From the NCBI RefSeq assembly GCF_900129045.1, contig NZ_FQTX01000002.1, forward strand, positions 310,001-374,000: 64,000 nt of DNA. The letters run 5' to 3'. Shown piece by piece: positions 1 through 64,000 of the stretch. Below the pieces are notes generated by a model. The model was not told where the DNA came from. It ran no database searches and was given only the letters and a program-made list of their open reading frames with translations. The position numbers and the translations under genes were made by a program. The DNA comes from Bifidobacterium merycicum DSM 6492 (GTDB taxonomy: Bacteria; Actinomycetota; Actinomycetes; Actinomycetales; Bifidobacteriaceae). The first letter of the stretch is position 1. Every line of letters starts with the position of its first letter.

Positions 1-186
1 GAGTATTGCCCCTGACCTGCGGTTTTGCCGCTCCATCGTGATGGAGTGAGTTCCAGTCGGGTTTTCGGCCCTTCCGGCTGATATGGGGAGTATTGTTTTT
101 CGACATGGGGAGTATTGCGGTTTACCTGCGGAAACGCCATCTTCTCCCCTAGCGGGTGAGTTCCAATCGATTGCGTGCAATGAATA
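1..186. repeat. Left-end arm repeats of the ICE
   Basis: Short motifs recur here and at the right end. GGGGAGTATT is at 85-94 and 107-116, with a truncated copy at 1-7. GTGAGTTCCA is at 46-55 and 156-165. TACCTGCGGAAACG is at 123-136, CGACATGGG at 101-109 and GCGTGCAA at 173-180. The same words appear between 36,256 and 36,634. Arrays like this at both ends of a tyrosine-recombinase element are normally arm-type binding sites of the integrase or sites for the excisionase. That role is inferred; the repeats themselves are read directly. No gene is visible in 1-268. Confidence 0.7.
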
Positions 187-268
187 GCAACACTTCAAGG
201 ATCGCTCGCAAAGCTAATTGCAACGCATGATTGCTTGACGTGCCCGTCTTGCGAAGTCCAAAGGTAAA

Positions 269-1501
269 ATGTCGAAAAGCAAGGACAGTTCATTGGAGAG
301 CAAAATGGCCGAAGGCGAAATACTAATCAACCAACTCTTCGCTGGCAGGTATTTGAGCGAAGGTGGCAACATCGGCCATGAGGTTATCAATCTGTTTGAA
401 GACGACAATGGAGACAGGTACCTCTATGTCACGCCAAGCGGGATAGTGAAGGGTCACGACGTCGACACGGTTATCTTCGTCCGGAATGTACGGGCCAGAA
501 AGACCGTCGAGGTAATCGCTATAGGTCTTGGCTTATCAACTGTCTCCGACAGAGACGTCGAGAGGATTACCTACGGCGGGGCAACGCTGGACCAGATCTT
601 CCGGGGCAATACGTATCACGGTGGCCAGGACGTATTCTCTGGCAACGTGACATACAAGGCCGAACAGGTGCTCGTGCCCGCCGGAGAAAAGCGAGTGTTC
701 ATAACCATCGACCCCGAAAACGAAATCTCCATTCGGGAGGGTTTGACGCAACTCGACTCTACCAGGAAAGTCATCATCCCCCAGGGAATGCGTACGTACT
801 ACTCTCAATCCAACGACCCCAAGGCGTATGGGCAACTGCGCAGCATGGTTGACAACGCGTCGCTCTGGCAGCAAGCCGCGCCCGGAAAGCTCGTCGCCGA
901 CAGCGCCGAGAGCTCCATGGCACCGACTTTCCTTGAGATAATCGGCAAGGAAGATGACGAGCTGGCGTTCTCGAACCTTTTGGCGCACTACTTCGACTAC
1001 AGCCACGCCTCCTTCAGAGAGTTCGCAGAATCCGACGATCTTCTCGGTATAAGCGGAATGGACCCCGACTTCGAAATCGTGCGCGAAACGAACCACAACA
1101 TCGATCTTTGGATCGAAAGCGCGGCCCATGTCATCGTCATCGAGAACAAGGTCCGCTCCGGTGTCAACGGGATCGACGAAAACGGGAAATCACAGCTGGA
1201 CAAGTACCGGTCTAAGGCGGAGGAATACGCACGCGAGGCGGGCAAGTCGCCCCACTTCTACATTTTCGCGCCGGATTACAGTGGCATAGATTTTGCTCAA
1301 TACGACCCTGAGGGCGCCTACAAAGTCATCCCCTACAGCGCAATACACGCGTTCTTCGCACGGAACTGCTCGGCCTACATCGCCGATAGGTATTTCCCGG
1401 AGTTCCTGCGTGGGCTCGAGAGACAGGCAATGACGATGTCCGAGCTCAATTTCAGGACGATGCGCTCGCGCTTCATGAGGAAGATTTCGGAAGCGCAGTA
1501 G
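269..1501 (+). CDS. PD-(D/E)XK nuclease-family protein with an unknown N-terminal domain
   Basis: A 410-aa protein. The C-terminal half matches the PD-(D/E)XK fold of the PDDEXK_4 type: an Asp in NIDLWIES (residues ~276-283) is followed by the ExK-like core VIVIENK (~288-294), then a conserved Q-x2-KY helix. The first ~230 residues form a separate domain, rich in beta-strand-like segments, that I cannot assign. A sensing or DNA-reading module would fit, but that is inference. The ATG at 269 follows an AAGG-type RBS; ATG 305 is an alternative. The gene sits alone between the left arm repeats and the HTH cassette, a usual place for cargo. Nuclease fold is fairly certain; role (phage defence, restriction of modified DNA, or other) is not known. 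Confidence 0.65.
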   Translation: MSKSKDSSLESKMAEGEILINQLFAGRYLSEGGNIGHEVINLFEDDNGDRYLYVTPSGIVKGHDVDTVIFVRNVRARKTVEVIAIGLGLSTVSDRDVERITYGGATLDQIFRGNTYHGGQDVFSGNVTYKAEQVLVPAGEKRVFITIDPENEISIREGLTQLDSTRKVIIPQGMRTYYSQSNDPKAYGQLRSMVDNASLWQQAAPGKLVADSAESSMAPTFLEIIGKEDDELAFSNLLAHYFDYSHASFREFAESDDLLGISGMDPDFEIVRETNHNIDLWIESAAHVIVIENKVRSGVNGIDENGKSQLDKYRSKAEEYAREAGKSPHFYIFAPDYSGIDFAQYDPEGAYKVIPYSAIHAFFARNCSAYIADRYFPEFLRGLERQAMTMSELNFRTMRSRFMRKISEAQ

Positions 1502-1524
1502 CAGGCGATCCCAAAAGCAAAAAA

Positions 1525-1554
1525 GGCTTAGACGGGCTTAGCAGGGCTTAAGTC
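1525..1554 (+). repeat. Array of three 10-bp direct repeats (GGCTTAG-type)
   Basis: Three tandem decamers begin with GGCTTA at 1525, 1535 and 1545, exactly one helical turn apart. A second array of the same kind lies at 3652-3681, on the other side of the HTH/DnaC cassette. Such phased repeats are typical of binding sites for an oligomerising DNA-binding protein, for example iterons or operators. No protein is identified as the binder. Confidence 0.55.
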
Positions 1555-1676
1555 CTGACGACACGTTGCACCGCGTCAAATCCACCGATATAAGCATCCC
1601 CATCGCCGTCGACTCGGCGGCAATGCAGGGAAAGCAGGCGCTTCGGTGCCAAGAGGTGCGATTCGCGGGGTGCGCA

Positions 1677-2006
1677 ATGATTGACGAAATTCTCGAGATG
1701 ACCCGTTCGGTGGGACAAACACGGGACACACGTTTTGACAAATCGGAAGATAATGAAAACCTGGTTCACCAGATTTACGAGACGGTGGCGATTGGAGATG
1801 CTGGAGAAGCAGGCGAACAGGGCACCGAGGGAGAGGCCAGGCTCCTTGACGCGGCCGAGGTCGCCGAGCGCCTCCACGTCTCCCGATCCCTCGTCTACAA
1901 GATGATAGAGCGCCGCCAAATCCCCGCCATCAAGATAGGTCGTTGCGTGCGAGTGGACCCGCGCGCCCTAGAGGCGGTCCTTCAAAGTCAAAGCTGGGCA
2001 AGGTAG
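1677..2006 (+). CDS. Excisionase-type helix-turn-helix protein
   Basis: The C-terminal ~55 residues are a MerR/excisionase-type winged helix (HTH_17 family): LLDAAEVAERLHVSRSLVYK is followed by the basic wing PAIKIGRCVRVDPRALE. The N-terminal ~50 residues are acidic and look unstructured. The frame is open upstream to a TTG at 1566, but that codon has no RBS; the ATG at 1677 follows GGGGTG and is preferred, giving 109 aa. It is the first gene of a cassette that continues with another HTH protein and a DnaC-like loader. It may be a recombination directionality factor, a regulator, or part of the element's own replication control; the sequence does not decide between these. Confidence 0.6.
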   Translation: MIDEILEMTRSVGQTRDTRFDKSEDNENLVHQIYETVAIGDAGEAGEQGTEGEARLLDAAEVAERLHVSRSLVYKMIERRQIPAIKIGRCVRVDPRALEAVLQSQSWAR

Positions 2007-2010
2007 GCGG

Positions 2011-2385
2011 ATGGCCATGCTCAACGCAGCAGAACCACGTCCCGCCGCCGAAACCGAGCAGGCCCCCTCCGACAGCCCGCAGGAAGTACCAACTGCGAGC
2101 AAGAAGAGGAGTGAGACGGCGATGACGAACAACAAACGCACGACGCCGCAAGTTCCCATGAAGGACTATTACACGGTTCAAGACGTAGCGGCCCTGCTCG
2201 GCACGAGCCAGGACCGTATAAGGGAGTACGCGAGCAGGCCGGTCGACCCGATGCCGTTCAGGCTGCTCCCGGGCCTCACGAGAGGCATGTTCATCAACAG
2301 GATGGACCTTGCCGACTGGGTTTGGAAGAACACCGTGCTGGCATACAAGGCGAAGGCCAAGGGGCCCGAGGATGACAGCCGATGA
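2011..2385 (+). CDS. Small HTH DNA-binding protein
   Basis: A 124-aa protein starting at ATG 2011, only 4 bp after the previous stop, with AAGGTAGGCGG as RBS. A ~50-residue low-complexity N-terminus leads into a helix-turn-helix segment (YYTVQDVAALLGTSQDRIRE, residues ~51-70) and a short basic tail. It resembles the AlpA/excisionase kind of HTH. Its end overlaps the next gene by 14 bp, which implies co-translation with the replication-like genes that follow. The family is not recognised with certainty, and the name is kept general. Confidence 0.6.
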   Translation: MAMLNAAEPRPAAETEQAPSDSPQEVPTASKKRSETAMTNNKRTTPQVPMKDYYTVQDVAALLGTSQDRIREYASRPVDPMPFRLLPGLTRGMFINRMDLADWVWKNTVLAYKAKAKGPEDDSR

Positions 2386-2857
2386 GGAGAACGCCAGGGG
2401 CAAGGAGTTCGTAATAGCGCACCGCTTCATGTGGCGCGATCTAAGCCTCTCGGGCGTGACCCTGCTGGTATATGCGCGCATCTACGGGTTCTGCCGCGAC
2501 GGCGGCGGGTTCTACGAGTCGCGCGCCTCGACCGCGGAATTCCTGGGCACGACTCCCAGGACGGTCACGCGCGCCATAGACGAGCTCCTGGCCGCAGGCC
2601 TCATCCGAGAGGCCGGCTCCCACGAGACGGGGACAGGCCGGAAGACCAGACGCTACGTGCTCGCGGGCGCATCGCCCCCTGAAGACCCCCATGACGACGC
2701 GTCACCTGACGAGCCGTCACCCGACGAAACGTCACCCCAAGCATCCGCTTCCCCTGACAAACGGTCGGGGGAAGCGGCCCTCAACCCTGACGGATCGTCA
2801 GGTCTACCGGTGACGGGTTGTCACCCAATAAGAAAGGTGGATAACAAATGGTTCTGA
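2372..2857 (+). CDS. Winged-helix protein, replication-initiation type
   Basis: Starting at ATG 2372 the product is 161 aa. Residues ~20-85 form a winged helix (RDLSLSGVTLLVYARIYGF, then TAEFLGTTPRTVTRAIDELL) of the kind found at the N-terminus of plasmid and phage replication-initiation proteins. The rest is a Pro/Ser/Asp-rich tail with repeats of the form xDExSPD, probably flexible. The gene overlaps its upstream neighbour by 14 bp and its downstream neighbour (a DnaC-like ATPase) by 10 bp. That pairing of a DNA-binding protein and a helicase loader suggests the element can initiate its own replication after excision. That role is inferred. Confidence 0.6.
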   Translation: MTADEENARGKEFVIAHRFMWRDLSLSGVTLLVYARIYGFCRDGGGFYESRASTAEFLGTTPRTVTRAIDELLAAGLIREAGSHETGTGRKTRRYVLAGASPPEDPHDDASPDEPSPDETSPQASASPDKRSGEAALNPDGSSGLPVTGCHPIRKVDNKWF

Positions 2858-3642
2858 AAGGAAAGGCCGGCGACGGGCTCGTGACGCCCGCGGAGGCCCG
2901 CGCGGCAGGCCTATCCTTCGAGGAGCCGAAGCCCGTCGCCTGCCATTTCTGCGGGAGGGAGCTCGAGCCTTTGGGCGCGGTGCTGCTCGGGCAGGTGCGC
3001 TGGGTCTCGCACGCGCCGTGCGGGTGCGACGGCGAGCTCGAGGCGGAGCGCGAGCGCGAGCACCGTGAGCGCGAGGAGGCCGAGGCCGAGATGGCGCGCA
3101 GAATCGCCGCATCGGGCATCAAGAGGCGCTTCAGAAACGCCCAGACCTCGATACCGGCGGCGGTGAGCTACCTCGGCCGCTTCGGCGACATACAGGGCCG
3201 CGGGCTCTACTTCCGGGGCGGCGTGGGCGCGGGCAAAACCACGGCGGCGTGCGCCATCGCGCGCGCCCTCGTCTACTCGGGATACTCGGTCGTGGTCACG
3301 ACGACGCTGGAGATGCTCGACTCGATCCAGGACACGTACGGCACCGGCGCCAAGAGCGCCGAGGGCGTGGGGCGATACGGGAGGTGCGACCTGCTCGTGC
3401 TCGACGACCTCGGCAAGGAGGGAGCCAACAGTTGGGCCATGACCACGCTCTTCCAGGTGGTGAACCGCCGCTACGAGGAGATGCTGCCCACCATCGCCAC
3501 GTCTCAGTACGGCATCGACGAGATCGAACGCCGGCTCGCCCGGGGCGGCGAGCGCGAGACGGCCGCCGCCATTGCGTCGCGCCTGCGCGAGACGTGCGAG
3601 GTCGTGGACCTCGGCAACAGGGACCGAAGACGCAGGGGCTAG
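2848..3642 (+). CDS. DnaC/IstB-like helicase-loader ATPase with a Cys cluster
   Basis: The 264-aa protein has an AAA+ core of the DnaC family: Walker A GGVGAGKTT at ~125-133, Walker B LLVLDDLGKE at ~183-192, and a C-terminal region rich in Arg that includes a likely Arg finger (ASRLRETCEVVDL). Before it is a small Cys cluster (CHFCGRE at ~32 and APCGC at ~55), probably a zinc ribbon, then an acidic/basic coiled helix. DnaC-family proteins load the replicative helicase onto single-stranded DNA. Its tight coupling to the winged-helix gene upstream points to element-encoded replication. The gene is intact. Confidence 0.8.
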   Translation: MVLKGKAGDGLVTPAEARAAGLSFEEPKPVACHFCGRELEPLGAVLLGQVRWVSHAPCGCDGELEAEREREHREREEAEAEMARRIAASGIKRRFRNAQTSIPAAVSYLGRFGDIQGRGLYFRGGVGAGKTTAACAIARALVYSGYSVVVTTTLEMLDSIQDTYGTGAKSAEGVGRYGRCDLLVLDDLGKEGANSWAMTTLFQVVNRRYEEMLPTIATSQYGIDEIERRLARGGERETAAAIASRLRETCEVVDLGNRDRRRRG

Positions 3643-3651
3643 GGGTAATTC

Positions 3652-3681
3652 GGCTTCCTGGGGCTTAGGAGGGCTTAGCGG
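3652..3681 (+). repeat. Second array of three 10-bp direct repeats
   Basis: Decamers start at 3652 (GGCTTCCTGG), 3662 (GGCTTAGGAG) and 3672 (GGCTTAGCGG). Period and sequence match the array at 1525-1554, so the two arrays bracket the HTH/DnaC operon. It lies in the ~170-bp gap before the transfer operon and could be an iteron set, an operator for that operon, or both. The rest of this gap (3682-3811) shows no gene. Confidence 0.55.
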
Positions 3682-3811
3682 CCATCGCCGAAAGAAAGCA
3701 CCGCTTAGATGCGCGTATAAACGCCCCAGCGGGCCGCCGGAGGCGAAAACACGAACCCCGAAACGATGGCCGTCGCGGCCCGCGCAATCCGTTAGACACG
3801 AAGGAGGCGCG

Positions 3812-4246
3812 ATGCTGCCCGGTTCCAGGGAAACGCTCTTTAGCGCAATCAGGGAGAACCCGTGGATCGCCGAGAAGGCCGACGTGTGCAGGATCCACGA
3901 GGCCGTCGGGCCCAAGGGCCTGAAGAAGCTCCTGCACGACCGCTGCGAGACCGGCGACTGCGCCGTGCTCGACGACGTCGCTTTCGCGAAGCAGTCCGCC
4001 GGAGAGCTCTGGCTCGCCCTCAAGCGCGACGGCGACACATGGCACGGCTTCGAGTCGATGCCCGCCGCGCGCATCGCCGAGGAGGACCCGGCCCGCTTCG
4101 ACGCGCTGGTCGAATCCATGAGGTACGCGACCCCCGAGCAGTGCAGGCGCCTCCAGTACAGGCCGCTATCCGACAGGTCGGAGTCCGCGCGCGCCGCCGC
4201 CGACCGCGGCGGCGAGGCCAGGCCCCTGCCCGGCGAAGCGCGCTAG
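3812..4246 (+). CDS. Hypothetical protein at the head of the transfer operon
   Basis: A 144-aa soluble protein starting at ATG 3812 after a near-ideal RBS (AAGGAGG, 6-bp gap). The longer upstream frame has no RBS and is rejected. No known domain is seen: there is no membrane segment, the middle is moderately acidic, two Cys occur close together (residues ~45-50), and the last 30 residues are low-complexity Arg/Ala/Gly. Position, just before a PcfB-like gene and VirD4, suggests a relaxosome or coupling accessory, but this is inferred from context alone. Confidence 0.6.
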   Translation: MLPGSRETLFSAIRENPWIAEKADVCRIHEAVGPKGLKKLLHDRCETGDCAVLDDVAFAKQSAGELWLALKRDGDTWHGFESMPAARIAEEDPARFDALVESMRYATPEQCRRLQYRPLSDRSESARAAADRGGEARPLPGEAR

Positions 4247-4264
4247 GGACCGGGAGGCACAGCC

Positions 4265-4807
4265 ATGGCAAGCGACTTCGGCGACGAGTCCGGCGAGAAG
4301 ATGCTCGACTCCAACGCGCGCATCGTGGAGAGATGGGGCGAGAGCGCCCTGAGGCGTCGCGCCTGGGAACTCAAGGGCGCCTGCGAGCAGGCGTCGGAGC
4401 AGGCGGAAACCGCAGCGAGCGCAATCGAAGTAAGCGACGAGGATCCCACGCCCGCATGGGCCAGACTCGACATGTCCGAGTTCAAGGACGCGGGCGACTG
4501 GGAGGAAACCAGGCCGCGGATCGAGGAGGCGCTCCGTGCGCACCGCATCGAGCCCGTGTGGCTCGACGACGCCGAGGCCGGCCGCACCGAGCTGCTCTTC
4601 CGCATCGAGGACGCCAGGCAGGTTTCCGACGCCTTCGACGAGCTGGGAGACAGAATCGGCCGCGATGCCCCGCACCCCATAGATGACCGCCCGCTCGACG
4701 AGCGCGCCAGGCAGGCAAGGCAGGCCTCAGAGGCTCTCGAGGCGCAGCGCACCGCAACCCGCGAGCGCGAGATCGGCGAGGTCGCCCGAGAGGTCGGCAC
4801 CCGATGA
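4265..4807 (+). CDS. PcfB-like (DUF3801-type) accessory protein
   Basis: A 180-aa protein whose central part (residues ~65-125) has the layout of the PcfB/DUF3801 family: a helix, a short strand, an FR-type strand and a helix (LLFRIEDARQVSDAFDEL). In Gram-positive conjugation systems PcfB-like proteins are encoded immediately before the VirD4-like coupling ATPase and help dock the relaxosome. The same order and a 4-bp ATGA overlap with virD4 are seen here. Assignment rests on a faint motif match plus gene order, so it is tentative. The C-terminus is a charged helix. Confidence 0.5.
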   Translation: MASDFGDESGEKMLDSNARIVERWGESALRRRAWELKGACEQASEQAETAASAIEVSDEDPTPAWARLDMSEFKDAGDWEETRPRIEEALRAHRIEPVWLDDAEAGRTELLFRIEDARQVSDAFDELGDRIGRDAPHPIDDRPLDERARQARQASEALEAQRTATREREIGEVAREVGTR

Positions 4808-6690
4808 GCGCCCGCCCATCCGGCACCGTCGCCGCAACAGTGCTGTCCGTCGCCGCGTTCGCCGCGGCCGACGCGTACGCCGCGTGCCTCATGTCGCTTC
4901 CCGGCAACGCCGCCATGAACCTCATGGCGGCCGCCGAGGCTCTGCCCGCATACGTCGCCTCGCACGGCCTGTCCTCAGAGCCCGCAGCGCTGGCCACGGG
5001 GCTCGTTGCCGCATGCGCGGTCTGGGTCGCCTGGGCCTACGCGATAAGCCACGGGCGCGCGGAGAGGAGCGGCGAGGAGCACGGGTCTGCCAGGTGGGGC
5101 ACCCGCCGCGAGGGGCGCAGGTTCATGGACCTCAAGGACCCCCGGAACAACATCATCCTCACCGAGCACTACGGCATGGCCATGGGCAGGCCCGACCACG
5201 ACAGGCGCTACGAGCGCAACCGGAACGTGCTCGTCGTCGGCGGCTCCGGATCCGGCAAGACCCGCGGCTACGTGGAGCCCAACATCATGCAGATGAACGC
5301 GAGCTACCTCGTCACCGACCCCAAAGGCGAGACGCTGCCCAGGATGGGGCGGATGCTCGAGGCGAACGGCTACGAGGTGGCCTCGTTCAACACCGTGGAC
5401 TTCTCGGCGTCGATGCACTACAACCCGCTCGCCTACATAGAGGACGAGGCCGACATCCTCGAGTTCGTCACCTGCCTCATCGAGAACACCACAGGCGAGG
5501 GCAGGCAGGCGCAGGACCCGTTCTGGGAGAACGCGGAGCGGCTGCTCTACGTGGCGCTCATCGGCTACCTCGTGTACCACTGCCCGGCGCGGGACCGGTC
5601 GCTCTCGGGCCTGGTGACGCTGCTGTCGCTCGCGAAGGCCAAGGAGTCCGACGAGGACTACAGGAGCCCGCTCGACCTGCTATTCGAGGAGATCGAGACC
5701 GGCGTGCGGCTCGTGGCGTCCGACGAAGGCGGACAGGCGGGCTTCGACCCGGCGAGGCGGGGGTCCTTCTCCCCTAGCGGGGCGGGCGTGAGGCGCGTGC
5801 GCGTGGCGGACCCCGTCGACGTCGACTCCGACTTCTGCCTGCTGCACTACAAGATGTTCAAGGACGCGGCCGGCAAGACCCTGAAGTCGATCCTCGTGTC
5901 GTGCAACACGCGCATGGAGCCCTTCGCCATACCGCAGGTGCGCGAGCTCGTCTCCTACGACGAGATGGCGCTCGACCGGCTCGGCGACCCCGGCGCCAGG
6001 CGCGCCGTCTTCGCCGTGATGTCGGACACCTCCAGCCTCTACTCGTTCCTGTTCGCCATCATGCTCTGGCAGACCATGAACATGCTCTGCGAGCGGGCGC
6101 TCAAGGAGTACGGGGGCTCGCTGCCGACGCCGGTCCACCTCGTGCTCGACGAGTTCGCCAACATCGGCAAGCTCCCCGACGTCGAGCGCATGGTGGCGGT
6201 CATCCGCAGCCGCAACATCTCCATGTCGGTGATCCTGCAGTCGCTCTCGCAGCTCAAGGCCCGCTACGAGGACGACGCCGCGACCATCGTCGACTGCTGC
6301 GACACGACGCTCTTCCTGGGAGGCAAGTCCACCGAGACCGTCAAGGAGATCTCCGAGACGGTCGGCAAGGAGACCGTGGGCACCGTCACCTGGAACGAGA
6401 GCCGCGGCGCCATGCCCTCGTCCACCCGCAACTGGAACACCATCGAGCGCGACCTGGTGCAGGGCGCCGAGGTCGCCAAGCTGCCGCGCGACGAGGCCAT
6501 CGTCCTCATCACCGGCACGGACCCCCTGAAAGACAAGAAGTACGACATCGCATCGCACCCCATGTGGCCGCAGGCGTACCCGGGGCATCCGGGCGCGCTC
6601 TTCGCGGAGCCCTACGACTTCGCCGCGCGCCTCGAAGAGATGCGCGAGGGACGTGGAGACGGCGGCGACGATGCCGCCTCGGACGCATAG
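4804..6690 (+). CDS. virD4: VirD4/TraG-type coupling ATPase (T4CP)
   Basis: The 628-aa protein has two N-terminal membrane segments (residues ~7-27 and ~60-80), then a RecA-like ATPase: Walker A VVGGSGSGKT near residue 145, VTDPKGE after it, and Walker B LVLDEFANIGKLPD near residue 445. It couples the relaxase-DNA complex to the secretion channel at the inner face of the membrane. Length and motif order are typical of Gram-positive TraG proteins. Its start overlaps the PcfB-like gene by 4 bp, and the Maff2-like gene follows 15 bp after its stop. No lesions are visible. Confidence 0.92.
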   Translation: MSARPSGTVAATVLSVAAFAAADAYAACLMSLPGNAAMNLMAAAEALPAYVASHGLSSEPAALATGLVAACAVWVAWAYAISHGRAERSGEEHGSARWGTRREGRRFMDLKDPRNNIILTEHYGMAMGRPDHDRRYERNRNVLVVGGSGSGKTRGYVEPNIMQMNASYLVTDPKGETLPRMGRMLEANGYEVASFNTVDFSASMHYNPLAYIEDEADILEFVTCLIENTTGEGRQAQDPFWENAERLLYVALIGYLVYHCPARDRSLSGLVTLLSLAKAKESDEDYRSPLDLLFEEIETGVRLVASDEGGQAGFDPARRGSFSPSGAGVRRVRVADPVDVDSDFCLLHYKMFKDAAGKTLKSILVSCNTRMEPFAIPQVRELVSYDEMALDRLGDPGARRAVFAVMSDTSSLYSFLFAIMLWQTMNMLCERALKEYGGSLPTPVHLVLDEFANIGKLPDVERMVAVIRSRNISMSVILQSLSQLKARYEDDAATIVDCCDTTLFLGGKSTETVKEISETVGKETVGTVTWNESRGAMPSSTRNWNTIERDLVQGAEVAKLPRDEAIVLITGTDPLKDKKYDIASHPMWPQAYPGHPGALFAEPYDFAARLEEMREGRGDGGDDAASDA

Positions 6691-6705
6691 AGAGAAAGGA
6701 ACCGG

Positions 6706-6921
6706 ATGCTTCAGAACATCATCAGCCTCGTGTCGGGGTGCGTCACCTTCCTGGGCGGCTTCCTCATCGTGTGGGGCGCCGTGAGCCTGGGCCTGGCCAT
6801 CCGCGAGCAGCAGGGCGGCGCGCAGATCGCGAGCGCCATCTCGACCATCGCGGGCGGCGCGATCATCGTCGCCGCGGCGGTCTACTTCGGCATGCTCGAC
6901 ACCTCCTGGCTCCCGGCGTAA
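6706..6921 (+). CDS. Maff2-like VirB2-type small membrane protein
   Basis: A 71-aa protein of two hydrophobic helices (residues ~5-30 and ~45-65) separated by a short polar loop with a QQGG motif. This is the pattern of Maff2-family mobile-element proteins, which sit at the VirB2 (pilin) position of Gram-positive T4SS operons. It has an AGAAAGGA-type RBS and is followed within 11 bp by the PrgI-like gene. The family call is by shape and context; no enzymatic motif is expected. Confidence 0.7.
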   Translation: MLQNIISLVSGCVTFLGGFLIVWGAVSLGLAIREQQGGAQIASAISTIAGGAIIVAAAVYFGMLDTSWLPA

Positions 6922-6932
6922 GGGGCCCCGAG

Positions 6933-7355
6933 ATGCTCAGCGTGACCGTCCACAAGGACATCGGCGAGTACACGGAGAAGGTCGTCGGCAAGCTCTCGGC
7001 CCGCACGCTCGCGTGCACGGCCGGGGGGCTCGCCGCCTCGGTCGGCGCCGCCGCCGCGGTCCACCTCGGCCTCGGCGTCGAGGTGGCCGACGCGACGCTG
7101 CCCGTCATGGCGGCGTCCATGCCGTTCTGGCTCATGGGCTTCTGGCGCCCGAAAGGGCTGAAGGCCGAGGAGTACGTGCCCATGAGGCTCTCGCACGCGC
7201 TCTCCGACGGCGTGCTCGCATACGAGACCGGGGGCGGACTCATGGCGGCCGTCCTCCCCGACGAGAGACCCAAGGCAGACAGGCGCGCGAGGCGCGCCGC
7301 GAAGAGGAAGGGAGCCGAGATTGCTGAACCCTCTAGGCAAGAAGGCGAAGAATAA
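6933..7355 (+). CDS. PrgI-family protein (VirB3-like)
   Basis: Starting at ATG 6933, the product is 140 aa. The N-terminus (VTVHKDIGEYTEKVVGKLSA) matches the PrgI pattern of a short basic entry followed by two transmembrane helices (~28-48 and ~52-70). The sequence after them (FWRPKGLKAEEYVP) is also characteristic. VirB3/PrgI proteins anchor the VirB4 ATPase in the membrane. The gene overlaps virB4 by 35 bp, so the two are probably translated together. Confidence 0.8.
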   Translation: MLSVTVHKDIGEYTEKVVGKLSARTLACTAGGLAASVGAAAAVHLGLGVEVADATLPVMAASMPFWLMGFWRPKGLKAEEYVPMRLSHALSDGVLAYETGGGLMAAVLPDERPKADRRARRAAKRKGAEIAEPSRQEGEE

Positions 7356-10047
7356 GGCCGACGACGCGGAGGCGCCCGCGAGGCGCAGGCCGCGGTCGGT
7401 GGAGAGGCGCATCCGCGAGCAGGAGAAGCAGCTCACGGACCAGACGGCCGCGCAGAGGCGCAAAAGGCGCGCGGCGCGCGACGTCTACTCGGCCGTCGGA
7501 TTCGACCTCATGTACAAGGACGGCATCTGCCAGGTCGAGGAGGGCCTCTTCTCCCAGACCATCGCCTTCGACGACATCAGCTACCAGTCCGCGCGCGAGG
7601 AGAGCCAGCAGGCCATCTTCAGCGGGTGGTGCCAGCTGTTCGACTACTTCGGCGCGGAGACCTGCGTGCAGCTCACCGTGACCAACACCCCCATACCGGC
7701 GTCCGAGATCGGGCGCATGAAGTTCTTCGAGGAGGGCGCGCCCGAGACGGCGGAGTACGCCCGCGAATACAACCGCATCCTCAACGACAAGATGCGCGAG
7801 GGCGTCTCCAACCTCGTGCGCGAGCGCTACCTGACCTTCAGCACGCTCGCGCCCGACGTCGACGCCGCCGTGCCCAAGCTCGCCCGCATGCGCTCCGACG
7901 CCGTGCAGACGCTGAACAAGATCCGCAGCTCTGCGAGGCCGCTTTCCGGCGAGGAGAGGCTGCGCGCCATCCACAGCCAGCTGAGGCCGGGGAAGCCCTT
8001 CAGCTTCTCCTGGGACGCCGTGGGCGCCACACGCGGCCTCACCGCGAAGGACCTCGTGTGCCCGATGTCGCTCGACTTCAAGCCGGAGGGCTCCGGCACC
8101 TGCTACAGGAGCGAGGGCGTCTGGTGCCAGGTGCTCTCCCTGCACCGGTTCGGGAGCGAGCTTTCCGACCGCTGCCTCGCCGAGATCATCGACCTACCCA
8201 TACCGCTCAACGTGACGCTGCACGTGCAGGCCATGGACAAGGCCAAGGCCGTCGCCTACGTGAAGAAGCGCCTGGCGTGGATGGACAAGGAGATCATCGA
8301 CGAGCAGATGGGCGCCGTGAAGAAGGGCTACGACTTCCAGATCCTGCCCAGCGAGCTCAAGTATTCCAAGGAGGAGGCCGAGGACCTGCTCGACCACCTG
8401 CAGAACAAGAACCAGCGCCTGTTCGTCTACACGGGACTCGTGTTCACCTACGCGGCGACGCGCGAGGAGCTCGACGACCAGGTCATGCAGATCGTGTCGA
8501 CCGCCCGCCGCAACTCCATCGAGTGCGACACGCTCGACTACCGCCAGCGCGAGGGCATGAACTCGATCCTGCCGCTCGGCCACAACCACGTGCAGGTGTG
8601 CCGCATGATGACGACCGCGCAGGTCGCCATCCAGATGCCCTTCGCGACCCAGGAGCTCGCCCAGGAGGGCGGCGGCTACTACGGCCAGAACAAGCAGTCC
8701 TCGAACCTGGTGCTCTGCAACAGGAAGCGCCTCGCGAGCCCCATGGGGTTCGTGGCAGGCAAGCCGGGCTCGGGCAAGTCCTTCTCCGTGAAGCGCGAGA
8801 TCGAGAACACGATCCTTGCTTACCCCGACGACGAGGTCATCATCCTCGACCCCGCGGGCGAGTACGCGCCGGTCGTGGAGGGCAACGGCGGCGAGTGCAT
8901 ACGGTTCGCCCCCGACTCCGGCACGCACCTGAACCCCTTCGACCTCTCCGACGTGGCGCACCAGTCGACGGCGGCGCAGATGGCGTTCAAGATCGACGCG
9001 TTCCTAGCGCTGTCGTCGGCCACCATGGCGGAGGGCAGCCAGGGGCTTCCCGAGGCGGACAAGTCCATCATCAGCAGGTGCGTGGAGCTCGCGTACTCCG
9101 AGTGCGCCGACGAGGGGCGCCTGCCGCTTCTGGGCGACTTCCACCGCATCCTCTCGGAACAGCCCGAGCGCGAGGCCCGCGACATCGCGCTGCGCTACGA
9201 GCGCTACGTGAAGGGGGCGCTCTCGTTCTTCAACCACGAGTCCAACGTCACCTTCGAGAAGCGCGTGACCAACGTCGACTTCAAGGACCTCTCGGAGAAC
9301 ATGCGGGCTTTCGGCATCGTCGCCGTCCTGGAGACGGTGCGCAACCGCATGTACTACAACTTCGAGCGCGGCGTGACCACCTGGCTCTACATCGACGAGG
9401 TGCAGAGCCTGTTCGGGCACCCGGCGGTAATCACGTACTTCTCGAAGTTCTGGGCGGAGGGCCGCAAGTTCAACCTCGTCTGCACCGGCATCACGCAGAA
9501 CAGCGTCTACATGCTGGAGCACGAGGAGGCCCGCAACATGGTGCTCAACTCCGACTTCATCCTGCTACACAAGCAGTCCCCGCTCGACCGCAAGGCATGG
9601 GTCGACCTGCTGGACCTCTCCGCACAGGAGGCCGGGTACATCGACGAGTCGATACGCGCCGGCGAGGGCCTGCTCGTCGCCGGCGGCGCGCGCATCCCCA
9701 TAAAAGACGACTTCCCCAAGGGCGCGCTCTACGACCTCTTCAACACCAAGCCCGAGGAGATCGCCGCAATGAAGAAGGCCTCCGAGTTCGCCGCGAGGGC
9801 GCGCGAGCGCAAGGGGCCGGCGGCCCACGCAACGCTCGCGGAGCGCTGCGCGCGGCTCGCGAGGGAGTCCGGAGGCGCCTGGCGGGGCACGGCGACCGAG
9901 CTCGCCAACGCCCTCGGCATGGCGGGCGCCAACCCCTCGAAGCTCTCCAAGGACGTCGCTGCATGCGGCCTGGAGTCCGCAGGCGCGTCCATGAGGCGCG
10001 AGGCGCGCGGAAAGCGCACGACGATCGTCATCTCCGCGAAGGCGTGA
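7321..10047 (+). CDS. virB4: VirB4/TraE-type conjugation ATPase
   Basis: A 908-aa ATPase starting at TTG 7321 (RBS AAGGGAG), inside the end of the PrgI gene. Walker A is GKPGSGKS near residue 478, Walker B TTWLYIDEVQ near 685, and a VirB4-type N-terminal domain precedes them. VirB4 powers pilus and channel assembly. The last ~70 residues, after a charged linker, form a separate small helical domain (LAERCARLARESGGAWRGTA...) that looks like a winged helix and is not part of the usual VirB4 core; its role is unknown. All motifs are intact. Confidence 0.92.
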   Translation: MLNPLGKKAKNKADDAEAPARRRPRSVERRIREQEKQLTDQTAAQRRKRRAARDVYSAVGFDLMYKDGICQVEEGLFSQTIAFDDISYQSAREESQQAIFSGWCQLFDYFGAETCVQLTVTNTPIPASEIGRMKFFEEGAPETAEYAREYNRILNDKMREGVSNLVRERYLTFSTLAPDVDAAVPKLARMRSDAVQTLNKIRSSARPLSGEERLRAIHSQLRPGKPFSFSWDAVGATRGLTAKDLVCPMSLDFKPEGSGTCYRSEGVWCQVLSLHRFGSELSDRCLAEIIDLPIPLNVTLHVQAMDKAKAVAYVKKRLAWMDKEIIDEQMGAVKKGYDFQILPSELKYSKEEAEDLLDHLQNKNQRLFVYTGLVFTYAATREELDDQVMQIVSTARRNSIECDTLDYRQREGMNSILPLGHNHVQVCRMMTTAQVAIQMPFATQELAQEGGGYYGQNKQSSNLVLCNRKRLASPMGFVAGKPGSGKSFSVKREIENTILAYPDDEVIILDPAGEYAPVVEGNGGECIRFAPDSGTHLNPFDLSDVAHQSTAAQMAFKIDAFLALSSATMAEGSQGLPEADKSIISRCVELAYSECADEGRLPLLGDFHRILSEQPEREARDIALRYERYVKGALSFFNHESNVTFEKRVTNVDFKDLSENMRAFGIVAVLETVRNRMYYNFERGVTTWLYIDEVQSLFGHPAVITYFSKFWAEGRKFNLVCTGITQNSVYMLEHEEARNMVLNSDFILLHKQSPLDRKAWVDLLDLSAQEAGYIDESIRAGEGLLVAGGARIPIKDDFPKGALYDLFNTKPEEIAAMKKASEFAARARERKGPAAHATLAERCARLARESGGAWRGTATELANALGMAGANPSKLSKDVAACGLESAGASMRREARGKRTTIVISAKA

Positions 10048-10054
10048 TCCGACC

Positions 10055-11725
10055 ATGCCTGCGAAGGACGTCGCATACGAGACCCACGCGCCGACGCTCG
10101 CGTCCGACGCCGCATCGGCGGCAAGGGACGCGGGAGAGGCAGCGCGCACGGGCAGGACAGACGCCGTATCCGCGGGCATCGTCCGCGCGTCCGAAAGGCG
10201 CGGGTTCGGGGCGAAAACGGCCGGCAGGTCGCCCGCAACTCCATCGAAACAGCAGGTCGGCGCTGCAAAGGCGTCGAAGTCAAAGCTGGATTTGACCTCA
10301 GAGGAGCAATCCAGGACGGCATTGCACAGGGCGACCGGGGCGGCATATGCGGGCGCCGCATCGGTCGCGAGGGCGGCCGACGGGGCAGACGACGGCGACG
10401 AGGACGAGAGCGTCGCCTACCCGCCGTCGAGGAGGCCGGCATCGGCCAGGGCGGCGGAGCACGCGGCAGACGCCAAGGAAGCAGCAGTGGCTGATCAGCA
10501 ACAAGCCGCCCGGGCCTCCGCCGCGAAGCACGCCGACAAGGCGTGGTCCGCGGGCAAGGCGGGAAAGGCCGCCAAGGCCGACCGCGAGCGAAGGAGGGCA
10601 TCGGCCGCGAAGGCGCGCATGCAGTCGAGGCGGACGTGGCTCAAGGCGCGCGCGTCCCAGGAGGCGCAGGCGAAGGCAGCGGGCGCCGTCGCGAAGAAGG
10701 GGGTGCGGGCCAGGCTCGCCGTCGCGGCGTCGTCGATGGCGGCGCCGGCTGCGGGCGCGCTCGCGGGGATCCTGTTCTTCGTGCTCGCCGCGATCCTCGT
10801 CTCGCAGCTCGTGAGCGCGCTGTTCGGCTTCTGGGACAACGAGGCCAGGGCCCAGGCGGTCGAGGGCCTTCCTCCCTACATAACCGCCGACATGGTCGAG
10901 GCGGCGCTCGAGTGCCAGGAGCAGTACGGCCACCCGGCCGGGTGCACGCTCGCGCAGATCATCTGCGAGTCGGGGCAGGGAGACCACCTGTCGGGGCTCG
11001 CCACCCAGGACAACAACCTCTTCGGCATCAAGTGGGCGGCGAGCTTCGCCTCGTGCCCCGAGGTGTCGGGCAAGTCGTCATGGTCGACCGGCGAGGAGTA
11101 CGGCGGCGAGTACGTGACCATCATGGCCGACTTCACGAGCTTCAGGTCCCACAGGGACTGCATCGTCTTCCGCTCCCGCGTGCTGCTGCAGAGCGACCGA
11201 TACGCCGGAAACGAGCTCATTCAGCGGGCGATCGCCGAGCACGACTCGGACCTCATGGCCGAGGGCCTCAAGGACGCCGGCTACGCGACGAGCTCGAGCT
11301 ACGTCGAGTCGCTGAAGTCGGTCATGGACACGTACGGCCTGCGGCGCTTCGACGGCATGAGCGTCGAGGACTGGAAGAGCGGCACCGCCTCCGGCAACGC
11401 CGTCGTCGCCGCGGCCACGAGCCAGCTCGGCGTTCCCTACGTCTGGGGCGGCTCCACGCCGGGCGTGGGCCTGGACTGCTCCGGGCTCACGCAGTGGTGC
11501 TACGCGCAGGCCGGCATCGCGATCCCGCGCACGGCCGACGCGCAGGCCGCGGCGGGCACGCACGTGCCGCTGTCCGAGGCGAGGCCCGGCGACATCCTCT
11601 GGCGCCCGGGCCATGTCGCCATCTACGCCGGCGGAGACGAGTACATACACGAGCCCCACTCGGGGGCCGTCTGCGAGAGGTCGAGCGGCATCGCGTACTT
11701 CACCTGCGCGGTCCGGTTCCGATGA
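10055..11725 (+). CDS. Bifunctional cell-wall hydrolase: GH73-type glucosaminidase plus NlpC/P60
   Basis: The 556-aa protein is the VirB1-like wall hydrolase of the transfer channel. Residues 1-225 are an Ala/Lys/Arg-rich cytoplasmic extension of low complexity. A single membrane helix follows (~230-255). The outside part holds a glucosaminidase-like domain (~275-435, with the acid in ICESGQGDHLSG and the motif DNNLFGIK), then an NlpC/P60 domain (~445-556) with catalytic Cys in GLDCSGL (~475) and His in GHVAIY (~522). These cut glycan and stem peptides to open peptidoglycan locally. The long basic intracellular tail is larger than usual. Confidence 0.85.
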   Translation: MPAKDVAYETHAPTLASDAASAARDAGEAARTGRTDAVSAGIVRASERRGFGAKTAGRSPATPSKQQVGAAKASKSKLDLTSEEQSRTALHRATGAAYAGAASVARAADGADDGDEDESVAYPPSRRPASARAAEHAADAKEAAVADQQQAARASAAKHADKAWSAGKAGKAAKADRERRRASAAKARMQSRRTWLKARASQEAQAKAAGAVAKKGVRARLAVAASSMAAPAAGALAGILFFVLAAILVSQLVSALFGFWDNEARAQAVEGLPPYITADMVEAALECQEQYGHPAGCTLAQIICESGQGDHLSGLATQDNNLFGIKWAASFASCPEVSGKSSWSTGEEYGGEYVTIMADFTSFRSHRDCIVFRSRVLLQSDRYAGNELIQRAIAEHDSDLMAEGLKDAGYATSSSYVESLKSVMDTYGLRRFDGMSVEDWKSGTASGNAVVAAATSQLGVPYVWGGSTPGVGLDCSGLTQWCYAQAGIAIPRTADAQAAAGTHVPLSEARPGDILWRPGHVAIYAGGDEYIHEPHSGAVCERSSGIAYFTCAVRFR

Positions 11726-11740
11726 GAAGGGAGATACGAG

Positions 11741-12451
11741 ATGGACAGGAAGAACAGGGTGATGCTCGCCGCCGCGATCGGCGCCGTGGTCGTGCTCGTC
11801 GCGAGCAGCGCGGTTAGATGCGCGGTGTCGAGGTCGGCGGACACGGCGCCCGAGCAGCCCGCCGCGGAACAGTCCCAGGAGGCCGACATGGGCGCCCGGG
11901 AGAAGGCCATGGGGGCGCTGCGCGGCCACGCGTGGCGCTCGGAGACGGACGCATCCGCGTCCGTTGAGTTCCGCGAGGGCAGCTTCGTCGAGACCAGGGG
12001 CGGGCAGGCAACCGTGACCGCGTTCGAGGTGACGGGCTCCTCGGAGGGAGACGACTGGGCGAGCCTGGACGTCTCCTTCGTGCGCGACGGCGCCTCCGGC
12101 GACGCCGTCGTCATGCTCGAGGGGCGCGAGGGGTCGCTGCGCGTCGCGAGCGACGCCTTCGCCAACGCCGACGCCTACGTCGAGGGCAAGGCCTCGGCGG
12201 GCCCCGTGGCGGTCTCCGGCGTCACCGAGCCCTACGCGTCCCTCATCGACGGCAGGACCGACGAGCTCGCGGGCGCCGTCGCCGACCACTGCCGCAAGAA
12301 GGTGCCCGCCGCGACGCGGGCGGACTTCGACGGCGAGGTCTTCGTCGACGTCAAGGGAGGGCGCGTGAGCGCGACCTTCACCTGCGACGACCCGGCCCGC
12401 ACGATCCTCAACGTCACCTACGACGGCGCGACCTTCAATGTGGAGGGCTAG
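11741..12451 (+). CDS. Membrane-anchored hypothetical protein of the T4SS operon
   Basis: A 236-aa protein with an N-terminal membrane anchor (residues ~8-28) followed by a secreted domain of about 190 residues rich in Val, Ser, Asp and Gly. No catalytic motif or known family is recognised. A Cys follows the hydrophobic stretch (SAVRCAVS), but it does not form a good lipobox. It lies between the wall hydrolase and the VirB6-like gene, with 2 bp to the latter. An extracytoplasmic channel or stabilising component is likely from position; a VirB8-like fold cannot be excluded. Confidence 0.6.
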   Translation: MDRKNRVMLAAAIGAVVVLVASSAVRCAVSRSADTAPEQPAAEQSQEADMGAREKAMGALRGHAWRSETDASASVEFREGSFVETRGGQATVTAFEVTGSSEGDDWASLDVSFVRDGASGDAVVMLEGREGSLRVASDAFANADAYVEGKASAGPVAVSGVTEPYASLIDGRTDELAGAVADHCRKKVPAATRADFDGEVFVDVKGGRVSATFTCDDPARTILNVTYDGATFNVEG

Positions 12452-12453
12452 CC

Positions 12454-13452
12454 GTGGGCGCGATAAGACAGGCCCTCTCCGACTGGCGCTTCGCGTACGG
12501 CTTCGCCGCGGCCGTCGTGCTCCTGACGGCCGCGCTGGCGCTGCCGGAGCCCGCGTTCGCGGGCATAGCCGAGGACATCAACGCGTGGATCTGCGGCGTG
12601 CTGCGGGACACCTGCAACTGGATCTTCAACAGCCAGGTGGACATGCTGCGCGGCATCGGCGTTGACGGCGTCCTGTCGGCCGACTTCACGCAGATGCTCG
12701 GGTCCGCAGGCTCCGTCACGATGTACGACGTCGTCCGCGCGGTGTGGCAGAACGCGATCCTGCCCATCGGATGCGGCGTGCTGTCGTTCGTGTTCACCGT
12801 GCAGCTCATCAAGGTGAGCCAGCGCATGGACGGAAACGCCAGCATGCCCGGCGTCAAGGAGGTCGTGTTCCTGCTGGTTTTCTTCGCGGTGTTCCTTTTC
12901 CTCGTGCAGAACAGCTTCGAGATCATGCAGGGCATCTACGGCATAGCCAAGATCGCCATATCCCGCACCGCGGGGCTGTTCGGCACGGGCGGCGAGCTCG
13001 ACCTCTCCACGGTCTCGATCGCCACCACCGACGACGACGTGGCGGCGCTGCTCGCGATGCTCGTCATCGCGCTCATCAGCTGGGTCGTCGTAATCGTCGC
13101 CTACGTGGTGGCGCTCGTCGTGAGCTGGGCGCGTGCGCTGCAGATCTACATCATGGCCGCCTTCGCGCCGATCCCGATATCGCTCCTGGCGCTCGACGAG
13201 ACGCGCCAGATGGGCGTGGGCTACCTCAAGAACTTCGCGGCCGTGTGCCTGGCGGGCGTGATCATCCTCGTGCTCCTCGTGAGCTTCCCGATCGTGCTCG
13301 GGGGCCTGAACGCCGCCACCGTGGGCGTGCCCGTCGTCGACTCGGTCGTAGGGGGCCTCAGCTACGCACTGCAGTACCTGGCCATGTGCATCCTGCTCAT
13401 CATCTCGCTCGTCAAGAGCGGCTCGTGGGCGCGCGACGTCATGGGCGGCTAG
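12454..13452 (+). CDS. VirB6/TrbL-like polytopic membrane protein
   Basis: A 332-aa protein starting at GTG 12454. A signal-like first helix ends in PAFAG, then come about five to six long hydrophobic segments (e.g. ~140-160, ~200-230, ~262-285, ~300-325) typical of VirB6/TrbL proteins, which line the inner-membrane part of the channel. Two Cys residues in the first extracytoplasmic loop (ICGVLRDTCNW) may form a disulfide. Placement after virB4 and the hydrolase agrees with the standard order in Gram-positive ICEs. Confidence 0.75.
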   Translation: MGAIRQALSDWRFAYGFAAAVVLLTAALALPEPAFAGIAEDINAWICGVLRDTCNWIFNSQVDMLRGIGVDGVLSADFTQMLGSAGSVTMYDVVRAVWQNAILPIGCGVLSFVFTVQLIKVSQRMDGNASMPGVKEVVFLLVFFAVFLFLVQNSFEIMQGIYGIAKIAISRTAGLFGTGGELDLSTVSIATTDDDVAALLAMLVIALISWVVVIVAYVVALVVSWARALQIYIMAAFAPIPISLLALDETRQMGVGYLKNFAAVCLAGVIILVLLVSFPIVLGGLNAATVGVPVVDSVVGGLSYALQYLAMCILLIISLVKSGSWARDVMGG

Positions 13453-13549
13453 GGAGAGGAGGCCTGCGATGGCGAGGGGCCCATAGGGGTCCCGGCCGCC
13501 GACGGCGGCCGGCCCCATCCGTAACAAGCCAACCCGAAAGGAGGAGGAA

Positions 13550-14056
13550 ATGGCCGACAAGGCTGAGAAGAGGAACGTCTACATCTCGCTGCACAAGCTC
13601 TACGTGCGCGAGGGCATCGAGTACGCGGACCCCGCGACCGGCGAGGCAAAGTCGTTCAACATGGCGACGCTGCCCAGGGGCACCGTCATCGACGGCAAGG
13701 ACGTGAGCGGCTACCAGTTCAGCCCGCTGTACGTGAACCCGTCGAGGTTCAAGGGAGAGGACTGGCGCGACATACCGCTCCTGGCGGACCGGGAGGTGTG
13801 GCTCCAGAAATCGGTCCTCGACCCCGAGGGCAACCCCGTCATCGGCGAGGACGGGCGCCGCCAGAGGGACACCATCGTGGTGACGCCCCAGCAGATCAAG
13901 GACGCGATAGCGGAGTCGAGGCGCGCATGGCTCGCCGAGCACTCGCGCGACGACCGGGGGCTCGCCGACAGGGCGCAGCAGGCGCGGCACGCGTCCGAGG
14001 TGGCCTCGAAGGAGGCCCCCGAGCGCCCTTTGTCCCGCGACGCGGCGAGGGGGTGA
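13550..14056 (+). CDS. Hypothetical protein in the transfer operon
   Basis: A 168-aa soluble protein with a strong RBS (AAAGGAGGA). Its first ~110 residues are well-folded in appearance (VYISLHKLYVREG, GYQFSPLYVNPSRF); the last ~45 are a charged helix that may mediate oligomerisation. I do not recognise the family. A 97-bp gap precedes it and contains a GC-rich hairpin (GGCCGCCGACGGCGGCC) without a T run. It lies between the VirB6-like gene and the surface adhesin, so a role in transfer or cell contact is plausible. Confidence 0.55.
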   Translation: MADKAEKRNVYISLHKLYVREGIEYADPATGEAKSFNMATLPRGTVIDGKDVSGYQFSPLYVNPSRFKGEDWRDIPLLADREVWLQKSVLDPEGNPVIGEDGRRQRDTIVVTPQQIKDAIAESRRAWLAEHSRDDRGLADRAQQARHASEVASKEAPERPLSRDAARG

Positions 14057-14062
14057 GCGGCC

Positions 14063-17000
14063 ATGAGGACAGCGGCTCGTGAGGCTTCCGCCTCCAAGCT
14101 CTTCAGGGTCGTCATGGCGGCCGTGCTCGCGGTATCCATGTGCATCCCCGCGACCGCGCTGCAGGCGCAGCGCGCATTCGCGGCCTCGGACTCGCTCTCC
14201 CAGGTCACCTGGGAGGAGGCCAAGCCGCAGATCGAGCAGTACATGGGCGTGCCCTACGTGTGGGGCGGCCGTTCGACCGACGGCTGGGACTGCTCGGGCT
14301 TCGTGTCGTTCGTGATGCACGACATCTACGGCACCGACTGGCCGGGCGGCACCTGGGGCGACTCGGGCACGGGCTCGATCTACAACTACTGCGAGCCCTA
14401 CCAGGTGTTCTCGGGCGACTCGGCGGAAGACTACAACTCGGCGTTCGACAACGGCACCGTGAAGCCCGGCGACATCATCATCTTCCTGAACTCGCAGGTC
14501 GTGACGGTCCACGCCGCAATCGCAGGCGAGGACGCCACGGTCTACCACGCCTGGCACGAGGGCTTCGGAACCGGCAACTGCCGCTTCGACTACATGTGGG
14601 GCATCAACGGCGGGCATGGCAAGGTCTACAGCTCCTTCGTCGTCTACCGCGGCCTCACCGAGGGCGGCTACGTGACCATGGACAAGTCGTCCGCAGACGT
14701 GAAGGTCACGGGCGGCAACGCGCAGTACTCGCTCGCGGGGGCCGTCTTCGGCGTGTACCGCGACGGCGCGCAGGTGGCCACCATCACCACCGACGGGGAC
14801 GGCCACGGCTCCACATCCGACAAGCTCCCGAACGGCTCCTACACCGTGAGGGAGATCGAGGCGCCGGCCGGATACGCGCTCGACGGCCGCACCTTCCCGG
14901 TCACGGTCTCCGGCTCCGACGCCGGGGCGGAGATGGCCGAGCAGCCCGTGACCGTCACCCTCACCGTCGCGAAGTTCGACGACGGCACGGGGCGCCGCGA
15001 GGCGCAGGGCGACGCCACGCTTGACGGGGCGGTCTACGAGGCGAGCTACGCCTACGACGGCGGCACGAAGACCGTCACGGGCACGACGAGCAACGGCACC
15101 GTGACCTTCGAGGGCATCCCGCTCGGCGACGTCACCGTGCGCGAGCTTGAGGCGCCCGAGGGCTACCTTCCCGACGCCGAGAAACACACCCTGACCGTGA
15201 GCGCCGGCATGGCCGGCCACGACCCCGTCTTCTACTACGAGCCGGCCGACGAGTTCGCGGAAACCGTCATCCGTGGCGGCATCACTGTGGGCAAGGCCGA
15301 CTCAGAGGAGTACGACCACAGGGACGGCGACTACGCCAACTACGCCCAGGGCGACGCGACCTTCGCGGGCGCGGAGTTCGCGATCGTTAACCGCTCCGAG
15401 GGATTCATCTGGTACGACGCCAACAAGGACGGGAAGCACCAGACTGAAGAGGACTTCGAACCCGGCGCCGAGGTGCTTCGCATGACCACCTCCTACGACA
15501 AGGCGCTCGACGCCTACGTCGCCAAGACCGGCGAGCGGGCCCTGCCGTACGGCACCTACGGGGTCGTCGAGACCAAGTCGCCCGAGGGCTACACCGAGCG
15601 CGGCAAGGTCGACGTCACCTGCGAGATCCGCGAGGACGGCCAGGTGGTGGAGCTCACACGGGACTCCGGCATCGAGAACGAGGTGATCCGCGGCGGCGTG
15701 CAGGTCGAGAAGGACGACTGGGAGCTCGGCAAGTCCGAGGCCATCGGCGGCGCGGGCCACTCCGCGCTCGACGCGCAGGGCTACCTCGGGACGTCGCTCG
15801 AGGGCATCGAGTTCACGGTCACGAACGCCTCCAGGCACGGCGTGATGGTCGACGGCGAGTACGTTGGCAAGGGCGAGGTCGCGGCGACCATCTACACGTC
15901 CTGGAACGAGGAGCTCGGCGCCTACACGGCCCAGACCGGACCCGACGCGCTCCCGTACGGCACCTACACCATCATGGAGACGGCCACGAACGACTCATAC
16001 ATGCTCACCGACGGGAAGGCCCGCACCTTCGAGGTCCGCACCGACGGCGAGACCGTGACCTTCGACAAATCCGGCGCGGACCTCACGTGGCGCGACCGCG
16101 TCGTGCGCAACGACGTCCACCTGCAGAAGAAGGGCGCCGACGACTCGCACAAGTTCGCCTACGTGCCGTTCCTCATCACCAACGTCACCACGGGCGAGGC
16201 GCACGTGGCAGTGACCGACCGCAACGGGGCGCTGAACACCTCCGCCGGCTGGAACAGCCACATCCGCGACGCTAACGCCAACGACTCGCTCATCGGCAAG
16301 GAAACCATCACGGCCTCCGACGTCGACGAGTCCTGCGGCGTGTGGTTCGGCCTTGCCGAGGACGGCTCGGTCTCCGAGCCCGACGACCGGTTCGGCGCGC
16401 TGCCGTACGGCGAGTACACCATCGAGGAGCTGCGCTGCGAGTCCAACGAGGGCTACGGCCTTTGGAGCGACAGCTTCAACGTATCGCGCGACTCCACGAC
16501 GACCAAGTTCGACGTCGACCTCGGCACGGTCGACGACCAGCCCGGCCCGCGCATCGGCACGACTGCGACCGACGCCGCAGACGGCGACCACGAGGCCTAC
16601 GCCGGCAAGGTCGAGATCGTCGACACCGTCGCGTACCGCAACCTCGAGCCCGGACGTGAGTACACCGTCACGGGCACGCTCATGGACAAGGCCACGGGCG
16701 AGCCCGTCAAGGACGGCGGCAAAGAGGTGACCGCCAACGCGACCTTCACCGCCAAGGACGCCAACGGCACAGTAGACGTCACCTTCTCGTTCGACGCGTC
16801 CGCGCTCGCCGGCCACGACGTCGTAGCCTTCGAGACGCTCACGCATGAGAGCCGCGAGGTCGCCGTGCACGCGGAGATCGAGGACGAGGGCCAGACCGTG
16901 AGCATCGTCCCCAAGCCCGAAATCGGCACCACGGCGGTCGACGCCGACGACCTTGACCACGAGGCGGAGGCCGACTCCAAGGTCGAGATCCGCGACGTGG

Positions 17001-17872
17001 TGGCCTACAAGGGGCTCACCCCCGGCAAGGCCTACACCCTCACCGGCAGCCTCATAGACAAGGAGACCGGCGAGCCCGTGCAGTCCGGAGGTAAGGACGT
17101 GACCTCGACCGTGACGTTCACGCCCGAAAAGGCCGACGGGTCGGCCGCGGTGACGTTCTCGTTCGACGGCAGAGCCCTAGCGGGCCACGACGTCGTCGCA
17201 TTCGAGTCGCTTAAGTCCGGTGGCGCAGAGATCGCCTCGCACATGGACATCGAGGACGGCGGCCAAACTGTCAAGCTGGTCAAGCCCGAGGAGCCGCAGA
17301 AGCCCGAAGAGCCCTCCATCGGCACCATGGCCACCGACGCCGACGACGGCGACCACGAGGCCGTCGCGGACGCAGAGGTGACCATCGTCGACGAGGTCGC
17401 CTACAAGGGCCTCACCCCCGGGGAGGAGTACACCGTCACCGGCACGCTCATGGACAAGCAGACTGGCAAGCCCGTACAGTCGGACGGAAAGGACGTGACA
17501 GCCACAGCCTCGTTCGTCCCCGACAAGGCGTCCGGCTCCGTGAGCCTGAGCTTCACGTTCGACGGGAGCGCGCTCAAGGGCCACGACATCGTGGCGTTCG
17601 AGACGGTCTCCAAGGACGGCGCCGAGGTAGCGGTCCACGCCGACATCGACGACGTCGGACAGACCGTGAGCCTGGTCGACGAACCCGTCACGCCTTCGAA
17701 CCCGACGCCTAAAGGCGGATTGCCCAAGACGGGAGACTCGGTACCCTGGATCCCGCTCGCATGCCTGGCTGCCGCCGCAGCATGTGGCATCGCAATCCTC
17801 GCGTTGATGCGCAGGAAGGGAAACTGGGTTGAAGCGGACGACTTCGATGACGAGAACGAGCTTCAGAGATAG
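14063..17872 (+). CDS. Sortase-anchored adhesin: NlpC/P60 head, Cna-B-like and VaFE repeats, LPKTG
   Basis: The 1269-aa protein has a signal peptide (cleavage near residue 40, AFAASD), then an NlpC/P60-like module (~45-205; Cys in WDCSGF, His in VTVHAAI). A row of Cna-B/SpaA-type domains (~205-830) is recognisable by E-box motifs such as VREIEAPAGYAL and VRELEAPEGY. Three VaFE/T-Q ester domains start at ~830 (IGTTATDA), ~953 (IGTTAVDA) and ~1086 (IGTMATDA), each ending near GQTVS or GQTVK. The wall-sorting signal is LPKTG near 1223, with a membrane helix and basic tail. It is predicted to be covalently linked to peptidoglycan, and internal ester and isopeptide bonds should stiffen it. It ends the transfer operon and probably promotes mating contact. 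Confidence 0.85.
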   Translation: MRTAAREASASKLFRVVMAAVLAVSMCIPATALQAQRAFAASDSLSQVTWEEAKPQIEQYMGVPYVWGGRSTDGWDCSGFVSFVMHDIYGTDWPGGTWGDSGTGSIYNYCEPYQVFSGDSAEDYNSAFDNGTVKPGDIIIFLNSQVVTVHAAIAGEDATVYHAWHEGFGTGNCRFDYMWGINGGHGKVYSSFVVYRGLTEGGYVTMDKSSADVKVTGGNAQYSLAGAVFGVYRDGAQVATITTDGDGHGSTSDKLPNGSYTVREIEAPAGYALDGRTFPVTVSGSDAGAEMAEQPVTVTLTVAKFDDGTGRREAQGDATLDGAVYEASYAYDGGTKTVTGTTSNGTVTFEGIPLGDVTVRELEAPEGYLPDAEKHTLTVSAGMAGHDPVFYYEPADEFAETVIRGGITVGKADSEEYDHRDGDYANYAQGDATFAGAEFAIVNRSEGFIWYDANKDGKHQTEEDFEPGAEVLRMTTSYDKALDAYVAKTGERALPYGTYGVVETKSPEGYTERGKVDVTCEIREDGQVVELTRDSGIENEVIRGGVQVEKDDWELGKSEAIGGAGHSALDAQGYLGTSLEGIEFTVTNASRHGVMVDGEYVGKGEVAATIYTSWNEELGAYTAQTGPDALPYGTYTIMETATNDSYMLTDGKARTFEVRTDGETVTFDKSGADLTWRDRVVRNDVHLQKKGADDSHKFAYVPFLITNVTTGEAHVAVTDRNGALNTSAGWNSHIRDANANDSLIGKETITASDVDESCGVWFGLAEDGSVSEPDDRFGALPYGEYTIEELRCESNEGYGLWSDSFNVSRDSTTTKFDVDLGTVDDQPGPRIGTTATDAADGDHEAYAGKVEIVDTVAYRNLEPGREYTVTGTLMDKATGEPVKDGGKEVTANATFTAKDANGTVDVTFSFDASALAGHDVVAFETLTHESREVAVHAEIEDEGQTVSIVPKPEIGTTAVDADDLDHEAEADSKVEIRDVVAYKGLTPGKAYTLTGSLIDKETGEPVQSGGKDVTSTVTFTPEKADGSAAVTFSFDGRALAGHDVVAFESLKSGGAEIASHMDIEDGGQTVKLVKPEEPQKPEEPSIGTMATDADDGDHEAVADAEVTIVDEVAYKGLTPGEEYTVTGTLMDKQTGKPVQSDGKDVTATASFVPDKASGSVSLSFTFDGSALKGHDIVAFETVSKDGAEVAVHADIDDVGQTVSLVDEPVTPSNPTPKGGLPKTGDSVPWIPLACLAAAAACGIAILALMRRKGNWVEADDFDDENELQR

Positions 17873-17897
17873 ACGTTAGGGAGACGGCAGGTTAAGT

Positions 17898-17931
17898 CGG
17901 GGGTTCTTTTCTGATGAGGAAAGAACCCCCG
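17898..17931 (+). terminator. Hairpin after the transfer operon
   Basis: A 12-bp perfect stem (CGGGGGTTCTTT at 17898-17909 with its complement at 17920-17931) lies 26 bp after the adhesin stop. No U run follows, but a third copy of CGGGGGTTC at 17942 could form an alternative pairing. It probably ends transcription or stabilises the operon mRNA 3' end. Confidence 0.6.
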
Positions 17932-18014
17932 AATACTTAATCGGGGGTTCAACCACTTATAATCGAAGCACCAAACTTACATGCAATGAGTATGTTGAGC
18001 GGAAGGTAGAGATC

Positions 18015-18512
18015 ATGGGATTATTCGGTGACATTTTAAGCGGCATCGCATCGTCTTTTGGAGAGTCGAATGTCACGTGGTACTGCGACGGCTGCCATTC
18101 CGTCCTGAACGAGCAGCCCGGATTCACGACCTCTAGGGGGACGTGGGAATGCACCGAATGCGGTGAGTTGAACGACGTCACCGATGCTAATGTTTTCAAT
18201 AGCGAGGAAGAATACCAGTCTCATATGGGTATACCGAGATGTCCGAGCTGCGGAGGCATGGTTGTCGGAGATGCCCCCGATGCTACATACTGGTTCAACT
18301 GCACCAGCTGCGGCGAACGTTTTTATTTAGAAGATGGCGAGCTGATAAGCCCGTTCGATCGGAGCAGAAGCAGGTCTAGTCGGACGTGCGAGAATTGCGG
18401 CGAATCACTTTCTGGCGGAGAATATACAGCGCCATGGGAGAATGGCTATAATCCAGATGGATATATCAAATGCCCTCATTGCCGCCATGTGAACTTCATT
18501 TATGAGGACTAA
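18015..18512 (+). CDS. Protein with three zinc-ribbon-like Cys clusters
   Basis: The 165-aa protein contains repeated CxxC pairs: CDGC...CTEC (residues ~25-55), CPSC...CTSC (~76-100) and CENC...CPHC (~123-158). All look able to bind zinc, and the rest is hydrophilic. It has a strong RBS (GGAAGG) and is less GC-rich than the transfer genes around it, which suggests a separate origin. No catalytic domain is seen; nucleic-acid or protein binding is the likely type of activity. It is a single gene between the operon-end hairpin and the minus-strand genes. Confidence 0.6.
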   Translation: MGLFGDILSGIASSFGESNVTWYCDGCHSVLNEQPGFTTSRGTWECTECGELNDVTDANVFNSEEEYQSHMGIPRCPSCGGMVVGDAPDATYWFNCTSCGERFYLEDGELISPFDRSRSRSSRTCENCGESLSGGEYTAPWENGYNPDGYIKCPHCRHVNFIYED

Positions 18513-18532
18513 TTATTCCGTAAGACTTTGAT

Positions 18533-18832
18533 TCATATCCTTGGCGGCGCGTCCGGAACCTCGAATCCACAGAGGACCTTCTCCCACCACTCGCGAGACT
18601 CCACGCCGGACTCGGCGAGCATGTCGAGCATCTTCACTTTTGCCTCGGGCGGTAGCGACTCGAAGTCGGCGCGCATGGCAGCATCGACCTTGTCGGTGCT
18701 CGCGTCCATGGCGGCGGAGATCTCCTTCATCTCCTCGAGCGTGTAGCTCTCGGGCGAGCTCGTCGCGAGGTCGCCCCTGAAGTAGGCCATCTCGTGCTCC
18801 TCCATGAGCCTCTTGTATTCGTCCTCGCGCAT
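18533..18832 (-). CDS. Small acidic hypothetical protein
   Basis: A 99-aa protein, highly charged and probably all-helical, starting at the ATG complementary to 18830-18832 with a GAAGGTGG RBS. No motif is recognised. It lies downstream of the relaxase gene cluster on the same strand, with a 170-bp gap (18833-19002) that contains no gene, only a short inverted repeat (ACCCGCCAAGCCGGGT near 18898). It may belong to the mobilisation transcript. Homology would be needed to say more. Confidence 0.5.
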   Translation of the reverse strand: MREDEYKRLMEEHEMAYFRGDLATSSPESYTLEEMKEISAAMDASTDKVDAAMRADFESLPPEAKVKMLDMLAESGVESREWWEKVLCGFEVPDAPPRI

Positions 18833-19002
18833 CGCGCACCCACCTTCGTTACGACCTTGCCCGATTTGTTGATTATAGTTCGGGAACGCCTCTCTGAACC
18901 CGCCAAGCCGGGTTTTGCAAAACCGCAGGTAGACGAGGCGCTGTAATCGATTCTAAGGCCCGTTTAGCACTCGGGTCGACCCAGAACACCTCGGAAACGC
19001 GG

Positions 19003-19563
19003 TTAATCGTCGAGTTCCTCGCCTTCATGGATGCGGGATGCGGCGATCGCAGCCTGCGCGGCCTCGATTTCGCGCCAGGTCTCGACGGTCATGCCCATCC
19101 TGCGGCAGATCTCCTCCTCGGGGTCCCCGGTACCACCGTCACCGAGCAACGCCTCGAGGTATGCGTGCGCCGAGACGGCCCTGGGGCCGAGATCGTCGGC
19201 GGCGTCGTAGGCTCGCATGAGCACCGAGGCGTCGACGAGGGCGCCGTCGATCCTCTCAAGCACGATCTCCCCGTCGAGGGTGAGCCGCTCGAGCATCGCG
19301 ACGTCTCCTGCGTCGGCCAGAAGGAAGCTCCATCCGTCGCGCCGACGGGCCACGGGGAGGCCTGCGTCGTCAACGACGCTGCGGTACTCGTCGGCGGTCT
19401 CGTGCCAGTAGGCGCGCATCCAGATTCCGCCGCCTGCAAGCGCGGCGGACCAGTCGAGCGCGTAGTTTGTGAGAAGGTTGCCGCGCAGGGGTAGCGCCTC
19501 GGTGAAGTGGTCGGTGTCGAAAACGTCGATGAGCCCTCCCGGGTAGTAAGCCTTCATGATCAT
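19003..19563 (-). CDS. Hypothetical protein translated after the relaxase
   Basis: A 186-aa acidic protein whose likely start (ATG 19563) comes directly after the relaxase stop; a longer frame running antiparallel into the relaxase gene has no RBS. N-terminal sequence AYYPGGLIDVFDTDHF is not from any family I know. An antirestriction ArdA identity was considered because of the acidic composition, but the ArdA motifs are missing. It probably travels with the mobilisation genes. Confidence 0.55.
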   Translation of the reverse strand: MIMKAYYPGGLIDVFDTDHFTEALPLRGNLLTNYALDWSAALAGGGIWMRAYWHETADEYRSVVDDAGLPVARRRDGWSFLLADAGDVAMLERLTLDGEIVLERIDGALVDASVLMRAYDAADDLGPRAVSAHAYLEALLGDGGTGDPEEEICRRMGMTVETWREIEAAQAAIAASRIHEGEELDD

Positions 19564-19564
19564 C

Positions 19565-20794
19565 TCATCGGTCCTCCCTGGGGCCCGGGCGGCCCCTTTC
19601 GTCGCGCCTCTGCTGCTGCGGTGGCGCGCTCCTCTGCCTCTGCCGCTCGGCACCGCGCCTTTCGGCGGGACCCGATCTGGACCCTTGTGACCTGGCGCCG
19701 GCGGGCCTCCTGGCCGGCGGCGCCTGCGTTCGCTCGGGAAGCATTTCCGTGCGCTCGGCAACGGCCAAAACCTTCTCCCCCATCGCGGGGGAGGCCTCCG
19801 CCGCGCGCCTCAGCTCCTCCATGCTCCTGATTCTCCGGGAGTCGACGAACGAGACGGCCTCGGCGAGGTCGCGGAGCTCGTCGATTCCGCCGACCCTCAC
19901 GGCCTCCGCGGCAGCTGCGGCCAAGGCGCGGCCGCCATCCGTCGCGAGCGCCAACGCGCCGGACGAGAACCTCGCGAGCAGACGGTCCCGTCCGTAGGAG
20001 AGCCCGAGGCTCTCGCCGGATATGCGCCTCGTGGGGGCGTCGGCAAGCGAGTAGACCCAGTCGCGCCTCTGCGCCCTGGGCGAGTTGTCCGCAACTGCGA
20101 CGCCCATCTCGGAGAGCAGCGACCGGAAGTCGGCCTCGTCGCGGGCCACGGCGCGGGCGATCTCAATGCGCATGCGGATGTCGGCGACCCACGAGTAGAG
20201 GCCCCTACGCGAAAGCTCCGCCTCCGCGCGCCTCACGTAGGTCCTCTGCAGCGTGCGGCGGGGCGGGGCCGCGGTGCCTTTCGGTGCGTCCTTCAGGTAC
20301 GACAGCCCCATCTCCTTCGCGAACCTCTGCGCCGACCGCTTCAGGGCACGCGGGTCGGGGTCCTGAAGCCGGCGCAGGTTGCTCACGTTGGTGTTATTCA
20401 CGACGACGTGCGCGTGCGGGATGCGCCCGGCGTTGTCGTCGTGGTAGACGACGGCGACCTCGAAGTCGGCGAAGTTCTCGCGCACCCACGCCATCGTGAG
20501 ACGCCTGAGGTCGGCGAGATCGATGCGGTCGCCCGGGTCGGGAGAGAGGACGTAGTGCTTGTAGGTCCGTGCGGGCTTGCCCTTCCACGGTGTGTCGTTA
20601 CCAGCATCCTTCCTGGTCGCGTCCATGTCGCGGGCCCAGTCGTAGGGCGCGTACTCGGGAAGCTCCTCTGCGGGCTCGAGGGCCGGCGCCGGCAAGTTGA
20701 GGTAGTCGAACGCGAGCGCGCGTCCGTCCTTCGTCAGGTAGCGGAACACGCCGCCGCAGCCCGTGTGCCCGCTTATTGGCTTGACGATGGGCAC
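19565..20794 (-). CDS. Relaxase/mobilisation nuclease (PF03432-type)
   Basis: The 409-aa protein begins with the relaxase fold: RYLTKD near residue 19, YKHYVLSPDPGD near 88, and the metal-binding His motif RIPHAHVVVNNTN near 128-140. The catalytic Tyr is probably in the first 30 residues (FRYLTK), the usual place in this family. It would nick oriT and stay bound to the 5' end of the transferred strand. The C-terminal ~120 residues are Arg/Pro/Gln-rich and disordered. The gene begins 4 bp after mobC and is intact. Confidence 0.88.
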   Translation of the reverse strand: MPIVKPISGHTGCGGVFRYLTKDGRALAFDYLNLPAPALEPAEELPEYAPYDWARDMDATRKDAGNDTPWKGKPARTYKHYVLSPDPGDRIDLADLRRLTMAWVRENFADFEVAVVYHDDNAGRIPHAHVVVNNTNVSNLRRLQDPDPRALKRSAQRFAKEMGLSYLKDAPKGTAAPPRRTLQRTYVRRAEAELSRRGLYSWVADIRMRIEIARAVARDEADFRSLLSEMGVAVADNSPRAQRRDWVYSLADAPTRRISGESLGLSYGRDRLLARFSSGALALATDGGRALAAAAAEAVRVGGIDELRDLAEAVSFVDSRRIRSMEELRRAAEASPAMGEKVLAVAERTEMLPERTQAPPARRPAGARSQGSRSGPAERRGAERQRQRSAPPQQQRRDERGRPGPREDR

Positions 20795-20798
20795 GGCG

Positions 20799-21209
20799 TC
20801 ACTTCTTCACGTTGAACATGGCAGCCATGCGCTGAGCCTCGGCGCGTAGTACTGCGATGTCGGCGTTGGCGCGATCGACTTTCTCCTCGACGACCTGCAG
20901 CTGCTCGAGCGCGTCGGCGGCGTCGCACATGTCGCGGCGCAGGTACATGGCGATCCGGTTCAGCGCGTGCGCGATCTGGTTGTACTGGTAGCCCCACCAT
21001 CGGGTCTCGCGGGCGAGCTTGCGGGCGGAAACGGCGTCGACCACGAGCACGGGGCGTGTCTCCTTGCCATCGAAGTAGCCGCGGGGCAACCGGAGCAGGA
21101 TGCGGACAAGCTCGGAAACGGTGAGCCCGAGCTCTTCGGCAAGGGTCATTGCGGCCTCATGCTCGTCGTCGGTGACGCGTACGAACAGCCGCGGCTCCTT
21201 CTTCGTCAT
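20799..21209 (-). CDS. mobC: MobC-type relaxosome accessory protein
   Basis: A 136-aa protein starting at ATG 21209 with an AAGGAGCAGG RBS. The N-terminal half has a ribbon-helix-helix fold typical of MobC (LFVRVTDDEHEAAMTLAEEL, SELVRILL), and the middle contains WWGYQYNQIAHALNRIA, a conserved MobC signature. A coiled helix ends the protein. MobC binds oriT and helps the relaxase melt and nick it. It is immediately upstream of the relaxase gene and next to the inverted repeats proposed as oriT. Confidence 0.85.
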   Translation of the reverse strand: MTKKEPRLFVRVTDDEHEAAMTLAEELGLTVSELVRILLRLPRGYFDGKETRPVLVVDAVSARKLARETRWWGYQYNQIAHALNRIAMYLRRDMCDAADALEQLQVVEEKVDRANADIAVLRAEAQRMAAMFNVKK

Positions 21210-21350
21210 CCTGCTCCTTCGCCAGGTGGTGGGAGTTCCGAGCCGTCGCATGCGCGACGGCCCAGGGGCGCGGGGCATCCCCCGCATGGCGTAGTCTACG
21301 ACCGGAGCGAAGCGCAGGCGGAGACGGAGCAGGCCGAAGCCCCTGCAAGC

Positions 21351-21452
21351 CCTCGGAAGCCCTCATAACTTCCGAGGGACGTGCGAAACTCGCAGGGCAT
21401 GGGTGACCTTCGGCCACAAGCTCTATTCTGGCGCCTTGTGCGCACAGAATAG
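21351..21452. other. Candidate oriT: two inverted repeats upstream of mobC
   Basis: Two inverted repeats lie in the ~430-bp space between the divergent mobC and RHH genes. The first has 9-bp arms (CCTCGGAAG at 21351-21359 and its complement at 21369-21377). The second has 8-bp arms (CTATTCTG at 21423-21430 and CAGAATAG at 21445-21452) with a GC-rich centre. Inverted repeats upstream of mobC/relaxase are the usual setting of oriT. The nick site cannot be read directly. Confidence 0.45.
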
Positions 21453-21584
21453 GCAGCTTGCTAGCAACCAGAAAATCCCGTCAAGAGTCCCATATGGTGT
21501 ACACCCGTTTCACACCGGGGTCATAAGATGAGAATTGGAGGTGTTTGCTCGGATTTGGGTGTCCTTGCGTTCCTTCGCAGGTCG

Positions 21585-21616
21585 CGGTTGCAGTAAAATG
21601 ATTTGTATTGCAACCG
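21585..21616 (+). promoter_or_regulatory. Palindromic operator over a -10-like box upstream of the RHH/hsd genes
   Basis: An inverted repeat with 8-bp arms (CGGTTGCA at 21585-21592, TGCAACCG at 21609-21616) surrounds TAAAAT, a good -10 candidate; TTGCGT upstream may be a -35. The start codon of the ribbon-helix-helix gene is 22 bp further on. RHH proteins often bind such palindromes in their own promoters, so autoregulation of the RHH-hsdM-hsdS transcript is proposed. Confidence 0.5.
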
Positions 21617-21638
21617 TCAAGCACATGGAGGATGCGAA

Positions 21639-21842
21639 ATGGGCTACTCGGACCTCATCGCGAAGGGCGCTTCCAAACAGGAGCTCAAGGAGTTCTTCGC
21701 CGGAGGCGGGCAGACTGCGATAACGATCCGCATCCCAGCGAATCTGCGTGACGCCTTCAAGGAAGAGGCGGAGCTTCGTGGGATGAACTTCTCCGCGTTC
21801 CTGCGTATGTGCATGATTCAAGAGTTGAGCAAGAGAGGCTAA
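21639..21842 (+). CDS. Ribbon-helix-helix regulator in front of hsdM
   Basis: A 67-aa protein starting at ATG 21639 with a GGAGG RBS. Residues ~25-65 form a ribbon-helix-helix motif (TAITIRIPANLRDAFKEEAE, then GMNFSAFLRMCMIQEL). It ends 7 bp before hsdM and is probably part of the same transcript. Control of a type I R-M system by a small RHH protein makes sense in a mobile element, because restriction must be delayed until the new host DNA is methylated; this is inferred. An antitoxin role is less likely because no toxin gene is adjacent. Confidence 0.6.
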   Translation: MGYSDLIAKGASKQELKEFFAGGGQTAITIRIPANLRDAFKEEAELRGMNFSAFLRMCMIQELSKRG

Positions 21843-21849
21843 TGAGCGT

Positions 21850-23685
21850 ATGGCTGACATCAAGAAACTCGAAAAGGAACTGTGGGAGGCGGCGGACAAC
21901 CTGCGCGCTAACTCCAAGCTCACGAGCCAGCAATATTGCATGCCCGTGCTCGGGCTAATCTTCCTGCGCTACGCTTGGGGCCGCTTCAAGATGGCCGACG
22001 CCCAGATCAGGGAATCACGCACACAGTCTACCGGGCGCCAGATCCCCATTGAGGCCGCCGACTATACGAAGCGCGGCGCAATGTTCATTCCCGAGGAAGC
22101 TCGCTACGACTTCCTCCTGAACCTGCCCGAGAGCGAGAAGAACCTCGGCAAGCGTGTCGACGATGCCATGGCCGCCATCGAGAAGCAGAACCCGCAGCTC
22201 GCGGGGGTGCTGCCGCGCAACTACACCGACCTCGGAGACGACCTCCTCGCGGAGACGCTGCGCATCTTCAACAACCCGGCGCTCGACGAGGACGGCGACG
22301 ACATCATCGGGCGCATCTACGAGTACTTCCTCGGCAAGTTCGCCCCCGCCGTGGCCTCCGACGACGGCGTGTTCTTCACGCCCAAGTCGCTCGTGCGCAT
22401 GATCATGAACGTCATCGAGCCGGAGCGCGGCGTGATGCTCGACCCGGCTTGTGGCTCGGGCGGCATGTTCGTATCAGCCAGCGACTACGTGCGCGAGCAC
22501 GGCGGCAACCCCGCAGACCTCATGACCTACTACGGCCAGGAGAAGGTTGAGTACAACGCCAAGCTCTGCCTGATGAACATGGCTGTGCATGGCATGAACG
22601 GGCGCATCGTCTCCGGCGACGAAGCGAACACGTTCTACCATGACGCTCACTCCCTCGACGGATCCTGCGACTACGTCGCTGCTAACCCGCCCTTCAACGT
22701 CGACAAGGTGAAGTCCGAGGACGCTATCAACGCGGGTAGGATGCCGCTGGGCATCTCCGGCATCAACAAGGCCGGCGAGTTCAGCAACGCGAACTACCTG
22801 TGGATCAACTACTTCTACAGCTACCTAAACCCGACCGGGCGCGCGGGTTTCGTCATGGCGAGCTCGGCGACCGACAGCTCCGGTAAGGACCGGGCGCTGC
22901 GCGAGAAGCTGGTGAAGAGCGGCCACGTGGACGCGATGCTCTACGTGGGCAACAACTTCTTCTACACCAAGAGCCTGCCGTGCACGCTGTGGTTCCTTGA
23001 CAAAGGCAAGCCGCAGGAGCTGCGCGACAAGGTTCTCTTCATCGACGCGCAGAGCTACCACACTGCCATCGACACGACGCACAACGAGTGGAGCCCCTGG
23101 CAGCTCAAGAACCTGTCCGCCATCGTGTGGCTCTACCGTGGCGAGGCGGACAAGTATGCCACCCTGCTCGACGAGTACAGCGCCGCGATTCGTGAAATGG
23201 CCGAGCTCGCGGACGGCGACACCAAAGCCGTCCTGGCGGGCGTGACGATGCTGGACGACTTCGCCGGCGCCCGCGACTCGCTGGCCGCATACATCGAGAA
23301 GCGGAGGGCGAAGGCCAAGGCTGACGTGGAAGCCGCCAAGCAGCGTGAGCGCAAGCGCCTGCGCGCCGCCTACGACGAGGAGATCGCCGAGCTCGAGGAC
23401 GCGCTGACCGTCGTGGATGAGGCCCTTTGGCTGACCGACAGGTTCGGAGCCGGCGAGTACGCCGACGTCCCTGGCCTCTGCAAGATCGCAACGCTGCAGG
23501 ATATCGAGGAGAAGAACTGGAGCCTGACGCCCGGCGCTCATGTTGGCGTGCCGCCCCAGGAGGATGACGGCGTCGACTTTCACGAGCGCATGGGCGAGAT
23601 CCACGAGGAACTGCTGCGCCTGCAGGCCGAGAGCAACGATCTCATGGCGACCATCTCCCGCAACTTCGAGGAGCTTGGGCTATGA
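21850..23685 (+). CDS. hsdM: Type I R-M modification subunit (N6-adenine methylase)
   Basis: The 611-aa protein has the HsdM order: a helical N-terminal domain (~5-150), the SAM-binding motif LDPACGSGGMF near 197, and the catalytic NPPF motif at ~279-282. It ends with a long coiled-coil region. It methylates adenine in the asymmetric site chosen by HsdS and is also a core part of the restriction complex. Its stop overlaps the hsdS start by 4 bp (ATGA). The gene appears intact, so modification is probably still active even if restriction is impaired. Confidence 0.93.
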   Translation: MADIKKLEKELWEAADNLRANSKLTSQQYCMPVLGLIFLRYAWGRFKMADAQIRESRTQSTGRQIPIEAADYTKRGAMFIPEEARYDFLLNLPESEKNLGKRVDDAMAAIEKQNPQLAGVLPRNYTDLGDDLLAETLRIFNNPALDEDGDDIIGRIYEYFLGKFAPAVASDDGVFFTPKSLVRMIMNVIEPERGVMLDPACGSGGMFVSASDYVREHGGNPADLMTYYGQEKVEYNAKLCLMNMAVHGMNGRIVSGDEANTFYHDAHSLDGSCDYVAANPPFNVDKVKSEDAINAGRMPLGISGINKAGEFSNANYLWINYFYSYLNPTGRAGFVMASSATDSSGKDRALREKLVKSGHVDAMLYVGNNFFYTKSLPCTLWFLDKGKPQELRDKVLFIDAQSYHTAIDTTHNEWSPWQLKNLSAIVWLYRGEADKYATLLDEYSAAIREMAELADGDTKAVLAGVTMLDDFAGARDSLAAYIEKRRAKAKADVEAAKQRERKRLRAAYDEEIAELEDALTVVDEALWLTDRFGAGEYADVPGLCKIATLQDIEEKNWSLTPGAHVGVPPQEDDGVDFHERMGEIHEELLRLQAESNDLMATISRNFEELGL

Positions 23686-24881
23686 AATGGAACGCGGTTA
23701 AGCTCGGCGACATTTGTATAGACGGTGGTATTCAGACCGGGCCTTTTGGCTCGCAGCTGCACCAATCAGACTACTCGGACGAAGGAACACCCGTCGTCAT
23801 GCCCGTTGACCTCATCGATGGCGGCATCTCAACGGAGCGTATAGCACGCGTTAACGACGATCATGTACAGCGGCTCAGCAGGCATATGCTAGAGCCGGGT
23901 GATGTTGTCTATGCGCGGCGAGGCGATGTCGGACGATGCTCCAGAGTTACCCAGAGCGAGGCAGGATGGCTATGCGGTACTGGCTGTCTACGACTAAGGG
24001 CGGACTCCAATCTTGTGGATAAGACCTTTCTCTACTATGCGCTTTCAAATCCAGTGGTTGTAGGATGGGTGCGTAATCATGCCATAGGCGCAACAATGCC
24101 CAACCTCAATACGACGATTCTGGGCGATGTGCCCCTTTGCATTCCAGATAGTCTTGGAGCCCAACGAAGCATCGCATCCATCCTGATGGCCTACGATAAC
24201 CTCATCGAGAACAACCGCAGGCAGATCTCGCTACTCGAGGAGACCGCCCAGCGTCTCTACAGGGAATGGTTCGTCGACCTGCGCTTCCCTGGACACGAGA
24301 ATACTGAAATATCCGAGGGCTTGCCGAGCGGGTGGGCTGAGAAAAGCTTGGCGGAAATCGCCGATGTCGTCATGGGGCAGAGTCCTAAATCTGAATACTA
24401 TAACGACGCGGGCGAAGGGCTGCCGTTTCACCAAGGGGTTAGCAGTTATGGCCTGCGATTCGTTCGAGACGAAACATACACCACATCCGTTACGCGAATC
24501 GGCAAGGCGGGAAGCATCCTGTTTAGTGTCCGTGCGCCAGTTGGGCGATTGAACTACACGAAAAACGAGATTGTTCTTGGGCGTGGCCTTGCCGCAATGA
24601 ACCATAGGCAAGGATTGCAGAGCTACTTGTACTACATGCTCAAAGAGCGGTTCTTCAAAGAGGACATGATTGGCAATGGATCGATCTTCGCATCGATTTC
24701 AAAGGGCGATTTGCTTGCCCAGAAATTCGTTGTACCGGATAGCGACCTCGCCGAGAGGTTTGACTTGCTTTGTCGACCTATCGACAAGCAAATCGCGAGG
24801 TGTGACGACGCGATTAAAGCTGCAACCGAAGCCCGAGATCGCCTACTACCCAAGCTCATGTCAGGCGAGGTAGAGGTGTAG
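23682..24881 (+). CDS. hsdS: Type I R-M specificity subunit
   Basis: A 399-aa protein with two target-recognition domains: the first (~1-170) begins with LGDICIDGGIQTGPFGSQ, the second (~205-370) includes ADVVMGQSPKSEYYND. They are separated by conserved helices (NNRRQISLLEETAQRLYREW, ~180-200) and closed by a second conserved helix (~375-395). HsdS determines the DNA site for both methylation and cleavage. The base composition of this gene is more AT-rich than hsdM and hsdR, which is common for exchanged specificity genes. No inverted second hsdS copy that would permit inversion is present nearby. Confidence 0.92.
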   Translation: MKWNAVKLGDICIDGGIQTGPFGSQLHQSDYSDEGTPVVMPVDLIDGGISTERIARVNDDHVQRLSRHMLEPGDVVYARRGDVGRCSRVTQSEAGWLCGTGCLRLRADSNLVDKTFLYYALSNPVVVGWVRNHAIGATMPNLNTTILGDVPLCIPDSLGAQRSIASILMAYDNLIENNRRQISLLEETAQRLYREWFVDLRFPGHENTEISEGLPSGWAEKSLAEIADVVMGQSPKSEYYNDAGEGLPFHQGVSSYGLRFVRDETYTTSVTRIGKAGSILFSVRAPVGRLNYTKNEIVLGRGLAAMNHRQGLQSYLYYMLKERFFKEDMIGNGSIFASISKGDLLAQKFVVPDSDLAERFDLLCRPIDKQIARCDDAIKAATEARDRLLPKLMSGEVEV

Positions 24882-24884
24882 GTC

Positions 24885-26183
24885 ATGCAAGAACGGGTTT
24901 TCAAAATCAGCCTTGATCCTGGTATTGTTGACAGCTTTGACGAAGCTTTGGATGAGCAGGAGCACATTTCCGCGCAGCAGGTGTTCTCCGAGAAACGCTA
25001 CAGGGGGCTTAATGCTTGGGACTGCATTTGCTCATGCGTGCATCGAATACGTGACACCGTCGGCTACCTAAACGACATGGAGCTCGGGCATATGGCCCAC
25101 GGGAATGCGTTCGACTTCATGGAGTTCATGAATAACGCAGCGGTCGTGATTGACAGCGTGAACATGCTCGCCAGCATTTTCGCAGTCAGTCTCGATGAGG
25201 AAAATGCAAGGAGCGAGGTGTTCGAAGAGCCCGGCTCGGACGGTAAAGGAACGGACAAGGACTATTTCGAGTTCATACGATCCCTCTGCGTCGTTCATCC
25301 GACCGACACGAGCAGACATCCGAGATATCAAGGGTCAAAGCTCGTCACCTGCCCGTATATCACATGGACCGACTCTCTTACCAGACCGGCCTTCGGAAAC
25401 TGCGATCTCCATGCCAATGCGTTCGTAAACGAGGCGAGCTCATGGGGCGACAGCGTGAACATCCACATCGATCAGGTTTTCAACTACGTCGAGTATAGAT
25501 ACGGATTACTTGAAAAGGTCAAAGACGGCCTGGTGCGGTTCCAGGATGATACGATAGCGCGGTTCCGAGAGAGGCCTATAGAGGCGCAGGGCGCGGAAGA
25601 GAGCCTAAGTGATTATATAGACAGGTTGAAGCAAGAGGAAATTGAGCGTTTTGGCAATGCGAACGACTACATATTCGATATGGCTGATGACCTGCTCTCC
25701 TTCGAGCCGACAGACGAGAAGAACAAGGCAGCGGTCGACAGATACAAGAACGCCTGGCTTTTCGCCCTCGGTCTCGAGTTGAACTCCCTGCGGAACATGT
25801 CTCGCGTCGGTCCCGAGAACGGCGGATTAGAGGACGATGCGTCGGGTTGGACTCTATTCGAAAATCTCTGGCATTGCCATAGCGGACATCCAGACTTGAG
25901 GGGATACGGATACCAACTCGAAAAGCTCCATTATCTTGACGGAGCGCACGGGCCAAGCGATGCTCGTTGGGGCCGCAGGAAGCTGTTCGAGATGGAGGAC
26001 GTTCTAACGGAGCATGTTCGCATCAACCCCGAGCTGTCAGACAAGGAGCTGTATTATCTCGCGCTCACGTGCTTGTACGAGCTCGCATTAGAAACTCCGT
26101 GCAGGATAAACGAAGCGGTTCCGAACGACCCCAGCTATCGGCGCACCGCAAACACTTCGACGGAGGTGGTTCAGGATGGCTAG
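24885..26183 (+). CDS. Unknown protein inside the hsd operon, between hsdS and hsdR
   Basis: A 432-aa soluble protein starting at ATG 24885, 3 bp after hsdS, with its last 8 bp overlapping the hsdR start (ATGGCTAG). Translation is thus tightly coupled on both sides. It is acidic, rich in aromatic residues and probably helical. There are no membrane segments and no motif that I recognise: no Walker boxes, nuclease motif or HTH. It is more AT-rich than hsdM and hsdR, like hsdS. Position suggests an accessory or regulator of the R-M complex, or an independent defence or anti-defence protein; neither can be shown from the sequence. Confidence 0.65.
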   Translation: MQERVFKISLDPGIVDSFDEALDEQEHISAQQVFSEKRYRGLNAWDCICSCVHRIRDTVGYLNDMELGHMAHGNAFDFMEFMNNAAVVIDSVNMLASIFAVSLDEENARSEVFEEPGSDGKGTDKDYFEFIRSLCVVHPTDTSRHPRYQGSKLVTCPYITWTDSLTRPAFGNCDLHANAFVNEASSWGDSVNIHIDQVFNYVEYRYGLLEKVKDGLVRFQDDTIARFRERPIEAQGAEESLSDYIDRLKQEEIERFGNANDYIFDMADDLLSFEPTDEKNKAAVDRYKNAWLFALGLELNSLRNMSRVGPENGGLEDDASGWTLFENLWHCHSGHPDLRGYGYQLEKLHYLDGAHGPSDARWGRRKLFEMEDVLTEHVRINPELSDKELYYLALTCLYELALETPCRINEAVPNDPSYRRTANTSTEVVQDG

Positions 26184-28929
26184 TCGCTATTCAGAGGAAG
26201 AGGCTGTCCAGAAGCCGGCAGGAAATCGGTTGCGCTCGCTTGGCTGGGATCTTGTCTACGCCTGGAACGAAGAAGTGCTTGGGCAGTACGGCACGCTTGG
26301 GCGCACGAGCTACCGTGAGGTCGTGCTGCGCCCCCAGTTGCTCGATGCACTCGCCGAGTTGAACGATTGGCTTGATTCGGAGCAGTGCGAGGAGGCCGCC
26401 GATACCCTTCTGGCGACGCTCGCTACCGACTCGCCCTTGCAGACCAACGAGAAGAAGTACGGGATGTTGCGCGACGGTATCCCTGTGGAGCTGACTCGCG
26501 AAGACGGCAGCACCTACACCGAGAAGGCGCAGGTCTTCGACTTCGAGCATCCGGAGTACAACCGCTTCACCGCCGTCGAGGAGATGTGGGTGCACAGCGC
26601 CGACGGCGTCTACCACAAGCGGCCCGACCTGATGGGCTTCGTCAACGGCATACCGCTGCTTTTCGTCGAGTTCAAGCGTCACGACAAGGACGTGCGCCGC
26701 GCATATGAGGACAACTACTCCGACTACCAGGACACCGTCCCGCAGCTCTTCCACTTCAACGCGTTCGTTATGCTCTCGAACGGGCTCGAGGCCAGGGTCG
26801 GGACGCTCGGCAGCAAGTACGAGTTCTTCCACGAGTGGAAGCGCCTCGCCGAGGGCGAGCCGGGCGCGATCGACCTGGACACGATGCTCTTGGGCATGTG
26901 CAACAAGCGGACGTTCATGGACCTGTTCGAGAACTTCATCCTGTTCGACCACTCCGGGTCCAAGACGGCCAAGATTCTTGCCCGCAACCACCAGTACCTC
27001 GGCGTGAACCAGGCGATCGAGTCGTATCGTCAGCGCGAGCTTCGAAACGGCAAGCTTGGCGTGTTTTGGCACACACAGGGCTCGGGCAAGAGCTATTCGA
27101 TGGTTTTCTTCGCGCAGAAGGTGCGCCGAGCCTTCGAGGGGTCGCCCACGTTCGTCGTGGTGACGGACCGCGAGGAGCTGAATAAGCAGATAGCCGGCAC
27201 GTTCGCCGGGTGCGGCCTTCTGGGCGGCACCGACGCCAAGCAGTACATCGCCACGAGCGGCAAGAACCTCCACACGCGCCTGGAGGGCAACCCCAGCTTC
27301 GTCTTCACGCTCATCCACAAGTTCAACGACCCCCACGCGGAGCCGATCGTGCCGGACCACGACATCGTAATCCTCTCTGACGAGGCGCACCGAACCAACA
27401 ACGGCACGCTCGCCCAGAACATGGTGCGCATGCTGCCCACCGCGTCGCGCCTGGGCTTCACGGGGACGCCGCTGTTCAGCTACGACAACATAACCGAACG
27501 CACCTTCGGCGGCTACGTGTCGGTCTACGACTTCGCGACCGCCGTGGAGGACGGCGCCACGGTGCCGCTGTTCTACGAGAACCGAAGCGACCTCCTGGAG
27601 ATCGACAACCCCGAGATCAACGACGAGCTGGCCGAGGCCGTGGAGGCCGCCGACGTCGACGAGAACCAGCGCGAGAAGCTGGAGCGCGACCTTGCCCGCG
27701 AGTACCACGTGATAACCTCAGAAAAGCGCCTGGACAAGATTGCGCGGGACTTCGTGAGGCACTACTCGGGCATCTGGGAGTGCGGCAAGGCGATGTTCAT
27801 CAGCGTGGACAAGGTGACGGCCGCCCGCATGCACGGGTTGGTGCAGAAGTACTGGGCCGAGGAGATCGCCGCGCAGGAGGCCGCCCTCAAGCACGACACC
27901 CAGCAGGAGGCGCAGGAGCGCCAGCGCAAGATCGACTGGATGCGCGAGACCGAGATGTGCCTGGTCGTGAGCGAGGAGCAGAACGAGATCGCCACCTTCG
28001 CCAAGTGGGGCATCGACATCGCGCCGCACCGCAAGAAGATGGCGACGCGGGAGCTGGACAAGGAGTTCCGCGACGCGGACAACCCCTTCCGCGTGGTATT
28101 CGTGTGCGCGATGTGGCTCACCGGCTTTGACGTGAAGCCGCTCGCCGCCATGTACTTCGACAAGCCCATGAAGGCCCACACGCTGATGCAGGCCATAGCC
28201 CGCGCGAACCGCGTCGCGGAGGGCAAGAGCAACGGCCTCATCGTCGACTACATCGGCGTGGTGAAGGCCCTGCGTCAGGCGCTCGCTGACTACACGCGCG
28301 ACCCCGGCGAGGGCCGCGGTGACGACCCGGTGCTCGACAAGGACGAGCTCATTGCGCGCATATACGAGCTGCTCGTGGCCATCGAGACATTCTTGAACGA
28401 CTGCGGGTTCTCCCTCAAGACGCTCATGGCAGCCGGCGAGTTCGAGCGGCTGGCGCTCGTTAAGGACGGGGCCGACGCGGTGAGCGTCAGCGACGAGACG
28501 CGCAAGCGCTACGGCATCATGGCCCGCGAGCTGTTCAAGTACTTCAAGTTCGTGGAGAAGGGCGACGTGGACGGCGGCGCCTGGGCGAGGCGCGACGCCA
28601 TAGACGCCATCTACAAGCTGCTGACCAAGCGGCGCGACACCGCCGACACGACCGACATCATGGTGAGGCTGCAGCAAATCATCGACGAGTACATCGACGT
28701 TCGCGTCGCCGATGACAAGGGCGAGGGCCGGTTTGACATATCGCGCATCGACTTCGACCTGCTGCACCGTGAGTTCGAGAAGGCCAAGCAGAAGAACCTG
28801 CTCGTCGGGGAGCTGCGCGACGTGATCGAGGATCGGCTGGTGAAGGCCCTGAAAGAGAACCCGCGCCGCGCCGACTTCTACGAGCGCTACCAGAAGATCA
28901 TCAACGAGTACAACCAGGAGCAGGACTGA
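26176..28929 (+). CDS. hsdR: Type I R-M restriction subunit, C-terminally truncated by a premature TGA
   Basis: The 917-aa product has the usual HsdR layout: a PD-(D/E)XK nuclease domain (D in RPDLMGF near 150, FVEFK near 163-167), then a SF2 translocase with Walker A GSGKS (~301), DEAH (~401) and TGTP motifs. Reading stops at TGA 28927-28929, but homologous coding sequence continues beyond it in the same frame (ASIEATFEKLMKLSEDL...) and again from 29,069. A CGA-to-TGA change would explain the stop. The missing ~110 C-terminal residues normally form the domain that helps dock HsdR on the methylase core, so restriction may be weak or lost, while nuclease and motor motifs are intact. Confidence 0.85.
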   Translation: MASRYSEEEAVQKPAGNRLRSLGWDLVYAWNEEVLGQYGTLGRTSYREVVLRPQLLDALAELNDWLDSEQCEEAADTLLATLATDSPLQTNEKKYGMLRDGIPVELTREDGSTYTEKAQVFDFEHPEYNRFTAVEEMWVHSADGVYHKRPDLMGFVNGIPLLFVEFKRHDKDVRRAYEDNYSDYQDTVPQLFHFNAFVMLSNGLEARVGTLGSKYEFFHEWKRLAEGEPGAIDLDTMLLGMCNKRTFMDLFENFILFDHSGSKTAKILARNHQYLGVNQAIESYRQRELRNGKLGVFWHTQGSGKSYSMVFFAQKVRRAFEGSPTFVVVTDREELNKQIAGTFAGCGLLGGTDAKQYIATSGKNLHTRLEGNPSFVFTLIHKFNDPHAEPIVPDHDIVILSDEAHRTNNGTLAQNMVRMLPTASRLGFTGTPLFSYDNITERTFGGYVSVYDFATAVEDGATVPLFYENRSDLLEIDNPEINDELAEAVEAADVDENQREKLERDLAREYHVITSEKRLDKIARDFVRHYSGIWECGKAMFISVDKVTAARMHGLVQKYWAEEIAAQEAALKHDTQQEAQERQRKIDWMRETEMCLVVSEEQNEIATFAKWGIDIAPHRKKMATRELDKEFRDADNPFRVVFVCAMWLTGFDVKPLAAMYFDKPMKAHTLMQAIARANRVAEGKSNGLIVDYIGVVKALRQALADYTRDPGEGRGDDPVLDKDELIARIYELLVAIETFLNDCGFSLKTLMAAGEFERLALVKDGADAVSVSDETRKRYGIMARELFKYFKFVEKGDVDGGAWARRDAIDAIYKLLTKRRDTADTTDIMVRLQQIIDEYIDVRVADDKGEGRFDISRIDFDLLHREFEKAKQKNLLVGELRDVIEDRLVKALKENPRRADFYERYQKIINEYNQEQD

Positions 28930-29368
28930 GCGAGCATCGAGGCGACCTTCGAGAAGCTGATGAAGCTCTCGGAGGACCTGTCCGAGGAGGAGCAGCGCTT
29001 CGTGCGCGAGGGCTTCACCAACGCAGAGGTAGACTAATAACAAGCGAAAGGACAAACCATGGCAGCGCTTCGTGCGCGAGGGCTTCACCAACGAGCGGCA
29101 GCTGGCCGTGTTCGACATGTTGTACAAGGAGTCCCTCACCAAGGATGAGATCGCGCAGGTGAAGGAGCTGGCTCGTGAGCTTGTGGACAAGATACAGGAG
29201 CGGCTTGCGCAGATGACGAGGTGGACCGAGAAGCCCGAGACAAGGGCCGAGGTGGACACCATCATACGCAACGAGCTCTACCGCCTACTGCCCGCGAGTT
29301 ACCCGGACGAGTCGATAGCCGCATATCGGGCCGAGATATACGAGTACTTCTACGCCAGGGCGGCGTAA
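28930..29368 (+). pseudogene. hsdR: Broken 3' part of hsdR with a 70-bp insertion
   Basis: After TGA 28927 the hsdR frame continues to about 29,023, then meets an insertion with stop codons TAA TAA at 29035-29040. The rest of the HsdR C-terminus resumes downstream and runs to 29,368, with sequence such as ERQLAVFDMLYKESL and YPDESIAAYRAEIYEY. A GTG at 29072 or ATG at 29117 could start a separate C-terminal fragment, but no good RBS is positioned for either. The strong SD and ATG in the insertion (ATG 29059) are in the wrong frame. Two independent lesions make simple readthrough unlikely. Confidence 0.75.
28992..29093 (+). repeat. 32-bp direct repeat with 38-bp spacer in the hsdR 3' end
   Basis: The same 32 bases occur at 28992-29023 and 29062-29093. 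The 38-bp spacer (29024-29061) contains stop codons, a ribosome-binding-like AAAGGA and ACCATGG. The arrangement is equivalent to a 70-bp insertion. It is too short for an insertion sequence; template switching or recombination with a differently arranged hsdR is more likely. Confidence 0.8.
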
Positions 29369-29396
29369 GCCAAATGAACGATATGGAGCAAGACAG

Positions 29397-31499
29397 ATGA
29401 ACGCAAACGATGCACAATTCCTCCCATTCCTGGGTACGGCAAACGCCCAGTTCGTCATCCCCGTATACCAGCGCCTTTACTCATGGACGACCAAGGACTG
29501 CGAAACGCTCTGGGTCGACATCATGCGCGCTGGCAAGTTCGGGCACACGCATTTCATCGGCTCCATGCTCTACGCCCCTGAGGCCGGAGGCACCCTGACC
29601 GGCGTGAACAGGTACCTCCTCATTGATGGCCAGCAGCGCATGACGACACTCACGCTACTGCTCTCCGCATTCATCGAATACCTGAAGGAAGACGAGTCGC
29701 GCGCCGATTTCCTAGAGACGACCATCGGCGGCATCCGCCGCATGTACCTGTTCAACGACGAACAAAAGGGCGATGCCCGCTACAAGCTTGTTCTCTCGCA
29801 GGACGACCAGACGACGCTTTTCAGCATCGTAGGTGACGTGGCGCAACCTGAGCAGCCTTCTCAGCTCATCGTGGACAACTACCAGTATTTCAAGGACAAG
29901 ATGCACGAGAAGGGCTTCGACGCCCAGCAGCTGTGGGTCGGACTCAAGATGCTGCTCATCGTCGACACGAAACTCGGCGAAGGTGATAACGCGCAGCTCA
30001 TCTTCGAGTCGATGAACTCCAAGGGAAAGCCGCTCACCGCAATAGACCTTATCCGCAACTTCATGCTTATGTCGCTTCCCAGCAAGGAGCAGACGCGACT
30101 GTACGAATCCTACTGGCATCCCATGGAGCAGATGTTTGGCATGGGCAACGAGCGCGTCATCAACGAGTTCTTCTGGAACTGGCTTTGGCTCAAGATTCCC
30201 AACAGACAGCCGAAGTTCGACGAGGTGTACGACGAGTTCAAGCTTTACATTGGTGGCAACCCGCAGCTCAAGGTCGAGGAGGTGCTCGTCGACCTCAAGG
30301 ATGGCGCCGACCACTACACGAAGATCTTCCTCGATCGCGAGAAGGACCCCGAGCTGGCAGCCGCGTTCCGAAGCTTCAACAGGCTGGGCATCAACGCTGC
30401 GCGCCTGCTGCTGATGGAGCTCTACGCCCAGTACGAAGCCGACAACCTGACAAAGGACGAGTACATCGGGCTCATCAGAATGCTCGAATCGTTCCTGTTC
30501 AGGCGCTCCGTCTGCGGAAGGCTCACGACTGGCCTCAACCACTACTTCTCGAACCTCGCGAAGCAGCTGGAATCGCAGGACATCGTGGAGTACATCACGG
30601 CGAACCTGCTACTCCAAGACGAGAACAAGACTGCATATTTCCCGACGGACGAGTATTTCGAGGAGCAGTTCAAGGCGCGCGACTGCTACAACCGCTTTCG
30701 CGACAAGTGCGTCTACTACCTCGAGAGAATCGAGAACTGGCATCATCCGAAGGAGCCTATCTCGGGCTACTCGTATCAAGTCGAACACGTTCTTCCACAG
30801 ACCATCGACAGCGTGCCCGAATGGCAGGAGGCGCTCGGTGACAACTGGGAGCAGCTCCACGAACGCTACTGCAACTCGCTCGGAAACCTGACCCTCACCG
30901 GATACAATCAGGAGTACTCGAACAAGCCCTACGAGGAGAAGCTTCATAAAGAGGATGATGGCCTGCTCTGCAGTCCGCTCTACCTGAACAGCGCATTCGC
31001 TTCCGAACCCGTTTGGAATGTCGAGGCGATTGAACGCCGGGCGGACAAGCTCATGGCAGATGCTCTGAAGATTTGGCCGAGGCCGCAGCTGGATGAGGCA
31101 ACTCTGGCTAAGTACACGCCCTCCAAGCGCAAAGATGGAACGGAGTGGACTATCGAGGAGCACCACACCTGGCTCGCGAACGGGGGTCCCGCACACGATC
31201 TCTTCGAGACGCTTCGCGCCCGCATCGCCGAGGAGTTCCCCTCGTGGACCGAATACGTGAAGAAGTACTATGTTGGCTACAGAGTTGGCAAGAGGAAGCA
31301 GACGCTCAGCATCCAGGCTAGGAAGAGCGGGCACCTGGTGCTCGGCGTACGCAAGACCGTCGACGAGCTGAACGACCCGAATGGGATTTGCGTAGACAAG
31401 CGTGCTGTACAGGGCATAGGGCCAGGCATGCCGACTATGATTATTCTAGAGGGAGCATCCGACATCGATGGCTGCATCGAAATTTTGCGTCAAATCTAA
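29397..31499 (+). CDS. GmrSD-like protein: DUF262 plus DUF1524 HNH domains
   Basis: A 700-aa single-chain protein. The N-terminal DUF262 domain has a ParB-like NTPase signature: FVIPVYQRLYSW near 20 and DGQQRMTTL near 76. The C-terminal DUF1524 domain contains an HNH-type nuclease motif (VEHVLPQ near 463, then GNLTLT near 496). The last ~100 residues form a further small domain. GmrSD-type enzymes cut DNA with modified cytosines and are type IV restriction systems. It starts 28 bp after the hsdR remnant, so it may share the hsd transcript, and it ends at a strong hairpin. All motifs are intact. Confidence 0.82.
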   Translation: MNANDAQFLPFLGTANAQFVIPVYQRLYSWTTKDCETLWVDIMRAGKFGHTHFIGSMLYAPEAGGTLTGVNRYLLIDGQQRMTTLTLLLSAFIEYLKEDESRADFLETTIGGIRRMYLFNDEQKGDARYKLVLSQDDQTTLFSIVGDVAQPEQPSQLIVDNYQYFKDKMHEKGFDAQQLWVGLKMLLIVDTKLGEGDNAQLIFESMNSKGKPLTAIDLIRNFMLMSLPSKEQTRLYESYWHPMEQMFGMGNERVINEFFWNWLWLKIPNRQPKFDEVYDEFKLYIGGNPQLKVEEVLVDLKDGADHYTKIFLDREKDPELAAAFRSFNRLGINAARLLLMELYAQYEADNLTKDEYIGLIRMLESFLFRRSVCGRLTTGLNHYFSNLAKQLESQDIVEYITANLLLQDENKTAYFPTDEYFEEQFKARDCYNRFRDKCVYYLERIENWHHPKEPISGYSYQVEHVLPQTIDSVPEWQEALGDNWEQLHERYCNSLGNLTLTGYNQEYSNKPYEEKLHKEDDGLLCSPLYLNSAFASEPVWNVEAIERRADKLMADALKIWPRPQLDEATLAKYTPSKRKDGTEWTIEEHHTWLANGGPAHDLFETLRARIAEEFPSWTEYVKKYYVGYRVGKRKQTLSIQARKSGHLVLGVRKTVDELNDPNGICVDKRAVQGIGPGMPTMIILEGASDIDGCIEILRQI

Positions 31500-31530
31500 C
31501 TCATAGAGAAAGCTACTTGGCGAAATGCTA

Positions 31531-31575
31531 AGCCCCTCGGCGCTAGCATCTTGGTATACCTTGCGCCGAGGGGCT
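31531..31575. terminator. Bidirectional hairpin between convergent genes
   Basis: A perfect 13-bp stem (AGCCCCTCGGCGC at 31531-31543 and its complement at 31563-31575) with a 19-nt loop lies between the GmrSD-like gene and the minus-strand YraN-like gene. Symmetry and position fit a shared terminator, although there is no long T run on either side. Confidence 0.6.
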
Positions 31576-31621
31576 GCCCGTGGCCGCCAGGCCCCGGGCC
31601 GTCAAGCCTTGGGGCGAGGTC

Positions 31622-31975
31622 CTACCCCAGCGGCGTGATCGCGTTGATGTGGTGGCGGATGAGCGCTCGGTTCTCTCCGAGGATGAGCACGCCCACGATG
31701 TCGTATCGGACCTCGGTGTTGCTCAGGTCAGCCTCGGCCAGGTAAGCCGCGGCGATGCGCTCGAAGGCCTTGCGGTCCGGAGCCTCCTCCGGGATGCCCT
31801 CGCCGGCGTTCTCGCTGACCTCGCAGTCGATGAAGACCAGCGCATCGTCCTCGTCGGTGGCGATGAAGTCGACGGAGTCCCTGCCGTGGCACCAGCCGTC
31901 CTCGAGGATCTCGTAGCCCTTGAGCTCCAGGTAGCGCCTGACGCCCTGCTTCGCCCTCTGAATCGTTGCCTCCAT
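31622..31975 (-). CDS. YraN/UPF0102-like protein with altered nuclease site
   Basis: The 117-aa protein has the YraN pattern: a helix with KQGVRRYLELKGYEIL, then VDFIATD, then the strand LVFIDCEVSE, followed by a helix and RYDIVGV. YraN-family proteins have a PD-(D/E)XK fold with a FVEVK-type motif at this last strand. Here it reads FIDCE, so the usual acidic/Lys pair is replaced and catalytic activity is doubtful. A Shine-Dalgarno of AAAGGAGG precedes ATG 31975. The same start context and leader are found before the gene at 32915-33580. Its role is unknown; a non-catalytic inhibitor or decoy would fit. Confidence 0.6.
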   Translation of the reverse strand: MEATIQRAKQGVRRYLELKGYEILEDGWCHGRDSVDFIATDEDDALVFIDCEVSENAGEGIPEEAPDRKAFERIAAAYLAEADLSNTEVRYDIVGVLILGENRALIRHHINAITPLG

Positions 31976-32180
31976 GATTGACCTCCTTTGGTGTTGCGGC
32001 CCGCCCCTGTGGCGAACCTTGTGGCGCCTCGTCCGCTCCGGTTCCCGGAGGCTGCAAGGGAGGAAGCGAAACCCGGAGGGCTCGAGTTTTTCTGGCGCCT
32101 TCTTGGGATTCCCCGGAAAAAGTTTTCGCGGCCCTTGCGGCCGTGAGGGGTTCGGTGCGAACGTGAGCGTCCAAGGAGAG
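31976..32180 (-). promoter_or_regulatory. Structured leader A upstream of the YraN-like gene
   Basis: The ~200 bp before ATG 31975 resemble the region before ATG 33580 over their whole length (roughly 70% by eye). Shared blocks include AAAGGAGGTCAATCATG or its close variant at the start codon, CCCTCCGGGTTT, TTCCTCCCTTGC and CGCAAGGG. Two short hairpins are shared, and the stem around AAGGG changes on both sides (CGGCC/GGCCG here, CGCGC/GCGCG in leader B), which indicates selection for structure. It may be a structured promoter or a cis-acting RNA. Confidence 0.6.
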
Positions 32181-32502
32181 CGCAGGGCGGGAAAGCGGCC
32201 CTCAGGAGGGCTTCTGGAGGCTCAGAGGGTGCTGCAGGTCGTCCGGGGCGTGCAATCATGGCGAGATTTCGAGCACGGTGGTTCGATGCGGGCTTCATGT
32301 TCCGTCGCCCGACTGTCGCGACTGGCTTTCTGCTGAGGCCAGTGCCGCCGGGGTTTTCCGAAAGGCATCAGGTCCGCATGGTCATCGAAGCGCTGTGGCC
32401 TCCTGCCATATGAGGCTGCGCTTTCCGAGGCTGCGGCGCCGCGGGAATGTCATTTTCGGAGAACGCGCCTCCTCACCACGCTGCAATCGCGTTGCTGGGG
32501 TT
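32181..32502. other. Gene-free region between leader A and the next inverted repeat
   Basis: No convincing gene on either strand: open frames here have no ribosome binding site and atypical composition. A short segment near 32345-32365 (GCCGCCGGGGTTTTCCG) recalls part of leader B and may be a degenerate copy. Otherwise no pattern is seen. Confidence 0.5.
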
Positions 32503-32525
32503 CTCGCCCCAAGGCTTGACCGGAG

Positions 32526-32771
32526 CTACTGCACCGCGCCCGCAGAGCCCTCGGCGCTCGAAATGGATTCGCTCCGAAGCCCGTCGGGTTTGCCCTCTGC
32601 GATCGAGAGCACCTCTTGGAGCGACTCGTCCGCGAAATCGAGCGCCTTCAAGATGACGAAGCCCGCGTTGGGGCTGTCGCCGAGGTCGAATACGCCGGCC
32701 ACGATGATGTCCTGAACACCCTTCACGATGCACTGGGCGTCGTAGGCGCGGTCGTACAGATTCGTTTCCAT
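32526..32771 (-). CDS. Small acidic hypothetical protein
   Basis: An 81-aa protein starting at ATG 32771 behind AAAGGGGG. It is acidic, probably helical, with a central hydrophobic stretch (GVQDIIVAGVFDLG) that is too short and polar to be a clear membrane segment. No family is recognised. It stands between two genes that carry the duplicated leader but has its own short upstream region of about 80 bp, with a GTTCG repeat near 32,780 and 32,815. Small size, acidity and location among accessory genes would fit an antirestriction or inhibitor protein, but this is speculation. Confidence 0.5.
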   Translation of the reverse strand: METNLYDRAYDAQCIVKGVQDIIVAGVFDLGDSPNAGFVILKALDFADESLQEVLSIAEGKPDGLRSESISSAEGSAGAVQ

Positions 32772-32852
32772 GTGATCACCCCCTTTCGAACGTAATCGTG
32801 CGAGCATGTCGTGACTCGAACGTGACCATTCGCGCACGGATGCGTGACATGA

Positions 32853-32890
32853 GAAAGAAAAGACCGGCGCCCCAGTTCGGGACGCCGGCC
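32853..32890 (-). terminator. Rho-independent terminator of the 32915-33580 gene
   Basis: On the minus strand, a GC-rich stem-loop (32862-32890, GGCCGGCG pairing with CGCCGGTC) is followed by TTTTCTTTC. It lies 24 bp after the stop of the upstream gene and separates it from the small gene that follows. Confidence 0.8.
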
Positions 32891-32914
32891 TGAGCGGCTG
32901 TTATGCGGATGCGG

Positions 32915-33580
32915 CTATCCGCGCGGCTTTATCCTCGCCATCGGTCCATGGACGTAGTTGTTGGAGTTCCAGGAGAAGTCCCCACCGTGGTCCATCCAGG
33001 CGACGTAGGGCAGGTCCGGGTAGGTGACCTCGGTCTTGCCGTCTTCGCCCTCGACCCACACCGAGATGCGGTTGAACTCGGGCTGGCCGAAGCCCACGAC
33101 CGGATACGCCTTCCAGTCGTCGTAGTGCGAGAACATCCAGACCTCGTCGCCAATCCGAAGCTCGCTCACCGGAACCTCGACGGAGTCCAGGAACTCTCCG
33201 AGGCGCTCCTCTACGGGCATCGAGCGGTCGAAGTCGCGAAGCATCTGATCGAAGTCGTACTCCTGCTGCTCGACGAACCCGTCGTAGAGTCCGATGCGGT
33301 CGACGATCTTCCAGCCATCCACGACGTAGATGCCGTTGTCGCCGGGGTCCATGCGCTCGTCGTCGCTGTAGGGCATGATGCCGACGGAGTTGGTGCCTCC
33401 GAAGAAGTTGCCCATGACCTGGCACATGCGCGCCCAGCCGTAGTCGTCCTTGGCGGGGTCCCGGTAGCCCTTGAGCTCGCAGTAGCGTAGCAGCGGCTCA
33501 ACGGTGTCGCGTCCTCCGTTCCAGTGCAGGTAGAGACCCATCTTGCGCTCCGGCGTGGTGATGACGGCCCTGTTTCCCAT
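32915..33580 (-). CDS. Hypothetical protein with MGNRAVIT start
   Basis: A 221-aa acidic, aromatic-rich protein starting at ATG 33580, directly after GGAGG. Its N-terminus (MGNRAVITTPERKMGLYLHW) and the following NGGRDTVEPLLRYCELKGYR are distinctive; proteins with this type of start occur in other conjugative elements as unnamed genes, as far as I recall. The last third (LRIGDEVWMFSHYDDWKAYP) looks like a small beta-rich domain. No catalytic motif is seen. It has its own terminator and is preceded by leader B, so it is a single-gene unit under structured control. Function unknown. Confidence 0.6.
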   Translation of the reverse strand: MGNRAVITTPERKMGLYLHWNGGRDTVEPLLRYCELKGYRDPAKDDYGWARMCQVMGNFFGGTNSVGIMPYSDDERMDPGDNGIYVVDGWKIVDRIGLYDGFVEQQEYDFDQMLRDFDRSMPVEERLGEFLDSVEVPVSELRIGDEVWMFSHYDDWKAYPVVGFGQPEFNRISVWVEGEDGKTEVTYPDLPYVAWMDHGGDFSWNSNNYVHGPMARIKPRG

Positions 33581-33790
33581 GATTGACCTCCTTAAGCCTT
33601 GGACCCGCCCCTTGCGGGCCCTGTGGCTCCGACGCCGCCGGGGTTCGCGGAGGGCGCAAGGGAGGAAAGCGGAAACCCGGAGGGCCCTGAGTTTCCGTGC
33701 ATCCGGCTTGGTTGTCTCCACGGAAAGTTTTCCGCGCCCTTGCGCGCGTGAGCGGTTCTCGGCGAAGCTCGGGGAGCGCATGGCCTGCAA
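33581..33790 (-). promoter_or_regulatory. Structured leader B upstream of the MGNRAVIT gene
   Basis: Paralogous to leader A. In the sense direction it shows the hairpin CGCGC-aagg-GCGCG, next to GGAAAACTTTCC, then CCCTCCGGGTTTCC and TTCCTCCCTTGCGCCC, and a second CCCGC/GCGGG stem near the start codon. The block ends in GGAGGTCAATCATG like leader A. The upstream limit is approximate. A structured promoter that is active on single-stranded DNA, as known for leading-region genes of conjugative plasmids, is one possible meaning. Confidence 0.6.
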
Positions 33791-33905
33791 GGGACGGGCC
33801 TGGCTTCGGAGGGCAGTGGGAAGCGGGTTCACCGTCTCGCGGAAAGAGGGCTCAACTGGGATGTGACGACTATGACGGCTGTGACGGGTATACCCCTAGT
33901 TGCCG

Positions 33906-33980
33906 TCACATGAACGCGAATACGGACCTGAAGAGCCATCTGGCAAACCTGAGCAGCGCTTTGAGCAGCTTCATCGGCAT
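33906..33980 (-). CDS. 24-codon basic, hydrophobic peptide
   Basis: On the minus strand ATG 33980 (or ATG 33974, two codons later) follows AAAGGAGG at ideal spacing and opens a frame of 24 codons ending in TGA at 33906. The peptide is an amphipathic cationic helix rich in Leu, Phe, Arg and Trp (it includes LKALLRFARWLFRSVFAF). This is typical of small membrane-active peptides such as type I toxins. It begins 10 bp after the restored stop of the MobC-like pseudogene. An inverted repeat (TGTGACGG/CCGTCACA, 33880-33910) follows it. Translation is likely; function is unknown. Confidence 0.4.
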   Translation of the reverse strand: MPMKLLKALLRFARWLFRSVFAFM

Positions 33981-33990
33981 CCTCCTTTCG

Positions 33991-34357
33991 TCACCTGCGA
34001 GCCATGTCGAGAAGCATCTCCTCGGCGGCGGGAACAGGGCTCGCTTCGCTGGTCCGGAAGCCGACGAACTCCTTCGATAGCAGCTCGGCAAGCGCAATGA
34101 CGCGCTCGTCGGGGCAGCCTCCGTCGACGATGCGTGAGAGCTCGTCGGTAGACGAGGCCCATCCTGTCGCGCAGGGCTTTGTAGACGCGGCTGCTCGGCG
34201 TGACGACGATTTCCTCGCATTGAAGGCGCTTCACGATGTAGTCCTGTTTGGTCATCCCGCTCGCCGCCACGAGGTCGTTGATCCGTGCGCTCTGCTCGGG
34301 CGTCACACGGAATCCGATGGTTATTAACCTTTTGCGATGGTCGTTCGGGCAGGGCAT
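33991..34357 (-). pseudogene. MobC-like/RHH mobilisation gene with a one-base frameshift
   Basis: The first ~70 residues from ATG 34357 are normal (RKRLITIGFRVTPEQSARIN, then GMTKQDYIVKRLQC), matching ribbon-helix-helix proteins of the MobC or mobilisation type. After MGLVY the frame becomes Arg-rich nonsense. Removing one C near 34145-34150 restores DELSRIVDGGCPDERVIALA and a frame that ends at TGA 33991-33993, just before the RBS of the small peptide gene. The uncorrected frame would run to 33971. The start overlaps the integrase stop, so the pair was probably one operon. A sequencing error is possible. Confidence 0.7.
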
Positions 34358-35427
34358 CAGACAGACCTCCTTCTGGCATCGAGCGCATTTGCCATGTCGC
34401 GCTGCTTGTTGGGGAACATGTGCGCATATCGATATGTGATGTTGGCGCTCTCGTGGCCGACGCGGTCCGCAATCGCTACCGCGGAGAACCCCATGTCGAT
34501 GAGCAGCGACACGTGGCTGTGCCGCAGGTCATGGATGCGGATTCTCTTGACTCCTGAGGCCTTGCAACCTCGGTCCATCTCGTGGTGCATGCGGATCTTG
34601 GTGAACGGGAAGAGCCGATCGTGTTCTCCGATTTCGAGCGAAGCCATATACTCCGCAAGCTCCTCTGCGAGGAACTTCGGCATCGTGACCAACCTGACCG
34701 ACTTCTTGGTTTTCGGGTCGGTGATGGCGTCTCTTCCGTGAATGCGCTGATAGGACTTCGTCACCGAAATCGTTGAGCGCTCCAGGTTGATGTCCGACGG
34801 CGTAAGGGCCAGCATCTCTCCGAGGCGAAGTCCGCACCAGTAGAGCACCTCGAACGCCGTGAACGAATCGGGCTTGTCCATGATGGCCTCTGCGAACTTG
34901 AGATACTCCTCTTTGGTCCAGAACTTCATCTCGTCACCTTGTTTGGACCCCATCTTCTCTACGCGCGCGCAGGGGCTCTTGGGAAGCCCGTAGAACCTTA
35001 CGGCGTGGTTGAATATGGCGTTGAGCTGATTGTTGACAGAGCGGAGATACGTCTCCGAATACCCCTTACCCGTTGGGCCCTTCTCGGACATGATTTCGTT
35101 CTGCCAGCGTATGACGTCGATGGTCGTAATCTCGTCCATGCTCATGTCGCCGAAGAAGGGCATGATCTTCTTGTCAATCATGTGCTGCTTGGTGTTCCAT
35201 GTGGTCTCGCGCAGGCGCGGCTTCATGTCCTCGGCGTACAGATCCATGAATTGCGAGAACGTCATGCTCATGTTCTCGGAGTCGGCCTTCGAAAACGAAG
35301 CCTCCCACTCGCATGCTTCCGCCTCGCTCCTGAAGCCGCGCTTTATGGTGTGGCGCCTGTGGTTGCGGGTGTCCCTGTACCAGACCTGCGCAGTCCAAGT
35401 ACCGTTTTCCTCACGCCTAACGCTCAT
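34357..35427 (-). CDS. int: Tyrosine recombinase (integrase) of the ICE
   Basis: A 356-aa integrase with an arm-binding N-terminal domain (WYRDTRNHRRHTIKRGFRSE), a core-binding domain (residues ~55-160) and the catalytic domain. Catalytic residues are visible: Arg in YWCGLRLGE (~195), HDLRHSH (~301), VGHE (~324) and the nucleophile Tyr in TYRYAHMF (~333). It should recombine the guaA 3' end with the element's att site. The start overlaps the excisionase-like gene by 11 bp. It is intact and lies next to the right end, as expected. Confidence 0.92.
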   Translation of the reverse strand: MSVRREENGTWTAQVWYRDTRNHRRHTIKRGFRSEAEACEWEASFSKADSENMSMTFSQFMDLYAEDMKPRLRETTWNTKQHMIDKKIMPFFGDMSMDEITTIDVIRWQNEIMSEKGPTGKGYSETYLRSVNNQLNAIFNHAVRFYGLPKSPCARVEKMGSKQGDEMKFWTKEEYLKFAEAIMDKPDSFTAFEVLYWCGLRLGEMLALTPSDINLERSTISVTKSYQRIHGRDAITDPKTKKSVRLVTMPKFLAEELAEYMASLEIGEHDRLFPFTKIRMHHEMDRGCKASGVKRIRIHDLRHSHVSLLIDMGFSAVAIADRVGHESANITYRYAHMFPNKQRDMANALDARRRSV

Positions 35428-35623
35428 CGCCCGCGCCCCTATCTGGGAGGTCCGCGAAGTAGGTCAGCATGAACTTGCCCTCGTCCACCTTACCCGGAAT
35501 GGTCTTCTTGCCCTCGGCCTCCATGTCAGCGTTGAGATCTCTGATGATGCGGTACGCAGTACCCTTGGACACGCCAAGCTTGCTGGCGACTTCCTCCGCT
35601 CCGATGAGTCTGTACTCGTGCAT
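35417..35623 (-). CDS. Excisionase-like HTH protein
   Basis: Starting from ATG 35623 (AAGGAG RBS at 7 bp; another ATG lies at 35629) the product is 68 aa. Its core (RLIGAEEVASKLGVSKGTAY, then RIIRDLN) is a MerR-like helix-turn-helix typical of excisionases. It precedes int on the same strand with an 11-bp overlap, the normal order for xis-int. It probably bends DNA at the arm sites during excision. Transcription starts in the operator region at 35649-35726. Confidence 0.7.
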   Translation of the reverse strand: MHEYRLIGAEEVASKLGVSKGTAYRIIRDLNADMEAEGKKTIPGKVDEGKFMLTYFADLPDRGAGDER

Positions 35624-35648
35624 ATGCATTCTCCTTGTCTCTGATACC

Positions 35649-35726
35649 GCACGATATCGTGCTGTTTCATTACGAACCATAACAGCACGTTTGTGTGCTG
35701 TCAATGCATTGCGCACGATTTCGTGC
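35649..35726. promoter_or_regulatory. Three palindromic operators between xis-int and the Xre repressor
   Basis: GCACGATATCGTGC (35649-35662, perfect palindrome), GCACGTTTGTGTGC (35685-35698) and GCACGATTTCGTGC (35713-35726) share GCAC-N6-GTGC. They lie in the only divergent promoter region of the integration module. The Xre protein encoded at 35789 is the obvious binder, giving a lambda-like switch between repression and excision. Confidence 0.75.
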
Positions 35727-35788
35727 TGTTGTATGATTTGCCGTGTTGTTTGATGGCTCCTGATGCCACTGATTCGGGAAGGGAAGGC

Positions 35789-36214
35789 ATGGGCGTAGGG
35801 GATCGCATAAGGGCGCTGCGGAAGTCCGCTGGTCTTACTCAGAAAGAACTTGCGGCATCCATCGGGCTCACTGAGTCCGCGGTCCGCAATTACGAGCTCG
35901 GGCTTCGTACTCCCAGTGAGGAACAGCTTGCCGCCATGGCGGAGTCGATCGGCGTCGCTCCTGAAGCGCTTATGGACATCCGTGTTGAGAGCGCCCGGGA
36001 GGCCCTCGAGGTTCTATTCAGGATGGAAGAAACGCTCGGGCTGGTGCCTCAAGGCGACGGGACCTCGATGGGGCTTGGAATTGACCCTAGCGCCGAGCAG
36101 GCCCCCGTCATGCACCAATCCCTCGTGGCCTGGAAGCACATGCGCGACAGCCTGGAAGATGGCTCCGTGACCCCGGATGAGTACGCGGCTTGGAAGGCCT
36201 CCTTTACCGCATAG
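35789..36214 (+). CDS. Xre-family repressor
   Basis: A 141-aa protein starting at ATG 35789 (RBS GGGAAGGG). The first ~60 residues are an HTH_3 domain: IRALRKSAGLTQKELAASIG, then LTESAVRNYELGLRTPSEEQ. The C-terminal ~70 residues are a helical tail (VAWKHMRDSLEDGSVTPDEY) likely used in dimerisation or signal response. There is no self-cleaving Ser-Lys protease domain, so induction must differ from LexA/CI-type cleavage. It is read away from xis-int and probably regulates both. Confidence 0.85.
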   Translation: MGVGDRIRALRKSAGLTQKELAASIGLTESAVRNYELGLRTPSEEQLAAMAESIGVAPEALMDIRVESAREALEVLFRMEETLGLVPQGDGTSMGLGIDPSAEQAPVMHQSLVAWKHMRDSLEDGSVTPDEYAAWKASFTA

Positions 36215-36255
36215 TCGAGAAGAAGCGGCTTGCAGCCCGTGTTTTTGCACCTTTT

Positions 36256-36634
36256 GGGAGTATTATGTCAGCCCGGTCGTGCGGGAAATCCCTGGCGTTT
36301 TGCCCTCCCGAGTTCCAATAGAAGCCTTCAATCATCCAAAATACTCCCCATTAACTACCTGCGGAAACGTTGTTTTCCCTTCTTTTCGACATGGGTGAGT
36401 TCCAAAGTGAGTTCCAACTGCGTGCAAAAACGTCGTGCGGCTTATTTGGGGAGTATTTTCCCAGTGGGCCATTCTCACCGTTTGGTACGGATTAGCACCT
36501 CTTGTCACCTTTTAGCACCGGTTCATGGAGAAGGCGTGCATGGGGAGTATTCCCTGATGAAAAACTGCAGGTAAATCGCTTGTTTTAGCCATGGAAAAGC
36601 CCCGAAGCAGGCGCTTCGGGGCTCGAATACTCCC
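36256..36634. repeat. Right-end arm repeats of the ICE
   Basis: Copies of GGGAGTATT lie at 36256-36264, 36448-36457 and 36542-36551, and in inverted orientation at 36340-36349 and 36626-36634. GTGAGTTCCA is at 36395-36404 and 36407-36416; TACCTGCGGAAACG at 36356-36369; CGACATGGG at 36388-36396; GCGTGCAA at 36419-36426. The order partly repeats that at the left end. They probably bind the integrase arm domain and the excisionase. No gene is present in 36215-36719. Confidence 0.7.
36595..36623 (-). terminator. Terminator for guaA supplied by the element
   Basis: An 11-bp perfect stem (AGCCCCGAAGC at 36598-36608 and its complement at 36613-36623) is followed on the minus strand by TTTT. It lies ~100 bp beyond the guaA stop, inside the inserted DNA, so the ICE carries a replacement terminator for its target gene. 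Confidence 0.75.
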
Positions 36635-36719
36635 TATGGTTTCGGCGCATTTTGTCCAAACGGAGCTACTCGATGCCAATCAGGGTGAGTACATGCTGGA
36701 ACTCAGAAAAAACGCTGAA

Positions 36720-36736
36720 TCACTCCCACTCGATGG
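36720..36736 (-). other. Predicted attR core at the guaA 3' end
   Basis: The last 17 bp of guaA (TCACTCCCACTCGATGG on the plus strand) are the expected integration core, because the element begins immediately after the guaA stop and insertion keeps the gene whole. The true crossover point cannot be placed without attL, which is outside the window. A 14/17 match in inverted orientation is at 33-49. Confidence 0.5.
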
Positions 36737-38282
36737 TTGCCGGCGGCTTGGAGGTGCAGTCGAGCACCACGCGGTTGATCTGGCGGCATTCGTTGGTGAT
36801 GCGCGTGGAGATCGTGGCCAGCACGTCGTACGGCACGCGGGACCAGTCGGCGGTCATCGCGTCCTCGGAGGAGACGGGGCGCAGCACAATCGGGGAACCG
36901 TAGGTGCGCTCGTCGCCCTGCACGCCGACGGAGTGCACGTCGGCCAGCAGCACCACCGGGCACTGCCAGATATCACGGTCCAGACCGGCCTTCGACAGCT
37001 CTTCGCGGGCGATGGCGTCGGCCTCGCGCAGCACATCCAGACGTTCCTTGGTGATTTCGCCGATGATACGGATGCCCAGACCCGGGCCCGGGAACGGCTG
37101 ACGCCACACGATTTCGTCCGGCAGACCAAGCTCGGTGCCGATCGCGCGGACCTCATCCTTGAACAGGGTGCGCAGCGGCTCGATCAGCTGGAACTTGATG
37201 TCCTTCGGCAGACCGCCGACATTGTGGTGCGACTTGATGTTCGCGGCGCCGTCGCCACCGCCGGACTCCACCACATCCGGGTAGAGGGTGCCCTGCACGA
37301 GGAACTTGACTTCCTTGCCCTGCGCGCCGGCCTCTTCGATCACCTGACGTTGGGCCTTCTCGAACGTGCGGATGAACTTCTCGCCGATGATCTTGCGCTT
37401 GCGCTCCGGCTCGCTCACGCCCTTGAGCGCGGTGAGGAAGTCATCGGCGGCATCCACGGCGATCAGCTTGATGCCGGTCGCCTTGACGAAGTCGTGCTTC
37501 ACCTGCTCGACTTCGCCCTTGCGCAGCAGGCCGTGGTCCACGAACACGCAGGTCAGCTGATCGCCGATCGCCTTGTGCACCAGAGCGGCGGCCACGGCGG
37601 AATCGACGCCGCCGGACAGGCCGCAAATCACCTGCGCGTCGCCGACCTGCTCGCGGATCTTCGCGACCTGATCGTCGATGATGCTCGAAGCGTCCCAGTC
37701 GGAATCAAGGCCGGCGCACTCGTGCAGGAAGGTTTCGATGAGCTTCTGACCCATCGGGGTGTGCTTGACCTCAGGGTGCCACTGCACGCCGTACAGCTTG
37801 CGGGAGGGATCCTGCATGGCGGCCACGGGAGCGCCTTCGGTGTGCGCGAGCACTTCGAAGCCTTCCGGTGCCTTCTTCACGGCGACGCCATGGCTCATCC
37901 ACGTGTTCTGCTCGGCGGGGGAGCCGTCGAGCAGGCCTTCGACGTGGTCGATCACGGTATCGGTCTTGCCGTACTCGCCCAGAGCTGCCTTGTCGACGTC
38001 ACCGCCGAGCTCATGCGCCATCACCTGGAAGCCGTAGCAGATACCAAGCACCGGAACGCCGGCATCGAACACCTTCGGATCGATGGTGGGGGCGTCGGGT
38101 TCGAACACGGAAGCCGGGCCACCGGAAAGGATGATGGCCTTCGGGTCCTTGGCGAGCATCTCGTCGGCCGGCATGGAATGCGGTACCAGCTCCGAATAGA
38201 CGTTTGCCTCGCGTACGCGGCGGGCGATGAGCTGTGCGTACTGGGCTCCGAAATCAACTACGAGCACAGGGCCTTTTGCCAT
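36720..38282 (-). CDS. guaA: GMP synthase (glutamine-hydrolysing)
   Basis: A 520-aa GuaA that converts XMP to GMP using glutamine and ATP. The N-terminal amidotransferase domain has the catalytic Cys in GICYGFQ, with His and Glu in [11 protein letters not shown]. The ATP-pyrophosphatase P-loop is [10 protein letters not shown], and the C-terminus ends in the typical PATIEWE. ATG 38282 follows AGGGAGAC and is preferred to an upstream in-frame codon. The gene is intact up to the last codon, though the ICE starts at once after it. Confidence 0.97.
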
Positions 38283-39212
38283 TGGTTGTCTCCCTTGATT
38301 CTTGGGTCGCGGATAGGTCTTCCTCACGTCGCCGATACCTCATATATGACTCATATATGGCGAGATGCGCACGGCATGGTCCGGTGCGGACGCACATATA
38401 TTAGGTATGCGTGCAGCATGCGGGAAAACAGTACCTCTGATTATGGCCGCGTTCGCAGACATTTGCGGTTGTGCGACGTGTGGGGCGGTGAAGCTGCGCG
38501 GAAGCCGGGGGTGGACGACGAAGAGGACACCACTTTGCTTATGGATGGCAGATTCGGGGGAGTTGAATATACTAGGTGGCTTATGTATGGCACTCTTTCG
38601 CAGATATTGCGGGTATGATCGCTGGGATTTCAACATCCTTACCCGCGGTTTCAAGGGATGCGTGCCATATATAAGCCACTTGGTGGGATTCAATCAGCGA
38701 AATCTGCCATATATTAGGCGAGATAGCGGCGGGGATAGTGGGCGAATGGTCTGTGGAAGGATATTCTGCCTTCGTGGGGTGTGTTGGACGGGTCGATTGC
38801 CCGGTTTTGTTTCCGCTACGTGGCTGGATGGTGTGCGGGGAGGGCAATGCAAACGTATTCTGCCAAAAGGCAACATTTCCTCCCATATCCAAGGCAACAC
38901 GCCGATTATGAAAACGTTCGAAACGAACGTGCCGTTTTTGTTGGATTCTCTAAAAACGTTGGAATTTAGCCATTTTTAGGAAATAATCCTCGATTGGCTC
39001 GCTTCACAAATCGCACAGTAAAACGAAACAAAAAATGTCATTTTCTTAACTTTTACGAACACACACGCAAAAAACTGTCCAAAAGTCAAACAGTGCTCGT
39101 ACCATGAAACCGATTGGGCGTGAGTTTCCCAAGGGCTGCAAGGCCTGAAGGAAGCGCACGACCGAATGTAATAATCAATCGCACAACATGTGCAGGAGTT
39201 ACAGGAGTATAC
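38283..39212. repeat. Long guaA-xfp intergenic region with a family of short AT-rich repeats
   Basis: About 930 bp with no supported gene; the longest frame (to 38979) has no RBS and unusual codon use. CATATATTAGG occurs exactly at 38395-38405 and 38708-38718. Variants are CATATATG at 38341 and 38352, ATATACTAGG near 38567 and CCATATATAAG at 38665-38675. The last two sit in a nearly perfect 18-bp inverted pair (38573-38590 with 38668-38685). It should contain the divergent promoters of guaA and xfp, and may be the remnant of a small repeat element. Confidence 0.6.
38914..38930. promoter_or_regulatory. Palindrome ACGTTCGAAACGAACGT upstream of xfp
   Basis: A perfect inverted repeat with 7-bp arms and a 3-bp centre, about 280 bp before the xfp start. 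This shape suits a LacI- or AraR-type regulator operator. Binding partner and distance to the transcription start are unknown. Confidence 0.4.
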
Positions 39213-41690
39213 ATGACGAATCCTGTTATTGGCACCCCTTGGAAGAAGCTCGACGCTCCCGTTTCTGAGGAAGCCCTTGAAGGCGTTGACAAGTACTGGC
39301 GTACCGCTAACTACCTGTCCATCGGCCAGATCTACCTTCGCAGCAACCCGCTGATGAAGGCGCCGTTCACCCGCGAGGACGTCAAGCACCGTCTCGTGGG
39401 CCACTGGGGCACCACCCCGGGCCTGAACTTCCTCATCGGCCACATCAACCGCTTCATCGCTGATCACCAGCAGAACACCGTAATCATCATGGGACCGGGC
39501 CACGGCGGCCCGGCTGGTACCGCTCAGTCCTACCTGGACGGCACCTACACCGAGACCTTCCCGAAGATCACCAAGGATGAGGCTGGCCTGCAGAAGTTCT
39601 TCCGCCAGTTCTCCTACCCGGGCGGCATCCCGTCCCACTACGCTCCGGAAACCCCGGGCTCCATCCACGAGGGTGGCGAGCTGGGTTACGCTCTGTCCCA
39701 CGCTTACGGCGCTGTGATGAACAACCCGTCCCTCTTCGTCCCGGCCATCGTCGGCGACGGCGAAGCTGAGACCGGCCCGCTGGCTACCGGCTGGCAGTCC
39801 AACAAGCTCATCAACCCGCGCACCGACGGTATCGTGCTGCCGATCCTGCACCTCAACGGCTACAAGATCGCCAACCCGACCATCCTGTCCCGCATCTCCG
39901 ACGAAGAGCTGCACGAGTTCTTCCACGGCATGGGTTACGAGCCCTACGAGTTCGTTGCTGGCTTCGACGATGAGGACCACATGTCCATCCACCGTCGTTT
40001 CGCCGAGCTCTTCGAGTCCATCTTCGACGAGATCTGCGAGATCAAGGCCACCGCTCAGACCGACGACATGCATCGTCCGTTCTACCCGATGATCATCTTC
40101 CGCACCCCGAAGGGCTGGACCTGCCCGAAGTTCATCGACGGCAAGAAGACCGAAGGCTCCTGGCGTTCCCACCAGGTGCCGCTGGCTTCCGCCCGCGACA
40201 CCGAGGCCCACTTCGAGGTCCTCAAGAACTGGCTCGAGTCCTACAAGCCGGAAGAGCTGTTCGACGAGAACGGTGCTGTGAAGGCTGACGTCACCGCCTT
40301 CATGCCGAAGGGCGAGCTGCGCATCGGCGCCAACCCGAACGCCAACGGTGGTGTGATCCGCAAGGATCTGAAGCTCCCGAAGCTGGAAGACTACGAAGTC
40401 AAGGAAGTCAAGGAGTACGGCCACGGCTGGGGCCAGCTGGAAGCTACCCGCCGCCTGGGCGTCTACACCCGCGACATCATCAAGAACAACCCGGACGACT
40501 TCCGCATCTTCGGACCGGACGAGACCGCTTCCAACCGTCTGCAGGCCGCTTACGAAGTGACCAACAAGCAGTGGGATGCCGGCTACCTGTCCGATCAGGT
40601 CGATGAGCACATGGCTGTCACCGGCCAGGTCACCGAGCAGCTGTCCGAGCACCAGATGGAAGGCTTCCTCGAGGGCTACCTGCTGACCGGTCGTCACGGC
40701 ATCTGGAGCTCCTACGAGTCCTTCGTCCACGTGATCGACTCCATGCTGAACCAGCACGCCAAGTGGCTGGAAGCTACCGTCCGCGAGATCCCGTGGCGTA
40801 AGCCGATCTCCTCCATGAACCTGCTTGTGTCCTCCCACGTGTGGCGTCAGGATCACAACGGCTTCTCCCACCAGGACCCGGGTGTCACCTCCGTCCTGCT
40901 GAACAAGTGCTTCAACAACGACCACGTGATCGGCATCTACTTCCCGGTGGATTCCAACATGCTGCTGGCCGTCGCCGAGAAGTGCTACAAGTCCACCAAC
41001 AAGATCAACGCCATCATCGCCGGCAAGCAGCCGGCTGCCACCTGGCTGACCCTGGACGAAGCTCGCGCCGAGCTCGAGAAGGGTGCTGCTGAGTGGGAGT
41101 GGGCTTCCACCGCGAAGACCAACGACGAGGCTCAGATCGTGCTCGCCGCCACCGGTGATGTTCCGACTCAGGAAATCATGGCCGCTGCCGACAAGCTGGA
41201 CGCCATGGGCATCAAGTTCAAGGTCGTCAACGTTGTGGATCTGGTCAAGCTGCAGTCCGCCAAGGAGAACGACGAGGCCCTCTCCGATGAGGAGTTCGCT
41301 GAGCTGTTCACCGAGGACAAGCCGGTCCTGTTCGCTTACCACTCCTACGCTCGCGACGTGCGTGGTCTGATCTACGATCGCCCGAACCACGACAACTTCA
41401 ACGTCCACGGCTACGAGGAGCAGGGCTCCACCACCACCCCGTACGACATGGTGCGCGTCAACAACATCGATCGCTACGAGCTCGTTGCTGAAGCTCTGCG
41501 CATGATCGATGCCGACAAGTACGCCGACAAGATCAACGAGCTCGAGGCCTTCCGTACCGAAGCCTTCCAGTTCGCGGTCGACAACGGCTACGATCACCCG
41601 GATTACACCGACTGGGTCTACTCCGGCGTGAACACCAACAAGCAGGGTGCCGTCTCCGCTACCGCCGCCACCGCTGGCGATAACGAGTGA
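39213..41690 (+). CDS. xfp: Xylulose-5-phosphate/fructose-6-phosphate phosphoketolase
   Basis: The 825-aa protein is the key enzyme of the bifid shunt. It cleaves X5P and F6P with phosphate to acetyl phosphate plus glyceraldehyde-3-P or erythrose-4-P, using thiamine diphosphate. The TPP-binding segment [11 protein letters not shown] (about residue 183) and the N-terminal [12 protein letters not shown] are characteristic. ATG 39213 follows CAGGAG; an in-frame ATG upstream lacks an RBS. Codon use is extremely biased, as expected of a very highly expressed gene. Together with pta and ackA downstream, it forms acetate and ATP. Confidence 0.98.
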
Positions 41691-41745
41691 GCCTAGCAGC
41701 CTAGCGATTGCTTTGATTCCGGTCGCATGACCGGTGTCGAGTAGG

Positions 41746-41777
41746 AAAGGGCCTGAGGATTCGTCCTCAGGCCCTTT
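41746..41777 (+). terminator. Terminator of xfp
   Basis: A 14-bp stem (AAAGGGCCTGAGGA at 41746-41759, complement at 41764-41777) with a 4-nt loop and following T-rich end, 56 bp after the xfp stop. It is a canonical intrinsic terminator. Confidence 0.9.
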
Positions 41778-41935
41778 TCGTTGCCGCGTTCACATGCGCG
41801 TTCATGCGAACGACCCACCTCGGAAATGCGGAAGTTACGGGGGATGACAGGGTGTCTACTTGAACGGCATTACAATTGGTTACGATTACAGCGGCGTGGC
41901 AACGCGACGCCGAACCAACGTACCTAGGAGACAAC

Positions 41936-43612
41936 GTGAGTCTTACTACCGTCACCATCATCAGCCCGGAAGCAGCAAACGGCCGCAACGTCGCGGCGCT
42001 TGGCGTGGTCAGGGCATTGGCGTCCGTCAAAAGAACCGGTGTGTTCCGTCCGGCCGCATGCAGGAAGGAAACCTTCACCTCCGTACTGCTGGATGCCGCC
42101 AGCGCGGAAGAAACCATCGAACAGGCCAGGGGAGTGTGCCCCAAACGCGCCCGTAACGACAAGGAAGGCGCGCGCGCCGACATCGTCGCCGCATATGAGA
42201 CCACCGTCGCCGTCATCGATCCGGAAGCCATGGTGATCGTCGGTACCGATCGCAGCGCCATCAATGATCCGGAAATATTCGGCTTCAACGCCGATGTCGC
42301 GGCCGATCTGAAAAGCCCCGTGCTCCTCGCGGTCTGTACTATCGACCGCACCCCCGAACAGGTGCTGGCGACGATTCGAGCCTGCACCGCATCCGTCGAA
42401 CAGCGCGGCAGCACCGTGCTCGGCGTATTCATCACCGGCGCTGACGAGGATCAGATCCCCGCGTTGAACGAATTCTTCGCCTCCGAATACGATCTGCCCG
42501 CTTGGGTGCTGCCCAAGGTCGACTTCGCGGAGGAAGGCGCCGTGCAGAAGGCCGTCGAAGCCTTCAGCGCGAACGTACCCACCGACGAGCTGCTCGCCGC
42601 ACTCGATACGCCGTTCGCTGCCCCCGTCACCCCGTACGCATTCCAGTACGGTCTGCTCGGCAAGGCCAAGGCCGACAAGAAGACCATCGTGCTGCCCGAA
42701 GGCGCGGAAGACCGCATCATCAAGGCCGCCGACTACCTGCTCGAACGTGACATCGTGGATCTGATCATCGTGGGAGACAAGGATGCGATTCTCGCACGCG
42801 GCGAGGAACTCGGTCTGAAATCGCTCGGCAAGGCATCCTTCCAGTCCATGGATGATGAGGAAGCGCTCACGCCGATGGTCGCCAAGCTCTGCGAGCTGCG
42901 TGCCAAGAAGGGCATGACCGAGGAACAGGCCCGCAAGCAGCTCACCGACGCCAGCTATTTCGGTACCATGCTGGTGGTGCTCGGCAAGGCGGACGGCTTG
43001 GTATCCGGATCGGTCAACTCCACCGCCAACACCGTGCGCCCCGCGCTGCAGGTCATTAAGACCAAGCCCGGCGCATCGCTGGTATCCGGCTCGTTCCTCA
43101 TGTGTTTCAAGGATCACGTCGCCGTGTTCGCCGATTGCGCCATCAACCTCAATCCGAACGCCGAACAGCTGGCCGACATCGCCATCCAGTCCGCCGAAAC
43201 CGCGGCGGCGTTCGGCATCGAGCCCAAGGTCGGCATGCTGTCGTACTCCACGCTCGGTTCCGGCAAAGGCCCGGACGTCGATCTGGTCGAGGAAGCGACC
43301 GCGCTGGTCTGCAGCAAGGCACCGGACCTGCAGGTTGTCGGATCCGTGCAGTTCGACGCCGCCTGGTCGCCGACGGTCGCCGCGACCAAGGCCAAGGGCA
43401 ATGATGTGGCCGGGCATGTGAACGTCTTCGTGTTCCCCGACCTGTGCGCGGGCAACATCGCCTACAAGGCGGTGCAGCGTTCCTCCGGCGCGATTGCCAT
43501 CGGACCGGTGCTGCAGGGCCTGAACAAGCCGGTGAACGACCTGTCCCGTGGCGCGACGGTTCAGGACATCATCAACACCGTGGCGTTGACCGCCGTCGAA
43601 GCCCAACAGTAA
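41936..43612 (+). CDS. pta: Phosphate acetyltransferase
   Basis: A 558-aa enzyme interconverting acetyl phosphate and acetyl-CoA. The start is GTG 41936 with AGGAG 5 bp upstream; earlier ATG codons have no RBS. The N-terminal ~210 residues are a DRTGG/P-loop-like regulatory domain, and the C-terminal ~330 residues the catalytic PTA_PTB domain (VLPEGAEDRIIKAADYLLER, then GLVSGSVNSTANTVRPALQV). It lies between xfp and ackA, where it links phosphoketolase products to acetyl-CoA. Confidence 0.95.
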   Translation: MSLTTVTIISPEAANGRNVAALGVVRALASVKRTGVFRPAACRKETFTSVLLDAASAEETIEQARGVCPKRARNDKEGARADIVAAYETTVAVIDPEAMVIVGTDRSAINDPEIFGFNADVAADLKSPVLLAVCTIDRTPEQVLATIRACTASVEQRGSTVLGVFITGADEDQIPALNEFFASEYDLPAWVLPKVDFAEEGAVQKAVEAFSANVPTDELLAALDTPFAAPVTPYAFQYGLLGKAKADKKTIVLPEGAEDRIIKAADYLLERDIVDLIIVGDKDAILARGEELGLKSLGKASFQSMDDEEALTPMVAKLCELRAKKGMTEEQARKQLTDASYFGTMLVVLGKADGLVSGSVNSTANTVRPALQVIKTKPGASLVSGSFLMCFKDHVAVFADCAINLNPNAEQLADIAIQSAETAAAFGIEPKVGMLSYSTLGSGKGPDVDLVEEATALVCSKAPDLQVVGSVQFDAAWSPTVAATKAKGNDVAGHVNVFVFPDLCAGNIAYKAVQRSSGAIAIGPVLQGLNKPVNDLSRGATVQDIINTVALTAVEAQQ

Positions 43613-43847
43613 GCGGTAGCCAACGGTAGCCAAACAATGGCCAAAAGATAACTCACCGTGGCCGAACGGTGAACAGCCGATAGCCACCGGCGAACGACCG
43701 ATTGCCGGGCGCCGTCCAGTCGGATATGCGCGGAACGCGCCTATCCACAAAGCGGCGCACGGCAATGGTTTGTAGAACGTGAAGAGTAATCTGGACAACG
43801 GTAAATCCGTGTGTGCGGAACAGTACAACAATTGGAGGATGCCCACA

Positions 43848-45074
43848 ATGGCAAAAACCGTCCTTGTTATCAATTCCGGTTCCAGCTCGATCAAGTACCA
43901 ACTGGTCGATCTCGAATCCGGTGAAGGTCTCGCTTCCGGTCTCGTCGAAAAGATCGGCGAGCCCGTCGACGGCCACTACAAGCACGAATACAACGGTGAG
44001 AAGCACGAGCTCGAAGAGCCGATCCACGATCACGAGCAGGGTCTGAGGCGCGTCCTCGGCTTCTTCGACGAGTTCGGCCCGAAGCTGTCCGACGCTGGCA
44101 TCGTCGCCGTCGGCCACCGCGTGGTCCAGGGCGGTTCCATCTTCCCGCAGCCGGCTCTGGTCACCGACAAGACCATCAACCAGGTCAAGGACCTCGCCGT
44201 GCTCGCCCCGCTGCACAACGGCCCGGAGGCCAAAGGTGCCGAAGTCATGCGCGCTCTGCTGCCGGACGTTCCGCAGGTCTTTGTGTTCGATTCCTCCTTC
44301 TTCTTCCAGCTGCCGAAGGCTTCCAGCACCTACGCGCTGAACAAGGAAGTCGCCGACCAGTACCACATCCGCCGCTACGGCGCCCACGGCACCTCCCACG
44401 AGTTCATCTCCTCCGTGGTTCCGTCCGTCATCGGCAAGCCCGCCGAAGGCCTCAAGCAGATCGTGCTGCACATCGGCAACGGCGCTTCCGCCTCCGCTGA
44501 AATCTCCGGCAAGCCGGTCGAGACCTCCATGGGTCTGACCCCGCTCGAAGGCCTCATGATGGGCGGCCGTACCGGCGACATCGATCCGGCCGTCGTGTTC
44601 CACCTGATTCGCAACGCCCACATGAGCGTCGACGAACTGGACACCCTGTTCAACAAGCGTTCCGGCATGATGGGCATGACCGGCTATGGCGATCTGCGTG
44701 AAGTGCATCGTCTGGTCGCCGAAGGCAACGAGGACGCCAAGCTGGCCCTCGACGTCTACGTGCACCGCATCGTCGGCTACATTGGCAACTACACCGCTCA
44801 GATGGGCGGCGTGGACGTGATCACCTTCACCGCCGGCGTCGGCGAGAACGATGACGTCGTCCGCAAGATGGTGTGCGACAAGCTCGCTCCGTTCGGTGTC
44901 AAGCTGGACGAGGAGAAGAACGCCACCCGTTCCAAGGAACCGCGCATCATCTCCACCCCGGATTCCGCGGTCACCATCTGCGTCATCCCGACCAACGAGG
45001 AGCTCGCCATCGCCCGCAAGTCCGCCGCCATCGCGGAAGCCGGCGAGGACTACTACGGCTACAAGGTCGCCTGA
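43848..45074 (+). CDS. ackA: Acetate kinase
   Basis: A 408-aa enzyme converting acetyl phosphate and ADP to acetate and ATP, the energy-yielding step of the bifid shunt. Signature motifs are present: VLVINSGSSSIKYQL at the N-terminus, GHRVVQGG, and MGLTPLEGLMMGGRTGDIDP. ATG 43848 follows GGAGG at 9 bp; ATG 43839 is too close to the RBS. It is 235 bp from pta and ends at a strong terminator. The upstream gap holds only probable promoter sequence. Confidence 0.97.
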   Translation: MAKTVLVINSGSSSIKYQLVDLESGEGLASGLVEKIGEPVDGHYKHEYNGEKHELEEPIHDHEQGLRRVLGFFDEFGPKLSDAGIVAVGHRVVQGGSIFPQPALVTDKTINQVKDLAVLAPLHNGPEAKGAEVMRALLPDVPQVFVFDSSFFFQLPKASSTYALNKEVADQYHIRRYGAHGTSHEFISSVVPSVIGKPAEGLKQIVLHIGNGASASAEISGKPVETSMGLTPLEGLMMGGRTGDIDPAVVFHLIRNAHMSVDELDTLFNKRSGMMGMTGYGDLREVHRLVAEGNEDAKLALDVYVHRIVGYIGNYTAQMGGVDVITFTAGVGENDDVVRKMVCDKLAPFGVKLDEEKNATRSKEPRIISTPDSAVTICVIPTNEELAIARKSAAIAEAGEDYYGYKVA

Positions 45075-45144
45075 GTCGACTCTTACGGTGAAACGTCGCG
45101 TGGCATGCGCCTGAGCGATGTATCACCCGGATGATTCGGACCAA

Positions 45145-45187
45145 ACGGTGAAGGTCCCGACATGTCATGTGTCGGGGCCTTCACCGT
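45145..45187 (+). terminator. Terminator of ackA
   Basis: An 18-bp near-perfect stem (ACGGTGAAGGTCCCGACA, 45145-45162, pairing with 45170-45187), then TTTTC. It lies 70 bp after the ackA stop. Confidence 0.9.
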
Positions 45188-45469
45188 TTTCATGGCTGGT
45201 CCGATCCCATTGCGCGGCCGATCCCTGGCCTGAACTCGCTTCCTCCTGCCCAACGGGCGACGCTCCATAAGACAGAAAGTCCGAATGGCGGAAACGATGG
45301 GGGAGGTTTTCGACGAAGGGGGGGATTTGGAGCGTCGTTAGGTCGTGCTGACAGTATGATTGGCTCTGTTCATCACGAACCTGAGCATGATCTCCGTTCC
45401 GGAATACGAGCGGCGGCGAATCGGTTCGCGCCATCTCGTTTCGTATATGGAAAGAAGAAGGGTCCACGC

Positions 45470-47407
45470 ATGATGAGGAAGTTCGTCGGACTGGACGGTA
45501 TCAAAGGTCTGGCACTGCTTGCCATCGTCGCATACCATTGCGCACAGGGCAATCTCCCCGGTGGATTCTACGGCGTCGACGTGTTCCTCACCGTGGCGGG
45601 TTTCGTTATGGCGACGAGCATGTTCCGCAAACTGTTCCGTGACGGCAAAATCAACTACTTCAGGTATGCGCAGAGGCGTTTATCCCGACTGTATCCGGCG
45701 CTCGTGCTCATGGTCGCATCCATGGTGACGTTCGCGAACGTCTTTGACCGGGACGCTTTGGTGGGTGTCTCGGGTCAGGTGCTCAGTTCGTTGACCGGAT
45801 GGTACAACTGGCATGCGATCATCGGTGGGCAAAGCTACTTCGACCAGATGAACCCGCAACTGTTCCGGCACCTATGGTTCGTTGGTGTATTGCTGCAGTT
45901 CTACGTGTTGCTGCCGTTCATCGTGTGGATCATGTGTCGGATACGAAGCACGCGATTCTCGGTGGCGGTGCCGCTCGGTCTCGCCGCGCTCAGTGGCACG
46001 TTGATGTGGGTGTTGTACCAGCCTGACGGCGATCCGACGCGCGTCTACTTCGGTACCGACACGCATTCCGTGGGACTCATGTTGGGTGTCGCGTTCGCCT
46101 GGTGCGTGTGTACGTATGAGTACAACCAGCAGCGCCCCCTGTCCGCCTCGCAGACGGCAACGGCAACGAATCAGAAGAACGCCGGATTGCAGCCGCCGAA
46201 GCCTTTGCAGCCTCCACAGCCACCGTCCGGAATCGGCTACGCCATCGCGCCGATTGTTGGATTCGCCGCGTTCATCGTACTGGCGGTGCTCTGCTTCTGC
46301 GGCAGGCAGGATGCGTTCGCCTTCCGCGGTGGCATCATCCTCGCCAGCGTCTGCTCCATCCTGCTCATCGCCGGCACGATCAGCGCGAACTCCTGGATGC
46401 GTGAACTCATGCTGTTCAAACCGCTGGCGGCTCTCGGACGCCACTCCTACAGCGTGTACCTGTGGCATTGGCCGCTGTGGATCGTTGTCACGGCCACGGT
46501 CGGCAAAGGTGATCCGCGTAACGGCTGGGCGCTCATCCTGACCCTCGCATTGACCGCGGCATTCTCCGCCATCTCGTGGTATCTGCTCGAACAGACTGTC
46601 GCGCGGCATTCCGTGTCCTACGCGATCTTCCCGTATCCGGTCAGTCCGGAGGAGAAGAAAGCCGCGCAGATTCTACGCGCGGTACTTGTCGATGTGCTCG
46701 TCATCCTCGCCGTAATCGGCTGTGCCCGTGCCATCAATGAGGCTCCGGAGAAGACACAGATGCAGATTCAACTGGAACAGCAATCCCGTAAGCTCAAGCA
46801 GCAGCGTGGCCAGCAGAACGCCGGAGGCCCGGCCAAGCCCGCGCCGCCTAATCAGATCAAGCCCGCCGATCAGAAGAACTCATCCAAGCCGAAGGCGGCA
46901 CCCAAGCACACCGCGCCCACAGGCGATCAGATCACCGCCATCGGTGATTCGGTGATGCTCGCCAGCAGCGGAGGTCTTACCGCCGTGTACCCGGGAATCG
47001 ACATCAACGCCGAGGTTTCACGTTCCATGGCAGTCGCCCCCGGGCTTGCGCAAGCCGATGCGGCATCCAACACTCTGAGGCAGTGGGTTCTGGTCGGCTT
47101 GGCGACCAATGGCTACGTCACCGTGGATCAACTGGACCAGTTGCGTCAGCAGCTCGGGCCCGGCCACGTACTGGTCTTGGTCAATGCGCACGGCGATCGT
47201 GCATGGATCGGCGTGAACAATCAGATGTTCGCCTCCTACGCTGTCAGCCATGCCGCGGATACGGTTCTGGTGGATTGGGATGCGATGGCCAACCAGCATC
47301 TCGGCCAGTTGTCGTCCGGCGACGGCATCCACCCCAATATCGGTAGCGATATCTACGCACAAGCGGTCAAACAGGCGATCGATGGATGGATCGCCGCAGG
47401 GCACTGA
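45470..47407 (+). CDS. Acyltransferase-3 with C-terminal SGNH domain (OatA-like)
   Basis: A 645-aa membrane protein. The first ~370 residues are an acyltransferase-3 domain with about ten transmembrane helices, beginning LDGIKGLALLAIVAYH (the catalytic His follows) and FYGVDVFLTVAGFV. A Pro/Gln/Lys-rich linker (~440-480) leads to an SGNH-hydrolase-like domain with block I AIGDSVM (~489) and block V DGIHPN (~622). This architecture O-acetylates surface polymers; OatA modifies peptidoglycan. Two adjacent ATGs (45470, 45473) are possible starts. The 395-bp gap before it has the ackA terminator, a G7 run at 45318-45324 and an 8-bp inverted repeat around it. Confidence 0.85.
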   Translation: MMRKFVGLDGIKGLALLAIVAYHCAQGNLPGGFYGVDVFLTVAGFVMATSMFRKLFRDGKINYFRYAQRRLSRLYPALVLMVASMVTFANVFDRDALVGVSGQVLSSLTGWYNWHAIIGGQSYFDQMNPQLFRHLWFVGVLLQFYVLLPFIVWIMCRIRSTRFSVAVPLGLAALSGTLMWVLYQPDGDPTRVYFGTDTHSVGLMLGVAFAWCVCTYEYNQQRPLSASQTATATNQKNAGLQPPKPLQPPQPPSGIGYAIAPIVGFAAFIVLAVLCFCGRQDAFAFRGGIILASVCSILLIAGTISANSWMRELMLFKPLAALGRHSYSVYLWHWPLWIVVTATVGKGDPRNGWALILTLALTAAFSAISWYLLEQTVARHSVSYAIFPYPVSPEEKKAAQILRAVLVDVLVILAVIGCARAINEAPEKTQMQIQLEQQSRKLKQQRGQQNAGGPAKPAPPNQIKPADQKNSSKPKAAPKHTAPTGDQITAIGDSVMLASSGGLTAVYPGIDINAEVSRSMAVAPGLAQADAASNTLRQWVLVGLATNGYVTVDQLDQLRQQLGPGHVLVLVNAHGDRAWIGVNNQMFASYAVSHAADTVLVDWDAMANQHLGQLSSGDGIHPNIGSDIYAQAVKQAIDGWIAAGH

Positions 47408-47425
47408 TCGGCCGGGGTTTTATTG

Positions 47426-47461
47426 CCGGGCGGCATCCGATATTGTTCGGGTGCCGCCCGG
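47426..47461 (+). terminator. Hairpin after the acyltransferase gene
   Basis: A 10-bp stem (CCGGGCGGCA at 47426-47435 and its complement at 47452-47461) begins 18 bp after the stop. There is no T run, so termination is likely but not certain. The remaining gap to prs (47462-47662) shows no gene. Confidence 0.55.
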
Positions 47462-47662
47462 TTGACGTTCGGGGGCTTTCCGGGCGGCAACCATACTGAC
47501 ATGCCGCTAGGCGTAGGTCGGCGGTGCGACCCGCCACGCCGTAATCGCAAAGCATGGCGTGGGGGAGAGGAAGGGGATAGTCGCCGGGGAGTGTTCGCGG
47601 TCGGTGTTGGTCGCTACACTGGGAGCTTACAAGCCCATGACTAAACACACTTTTGGGAGATA

Positions 47663-48685
47663 ATGGTGAGCGCAATCCTTGAAGGGAAGCCAGATAAAAA
47701 CCTCATTCTCGTAACGGGAAGAGTTCATCCGAAACTTGCTCAGGATGTCGCCGATCAACTCGGCATCGATGTACTCGAAACCACCGCATACGATTTCGCC
47801 AACGGTGAGATGTATGTGCGTTATACCGAATCCGTTCGTGGCGCCGACGTATTCGTACTGCAAAGCCATTACCAGCCGATCAACAAGGCGATCATGGAAC
47901 AGCTCATCATGATCGACGCGTTGAAGCGCGCTTCCGCCCGTTCCATCACCGCCGTGTGCCCGCTGCTCGGATACTCCCGTCAGGATAAGAAGCATCGTGG
48001 TCGCGAACCCATCTCCTGCCGTCTGGTCTTCGATCTGCTCAAGACCGCTGGCGCGGACCGCATCATGTCCGTCGACCTGCATGCCGCCCAGTCCCAGGGC
48101 TTCTTCGACGGCCCCGTCGACCATCTGATCGCCATGCCGGTGCTCGTCGACTATATTCGTGATCGTTTCCAAGATCAGCTTGACAATGTCGCCGTCGTCT
48201 CCCCGGACGCCGGCCGCATCCGTGTCGCCGAACAGTGGGCCCAGCGCCTTGGTGGTGGCCCGCTCGCCTTCGTGCACAAGACCCGTGACATCACCCGCCC
48301 GAACCAGGCTGTCTCCAATCGTGTGGTCGGTGACGTCGCCGGCAAGGACTGCGTGCTCGTCGATGACCTGATTGACACCGCCGGCACCATTGTTGGCGCA
48401 TGCAACGTGCTGAAGAACGCCGGAGCCAAATCCGTGACCGTGGTCGCCACGCATGGCGTGCTTTCCGGCCCTGCCGTCGAGCGTCTCAAGAACTGCGGCG
48501 CCCGTGAGGTCGTGCTCACCGACACCGTTCCGATTCCGGATGAGAAGCGTTGGGATGGTTTGACCGTGCTTTCCATCGCGCCGCTGCTGGCCAGCGCCAT
48601 CCGCGCGGTGTTCGAGGACGGTTCCGTCGCCGAACTGTTCGACACTTACCCGGAGCATCACGGCAAGGGATTCCTCTTCGCTTAG
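47663..48685 (+). CDS. prs: Ribose-phosphate pyrophosphokinase
   Basis: A 340-aa PRPP synthetase. The signature is visible: VDLHAAQSQGFFDGPVDHL, then VSPDAGRIRVAEQWAQ and the PRPP-binding loop CVLVDDLIDTAGTIV. It makes PRPP for purine, pyrimidine, His and Trp synthesis. ATG 47663 follows GGGAG; a GTG one codon later is also possible. It is a single-gene unit before tRNA-Gln. Confidence 0.96.
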   Translation: MVSAILEGKPDKNLILVTGRVHPKLAQDVADQLGIDVLETTAYDFANGEMYVRYTESVRGADVFVLQSHYQPINKAIMEQLIMIDALKRASARSITAVCPLLGYSRQDKKHRGREPISCRLVFDLLKTAGADRIMSVDLHAAQSQGFFDGPVDHLIAMPVLVDYIRDRFQDQLDNVAVVSPDAGRIRVAEQWAQRLGGGPLAFVHKTRDITRPNQAVSNRVVGDVAGKDCVLVDDLIDTAGTIVGACNVLKNAGAKSVTVVATHGVLSGPAVERLKNCGAREVVLTDTVPIPDEKRWDGLTVLSIAPLLASAIRAVFEDGSVAELFDTYPEHHGKGFLFA

Positions 48686-48838
48686 CATGCATTCCCTGAG
48701 TGGACGGCCGAAAATCAGGCATCCACTCAGGGAATCGCGCCGGAATCACGGCCATAATCGAAGAAAAAACGCCGCCGCGACACGTCGAACGTGAAACGTG
48801 TGGCATAATAAACACTTGGCGGGTTTCGCACTCGCCGT

Positions 48839-48909
48839 TCCCCCATGGTGTAATGGCAGCACACGGGTCTTTGGAACCCTTTGTCTTGGTTCGAGTCCAG
48901 GTGGGGGAG
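48839..48909 (+). tRNA. tRNA-Gln (anticodon TTG)
   Basis: A complete cloverleaf: acceptor arms TCCCCCA and TGGGGGA, D arm TGGTGTAATGGCAGCA, anticodon loop CTTTGGA with TTG at positions 34-36, and T arm CTTGG-TTCGAGT-CCAGG. The CCA end appears not to be encoded exactly. Confidence 0.93.
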
Positions 48910-49132
48910 CCCATCATGAGACGGCTCTGCGGCATGCGTCGCAGGGCCGTCCTCGTATATTCGAGCGCTGCGGGATCCGGCATGACGCGCGTGGGCTGTT
49001 GATCGCCGATTCCCGGCGTCGCGCTCATCCGGGCGACAGTCTATGATGTTGTGCGAAACAACCGATGCCGAGACGCCATGCGCCGCAGCGGCGTCGCGCA
49101 GCATCATCCGTCAACGAAGGGAACGCACCTTT

Positions 49133-50524
49133 ATGGCATCCTCGGCATTGTCCGCCGCAATCATCCTCGCCGCAGGCGAAGGCACCCGCATGAAGTCCTC
49201 CAAGCCGAAGGTGCTGCACACTTTTGCAGGGAAAACCTTCCTGAACCGTGTCATGGATTCCGTCGCCGCGCTGAATCCCGGCACCCTTGCCGTGGTCGTG
49301 CGCTTCCAGGGCGAGCGAGTGGCCGAAGCCGCACGTTCCTACAATGAGCACGTCACCGTCGTCGAACAGGACGACAAGCCCGGCACCGGGCGTGCAGTGC
49401 AGTGCGCCATGGAACAGCTCGCGGCGAACGGTGAGCTCACCGGTTCCGTGCTTATCGCGGCTTCCGACATGCCGTTGCTTGATACCGAAACCCTCGGCGC
49501 GTTGCTTGACTTCCACAACAACAGCGGCAACGGTGCCACCGTGCTCACCACCGTGCTTGACGATCCGACCGGCTACGGCCGTATCATCCGCGACAGCGAA
49601 GGCAACGTGCTGCGCATCGTGGAACAGAAGGACGCCAACAGCAGCGAACTGGCCGTGCATGAGGTGAACACCTCCGTGTACGTGTTCGATGCGGCGGTGC
49701 TGTCCAAGGCGATCAAGGGCCTCAACTCCAACAATGCGCAGGGTGAGTTCTATCTGACCGACGCGTTGGAGACCGCCAAGCAGGAAAGCGCCGTGGGTGC
49801 GTTCGCCGCGCCGGATCCGCTGAGCGTGGAAGGCGTGAACGATCGCGTGCAGCTTGCCGCGCTGGCCAAGGCGCATAACCTGCGTGTGTGCGAGTATTGG
49901 ATGCGCGAAGGCGTCGACATTCTCGACCCGCAGACCACGTGGATCGAGGATGATGTGACCATCGGCCGCGACGCCGTGATCCTGCCGGGTAGCTTCCTGC
50001 AAGGTCATACCGTGATTGGCGAGAACGCCGTCGTAGGCCCGTATACCACGCTGATCGACGCCGTGGTGGATGAGGAGGCCGTGATGGAACGTTCCCGCGT
50101 GCAGGAATCCCATATCGGTCGCGGTACGAACATCGGCCCATGGACGTACCTGCGCCCGGGCAACGAGTTCGGCGAGGGCGCGAAGGCCGGCGCGTTCGTG
50201 GAAATGAAGAAGGCGCGTATCGGCAACGGCACCAAGGTGCCGCATCTGAGCTATGTGGGCGATGCCGAACTGGGCGACCACACCAACATCGGCGGCGGCA
50301 CCATCACCGCCAACTACGATGGCGTGCACAAGAACCGCACCGTGATCGGCGCCGGATGCCATGTGGGCGCGGGCAACCTGTTCGTCGCCCCGGTCACGGT
50401 CGGCGACAATGTGACCACGGGCGCCGGCTCCGTGGTACGCCATGAGGTGCCGAGCGATTCCATGGTGTATTCCGAGAACACGCAGCACAACGTCGAAGGC
50501 TGGAAGCCGGCCTGGGAACGCTGA
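49133..50524 (+). CDS. glmU: Bifunctional GlmU (UDP-GlcNAc synthesis)
   Basis: A 463-aa protein with an N-terminal uridyltransferase domain (LAAGEGTRMKSSKPKVLH at residue ~11) and a C-terminal left-handed beta-helix acetyltransferase domain (hexapeptide repeats such as IGRGTNIGPWTYLRPG, catalytic region GGGTITANYDG). It makes UDP-N-acetylglucosamine for peptidoglycan. ATG 49133 lies about 12 bp after GAAGGGA. The gene is intact and leads an apparent short group with rsfS and a histidine phosphatase. Confidence 0.95.
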   Translation: MASSALSAAIILAAGEGTRMKSSKPKVLHTFAGKTFLNRVMDSVAALNPGTLAVVVRFQGERVAEAARSYNEHVTVVEQDDKPGTGRAVQCAMEQLAANGELTGSVLIAASDMPLLDTETLGALLDFHNNSGNGATVLTTVLDDPTGYGRIIRDSEGNVLRIVEQKDANSSELAVHEVNTSVYVFDAAVLSKAIKGLNSNNAQGEFYLTDALETAKQESAVGAFAAPDPLSVEGVNDRVQLAALAKAHNLRVCEYWMREGVDILDPQTTWIEDDVTIGRDAVILPGSFLQGHTVIGENAVVGPYTTLIDAVVDEEAVMERSRVQESHIGRGTNIGPWTYLRPGNEFGEGAKAGAFVEMKKARIGNGTKVPHLSYVGDAELGDHTNIGGGTITANYDGVHKNRTVIGAGCHVGAGNLFVAPVTVGDNVTTGAGSVVRHEVPSDSMVYSENTQHNVEGWKPAWER

Positions 50525-50668
50525 ACGTCGCACGACGAACGCGTCGCATGTTGTTGCACGCGTCGAACGCCGAAGGACGCTCATCCCAGAGGCGACGTGA
50601 CATACATACCGAAACCAACGGCAGACCGGTGACTTCCGGCTGCGATAACCACTTGTGAAAGGACATTC

Positions 50669-51100
50669 ATGCCCGCATTGCAAACCTCCATCGACGACAT
50701 CCGTATCGCGGCCGCGGCCGCGGACCGTATGAAGGCCGCCGACATCGTCGCCTTCGACGTGACGGTTCCGCTCGGCATCACCGACATCATGATGGTCGCC
50801 ACCGCTTCCAACGAACGTCAGGTGCTCGCCGTCGCCGAGGAGATCGAACGCGACCTGTATCTGAAGTGCGGCAAGCGTCAGCCGCGCGAACGTGAGGGTC
50901 TGACGGAAGGCCAGTGGGTGCTGCTCGACTACGGCGATTACGTGATCCACGTGATGCACGAGGAATCCCGCAAGTTCTACAACCTGGAAAGACTGTGGCG
51001 CGACTGCCCGCAGATCGACCTGCAGCTCGAACACCCGGAAACCAGCGCATCCGCTGCGTCCGACGAGTCCGACGAATCTGCCGACAGCATCGAAGCTTGA
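50669..51100 (+). CDS. rsfS: Ribosomal silencing factor RsfS
   Basis: A 143-aa RsfS/DUF143 protein. RsfS binds ribosomal protein uL14 and blocks subunit joining when nutrients are low. Conserved features are ADIVAFDV near residue 23, TASNERQVLAVAEEIE near 49, and WVLLDYGDYVIHVMHEESRKFYNLERLW. The tail after ~125 is acidic and variable. It has a GAAAGGA-type RBS and is 145 bp after glmU. Confidence 0.93.
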   Translation: MPALQTSIDDIRIAAAAADRMKAADIVAFDVTVPLGITDIMMVATASNERQVLAVAEEIERDLYLKCGKRQPREREGLTEGQWVLLDYGDYVIHVMHEESRKFYNLERLWRDCPQIDLQLEHPETSASAASDESDESADSIEA

Positions 51101-51204
51101 TATGCCATCGCCCGGAACCGGCTTTCGAATCGGTTCCGGGCGATGCCGTTTTCGTTCCCGAAACCCGCGCAAGGCCGGGAACCTTAGGGATAGGAAGGAT
51201 TCCC

Positions 51205-51903
51205 ATGCCACATCATGTACGTTCCATTTTCCTCGTCCGTCACGGGCGCACCTCCTACAATGCGGCGCATCGCCTGCAAGGGCAGGTGGATATTCCGTTG
51301 GATGCCGTGGGGGAATGGCAGGTCAGACAGACCGCCCTCGCATTGAAGGACCTGTATGTGGATAGAAGACCGCAAACCGATCATCAGCTGATCGTCTGTT
51401 CGGATCTCGGACGTGCTCGCGCCACGGCGCAGGCGTTCGCCGACGTGCTGGGCGACGCGCAGCTGCATCCGGACCCGCGTGTGCGTGAGCGCAGCTTCGG
51501 CGATTGGGATGGCCATGCCGTCAGCGAGCTGGCCGAAACGTACCCTGAGGATTTCAAACTGTGGATCGATCACAAGGACGGCGAGATGAAGTACGGTGCC
51601 GAAGCCAAAAGCGCCGTGGGTGCGCGTGGCGTCGCCGCGATCAACGACTGGGCGTTGCGTGCCGGGGAGGACACGGATTTGTACATCTTCTCCCATGGTG
51701 CGTGGATTTCCCAGACCTTGCAGACCCTGCTCGGCCTTAACCAGGTGGATCCGACGTTCGCCAGCATGCTTTCCATGGATAATGCGCATTGGGTGAGGCT
51801 GCTGCCGATGGACACCACTGAAGGCGGTTTGCGATGGCGTCTGAAGGACTACAATCACGGTCCCGCCATCGCCGACACGGACGAATGGGGGCGCGAACGC
51901 TGA
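51205..51903 (+). CDS. Histidine-phosphatase family protein (phosphoglycerate mutase-like)
   Basis: A 232-aa protein with the RHG motif LVRHGRTSYN (residues ~10-19) and ERSFGDWDG, typical of the family, and a second His in FSHGAW. These enzymes use a phospho-His intermediate; substrate cannot be read, so gpmB-type mutase or a sugar/nucleotide phosphatase are both possible. The start at ATG 51205 follows AGGAAGGA. It is often next to rsfS in Actinobacteria, as here. Confidence 0.9.
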   Translation: MPHHVRSIFLVRHGRTSYNAAHRLQGQVDIPLDAVGEWQVRQTALALKDLYVDRRPQTDHQLIVCSDLGRARATAQAFADVLGDAQLHPDPRVRERSFGDWDGHAVSELAETYPEDFKLWIDHKDGEMKYGAEAKSAVGARGVAAINDWALRAGEDTDLYIFSHGAWISQTLQTLLGLNQVDPTFASMLSMDNAHWVRLLPMDTTEGGLRWRLKDYNHGPAIADTDEWGRER

Positions 51904-51948
51904 GCAGGACGCATAACGCTGAACGTTGAGCGCTGAATGAACCAATGG

Positions 51949-51989
51949 CCCCATGTGTCTTCCCGTATTTCATTGGAAGACACATGGGG
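51949..51989 (+). terminator. Terminator after the histidine phosphatase gene
   Basis: A perfect 15-bp stem (CCCCATGTGTCTTCC at 51949-51963 with its complement at 51975-51989) followed by TTTCG. It lies 45 bp after the stop. Confidence 0.85.
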
Positions 51990-52148
51990 TTTCGCTTATC
52001 GTGGCGACACGCCGGCATGTATGGCTGAAATCGTTGGAATTCCGCCGAAATTTGCTTGTTGTTTTCACGTGCGACACGCCATGTTTTGCGTCCTTCGACA
52101 TTCCGTCGTATTGTATACGAGGTTCGCAAAGAGCTGATAAATGAATAC

Positions 52149-52221
52149 GGGGCTATGGCGCAGCTGGTAGCGCATCTCCATGGCATGGAGAGGGTCAGGG
52201 GTTCGAATCCCCTTAGCTCCA
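52149..52221 (+). tRNA. tRNA-Ala (anticodon GGC)
   Basis: Acceptor GGGGCTA pairs with TAGCTCC. The anticodon stem TCTCC/GGAGA encloses ATGGCAT, so positions 34-36 read GGC. The T arm is AGGGG-TTCGAAT-CCCCT. A terminator hairpin follows. Confidence 0.94.
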
Positions 52222-52231
52222 CGAAAAGGTT

Positions 52232-52260
52232 GAAACCTCTTGCGTCGCGCAAGGGGTTTC
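52232..52260 (+). terminator. Terminator after tRNA-Ala
   Basis: A 12-bp stem (GAAACCTCTTGC at 52232-52243 and GCAAGGGGTTTC at 52249-52260, with one G-T pair), followed by TTCATATTTT. Confidence 0.85.
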
Positions 52261-52605
52261 TTCATATTTTCTAATCCTGTGCTAGTCTGCCCGTAAATTT
52301 CGGGATAACGGTTTTGCGGCACGTGCATCCCATGATGTTGTCTCTCAACAACGATTCAATACCCCCCTGATCTTTTATGCAGGGGGTTGATTCATCCCGG
52401 CGAGTCGTGCGTAGCCGTACAGCGGTTGAATCCATTGATTGCAACAGTTGCCTACGGTTGCAGGGCATTCCCCCTATGCCCCCTTTCTTGACAAGCTGAT
52501 TCTTATTCTCAAGGAAAACAGGTTGAAAACCTGTGCTTGTACTGAGATGAGAGAACTGCTCTGCGTTCATGCGTTGTTGCAGAGTCCCAGAAGGGTGTGG
52601 CAGAC
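52261..52605 (+). promoter_or_regulatory. Upstream region of the pilus locus with homopolymer tract and hairpins
   Basis: A 345-bp leader without a gene. It contains a C6 tract at 52362-52367 in an imperfect inverted repeat (CCCCCT...AGGGGG, 52362-52386), and a hairpin ACAGGTT-gaaa-ACCTGT near 52518-52535. The RBS of the tip gene is AGAAGGG. A transcript with an attenuator-like structure or slippage-dependent control is possible. Confidence 0.45.
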
Positions 52606-55600
52606 ATGAGAAAAACAACCTCCCCCCTATCCATTGCTGATTGGGCGAAGAACATAATCGTGACTTTCGTTGGGGCGGCGATGATCGTTGCTGGTGGCAT
52701 TGAGACGGGTGCCGCCAATGCTGATGATGGCTTGGGGACGACAAATCAGACCGAAACCGTATCCAATGAAGATCACACCGGTTCCCAGCTTATCGATGAA
52801 TCATTCAAGAATACGGATTTCGACAATGCTGGTAACTGGATCAAGGTTGGCGATGCCTGCCTTACCGCAGGGGCGAATGCCTGCACGAACACGCAGGACA
52901 GTTCTGCCGTTCAGGGGGTTGGGAACGGCAAAGGCTATCTGCAGTTGACCGACAACAGTCGTGGCAGAAGCGGTGCAGTGCTATACAATCAGGCCATTCC
53001 CTCCCGTCAGGGTTTGGATATCACGTTCGATGAATACGAGTATCACACAACCAGCCAAGGCGAGTACGGCAATACCGGCGCCGATGGCATGAGCTTCTTT
53101 CTGACGGATGGCGCTGCCACGTTGTCCAAGCCGGGCGCGGCAGGTGCGGGCTTGGGCTATGCGTCAAAAGATGATGACATCTCCAATGGTCGTGACGACA
53201 AGGAGGAGGGTATCGCCCAAGGTGTTTTGGGTATCGGCCTTGACATGTTCGGCAATTTCAGCAAGGAGCATGCCGGCAACCGTGAGGTCGGCGGGCAATC
53301 ATGCCCGACCGCGTCGGGCGGCGACAGTGATTCCGTGACCTTGCGCGGTGCTGGTGCCATGGACTCCTCCGGTAAATGGCTTGATGGGTATTGTTGCCTG
53401 AGCACTCAGCCGAATGCCGGTCTGGCGACGAGTCCCGCCACCGCCGAGGAGAACGATACGAACGGCAAGACGGTGCGTATCAAGATTTCAGCACTTGAGG
53501 AAGGACAACAATATCAGAAATATCAGACCGTTACCGTGTGGATTGGCGGGCGGCAGGTGATGGTGTATCCGTTGGAGTACCAGTTGCCGACCACCATCAA
53601 GTTCGGTTTTTCCGCATCCACCGGTGGTAACCATCAGGTGCATCTGGTGCGGGGTTTGACCGCGTATTCGGTGACTCCGGTGAGCGCGATTAGCGTCACC
53701 AAGCAGGTTGACAAGGACCAAGTGCCGGCATGGACGCCGGAGTATGCCTTCAAAAGCGGCGACACGGTACCATACAAGTTCACTGTCGCCAATGGCGGCA
53801 AAGAGCAGCTGAACAATGTTACGGTTTCCGATCCCCTTATTGCGAACGTACAGTGCCCTTCGACACTGAACCCGTTGGAATCGGGCGAGTCCGTTACCTG
53901 TACGGGATCGCTCATTGTGAATGACGCGCAGGCCGCTGCCGGCAGTTTAACGAATACGGTGACCGCCACGGATTCCGTCGCGGTTCGTACCATGGCCAGC
54001 TTGGGTACGCCCGAACATCGCAAATGGGTGGAGAAGGTCAACGGCACGAACGACACCTATACGCTGAACCTTGATGTGAAGGGCAACGATTCCAGCTCCT
54101 CCATCACCATCGGTCGTGGCGCGGATGTGGTGGTTGTGTTCGACAAGTCGGGAAGTATGAAAGGGCAACGTCTGACCATCGCGAAGACGGCGGTGAAGAA
54201 TCTGGCGAATGCTCTACTGACCGATGAGAACGGCAAGCTTGCACCGGGCAAACAGGTGCAGATGAGCATCGTGCAGTTCGCGACCAGCGCTGAGACGGCC
54301 AGTTCATTCACCGCTGATGCAGGCAGCATCACATCAACGGTGAATGGCATTACAGCTAGCGGTGGCACCAACTGGGAGTCTGCTTTGAAAAACGCCAACG
54401 CTGCGGCCAGCGGACGCGAAGGCGTAGCGAAGTATATCGTGTTTGTCTTCGATGGCAATCCAACGTACCGTGTGACCAGCTACCCGATTGGCTGCAACTG
54501 GTGGACCTGCAATCCAGATGGCGGCAGTGAAGGCCACTACGGCGAGGGAAACAACGATAGCTACGGTTACAACTATGACGCCGTGACTGCCGAAGCCAAC
54601 AAGCGCGAGTCTGGAGTGATGTTATTCTCCGTCAGTTCATCCAGCGAGGCCAGCAAGATGGATGACCTTGCGAAGGATACGCATGGCACATATTTCGACG
54701 GCTCCGATTCCGAGAAGCTGATTAAGGCATTCGACGATATCGCGCAGACCATCATCAGCTCCAGCAGTTACACGATTCAATCCATCCAAGACACGTTGTC
54801 CGAATGGGTTGATCCAGCGTGGACTGGAGATTTGTCGCAACATATCAGGGTCTACAAGAACAATATGCAGCTCAACGACGGCTGGACCGCATCATACGAT
54901 GAGGCCGGCAAGAAGGTTGCGTTGACATTCAACCCTGCGGTGACCGCCACGAAAAATGATGTGTTCCGTATCGCCTTCAATGTCAAGCCGAACGATAAGG
55001 CATATGAGTACTACGCTTCGACCGGCTATCCGAGCGGCAGTGTCGGCGATCCCGGCACCGGTGACATCTCTTCCGGTCAATCCGGTTTTGCTACCAATGC
55101 TGATGCTTCGGTGAACTATTGCGTGGTCACCTCCACCGCAGGTGGCAACGGTACGAGAAACTGCAAGAGTTCGAATTATGCCAAGCCGGTTATTCCCCTG
55201 ACCAAAGGTACGCTCACGGTCGTTAAGCACTGGGTCGATGGCTCAGGCAGGACAATCAGCGACCCCAGTGTGGAATCGGTCACTGTGAACGTCAAGCAGG
55301 ACGGCGTGCAATACGCCCAAGGCAAAGTAACACCTGCCGGACCTGATAATGACGATGCGAAGCCCGAAGACAATTGGACATGGTCGAAATCCGTAGCAGT
55401 CGGCTCCGGTGACAAAACCTACACCGTTGAGGAACAGTCCTTGCTGGGCTGGAAACCGACCTATGAGATCAGCGTGGTCGGTGGAGCTACGGCCAATGGA
55501 AACACGGGCGCGACATTCACAGGCGGTGCCGCCGGACAGTCGGCGACCATCACCATAACCAACCACCAGCTCTCCACATCGGTGATCCCCCTGACCGGTG

Positions 55601-55707
55601 GGTCGACGGAACGTGACTGGTTGGCGACGGCTTTGGGTCTGGGAGGTCTTGCCCTCCTTCTGGTAGGTGTATCCAATTTGTGGATGCGTGGCAAACGACT
55701 CGACTGA
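52606..55707 (+). CDS. Pilus tip adhesin: lectin-like, VWA and Cna-B-like domains, sortase motif
   Basis: A 1033-aa surface protein. After a signal peptide (cleavage around residue 40) is an L-type-lectin-like domain (~50-250, e.g. ITFDEYEYHTTSQGEYGNTG and ADGMSFFLTDGAA), a DUF11-like repeat, a von Willebrand A domain with a MIDAS site DKSGSMKG (~512), a Cna-B-like domain (~865-985), and the sorting signal IPLTGG near 995 with membrane helix and RGKRLD tail. This is the tip or minor subunit of a sortase-dependent pilus. ATG 52606 is preferred over GTG 52597. A C6 tract covers codons ~6-8. The gene is open, unlike its partners downstream. Confidence 0.88.
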   Translation: MRKTTSPLSIADWAKNIIVTFVGAAMIVAGGIETGAANADDGLGTTNQTETVSNEDHTGSQLIDESFKNTDFDNAGNWIKVGDACLTAGANACTNTQDSSAVQGVGNGKGYLQLTDNSRGRSGAVLYNQAIPSRQGLDITFDEYEYHTTSQGEYGNTGADGMSFFLTDGAATLSKPGAAGAGLGYASKDDDISNGRDDKEEGIAQGVLGIGLDMFGNFSKEHAGNREVGGQSCPTASGGDSDSVTLRGAGAMDSSGKWLDGYCCLSTQPNAGLATSPATAEENDTNGKTVRIKISALEEGQQYQKYQTVTVWIGGRQVMVYPLEYQLPTTIKFGFSASTGGNHQVHLVRGLTAYSVTPVSAISVTKQVDKDQVPAWTPEYAFKSGDTVPYKFTVANGGKEQLNNVTVSDPLIANVQCPSTLNPLESGESVTCTGSLIVNDAQAAAGSLTNTVTATDSVAVRTMASLGTPEHRKWVEKVNGTNDTYTLNLDVKGNDSSSSITIGRGADVVVVFDKSGSMKGQRLTIAKTAVKNLANALLTDENGKLAPGKQVQMSIVQFATSAETASSFTADAGSITSTVNGITASGGTNWESALKNANAAASGREGVAKYIVFVFDGNPTYRVTSYPIGCNWWTCNPDGGSEGHYGEGNNDSYGYNYDAVTAEANKRESGVMLFSVSSSSEASKMDDLAKDTHGTYFDGSDSEKLIKAFDDIAQTIISSSSYTIQSIQDTLSEWVDPAWTGDLSQHIRVYKNNMQLNDGWTASYDEAGKKVALTFNPAVTATKNDVFRIAFNVKPNDKAYEYYASTGYPSGSVGDPGTGDISSGQSGFATNADASVNYCVVTSTAGGNGTRNCKSSNYAKPVIPLTKGTLTVVKHWVDGSGRTISDPSVESVTVNVKQDGVQYAQGKVTPAGPDNDDAKPEDNWTWSKSVAVGSGDKTYTVEEQSLLGWKPTYEISVVGGATANGNTGATFTGGAAGQSATITITNHQLSTSVIPLTGGSTERDWLATALGLGGLALLLVGVSNLWMRGKRLD

Positions 55708-55813
55708 ATGTTTCAGATTGTGGATCGCGGAGATCCACGGAGGCCTTATAGCGGCTTCATGCCTCCGCGGTTGCAGAAAACAGCAAACAACCAATAGAGA
55801 AAGAAGGATTCCC

Positions 55814-57486
55814 ATGAGAATGAGGAAACTTTTCGCCAGCATTGCCGCTGTGGCGACAATGCTGGGCGGTATGGCGTTCGGCGTCATGAGCGCTGCCGCC
55901 GCAGACAGTAACCAAACGATCACGATTCACAACTCGCAGTCGGGGCACGCCTATAAGGCCTATCACAAATCGCCACTTTCAGCAACAAACAGTCGACGGA
56001 GGCAGATGGCAAGAAAACCGCATTCGTGGACGTGAATACCGTCACGGGTATGGAGAAAGCCGTGTATCTGGCTGCCGCCGCGGCCAAGAATGTTACCGCA
56101 TTGCCCACCGAGTACGGCGTGGTCTCCGGTACCGGTGATGCCGCGGATTATTCGGCAACGAATCCTGCGGCCTATGTTGCCACATTCGATGCGAATACCT
56201 TGCGTAAGTTTGCTGATGAACTGGATCGGTACCTTACGGCAGACGCGCAGTATACCGTGAATGGCAGCACTCCTTCGGGCTCCGATGTGACGCTTTCCAT
56301 GCCGGAAGGCTGGTATGCCGTCAAGGACACGAAGAATGCCCAGTCGGTTAAGGGGTCGACGGCCATCGTCGCCACCACCGTTGCGGGCGCGGATGGTCTG
56401 ACCATCGCGTCTCCATATGAGGAGGGACAGCAGAACATCACCGAGCCAGGCCAGGTGAACGCGAAATCGGAAGACAAGCCTGCTGGCGATAAGACGTCCG
56501 ATAAGAATGGTACGGCCGTGGGCGTGGGTGACTCAGTCCGTTACACGCTGACTTCGTATGTGCCTACCAACTACTATGAGGCCAACACCACGTACAACGT
56601 GACGTTCAAGGATGTTCCCGGCACCGGTCTGACTGTCAACCGCAATACGGCCGATTTCAAGGTCAACGGTACGCAGATCGGCACGCAAGCAGGTCAGGTG
56701 AACGCTGTCTTCGGCGGTGAACTGACTAATGAAAGTTCTTCGTTTGATGGTGATGGTACTAAGTTCTTCACCGTGAGCTTGGATAAGGATGCCATCGAGA
56801 CCGCTCTTGGCAATAATCCCGTGGCCGCCGCGAACGGCTATTACAAGCTTGAGCTCACATACACCGCCAAGGTGAACGCCGCTGCCGGCGGCGTGCTTGA
56901 AAACACGTACCACGAAGGCGATGCCACGCATACGAATACGGTGAAGACCGGCTCGTTCAGCTTCCAGAAGATCGGCGTAGGCGACGATAAGGCCGGTTTG
57001 AACGGTGCCGAGTTCAAGATCTACAAGACTGGTGCCAATGGTGATAAGACTGGCGAGCCATTGTGGTTCACCGCTGCCGGCGGCACATACAAGCTGTCCG
57101 CCACGCAGGAAACCGCCACCGGCAATACGCAGACCTTGGTCACCGCCACTGTTGATGGCACGAAGGGTAAATTGGTCGCCAATGGCCTTGCAGCCGGTAC
57201 ATACGTGGTCGAAGAGACGAAGGCACCTACCGGGTATGCCGAGAACCTGGAGGTCACGTTCAACGTCACCGTCAAGAACGACGGCATCGCCGAGCTTGTT
57301 CAGGATGCCAAACATCAGGTTGATCCCAAGACGGGAACTGTTCTGAACGTGAAGTCCATTACACAGTTGCCGCTTACCGGTGCCGCGGGCACGGCATTAT
57401 TCACCGTGATCGGTGTGCTGCTGGTCGGTGCAGCAATGACGGTGCTTGTGAAGTCGCGTTCCGTTAAGCATCAGCTGGAGAGGTAA
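55814..57486 (+). pseudogene. Major pilin (FimA-like) with a frameshift near its N-terminus
   Basis: From ATG 55814 (AGAAGGA RBS) the frame gives a signal peptide and TITIHNSQSGHAYKAY, then goes wrong at about 55,965 and stops at 56,035. The other frame carries QIATFSNKQSTEADGKKTAF and continues as a full pilin to 57,486: FimA-type pilin domains, the E-box VVEETKAPTGY and the sorting motif LPLTGAAG, with a final membrane helix and basic tail. An extra CA after TAT (TATCACAA versus TATCAA) would explain the shift. The 3' part could start at ATG 56026 but would lack a signal peptide. The pilin shaft is therefore not made as a normal protein in this sequence. Confidence 0.8.
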
Positions 57487-57512
57487 CGGGAAAGCCGTTG
57501 TCGACGGTTTGA

Positions 57513-57552
57513 AAACTGGTGTCAGGGTTGTGTATCGCCGTGGCACCAGTTT
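57513..57552 (+). terminator. Hairpin between pilin and sortase genes
   Basis: AAACTGGTGTCA (57513-57524) pairs with TGGCACCAGTTT (57541-57552), 11 of 12 bases. It lies 27 bp after the pilin stop and may reduce sortase expression relative to pilin, as is common in pilus operons. Confidence 0.6.
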
Positions 57553-57643
57553 CCTTGTATTCACGGAAGGGGAATTGAATTATGGCCGGGGAGATGGGGG
57601 ATCATTGTCCGAAGGGTGCCGCTCGTGCGTATGCGAGCATCGA

Positions 57644-58680
57644 ATGAAACGTGTAACGCTTGATGTGCGATCGCGGCATCGCATTGGAGACATGTCCTTC
57701 TCGGAAGCCACCGATGTCACTGATTTCGTTTATCGTCGCCGGAAACTGCGTCTGGAGCTCATCGCCATGCGTTTCCTGGTGCTGCTGCTGGCGTTATCGG
57801 CGATATGCGTTGCAGGCTATCCGTATGTGATGCAGCGGGTTTCCGATTATCGTTTGGCATCGGCAAACAGCGCATTGGAAGAGCGGGTCGCGGGATGGCC
57901 ATATCCACGTGCGGAGGATGCGCTGAAAGCCGCAGAAGCATACAATCGGCATCTTGCGTCTTCCGGCCAACCAATTCTGGGAGAAGCGACCGACCCGTTC
58001 GCTACTGTGGCTGGCGCATCAGGGCCGGTGGCGGTAAAGCAGATTCCAAAGTCTCGGAAGATACGGAATATCAAAGCCTGCTGAACGCTCGGGACGGAGT
58101 GATGGGAGCGATCCGCATTCTGCAGCTGTCGATTGACTTGCCTATCTATCACGGTACCGATGAGCAATCCCTCATGAAGGGTGCAGGTCATTTGTATGGC
58201 ACGAGCCTGCCTGTCGGCGGTCCCAGTACGCATAGCGTGATCGCTGGTCATCGCGGCTTGGTGGAATCGTTGATGTTCACGCGTATTGATGAGATGCGTA
58301 AAGGCGATTATTTCTATTTGGATGTGATGGGTAGGACTCTTGCCTATCAGGTGGACCATATCTGGGTGATCGATCCTGAAGATACGAGCAAACTTCGCGT
58401 TACGCCTGATGAGGATAGGGTGACGCTTCTCACGTGCACGCCATACGGCGTGAATACGCAACGATTGCTCGTATCCGGCATTCGTGTACCGATGCCTGGT
58501 GTGGCACCGAAACCGAGCGATATACATGATGCGCGAGTCATCGGCCTGTGGATTGGTATAGGGACATTCATCCTGGGTTTGGCGGTGATTGCCGTGAGAT
58601 GGCGCCGGCGGATGTTTTTTGACATCAGAGCGCGTCATGCGAACGAAATGTTTTGGAGGGGAGGCCGTTATGGCCGGTAA
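57644..58680 (+). pseudogene. Class C sortase with a one-base frameshift
   Basis: The 5' frame (ATG 57644; ATG 57692 is an alternative) encodes a membrane helix (LIAMRFLVLLLALSAICVAG) and the stem region, up to ~58,020. The 3' frame then carries the catalytic domain: TLLTCTPYGVNTQRLLVSG with the Cys, HSVIAGHRG with the His, and a second membrane helix near the end. The join is at GGG 58022-58024; one more G would give a continuous reading of A-S-G-A-G-G-G-K. As written it makes a truncated protein without the active site. Pilus polymerisation would fail unless slippage corrects it. Confidence 0.8.
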
Positions 58681-59127
58681 GGCGAAACCGTTTAGCAAGC
58701 AGACGCAGCGTTATTTACGGACGTTGCCGGCCGTGGACGCGGTTACTGCGACACGTATCTACTATACGGACGAATTCCGTCGCGAGGTTATGCGTCGATA
58801 CGATGCGGGGATAGTCCTAGCGCCATCTTCCGTGAGAATGGGCTCGATCCCAAAATCATTGGACACAAACGTATCGAACGCGCCATTGCCAGATGGAAGA
58901 ATGGTGAGGCCACATTTCATAAGTCCCATGACTACGATGCCGATATCGACGATCCGCGTGACGCGCTCATCGTTTCGCAGGCCCTTCGCATTGTCCAGCT
59001 TGAGCAGCACGTACGGGAGCTCAAGCAGCGTGTACGTGAGCTTAAACGGCATAAGCGTACGAGTGATTCGGAACAATCGTCTCATGGGCGTGAACAATCA
59101 CGTGCTGATGAGGAAGAGCATCTATGA
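58670..59127 (+). pseudogene. HTH protein downstream of the pilus genes, frameshifted at a G run
   Basis: ATG 58670 follows GGAGGGGAGG and overlaps the sortase end by 11 bp. The first ~47 residues (FSKQTQRYLRTLPAVDAVTA...) are followed by a frameshift at GGGG near 58807-58810. With one more G the frame continues DSPSAIFRENGLDPKIIGHK, a long helix rich in Glu, Arg and Leu, and stops at 59125-59127 (about 150 aa). It resembles the HTH part of IS3-type OrfA proteins, so it may be a domesticated transposase fragment or a regulator of the pilus genes. Confidence 0.65.
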
Positions 59128-59381
59128 GATGTTCTTCCCGTCAATATTGTTGATGGAAACGTACTGTCGAATTGGAATGCTCGACATTATATGGCCATAT
59201 GCCGTCAGCCTGACAGATGGCGCGTATAGTGGTCGGCGGTGTTCCCGCCCGTGCCGCGCAGGTCAAGGAGCACCCGGAACAGGGGGAGAAGCCCCGCGGG
59301 TGGCCGGCGCCGCAACATGCGACATGCCGTCCCGATCCGATCATGTACTGTGCGCGGCGCGAACGGAGACGAGGATTTTCC

Positions 59382-60080
59382 ATGACCATGCAAACACCGC
59401 AGCGAAATCAACAAAACCGGCAGGAATCGAACAGACGGAACGTCTCGGGCCCAACCAGCCCGGCACGCAGCACCTTCGGGCATGGCCGCTTGCGCTGGAC
59501 CCCGGCCGACATCGCGGTCGGCGCGGCGGTAGGCATGGCGTGCGGTGTGGTCTTCCAAGGATTCAACTTCCTGTATCCGGTGCTCTCGTCGACGCTCAGC
59601 GCGATTCTTCCCGGCGTGGCGAGCCTGTTCCACGCGGTCTGGTACGCCTCCGGCGTACTCGGCGTGTTGATGATCCGCAAGCCCGGCGCCGCAGTATACG
59701 TCAACTTGGTCGGCTCTTTCGCGGAAATGGTCATCGGCAACCAGTACGCGGTGGGATTCGTGATGGTGTCCGCAATCCTGCAAGGCGTATGTTCGGAACT
59801 GCCTTTCGCCGTGGCGCGGTACCGCAGCTTCACCCTGCCGCTCGCCATCGCCGGCGGCGCATGCACGGCGGTAGAGTACGGCGTATACCTGCTGCTGTTC
59901 CGCTATGCGGGTGTCTCCCCGTTGAGCCCGCGCGGCATCACGCACATGATCTGCGAGACGATTGGCGGTATCGTGATCGCCGGCGTGTTCAGCTGGTTCC
60001 TGTACCGGGCGATCGCGAAAACCGGTGCTTTGGATAAGCTGGCGTCCGGCAGGGCCGTGCGCGGGGGAGTTGCCGCGTAA
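59382..60080 (+). CDS. ECF transporter S component, YkoE-like
   Basis: A 232-aa membrane protein with six predicted helices; the N-terminal ~38 residues are a polar Gln/Asn-rich tail. The motif VGAAVGMACGVVFQGFNFLY and the segments SFAEMVIGNQYAVGFVM and ETIGGIVIAGVFSWFLYRA resemble the YkoE family of substrate-capture proteins for thiamine-related compounds. No ATPase or EcfT gene is adjacent here, so it probably uses a shared energising module. ATG 59382 follows AGACGAGGA. The ~250 bp before it show no TPP riboswitch that I could recognise. Confidence 0.75.
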   Translation: MTMQTPQRNQQNRQESNRRNVSGPTSPARSTFGHGRLRWTPADIAVGAAVGMACGVVFQGFNFLYPVLSSTLSAILPGVASLFHAVWYASGVLGVLMIRKPGAAVYVNLVGSFAEMVIGNQYAVGFVMVSAILQGVCSELPFAVARYRSFTLPLAIAGGACTAVEYGVYLLLFRYAGVSPLSPRGITHMICETIGGIVIAGVFSWFLYRAIAKTGALDKLASGRAVRGGVAA

Positions 60081-60094
60081 CCCTGCGCATACAC

Positions 60095-60138
60095 GAACGC
60101 CCGTGCGGCTCTCCTGCGAGGAAGCCGTACGGGCGTTT
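60095..60138 (+). terminator. Terminator after the YkoE-like gene
   Basis: GAACGCCCGTGCGGCT (60095-60110) pairs with AGCCGTACGGGCGTTT (60123-60138), with one G-T type mismatch, 14 bp after the stop. It also faces the convergent cupin gene. Confidence 0.85.
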
Positions 60139-60174
60139 CCTTATGCGGGGCTATGAAGCCGGGAAACGGCAGGT

Positions 60175-60519
60175 TCAGCTCTTGGATCCGGTCATCATGG
60201 TGAGCATCATGACGCTCGGTTCAAGCGCACGGATCGCATGCGGCAGACGCGTGGTGAAATGCACGAGGCCACCAGGAACGAGCTTGACGGTCTCGCCGCC
60301 GCCAGTCACCTCAAGCTTGCCCTTCAACACCTGCACGAACACCGGCATCGCCGCGGTGTGCTCACTCAGCTCCTGCCCTTTGTCGAACGTGAAGAGCACC
60401 ACGTTAGCGCCTTCGACGCTCATCACCGTGCGGGAAACGGTGGCTTCCTCCTGAATCTGCACCAGCGGTTCCAACTGGTCGATGAAGCTCATCGTATTGG
60501 TGGGGGTTTGTTCCGTCAT
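60175..60519 (-). CDS. Small cupin-domain protein
   Basis: A 114-aa cupin: the two conserved motifs are recognisable as [21 protein letters not shown] and the later [20 protein letters not shown], with the His and Glu residues that usually bind a metal. Start ATG 60519 follows AAAGGAG. It could be an isomerase, dioxygenase or sensor; no substrate can be assigned. It lies between the YkoE-like gene and clpP1, in divergent orientation to the latter. Confidence 0.8.
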
Positions 60520-60766
60520 GTCGACTCCTTTGCAGTATGGCGTTCTCATCGCTGACCACTCTACCGGTATCGGCGTGCGGATGACAGCGGAACGGCAGCG
60601 GAACGACGGCGTAAGTGCGGAGAGAGCCTGCGAAACGCTTGGAAAACGCCGTGGAAACCACGAAAAACGTACGCGGGAAGCTGAAAAGCGCGCAAAAAGG
60701 CGCAAATACGCCGTTCAGTCGCTTCGGGGCGGTAGTCTGAGAAATGTTGAAGGATATGTAATTCGA

Positions 60767-61390
60767 ATGGAGAGCATGGTGAACAACACTTTTGCAACCC
60801 TTCCGGTCATGGCTGGTGAGGATGCGCCTTCCGGGCCGGTCGATCCGATTTTCAATCGACTCCTCAAGGACCGCATCATCTGGATGGGCGAGGAAGTCAA
60901 GGATGAAATGGCCAATCGCATCAGCGCACAGATGCTAATGCTTGCCGCCGAGGATCCGAAGAAGGACATCTGGCTGTACATCAATTCCCCGGGCGGTTCG
61001 ATCACCGCCGGCATGGCCATCTACGACACCATGCAGCTTATTGAGCCGGATGTGGCGACGGTCGGCTTGGGCATGTGCGCTTCGATGGGTCAGTTCCTGC
61101 TGAGCTCCGGTACCAGGGGCAAGCGCTATCTGACCTCCCACGCCCGCGTGCTGATGCACCAGCCGTCCGGCGGCATCGGCGGCACCACCACCGATGTGCG
61201 CATCAACGCCGAGCTCATCATGGACATGAAGAAGACCATGAGCGAGCTGACCGCCGAACAGACCGGTCACACCGTCGAGGAGATCTACCGCGACAACGAA
61301 TACGATCACTGGTTCACCGCGCAGGAAGCACTGGAATACGGCTTCGTGGATAAGATCATCACCACGCGCGACAGCATGAGGGGAGAGTGA
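60767..61390 (+). CDS. clpP1: ATP-dependent Clp protease proteolytic subunit 1
   Basis: A 207-aa serine peptidase (204 aa from the alternative ATG 60776). The catalytic Ser lies in [13 protein letters not shown], the His in [12 protein letters not shown] and the Asp in [13 protein letters not shown]. It forms the chamber of the Clp protease with ClpP2. It lies 2 bp before clpP2 and upstream of clpX, a conserved actinobacterial order. No ClgR-type operator was confidently recognised. Confidence 0.95.
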
Positions 61391-61392
61391 AC

Positions 61393-62040
61393 ATGGCTAG
61401 CGAAGAAGCACAGTTCATGGCCCGCGCCCAGCGACTGGCGGGGCCGACCAACCGTTACGTTATGCCGCAGTTCAGCGAGAAGACGCCGTATGGCATGAAG
61501 ACCATGGACGCCTACTCAAGACTGTTCGAGGACCGCATCATCTTCCTGGGCGTGCAGGTGGACGACACGTCCGCGGACGACATCATGGCGCAGCTGCTGG
61601 TGCTGGAAAGCCAGGACCCGAACCGTGACGTGATGATGTACATCAACTCTCCGGGCGGCTCGATGACCGCGATGACGGCCATTTACGACACCATGCAGTA
61701 CATCAAGCCCGACGTGCAGACTGTGTGCCTTGGCCAGGCCGCATCCGCCGCCGCCATTCTTCTGGCTGCAGGCGCCGAAGGCAAGCGTCTGATGCTGCCG
61801 AATGCCCGCGTGCTGATTCATCAGCCGGCCATCGACCAGGGTTTCGGCAAGGCCACCGAAATCGAGATCCAGGCCCGCGAGATGCTGCGCATGCGTGAAT
61901 GGCTCGAGAATACGCTGGCCAAGCATACCGGCCAGCCTGTCGAGCGCATCCGCAAGGACATCGAAGTCGATACCTTCCTCACCGCCCAGGAGGCGAAGGA
62001 TTACGGCATCGTCGACGAGGTGCTCGAACACCGCCAGTGA
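61393..62040 (+). CDS. clpP2: ATP-dependent Clp protease proteolytic subunit 2
   Basis: A 215-aa ClpP paralogue that begins 2 bp after clpP1 (ATG 61393, RBS GGGGAGAG). The triad is present: Ser in CLGQAASAAAILL, His in ARVLIHQPAI, and an Asp in the following helix. Two-paralogue ClpP chambers are usual in Actinobacteria, where both rings are needed for activity. The pair is probably co-transcribed. Confidence 0.95.
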   Translation: MASEEAQFMARAQRLAGPTNRYVMPQFSEKTPYGMKTMDAYSRLFEDRIIFLGVQVDDTSADDIMAQLLVLESQDPNRDVMMYINSPGGSMTAMTAIYDTMQYIKPDVQTVCLGQAASAAAILLAAGAEGKRLMLPNARVLIHQPAIDQGFGKATEIEIQAREMLRMREWLENTLAKHTGQPVERIRKDIEVDTFLTAQEAKDYGIVDEVLEHRQ

Positions 62041-62164
62041 TGTTCAGGGTGGCTGCGAAAACATGATTCCGTAGTCGCCATAACTGTTGCCGACACGATG
62101 CCTCCGCTCCGGATAGGGCGGGGGTATCGTGTTTTATGGGACCGAAGGATTCACAGGAGGCTGC

Positions 62165-63505
62165 ATGGGACGTGTGGTGAGCTACAACGACGAAGTACCG
62201 AAATGCACGTTCTGCGGTAAAACCGAGCACCAGGTACGCAAGCTCGTGACCGGCCAGGGGGCGGCCATCTGCGACGAATGCATCGAACTATGCGTGAGCA
62301 TCATCTCCGACGAGCGCATCAAGGACGTTGAAGTCAACGCGCTCACCCTGCCCAAACCCATGCAGATCAACGCCTACCTCGACCGGTACGTGATCGGCCA
62401 GCAAACCGCCAAACGGGCGCTTTCCGTGGCCGTCTACAACCATTACAAGCGCGTCAACATGGAAATGCGCGAAGCCGCCAGCCAAGTAGGCGAGACGGGC
62501 GGCAAGCATAACGCTTCCGGGAACGACCCGTTGCGCGACGTGCAGGTGGCCAAGTCGAACATTCTGCTGCTCGGACCGACCGGTGTGGGCAAAACCTATC
62601 TCGCCCAGACACTCGCTAAGGTTATGAACGTGCCGTTCGTCATCACAGACGCCACCACGCTCACCGAAGCCGGCTACGTGGGCGACGATGTGGAAACCGT
62701 GCTGCAGCGGCTCATGCAAGCGGCGGACGGCGACGTTTCCAAAGCCGAACATGGCATCGTCTACATCGACGAAATCGACAAGATCGCGCGCAAATCCGGC
62801 GAGAACACATCCATCACGCGTGACGTATCCGGCGAAGGCGTGCAGCAGGCGCTGCTCAAGATTCTTGAAGGCACCATCGCGTCCGTTCCGGCCGAAGGCA
62901 CCCGCAAGCACCGCGAACAGGAGGCCATCCAGATTGACACGCGCGGCATCCTGTTCATCTGCGGTGGCGCGTTCGTGGGCCTGACCGACATCATCAAGAA
63001 CCGTCTGGGCGCACGCGAAAGCGGTTTCGGAGCCAAATGGCATGATCATGAGGTACCCGATGAGGAACTGCTGCAGCAGGTGTGCGCCGACGATTTGGCG
63101 GAATTCGGCCTGCTGCCCGAATTCATCGGCCGTCTTCCTGTGATCAGCGTGCTGCAGGAACTCAAGGAGGATGATCTGGCGGCGGTGCTCACCCAACCGT
63201 CGAATGCGCTCATCAAGCAATACATGAAGCTGTTCGCGGTGGACGGCGTGACGCTCACCTTCACCGACGACGCGATAGCGGCGATCGCCCGCACCGCGAT
63301 CCGGCAGGGGACCGGTGCGCGTGGCCTGCGTTCCATCATCGAACGCACGTTGCAGGACACGATGTTCCAATTGCCAAGCCTTGACCATGTGATCGAGGTG
63401 GTCGTGGACGGCGATGCGGTGCTGGGCGAAGGGAATCCGCGCATCATCCGCGACGAGGAGAACGTGGACACCCAATCCATGCCAAGCCTGGGTGTGGCGC
63501 ACTGA
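62165..63505 (+). CDS. clpX: ATP-dependent Clp protease ATP-binding subunit ClpX
   Basis: A 446-aa AAA+ unfoldase. The N-terminal zinc-binding domain has CTFCGK and CDECIELC. Walker A is [11 protein letters not shown] near residue 141, Walker [11 protein letters not shown] near 199, and the pore and sensor motifs follow ([16 protein letters not shown] as sensor 2). It delivers unfolded substrates to ClpP1P2. Start ATG 62165 follows ACAGGAGG. It is 124 bp after clpP2, with no gene in the gap. Confidence 0.96.
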
Positions 63506-63633
63506 CATGCCTATATGTGCGAAAACCGTGCGTTTCCAACACAAAACGCCGTTTCCGACATGCGCGACATGCCGTATTTGCATTATCGAGCAAAGTGTGT
63601 AATATAAATCGAGTTGTTTGAAAGAGCAACGTT

Positions 63634-63707
63634 GCGCGAGTAGCCCAGCGGATTAGAGCAGCTGACTACGGATCAGCAGGTCGCAGGTTCGAATCCTGTC
63701 TCGCGCA
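63634..63707 (+). tRNA. tRNA-Arg (anticodon ACG), copy 1
   Basis: Acceptor GCGCGAG pairs with CTCGCGC, the anticodon loop is CTACGGA with ACG at 34-36, and the T arm is CAGG-TTCGAAT-CCTG. It is identical to the copy 112 bp downstream. Confidence 0.95.
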
Positions 63708-63745
63708 CTACCACGGGTCATCACGTGGTGAAAGAAGATGACGTT

Positions 63746-63819
63746 GCGCGAGTAGCCCAGCGGATTAGAGCAGCTGACTACGGATCAGCAGGTCGCAGGT
63801 TCGAATCCTGTCTCGCGCA
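63746..63819 (+). tRNA. tRNA-Arg (anticodon ACG), copy 2
   Basis: Identical in sequence to copy 1, including a few bases on the 5' side (GTTGCGCGAG). A tandem duplication is the simple explanation. A terminator follows. Confidence 0.95.
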
Positions 63820-63826
63820 CCACATA

Positions 63827-63851
63827 CAAACTCCGTTGCCATGCAGCGGGG
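63827..63851 (+). terminator. Terminator of the tRNA-Arg pair
   Basis: A 9-bp stem (ACTCCGTTG and CAGCGGGGT, with G-T pairs) followed by TTCTTCG directly after the second tRNA. Confidence 0.75.
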
Positions 63852-64000
63852 TTTCTTCGTATCGGGGGTAATGGCGTGCGGCCTCCGGCTGGGCCGGGAC
63901 ATGATAAAGGCTGTCTCACCGGTGAAGCTCAGGGCATAAAATGTTCATAATCTTTCGCTAGTGTGTTAGGTGAACATGCAAAGCAGCCCTGCCGATCGCG
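63852..64000. other. End of window: no gene seen
   Basis: No start codon with an RBS is visible in the last 149 bp. AT-rich text such as ATAAAATGTTCATAAT near 63,937 may be promoter elements of the next gene outside the window. Confidence 0.4.

Follow-up and report, generated by a model that had tools for sequence, protein, structure and literature searches.

The leaders that precede ORF A and ORF B in the window (the whole stretch of 64,000 nucleotides analysed here) belong to a family that is best read as an Frpo-like ssDNA promoter or priming hairpin of actinobacterial ICEs. We propose, with a probability of roughly 0.57, that the leaders are expression elements of early-establishment genes in these ICEs, with a hairpin on single-stranded DNA acting as promoter and/or primer-synthesis site. 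This early-gene expression reading is supported by covariation within the fold, by its strand asymmetry, by the position of the leaders upstream of the relaxase and on its strand, by partner genes such as SSB, ParB and DprA, and by the prediction made for the RBS. Single-stranded DNA promoters have been described for enterobacterial plasmids; a full-text literature search, covering for the most part papers outside subscription, returned no description of such a leader in ICEs of gut Actinomycetota.

Both leaders lie at the coordinates, and have the letters, given in a preliminary description of this DNA. Blastn with leader A as query aligns leader B to it over 190 bp at 74% identity (E 5e-22), which bears out a duplicated leader of about 200 bp whose identity had been put at about 70% by eye; mean column identity of the pair in a MAFFT alignment is 76%. 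Apart from leader B, nothing in the 2.27-Mb host genome matches leader A better than a 20-bp stretch (E 0.09, blastn). The end sequence said to be common to both, GGAGGTCAATCATG, is exact at 31973-31986 and 33578-33591, and is found with two mismatches or fewer at 3 sites, against 0.4 expected. The two genes are, as had been described, unrelated: ORF A belongs to UPF0102, and ORF B returned no Pfam, NCBIfam, PHROG or PADLOC match. Neither a sequence search (best E 0.23) nor a fold search (none at E 0.001) returned a PDB relative of ORF B, and its model matches two predicted phage proteins of unknown function. The integrase, a NikA-like gene, ORF B and ORF A are all on the minus strand near the right end of the ICE (Table 1). 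The T4SS genes are on the plus strand, to the left of a relaxase that we take to be of the MOBP type. One search for direct repeats of at least 40 nt in the 20 kb left of the window returned none.

A first relative was found in genome G096, from the family of the window genome, as a leader before a UPF0102-like gene. A DNA pattern derived from three leaders picked out 61 stretches in the species-genome collection, 30 of which were judged by eye to be leaders. A covariance model (R1) was built from nine leaders, A and B both among them, and a second model (R2) from reverse complements. R1 matches all 30 eye-judged leaders, seven of which are among its own nine sequences; of the 31 non-leaders, 10 were tried and none matched. 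Its leader matches occur in 65 of 138 genomes of an Eggerthellaceae family, in 22 of 140 genomes of an Olsenella family and in 2 of 189 Bifidobacteriaceae, the window's own family, which makes 89 genomes in the three family searches. With stricter filters and no positive control, R1 matched 0 of 291 genomes from the class of a Caccousia genome, presumably Clostridia. At E 0.001 there are 113 leader matches in 65 loci; these loci were taken mostly from R1 matches, and 60 stretches were hand-picked with a preference for clusters and long contigs. One contig stretch (L167) holds nine copies, eight of them with an assigned gene. The covariance-model search suggested in the preliminary description has thereby found the leader before unrelated genes in related ICEs.

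Comparisons at sequence level reached less far. Leader A had no blastn match at E 1e-5 in 72,556 plasmid records, at least 5000 of them Frpo-bearing, and none in phages; leader patterns had no match in viral contigs, and the exact leader pattern recovered the window's genome only across 396 genomes of the phylum. No known RNA family of Rfam 15 was found in the leaders, either at the gathering score or at E 1.

Table 1. Features of the window discussed in the text.
Feature	Position	Strand	Basis or remark
Leader A, covariance-model core (main hairpin and 3' hairpin), upstream of ORF A	31997..32172	-	R1 181.5 bits; R2 177.7 bits
Leader B, covariance-model core, upstream of ORF B	33601..33777	-	R1 147.7 bits; R2 146.4 bits
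Leader A, 5' arm GCAAGGG of near-invariant helix	32132..32138	-	Helix 5, 97.6% of cells paired across family
Leader A, 3' arm CCCTTGC of near-invariant helix	32054..32060	-	Sequence and covariation
Leader B, 5' arm GCAAGGG of near-invariant helix	33737..33743	-	Sequence and covariation
Leader B, 3' arm CCCTTGC of near-invariant helix	33656..33662	-	Sequence and covariation
Leader A, small 3' hairpin immediately 5' of RBS	31998..32018	-	Helix 8; strand test
Leader B, small 3' hairpin immediately 5' of RBS	33601..33621	-	Helix 8; strand test
RBS and spacer of ORF A, AAAGGAGGTCAATC	31976..31989	-	Sequence
RBS and spacer of ORF B, AAGGAGGTCAATC	33581..33593	-	Sequence
ORF A, 117 aa, UPF0102/YraN-like	31622..31975	-	Pfam PF02021, E 6e-11
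ORF B, 221 aa, unnamed family	32915..33580	-	Confident predicted structure, pLDDT 87
ICE integrase	34357..35427	-	Pfam integrase domains
Second NikA-like protein, between integrase and leader B	33971..34357	-	PF21983, E 1.8e-9
GmrSD-type gene	29397-31499	+	Left of ORF A
Type I restriction-modification system	21850-28929	+	Left of ORF A
Candidate oriT inverted repeat, CAAGCTGCCTATTCTG...CAGAATAGAGCTTG	21417..21460	-	Similar repeat in the same place at six other loci
NikA-like relaxosome protein	20799..21287	-	PF21983, E 1.4e-5, 25.6 bits, just below the curated cut-off of 27
MobA/VirD2-type relaxase	19565..20794	-	PF03432, E 2e-11

The consensus fold consists of one long imperfect hairpin spanning the leader, then the small 3' hairpin, then the RBS. 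Inside the outer stems, GCAAGGG pairs with CCCTTGC 70-75 nt downstream to form a near-invariant long-range helix, and a short GCRAAA/TTTYGC stem, recognised by eye and partly present in R2, encloses a TTTTCNNN/NNNGAAAA hairpin and a CCCTCCGGG hairpin. Across 110 distinct sequences, pairing holds for 89.5% of cells (72.0% after shuffling, 35-56% after sliding) and double-sided changes occur at 39 of the 44 pairs, with none of five measures reached by any of 500 shuffles, although these pairing and covariation figures are inflated by the fitting of the family alignment to the structure. The first nine leaders, aligned without structure, already contain 15 pairs with double changes; on structure-free MAFFT alignments, RNAalifold returned no pairs from 75 leaders and at most nine from 48.

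Compensatory change, which the preliminary description had noticed between the two leaders, is by this measure a property of the family. The stem in which it was noticed is another matter: the paired change of CGGCC/GGCCG to CGCGC/GCGCG around GCAAG is present, but this local stem does not covary in the family, and in the readable cases, 77 of 89 non-redundant leaders, it pairs no better than shuffled partners (39-56% versus 40-58% at positions 2-5, and 82% versus 82% at position 1). The proximity of two similar leaders in the window is what a simple recent duplication with no selected structure would leave behind. Its probability is negligible: double changes at so many pairs across the family rule it out, and the 110 distinct copies stand before unrelated genes.

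The strand on which the fold was selected was assessed from wobble pairs. A pair that is kept in RNA tolerates G-U and does not tolerate A-C, while an A-C in the sense sequence corresponds to a G-T wobble when the complementary strand folds. Events on the leader tree were inner-stem pairs that left the Watson-Crick state by a single change; the CCCTCCGGG hairpin pairs, pair 18-299 and four wrong-strand R2 matches were left out of the count. The sense model gives 62 AC versus 28 GU events (p=4e-4), which is conservative because this model favours GU in the alignment, and the reverse-complement model gives 72 complementary-strand versus 24 sense wobbles (p=1e-6). An earlier count of all such changes stood at 34:73 (GU:AC) in the sense model and 81:28 (complementary:sense) in the reverse-complement model. 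The asymmetry stays when the most AC-rich pair is removed (p=0.01 and 3e-5 for the sense and reverse-complement models, respectively). The complementary excess is seen in changes derived from GC pairs (48:23 in the sense model, 51:21 in the reverse-complement model) and in those derived from AT pairs (14:5 and 21:3).

Folding energies, which are independent of the pair alignment, were corrected by the same strand difference in dinucleotide shuffles. With DNA parameters, 68 of 83 leaders have an inner hairpin that is more favourable on the complementary strand (mean difference -2.7 kcal/mol, p=4e-11), and RNA parameters favour that strand in 61 of the 83 (p=5e-7); this set was kept from the 113 after dropping leaders with at least 85% identity, shorter than 140 nt or containing N. 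Uncorrected energies, for which leaders longer than 200 nt were also dropped, favour the complementary strand in 66 of 75 leaders and in 24 of 24 Frpo copies. As a positive control with corrected energies, all 12 F-type Frpo copies used (of the 24) fold better as the transferred/complementary strand. The RNA controls point in the expected direction, though weakly: cobalamin riboswitches from relatives (16 used of 30 listed) lean to the sense strand by +2.1 kcal/mol with RNA parameters (p=0.03) and by a non-significant +0.3 with DNA parameters, and tRNAs lean the same way without significance (n=19). Folded singly as DNA, the plus strand of leader A has a z of -0.99, with 31 of 200 shuffles as good, and that of leader B a moderate z of -2.15; the strand-fold signal comes from the family rather than from leader A by itself.

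The main hairpin appears to have been selected on the complement of the mRNA. As a sole explanation of the wobble asymmetry, deamination bias of the transferred strand was rejected, given that the asymmetry extends to AT-derived pairs and that the neighbouring 3' hairpin folds the opposite way. This small hairpin folds better as the sense strand in 36 of the 48 leaders (from the 83) that gave a usable slice (p=3e-4 with DNA and 2e-5 with RNA parameters). Its wobbles are 20:5 (sense:complementary) with the sense model and 4:6 with the reverse-complement model; the two-part reading rests mainly on the energies, because the reverse-complement alignment shows no sense excess in the 3' hairpin.

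A sense-leaning hairpin next to the RBS would suit a cis-acting RNA in the 5' UTR, whether riboswitch-like, a protein-binding leader or a translational lock, and such an RNA would also explain why the leader ends at the RBS and why the full-length transcript is predicted to sequester it. We regard this explanation as decidedly unlikely, however, since wobble and energy asymmetry in the main hairpin favour the other strand, Rfam has no match, and the named partner genes share no common metabolic theme.

Of the 113 leaders, 108 could be given a downstream frame of 40 codons or more. The commonest partners are UPF0102 (42) and the ORF B family (32), with 12 ParB-like genes, six zinc-ribbon/amidoligase-like genes, three DUF3846, two DprA, two HTH (excisionase-like), two of a 103-aa family and seven single cases including one SSB, the Pfam names being taken from one representative per cluster. 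The order ParB, ORF B, UPF0102 occurs in seven loci (L111, L150, L152, L153, L154, L155 and L161). The largest gene cluster holds 86 leaders, and in 68 of them the model ends 19-22 nt before the start codon; start codons were picked by a script that favours RBS-like starts.

A relaxase matching PF03432 lies within 30 kb of 87 leaders. Of these, 82 are on the relaxase strand and 78 are also upstream of it, five being on the opposite strand and four more downstream, a layout in related ICEs that fits the placement which the preliminary description proposed to look for, on the side of oriT that enters first. The input was 137 leaders among the matches listed, those left out lying in genomes not searched for relaxase or on contigs with no match; 60 genomes were searched for PF03432, 11 of them with no match, and 50 of the 137 leaders, including some in genomes beyond the 60, have no PF03432 match within 30 kb. 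At 52 of 56 relaxase loci, every nearby leader shares the strand of the relaxase. The counts are not independent because several elements are near-identical, as repeated distances show, and with many leaders sitting in related elements the binomial p of 1e-11 gives no more than an indication.

Between the leader genes and nikA, the window and 6 of 18 other relaxase loci carry an inverted repeat, CCTATTCYGTG...CAGAATAG or CACGGAATAG, which is a candidate oriT. The window leaders are about 10-12 kb away from it, a distance that we counted against the ssDNA-promoter reading. R64 (typed MOBP) carries on one strand genes for a methylase, antirestriction, SSB, ParB, PsiB and ArdA, followed by nikA-nikB, and the F plasmid leading region has the same layout with traM replacing nikA. 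In conjugative elements with leading-region genes these genes use the transferred strand, by the account of them given in PMC11541004. By analogy, the plus strand of the window, from which ORF A and ORF B are transcribed, would be the transferred strand.

A site for protein binding or recombination on single-stranded or cruciform DNA, such as a relaxosome or SSB docking site or an attC-like site of cassette exchange, would also fold on the transferred strand, and the array of leaders with different genes in L167 resembles cassettes. The junction with RBS and start codon is nevertheless constant, and we think such a site very improbable.

The preferred reading, expression of early genes from the entering strand, may be set out as follows. 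In conjugation the transferred strand, taken here as plus, would enter the recipient single-stranded, and each leader would fold on it into the long imperfect hairpin. The hairpin may then serve the recipient RNA polymerase as a double-stranded promoter and/or primer-synthesis site, and UPF0102, ORF B, ParB, SSB, DprA and other genes would be transcribed before the second strand is made. The transcript would probably start near the hairpin base, and the RNA would then contain no leader hairpin other than the small 3' one, with the RBS open. Once the element is established as double-stranded DNA, a read-through mRNA would hold the whole leader, with the RBS largely hidden. The predicted mean unpaired probability of the SD is 0.31 in the full leader versus 0.84 in a transcript from after the hairpin, and is lower in the full leader in 68 of 71 cases; for leader B the predicted values are 0.25 and 0.81 (transcript beginning past the hairpin). 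When the 35 nt upstream are shuffled the value is 0.40 versus 0.31 (p=0.02), and the RBS effect depends weakly on them.

A scan of 31400-34400 on both strands, with mismatched stems and other sigma factors outside its scope, found 0 sites with a sigma-70-type -35/-10 pair, and TTGC in the hairpin is the only element where a -35 could sit. With no sigma-70 signals in the scan, the site may instead serve for priming or be recognised by another protein. The preliminary description had suggested a system comparable to ssDNA promoters and named a cis-acting RNA as the alternative; the former gains from a main hairpin kept on the mRNA complement, a feature not expected of an ordinary cis-acting RNA, but no sigma-70-type promoter was found in the scanned region. 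A stronger version, in which the leader is a widespread, modular ssDNA promoter of Gram-positive ICEs with no classical -35/-10, is put forward tentatively and is rather doubtful: the entering-strand hairpin would start transcription and the RNA leader would hide the RBS in read-through mRNA, and the genes would be made only while the element is single-stranded.

The strand-specific fold and the missing -35/-10 would equally be accounted for by a transferred-strand hairpin that is purely a priming site (ssi/sso) for second-strand synthesis, incidentally placed before genes and no promoter. Single-strand origins do exist in Gram-positive ICEs, as the description of sso1 of ICEBs1 in PMC4595007 indicates. 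A priming site, however, needs neither a constant place near the RBS and start codon before unrelated genes nor the nine copies in L167, and we judge this explanation unlikely. Promoter and priming functions are not exclusive, because both are named for Frpo in the title of Masai and Arai 1997, as that title is cited in PMC11541004.

Single-stranded DNA promoters (Frpo / ssi) are reported for F and ColIb-P9 in the account given by PMC8708921, with Masai and Arai 1997 and Nasim 2004 as the studies cited there and in PMC11541004, and the search for Frpo by Samuel et al., as outlined in PMC11541004, used BLAST and a -35/-10 consensus. The leaders of the preferred reading resemble Frpo in having a long imperfect hairpin that is better folded on the transferred strand (the presumed one, in their case), in occurring as several copies per element before genes of the leading region (the probable one, here) such as ssb, and in lying upstream of oriT (a candidate here) on the strand of the relaxosome genes. 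They differ in showing no blastn match to Frpo-bearing plasmids and no sigma-70-type -35/-10, in being GC-rich, in belonging to actinobacterial ICEs and in carrying a small sense-leaning hairpin before the RBS.

EGeRS1, as described in PMC8708921, comprises structured regulatory regions of 400-600 bp that are repeated before establishment operons of the Bacillus pLS20-family plasmids. Going by that description, it shares with the leaders a Gram-positive host, the lack of a strong known promoter and a repeated conserved region immediately before the RBS of several operons per element. Its authors, in the same account, considered an ssDNA promoter highly unlikely because the transferred strand of pLS20 is the non-template strand, whereas the layout of the leaders predicts that the transferred strand is the template, if we have assigned that strand correctly. 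The sso1 of ICEBs1 is likewise folded, orientation-specific and situated on the single-stranded form of a Gram-positive ICE; as characterised in the relevant part of PMC4595007 it is not a gene leader in ICEBs1, whereas the present leaders occur in many copies, each joined to an RBS.

If the early-gene expression reading is true, the leader family would mark the leading region and early genes from sequence alone in 89 genomes, and would offer a defined Gram-positive system for transcription from incoming single strands. The wobble-asymmetry test could be applied to other suspected single-strand elements, EGeRS1 for example. The family would also give a handle for finding counter-defence genes, its commonest partners being UPF0102 and ORF B. 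One ORF B protein (L116, 340 aa) and one ParB-type frame (L152) match UPF0102 as well, which suggests that they are fusions with it.

The window was compared with L148, a leader-bearing locus in one genome out of the Eggerthellaceae search. Its nikA/oriT region, in which the oriT is a candidate, is 89% identical to that of the window, and its leader-integrase region is 86% identical, but the RM/GmrSD cargo between the two has no match longer than 150 bp in L148. On this comparison the RM/GmrSD segment of the window ICE is exchangeable cargo, and the ICE was probably transferred recently between distant Actinomycetota. Within the cargo, the GmrSD/DUF262-type gene adjoins the type I RM system, with the candidate oriT on one side and the leaders on the other.

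Locations of features in the window and in other leader-bearing loci
Feature	Location	Remark
nikA/oriT region	window 20443-21841	
GmrSD/DUF262-type protein	window 29397-31499	best PADLOC match, Orf5
Leader-integrase region	window 31533-37208	
Inverted repeat GTCAAGCCTTGGGGCGAG, two copies	window 31601-31618 and 32503-32520	884 nt apart
Stretch without assigned gene	window 32190-32526	~340 nt
Leader array	L167:6123-16813	nine leaders, all on the same strand
ORF B-type gene	L116:10502-11521	340 aa

Leader A and ORF A are flanked on both sides by a perfect 18-nt inverted repeat, of which an exact search of L148 returned a single copy. The stretch without an assigned gene lies between leader A and an 81-aa ORF.

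The leader and UPF0102 gene recur with almost the same sequence at loci L012, L021, L024, L025, L029, L031 and others. The hosts of this near-identical unit are Collinsella, Olsenella, Gordonibacter, Slackia, Arcanobacterium haemolyticum, Varibaculum and Bifidobacterium asteroides, and one ICE type thus seems to have spread recently through these genera.

Eight of the L167 leaders have an assigned gene, the products including SSB, DprA, DUF3846 and UPF0102 proteins together with families of unknown kind, and a relaxase lies downstream; the array is a place to look for candidate establishment genes. The ORF B-type protein of L116 carries an additional UPF0102 match, which suggests a fusion and a functional link between ORF B and UPF0102, the two most frequent leader partners.
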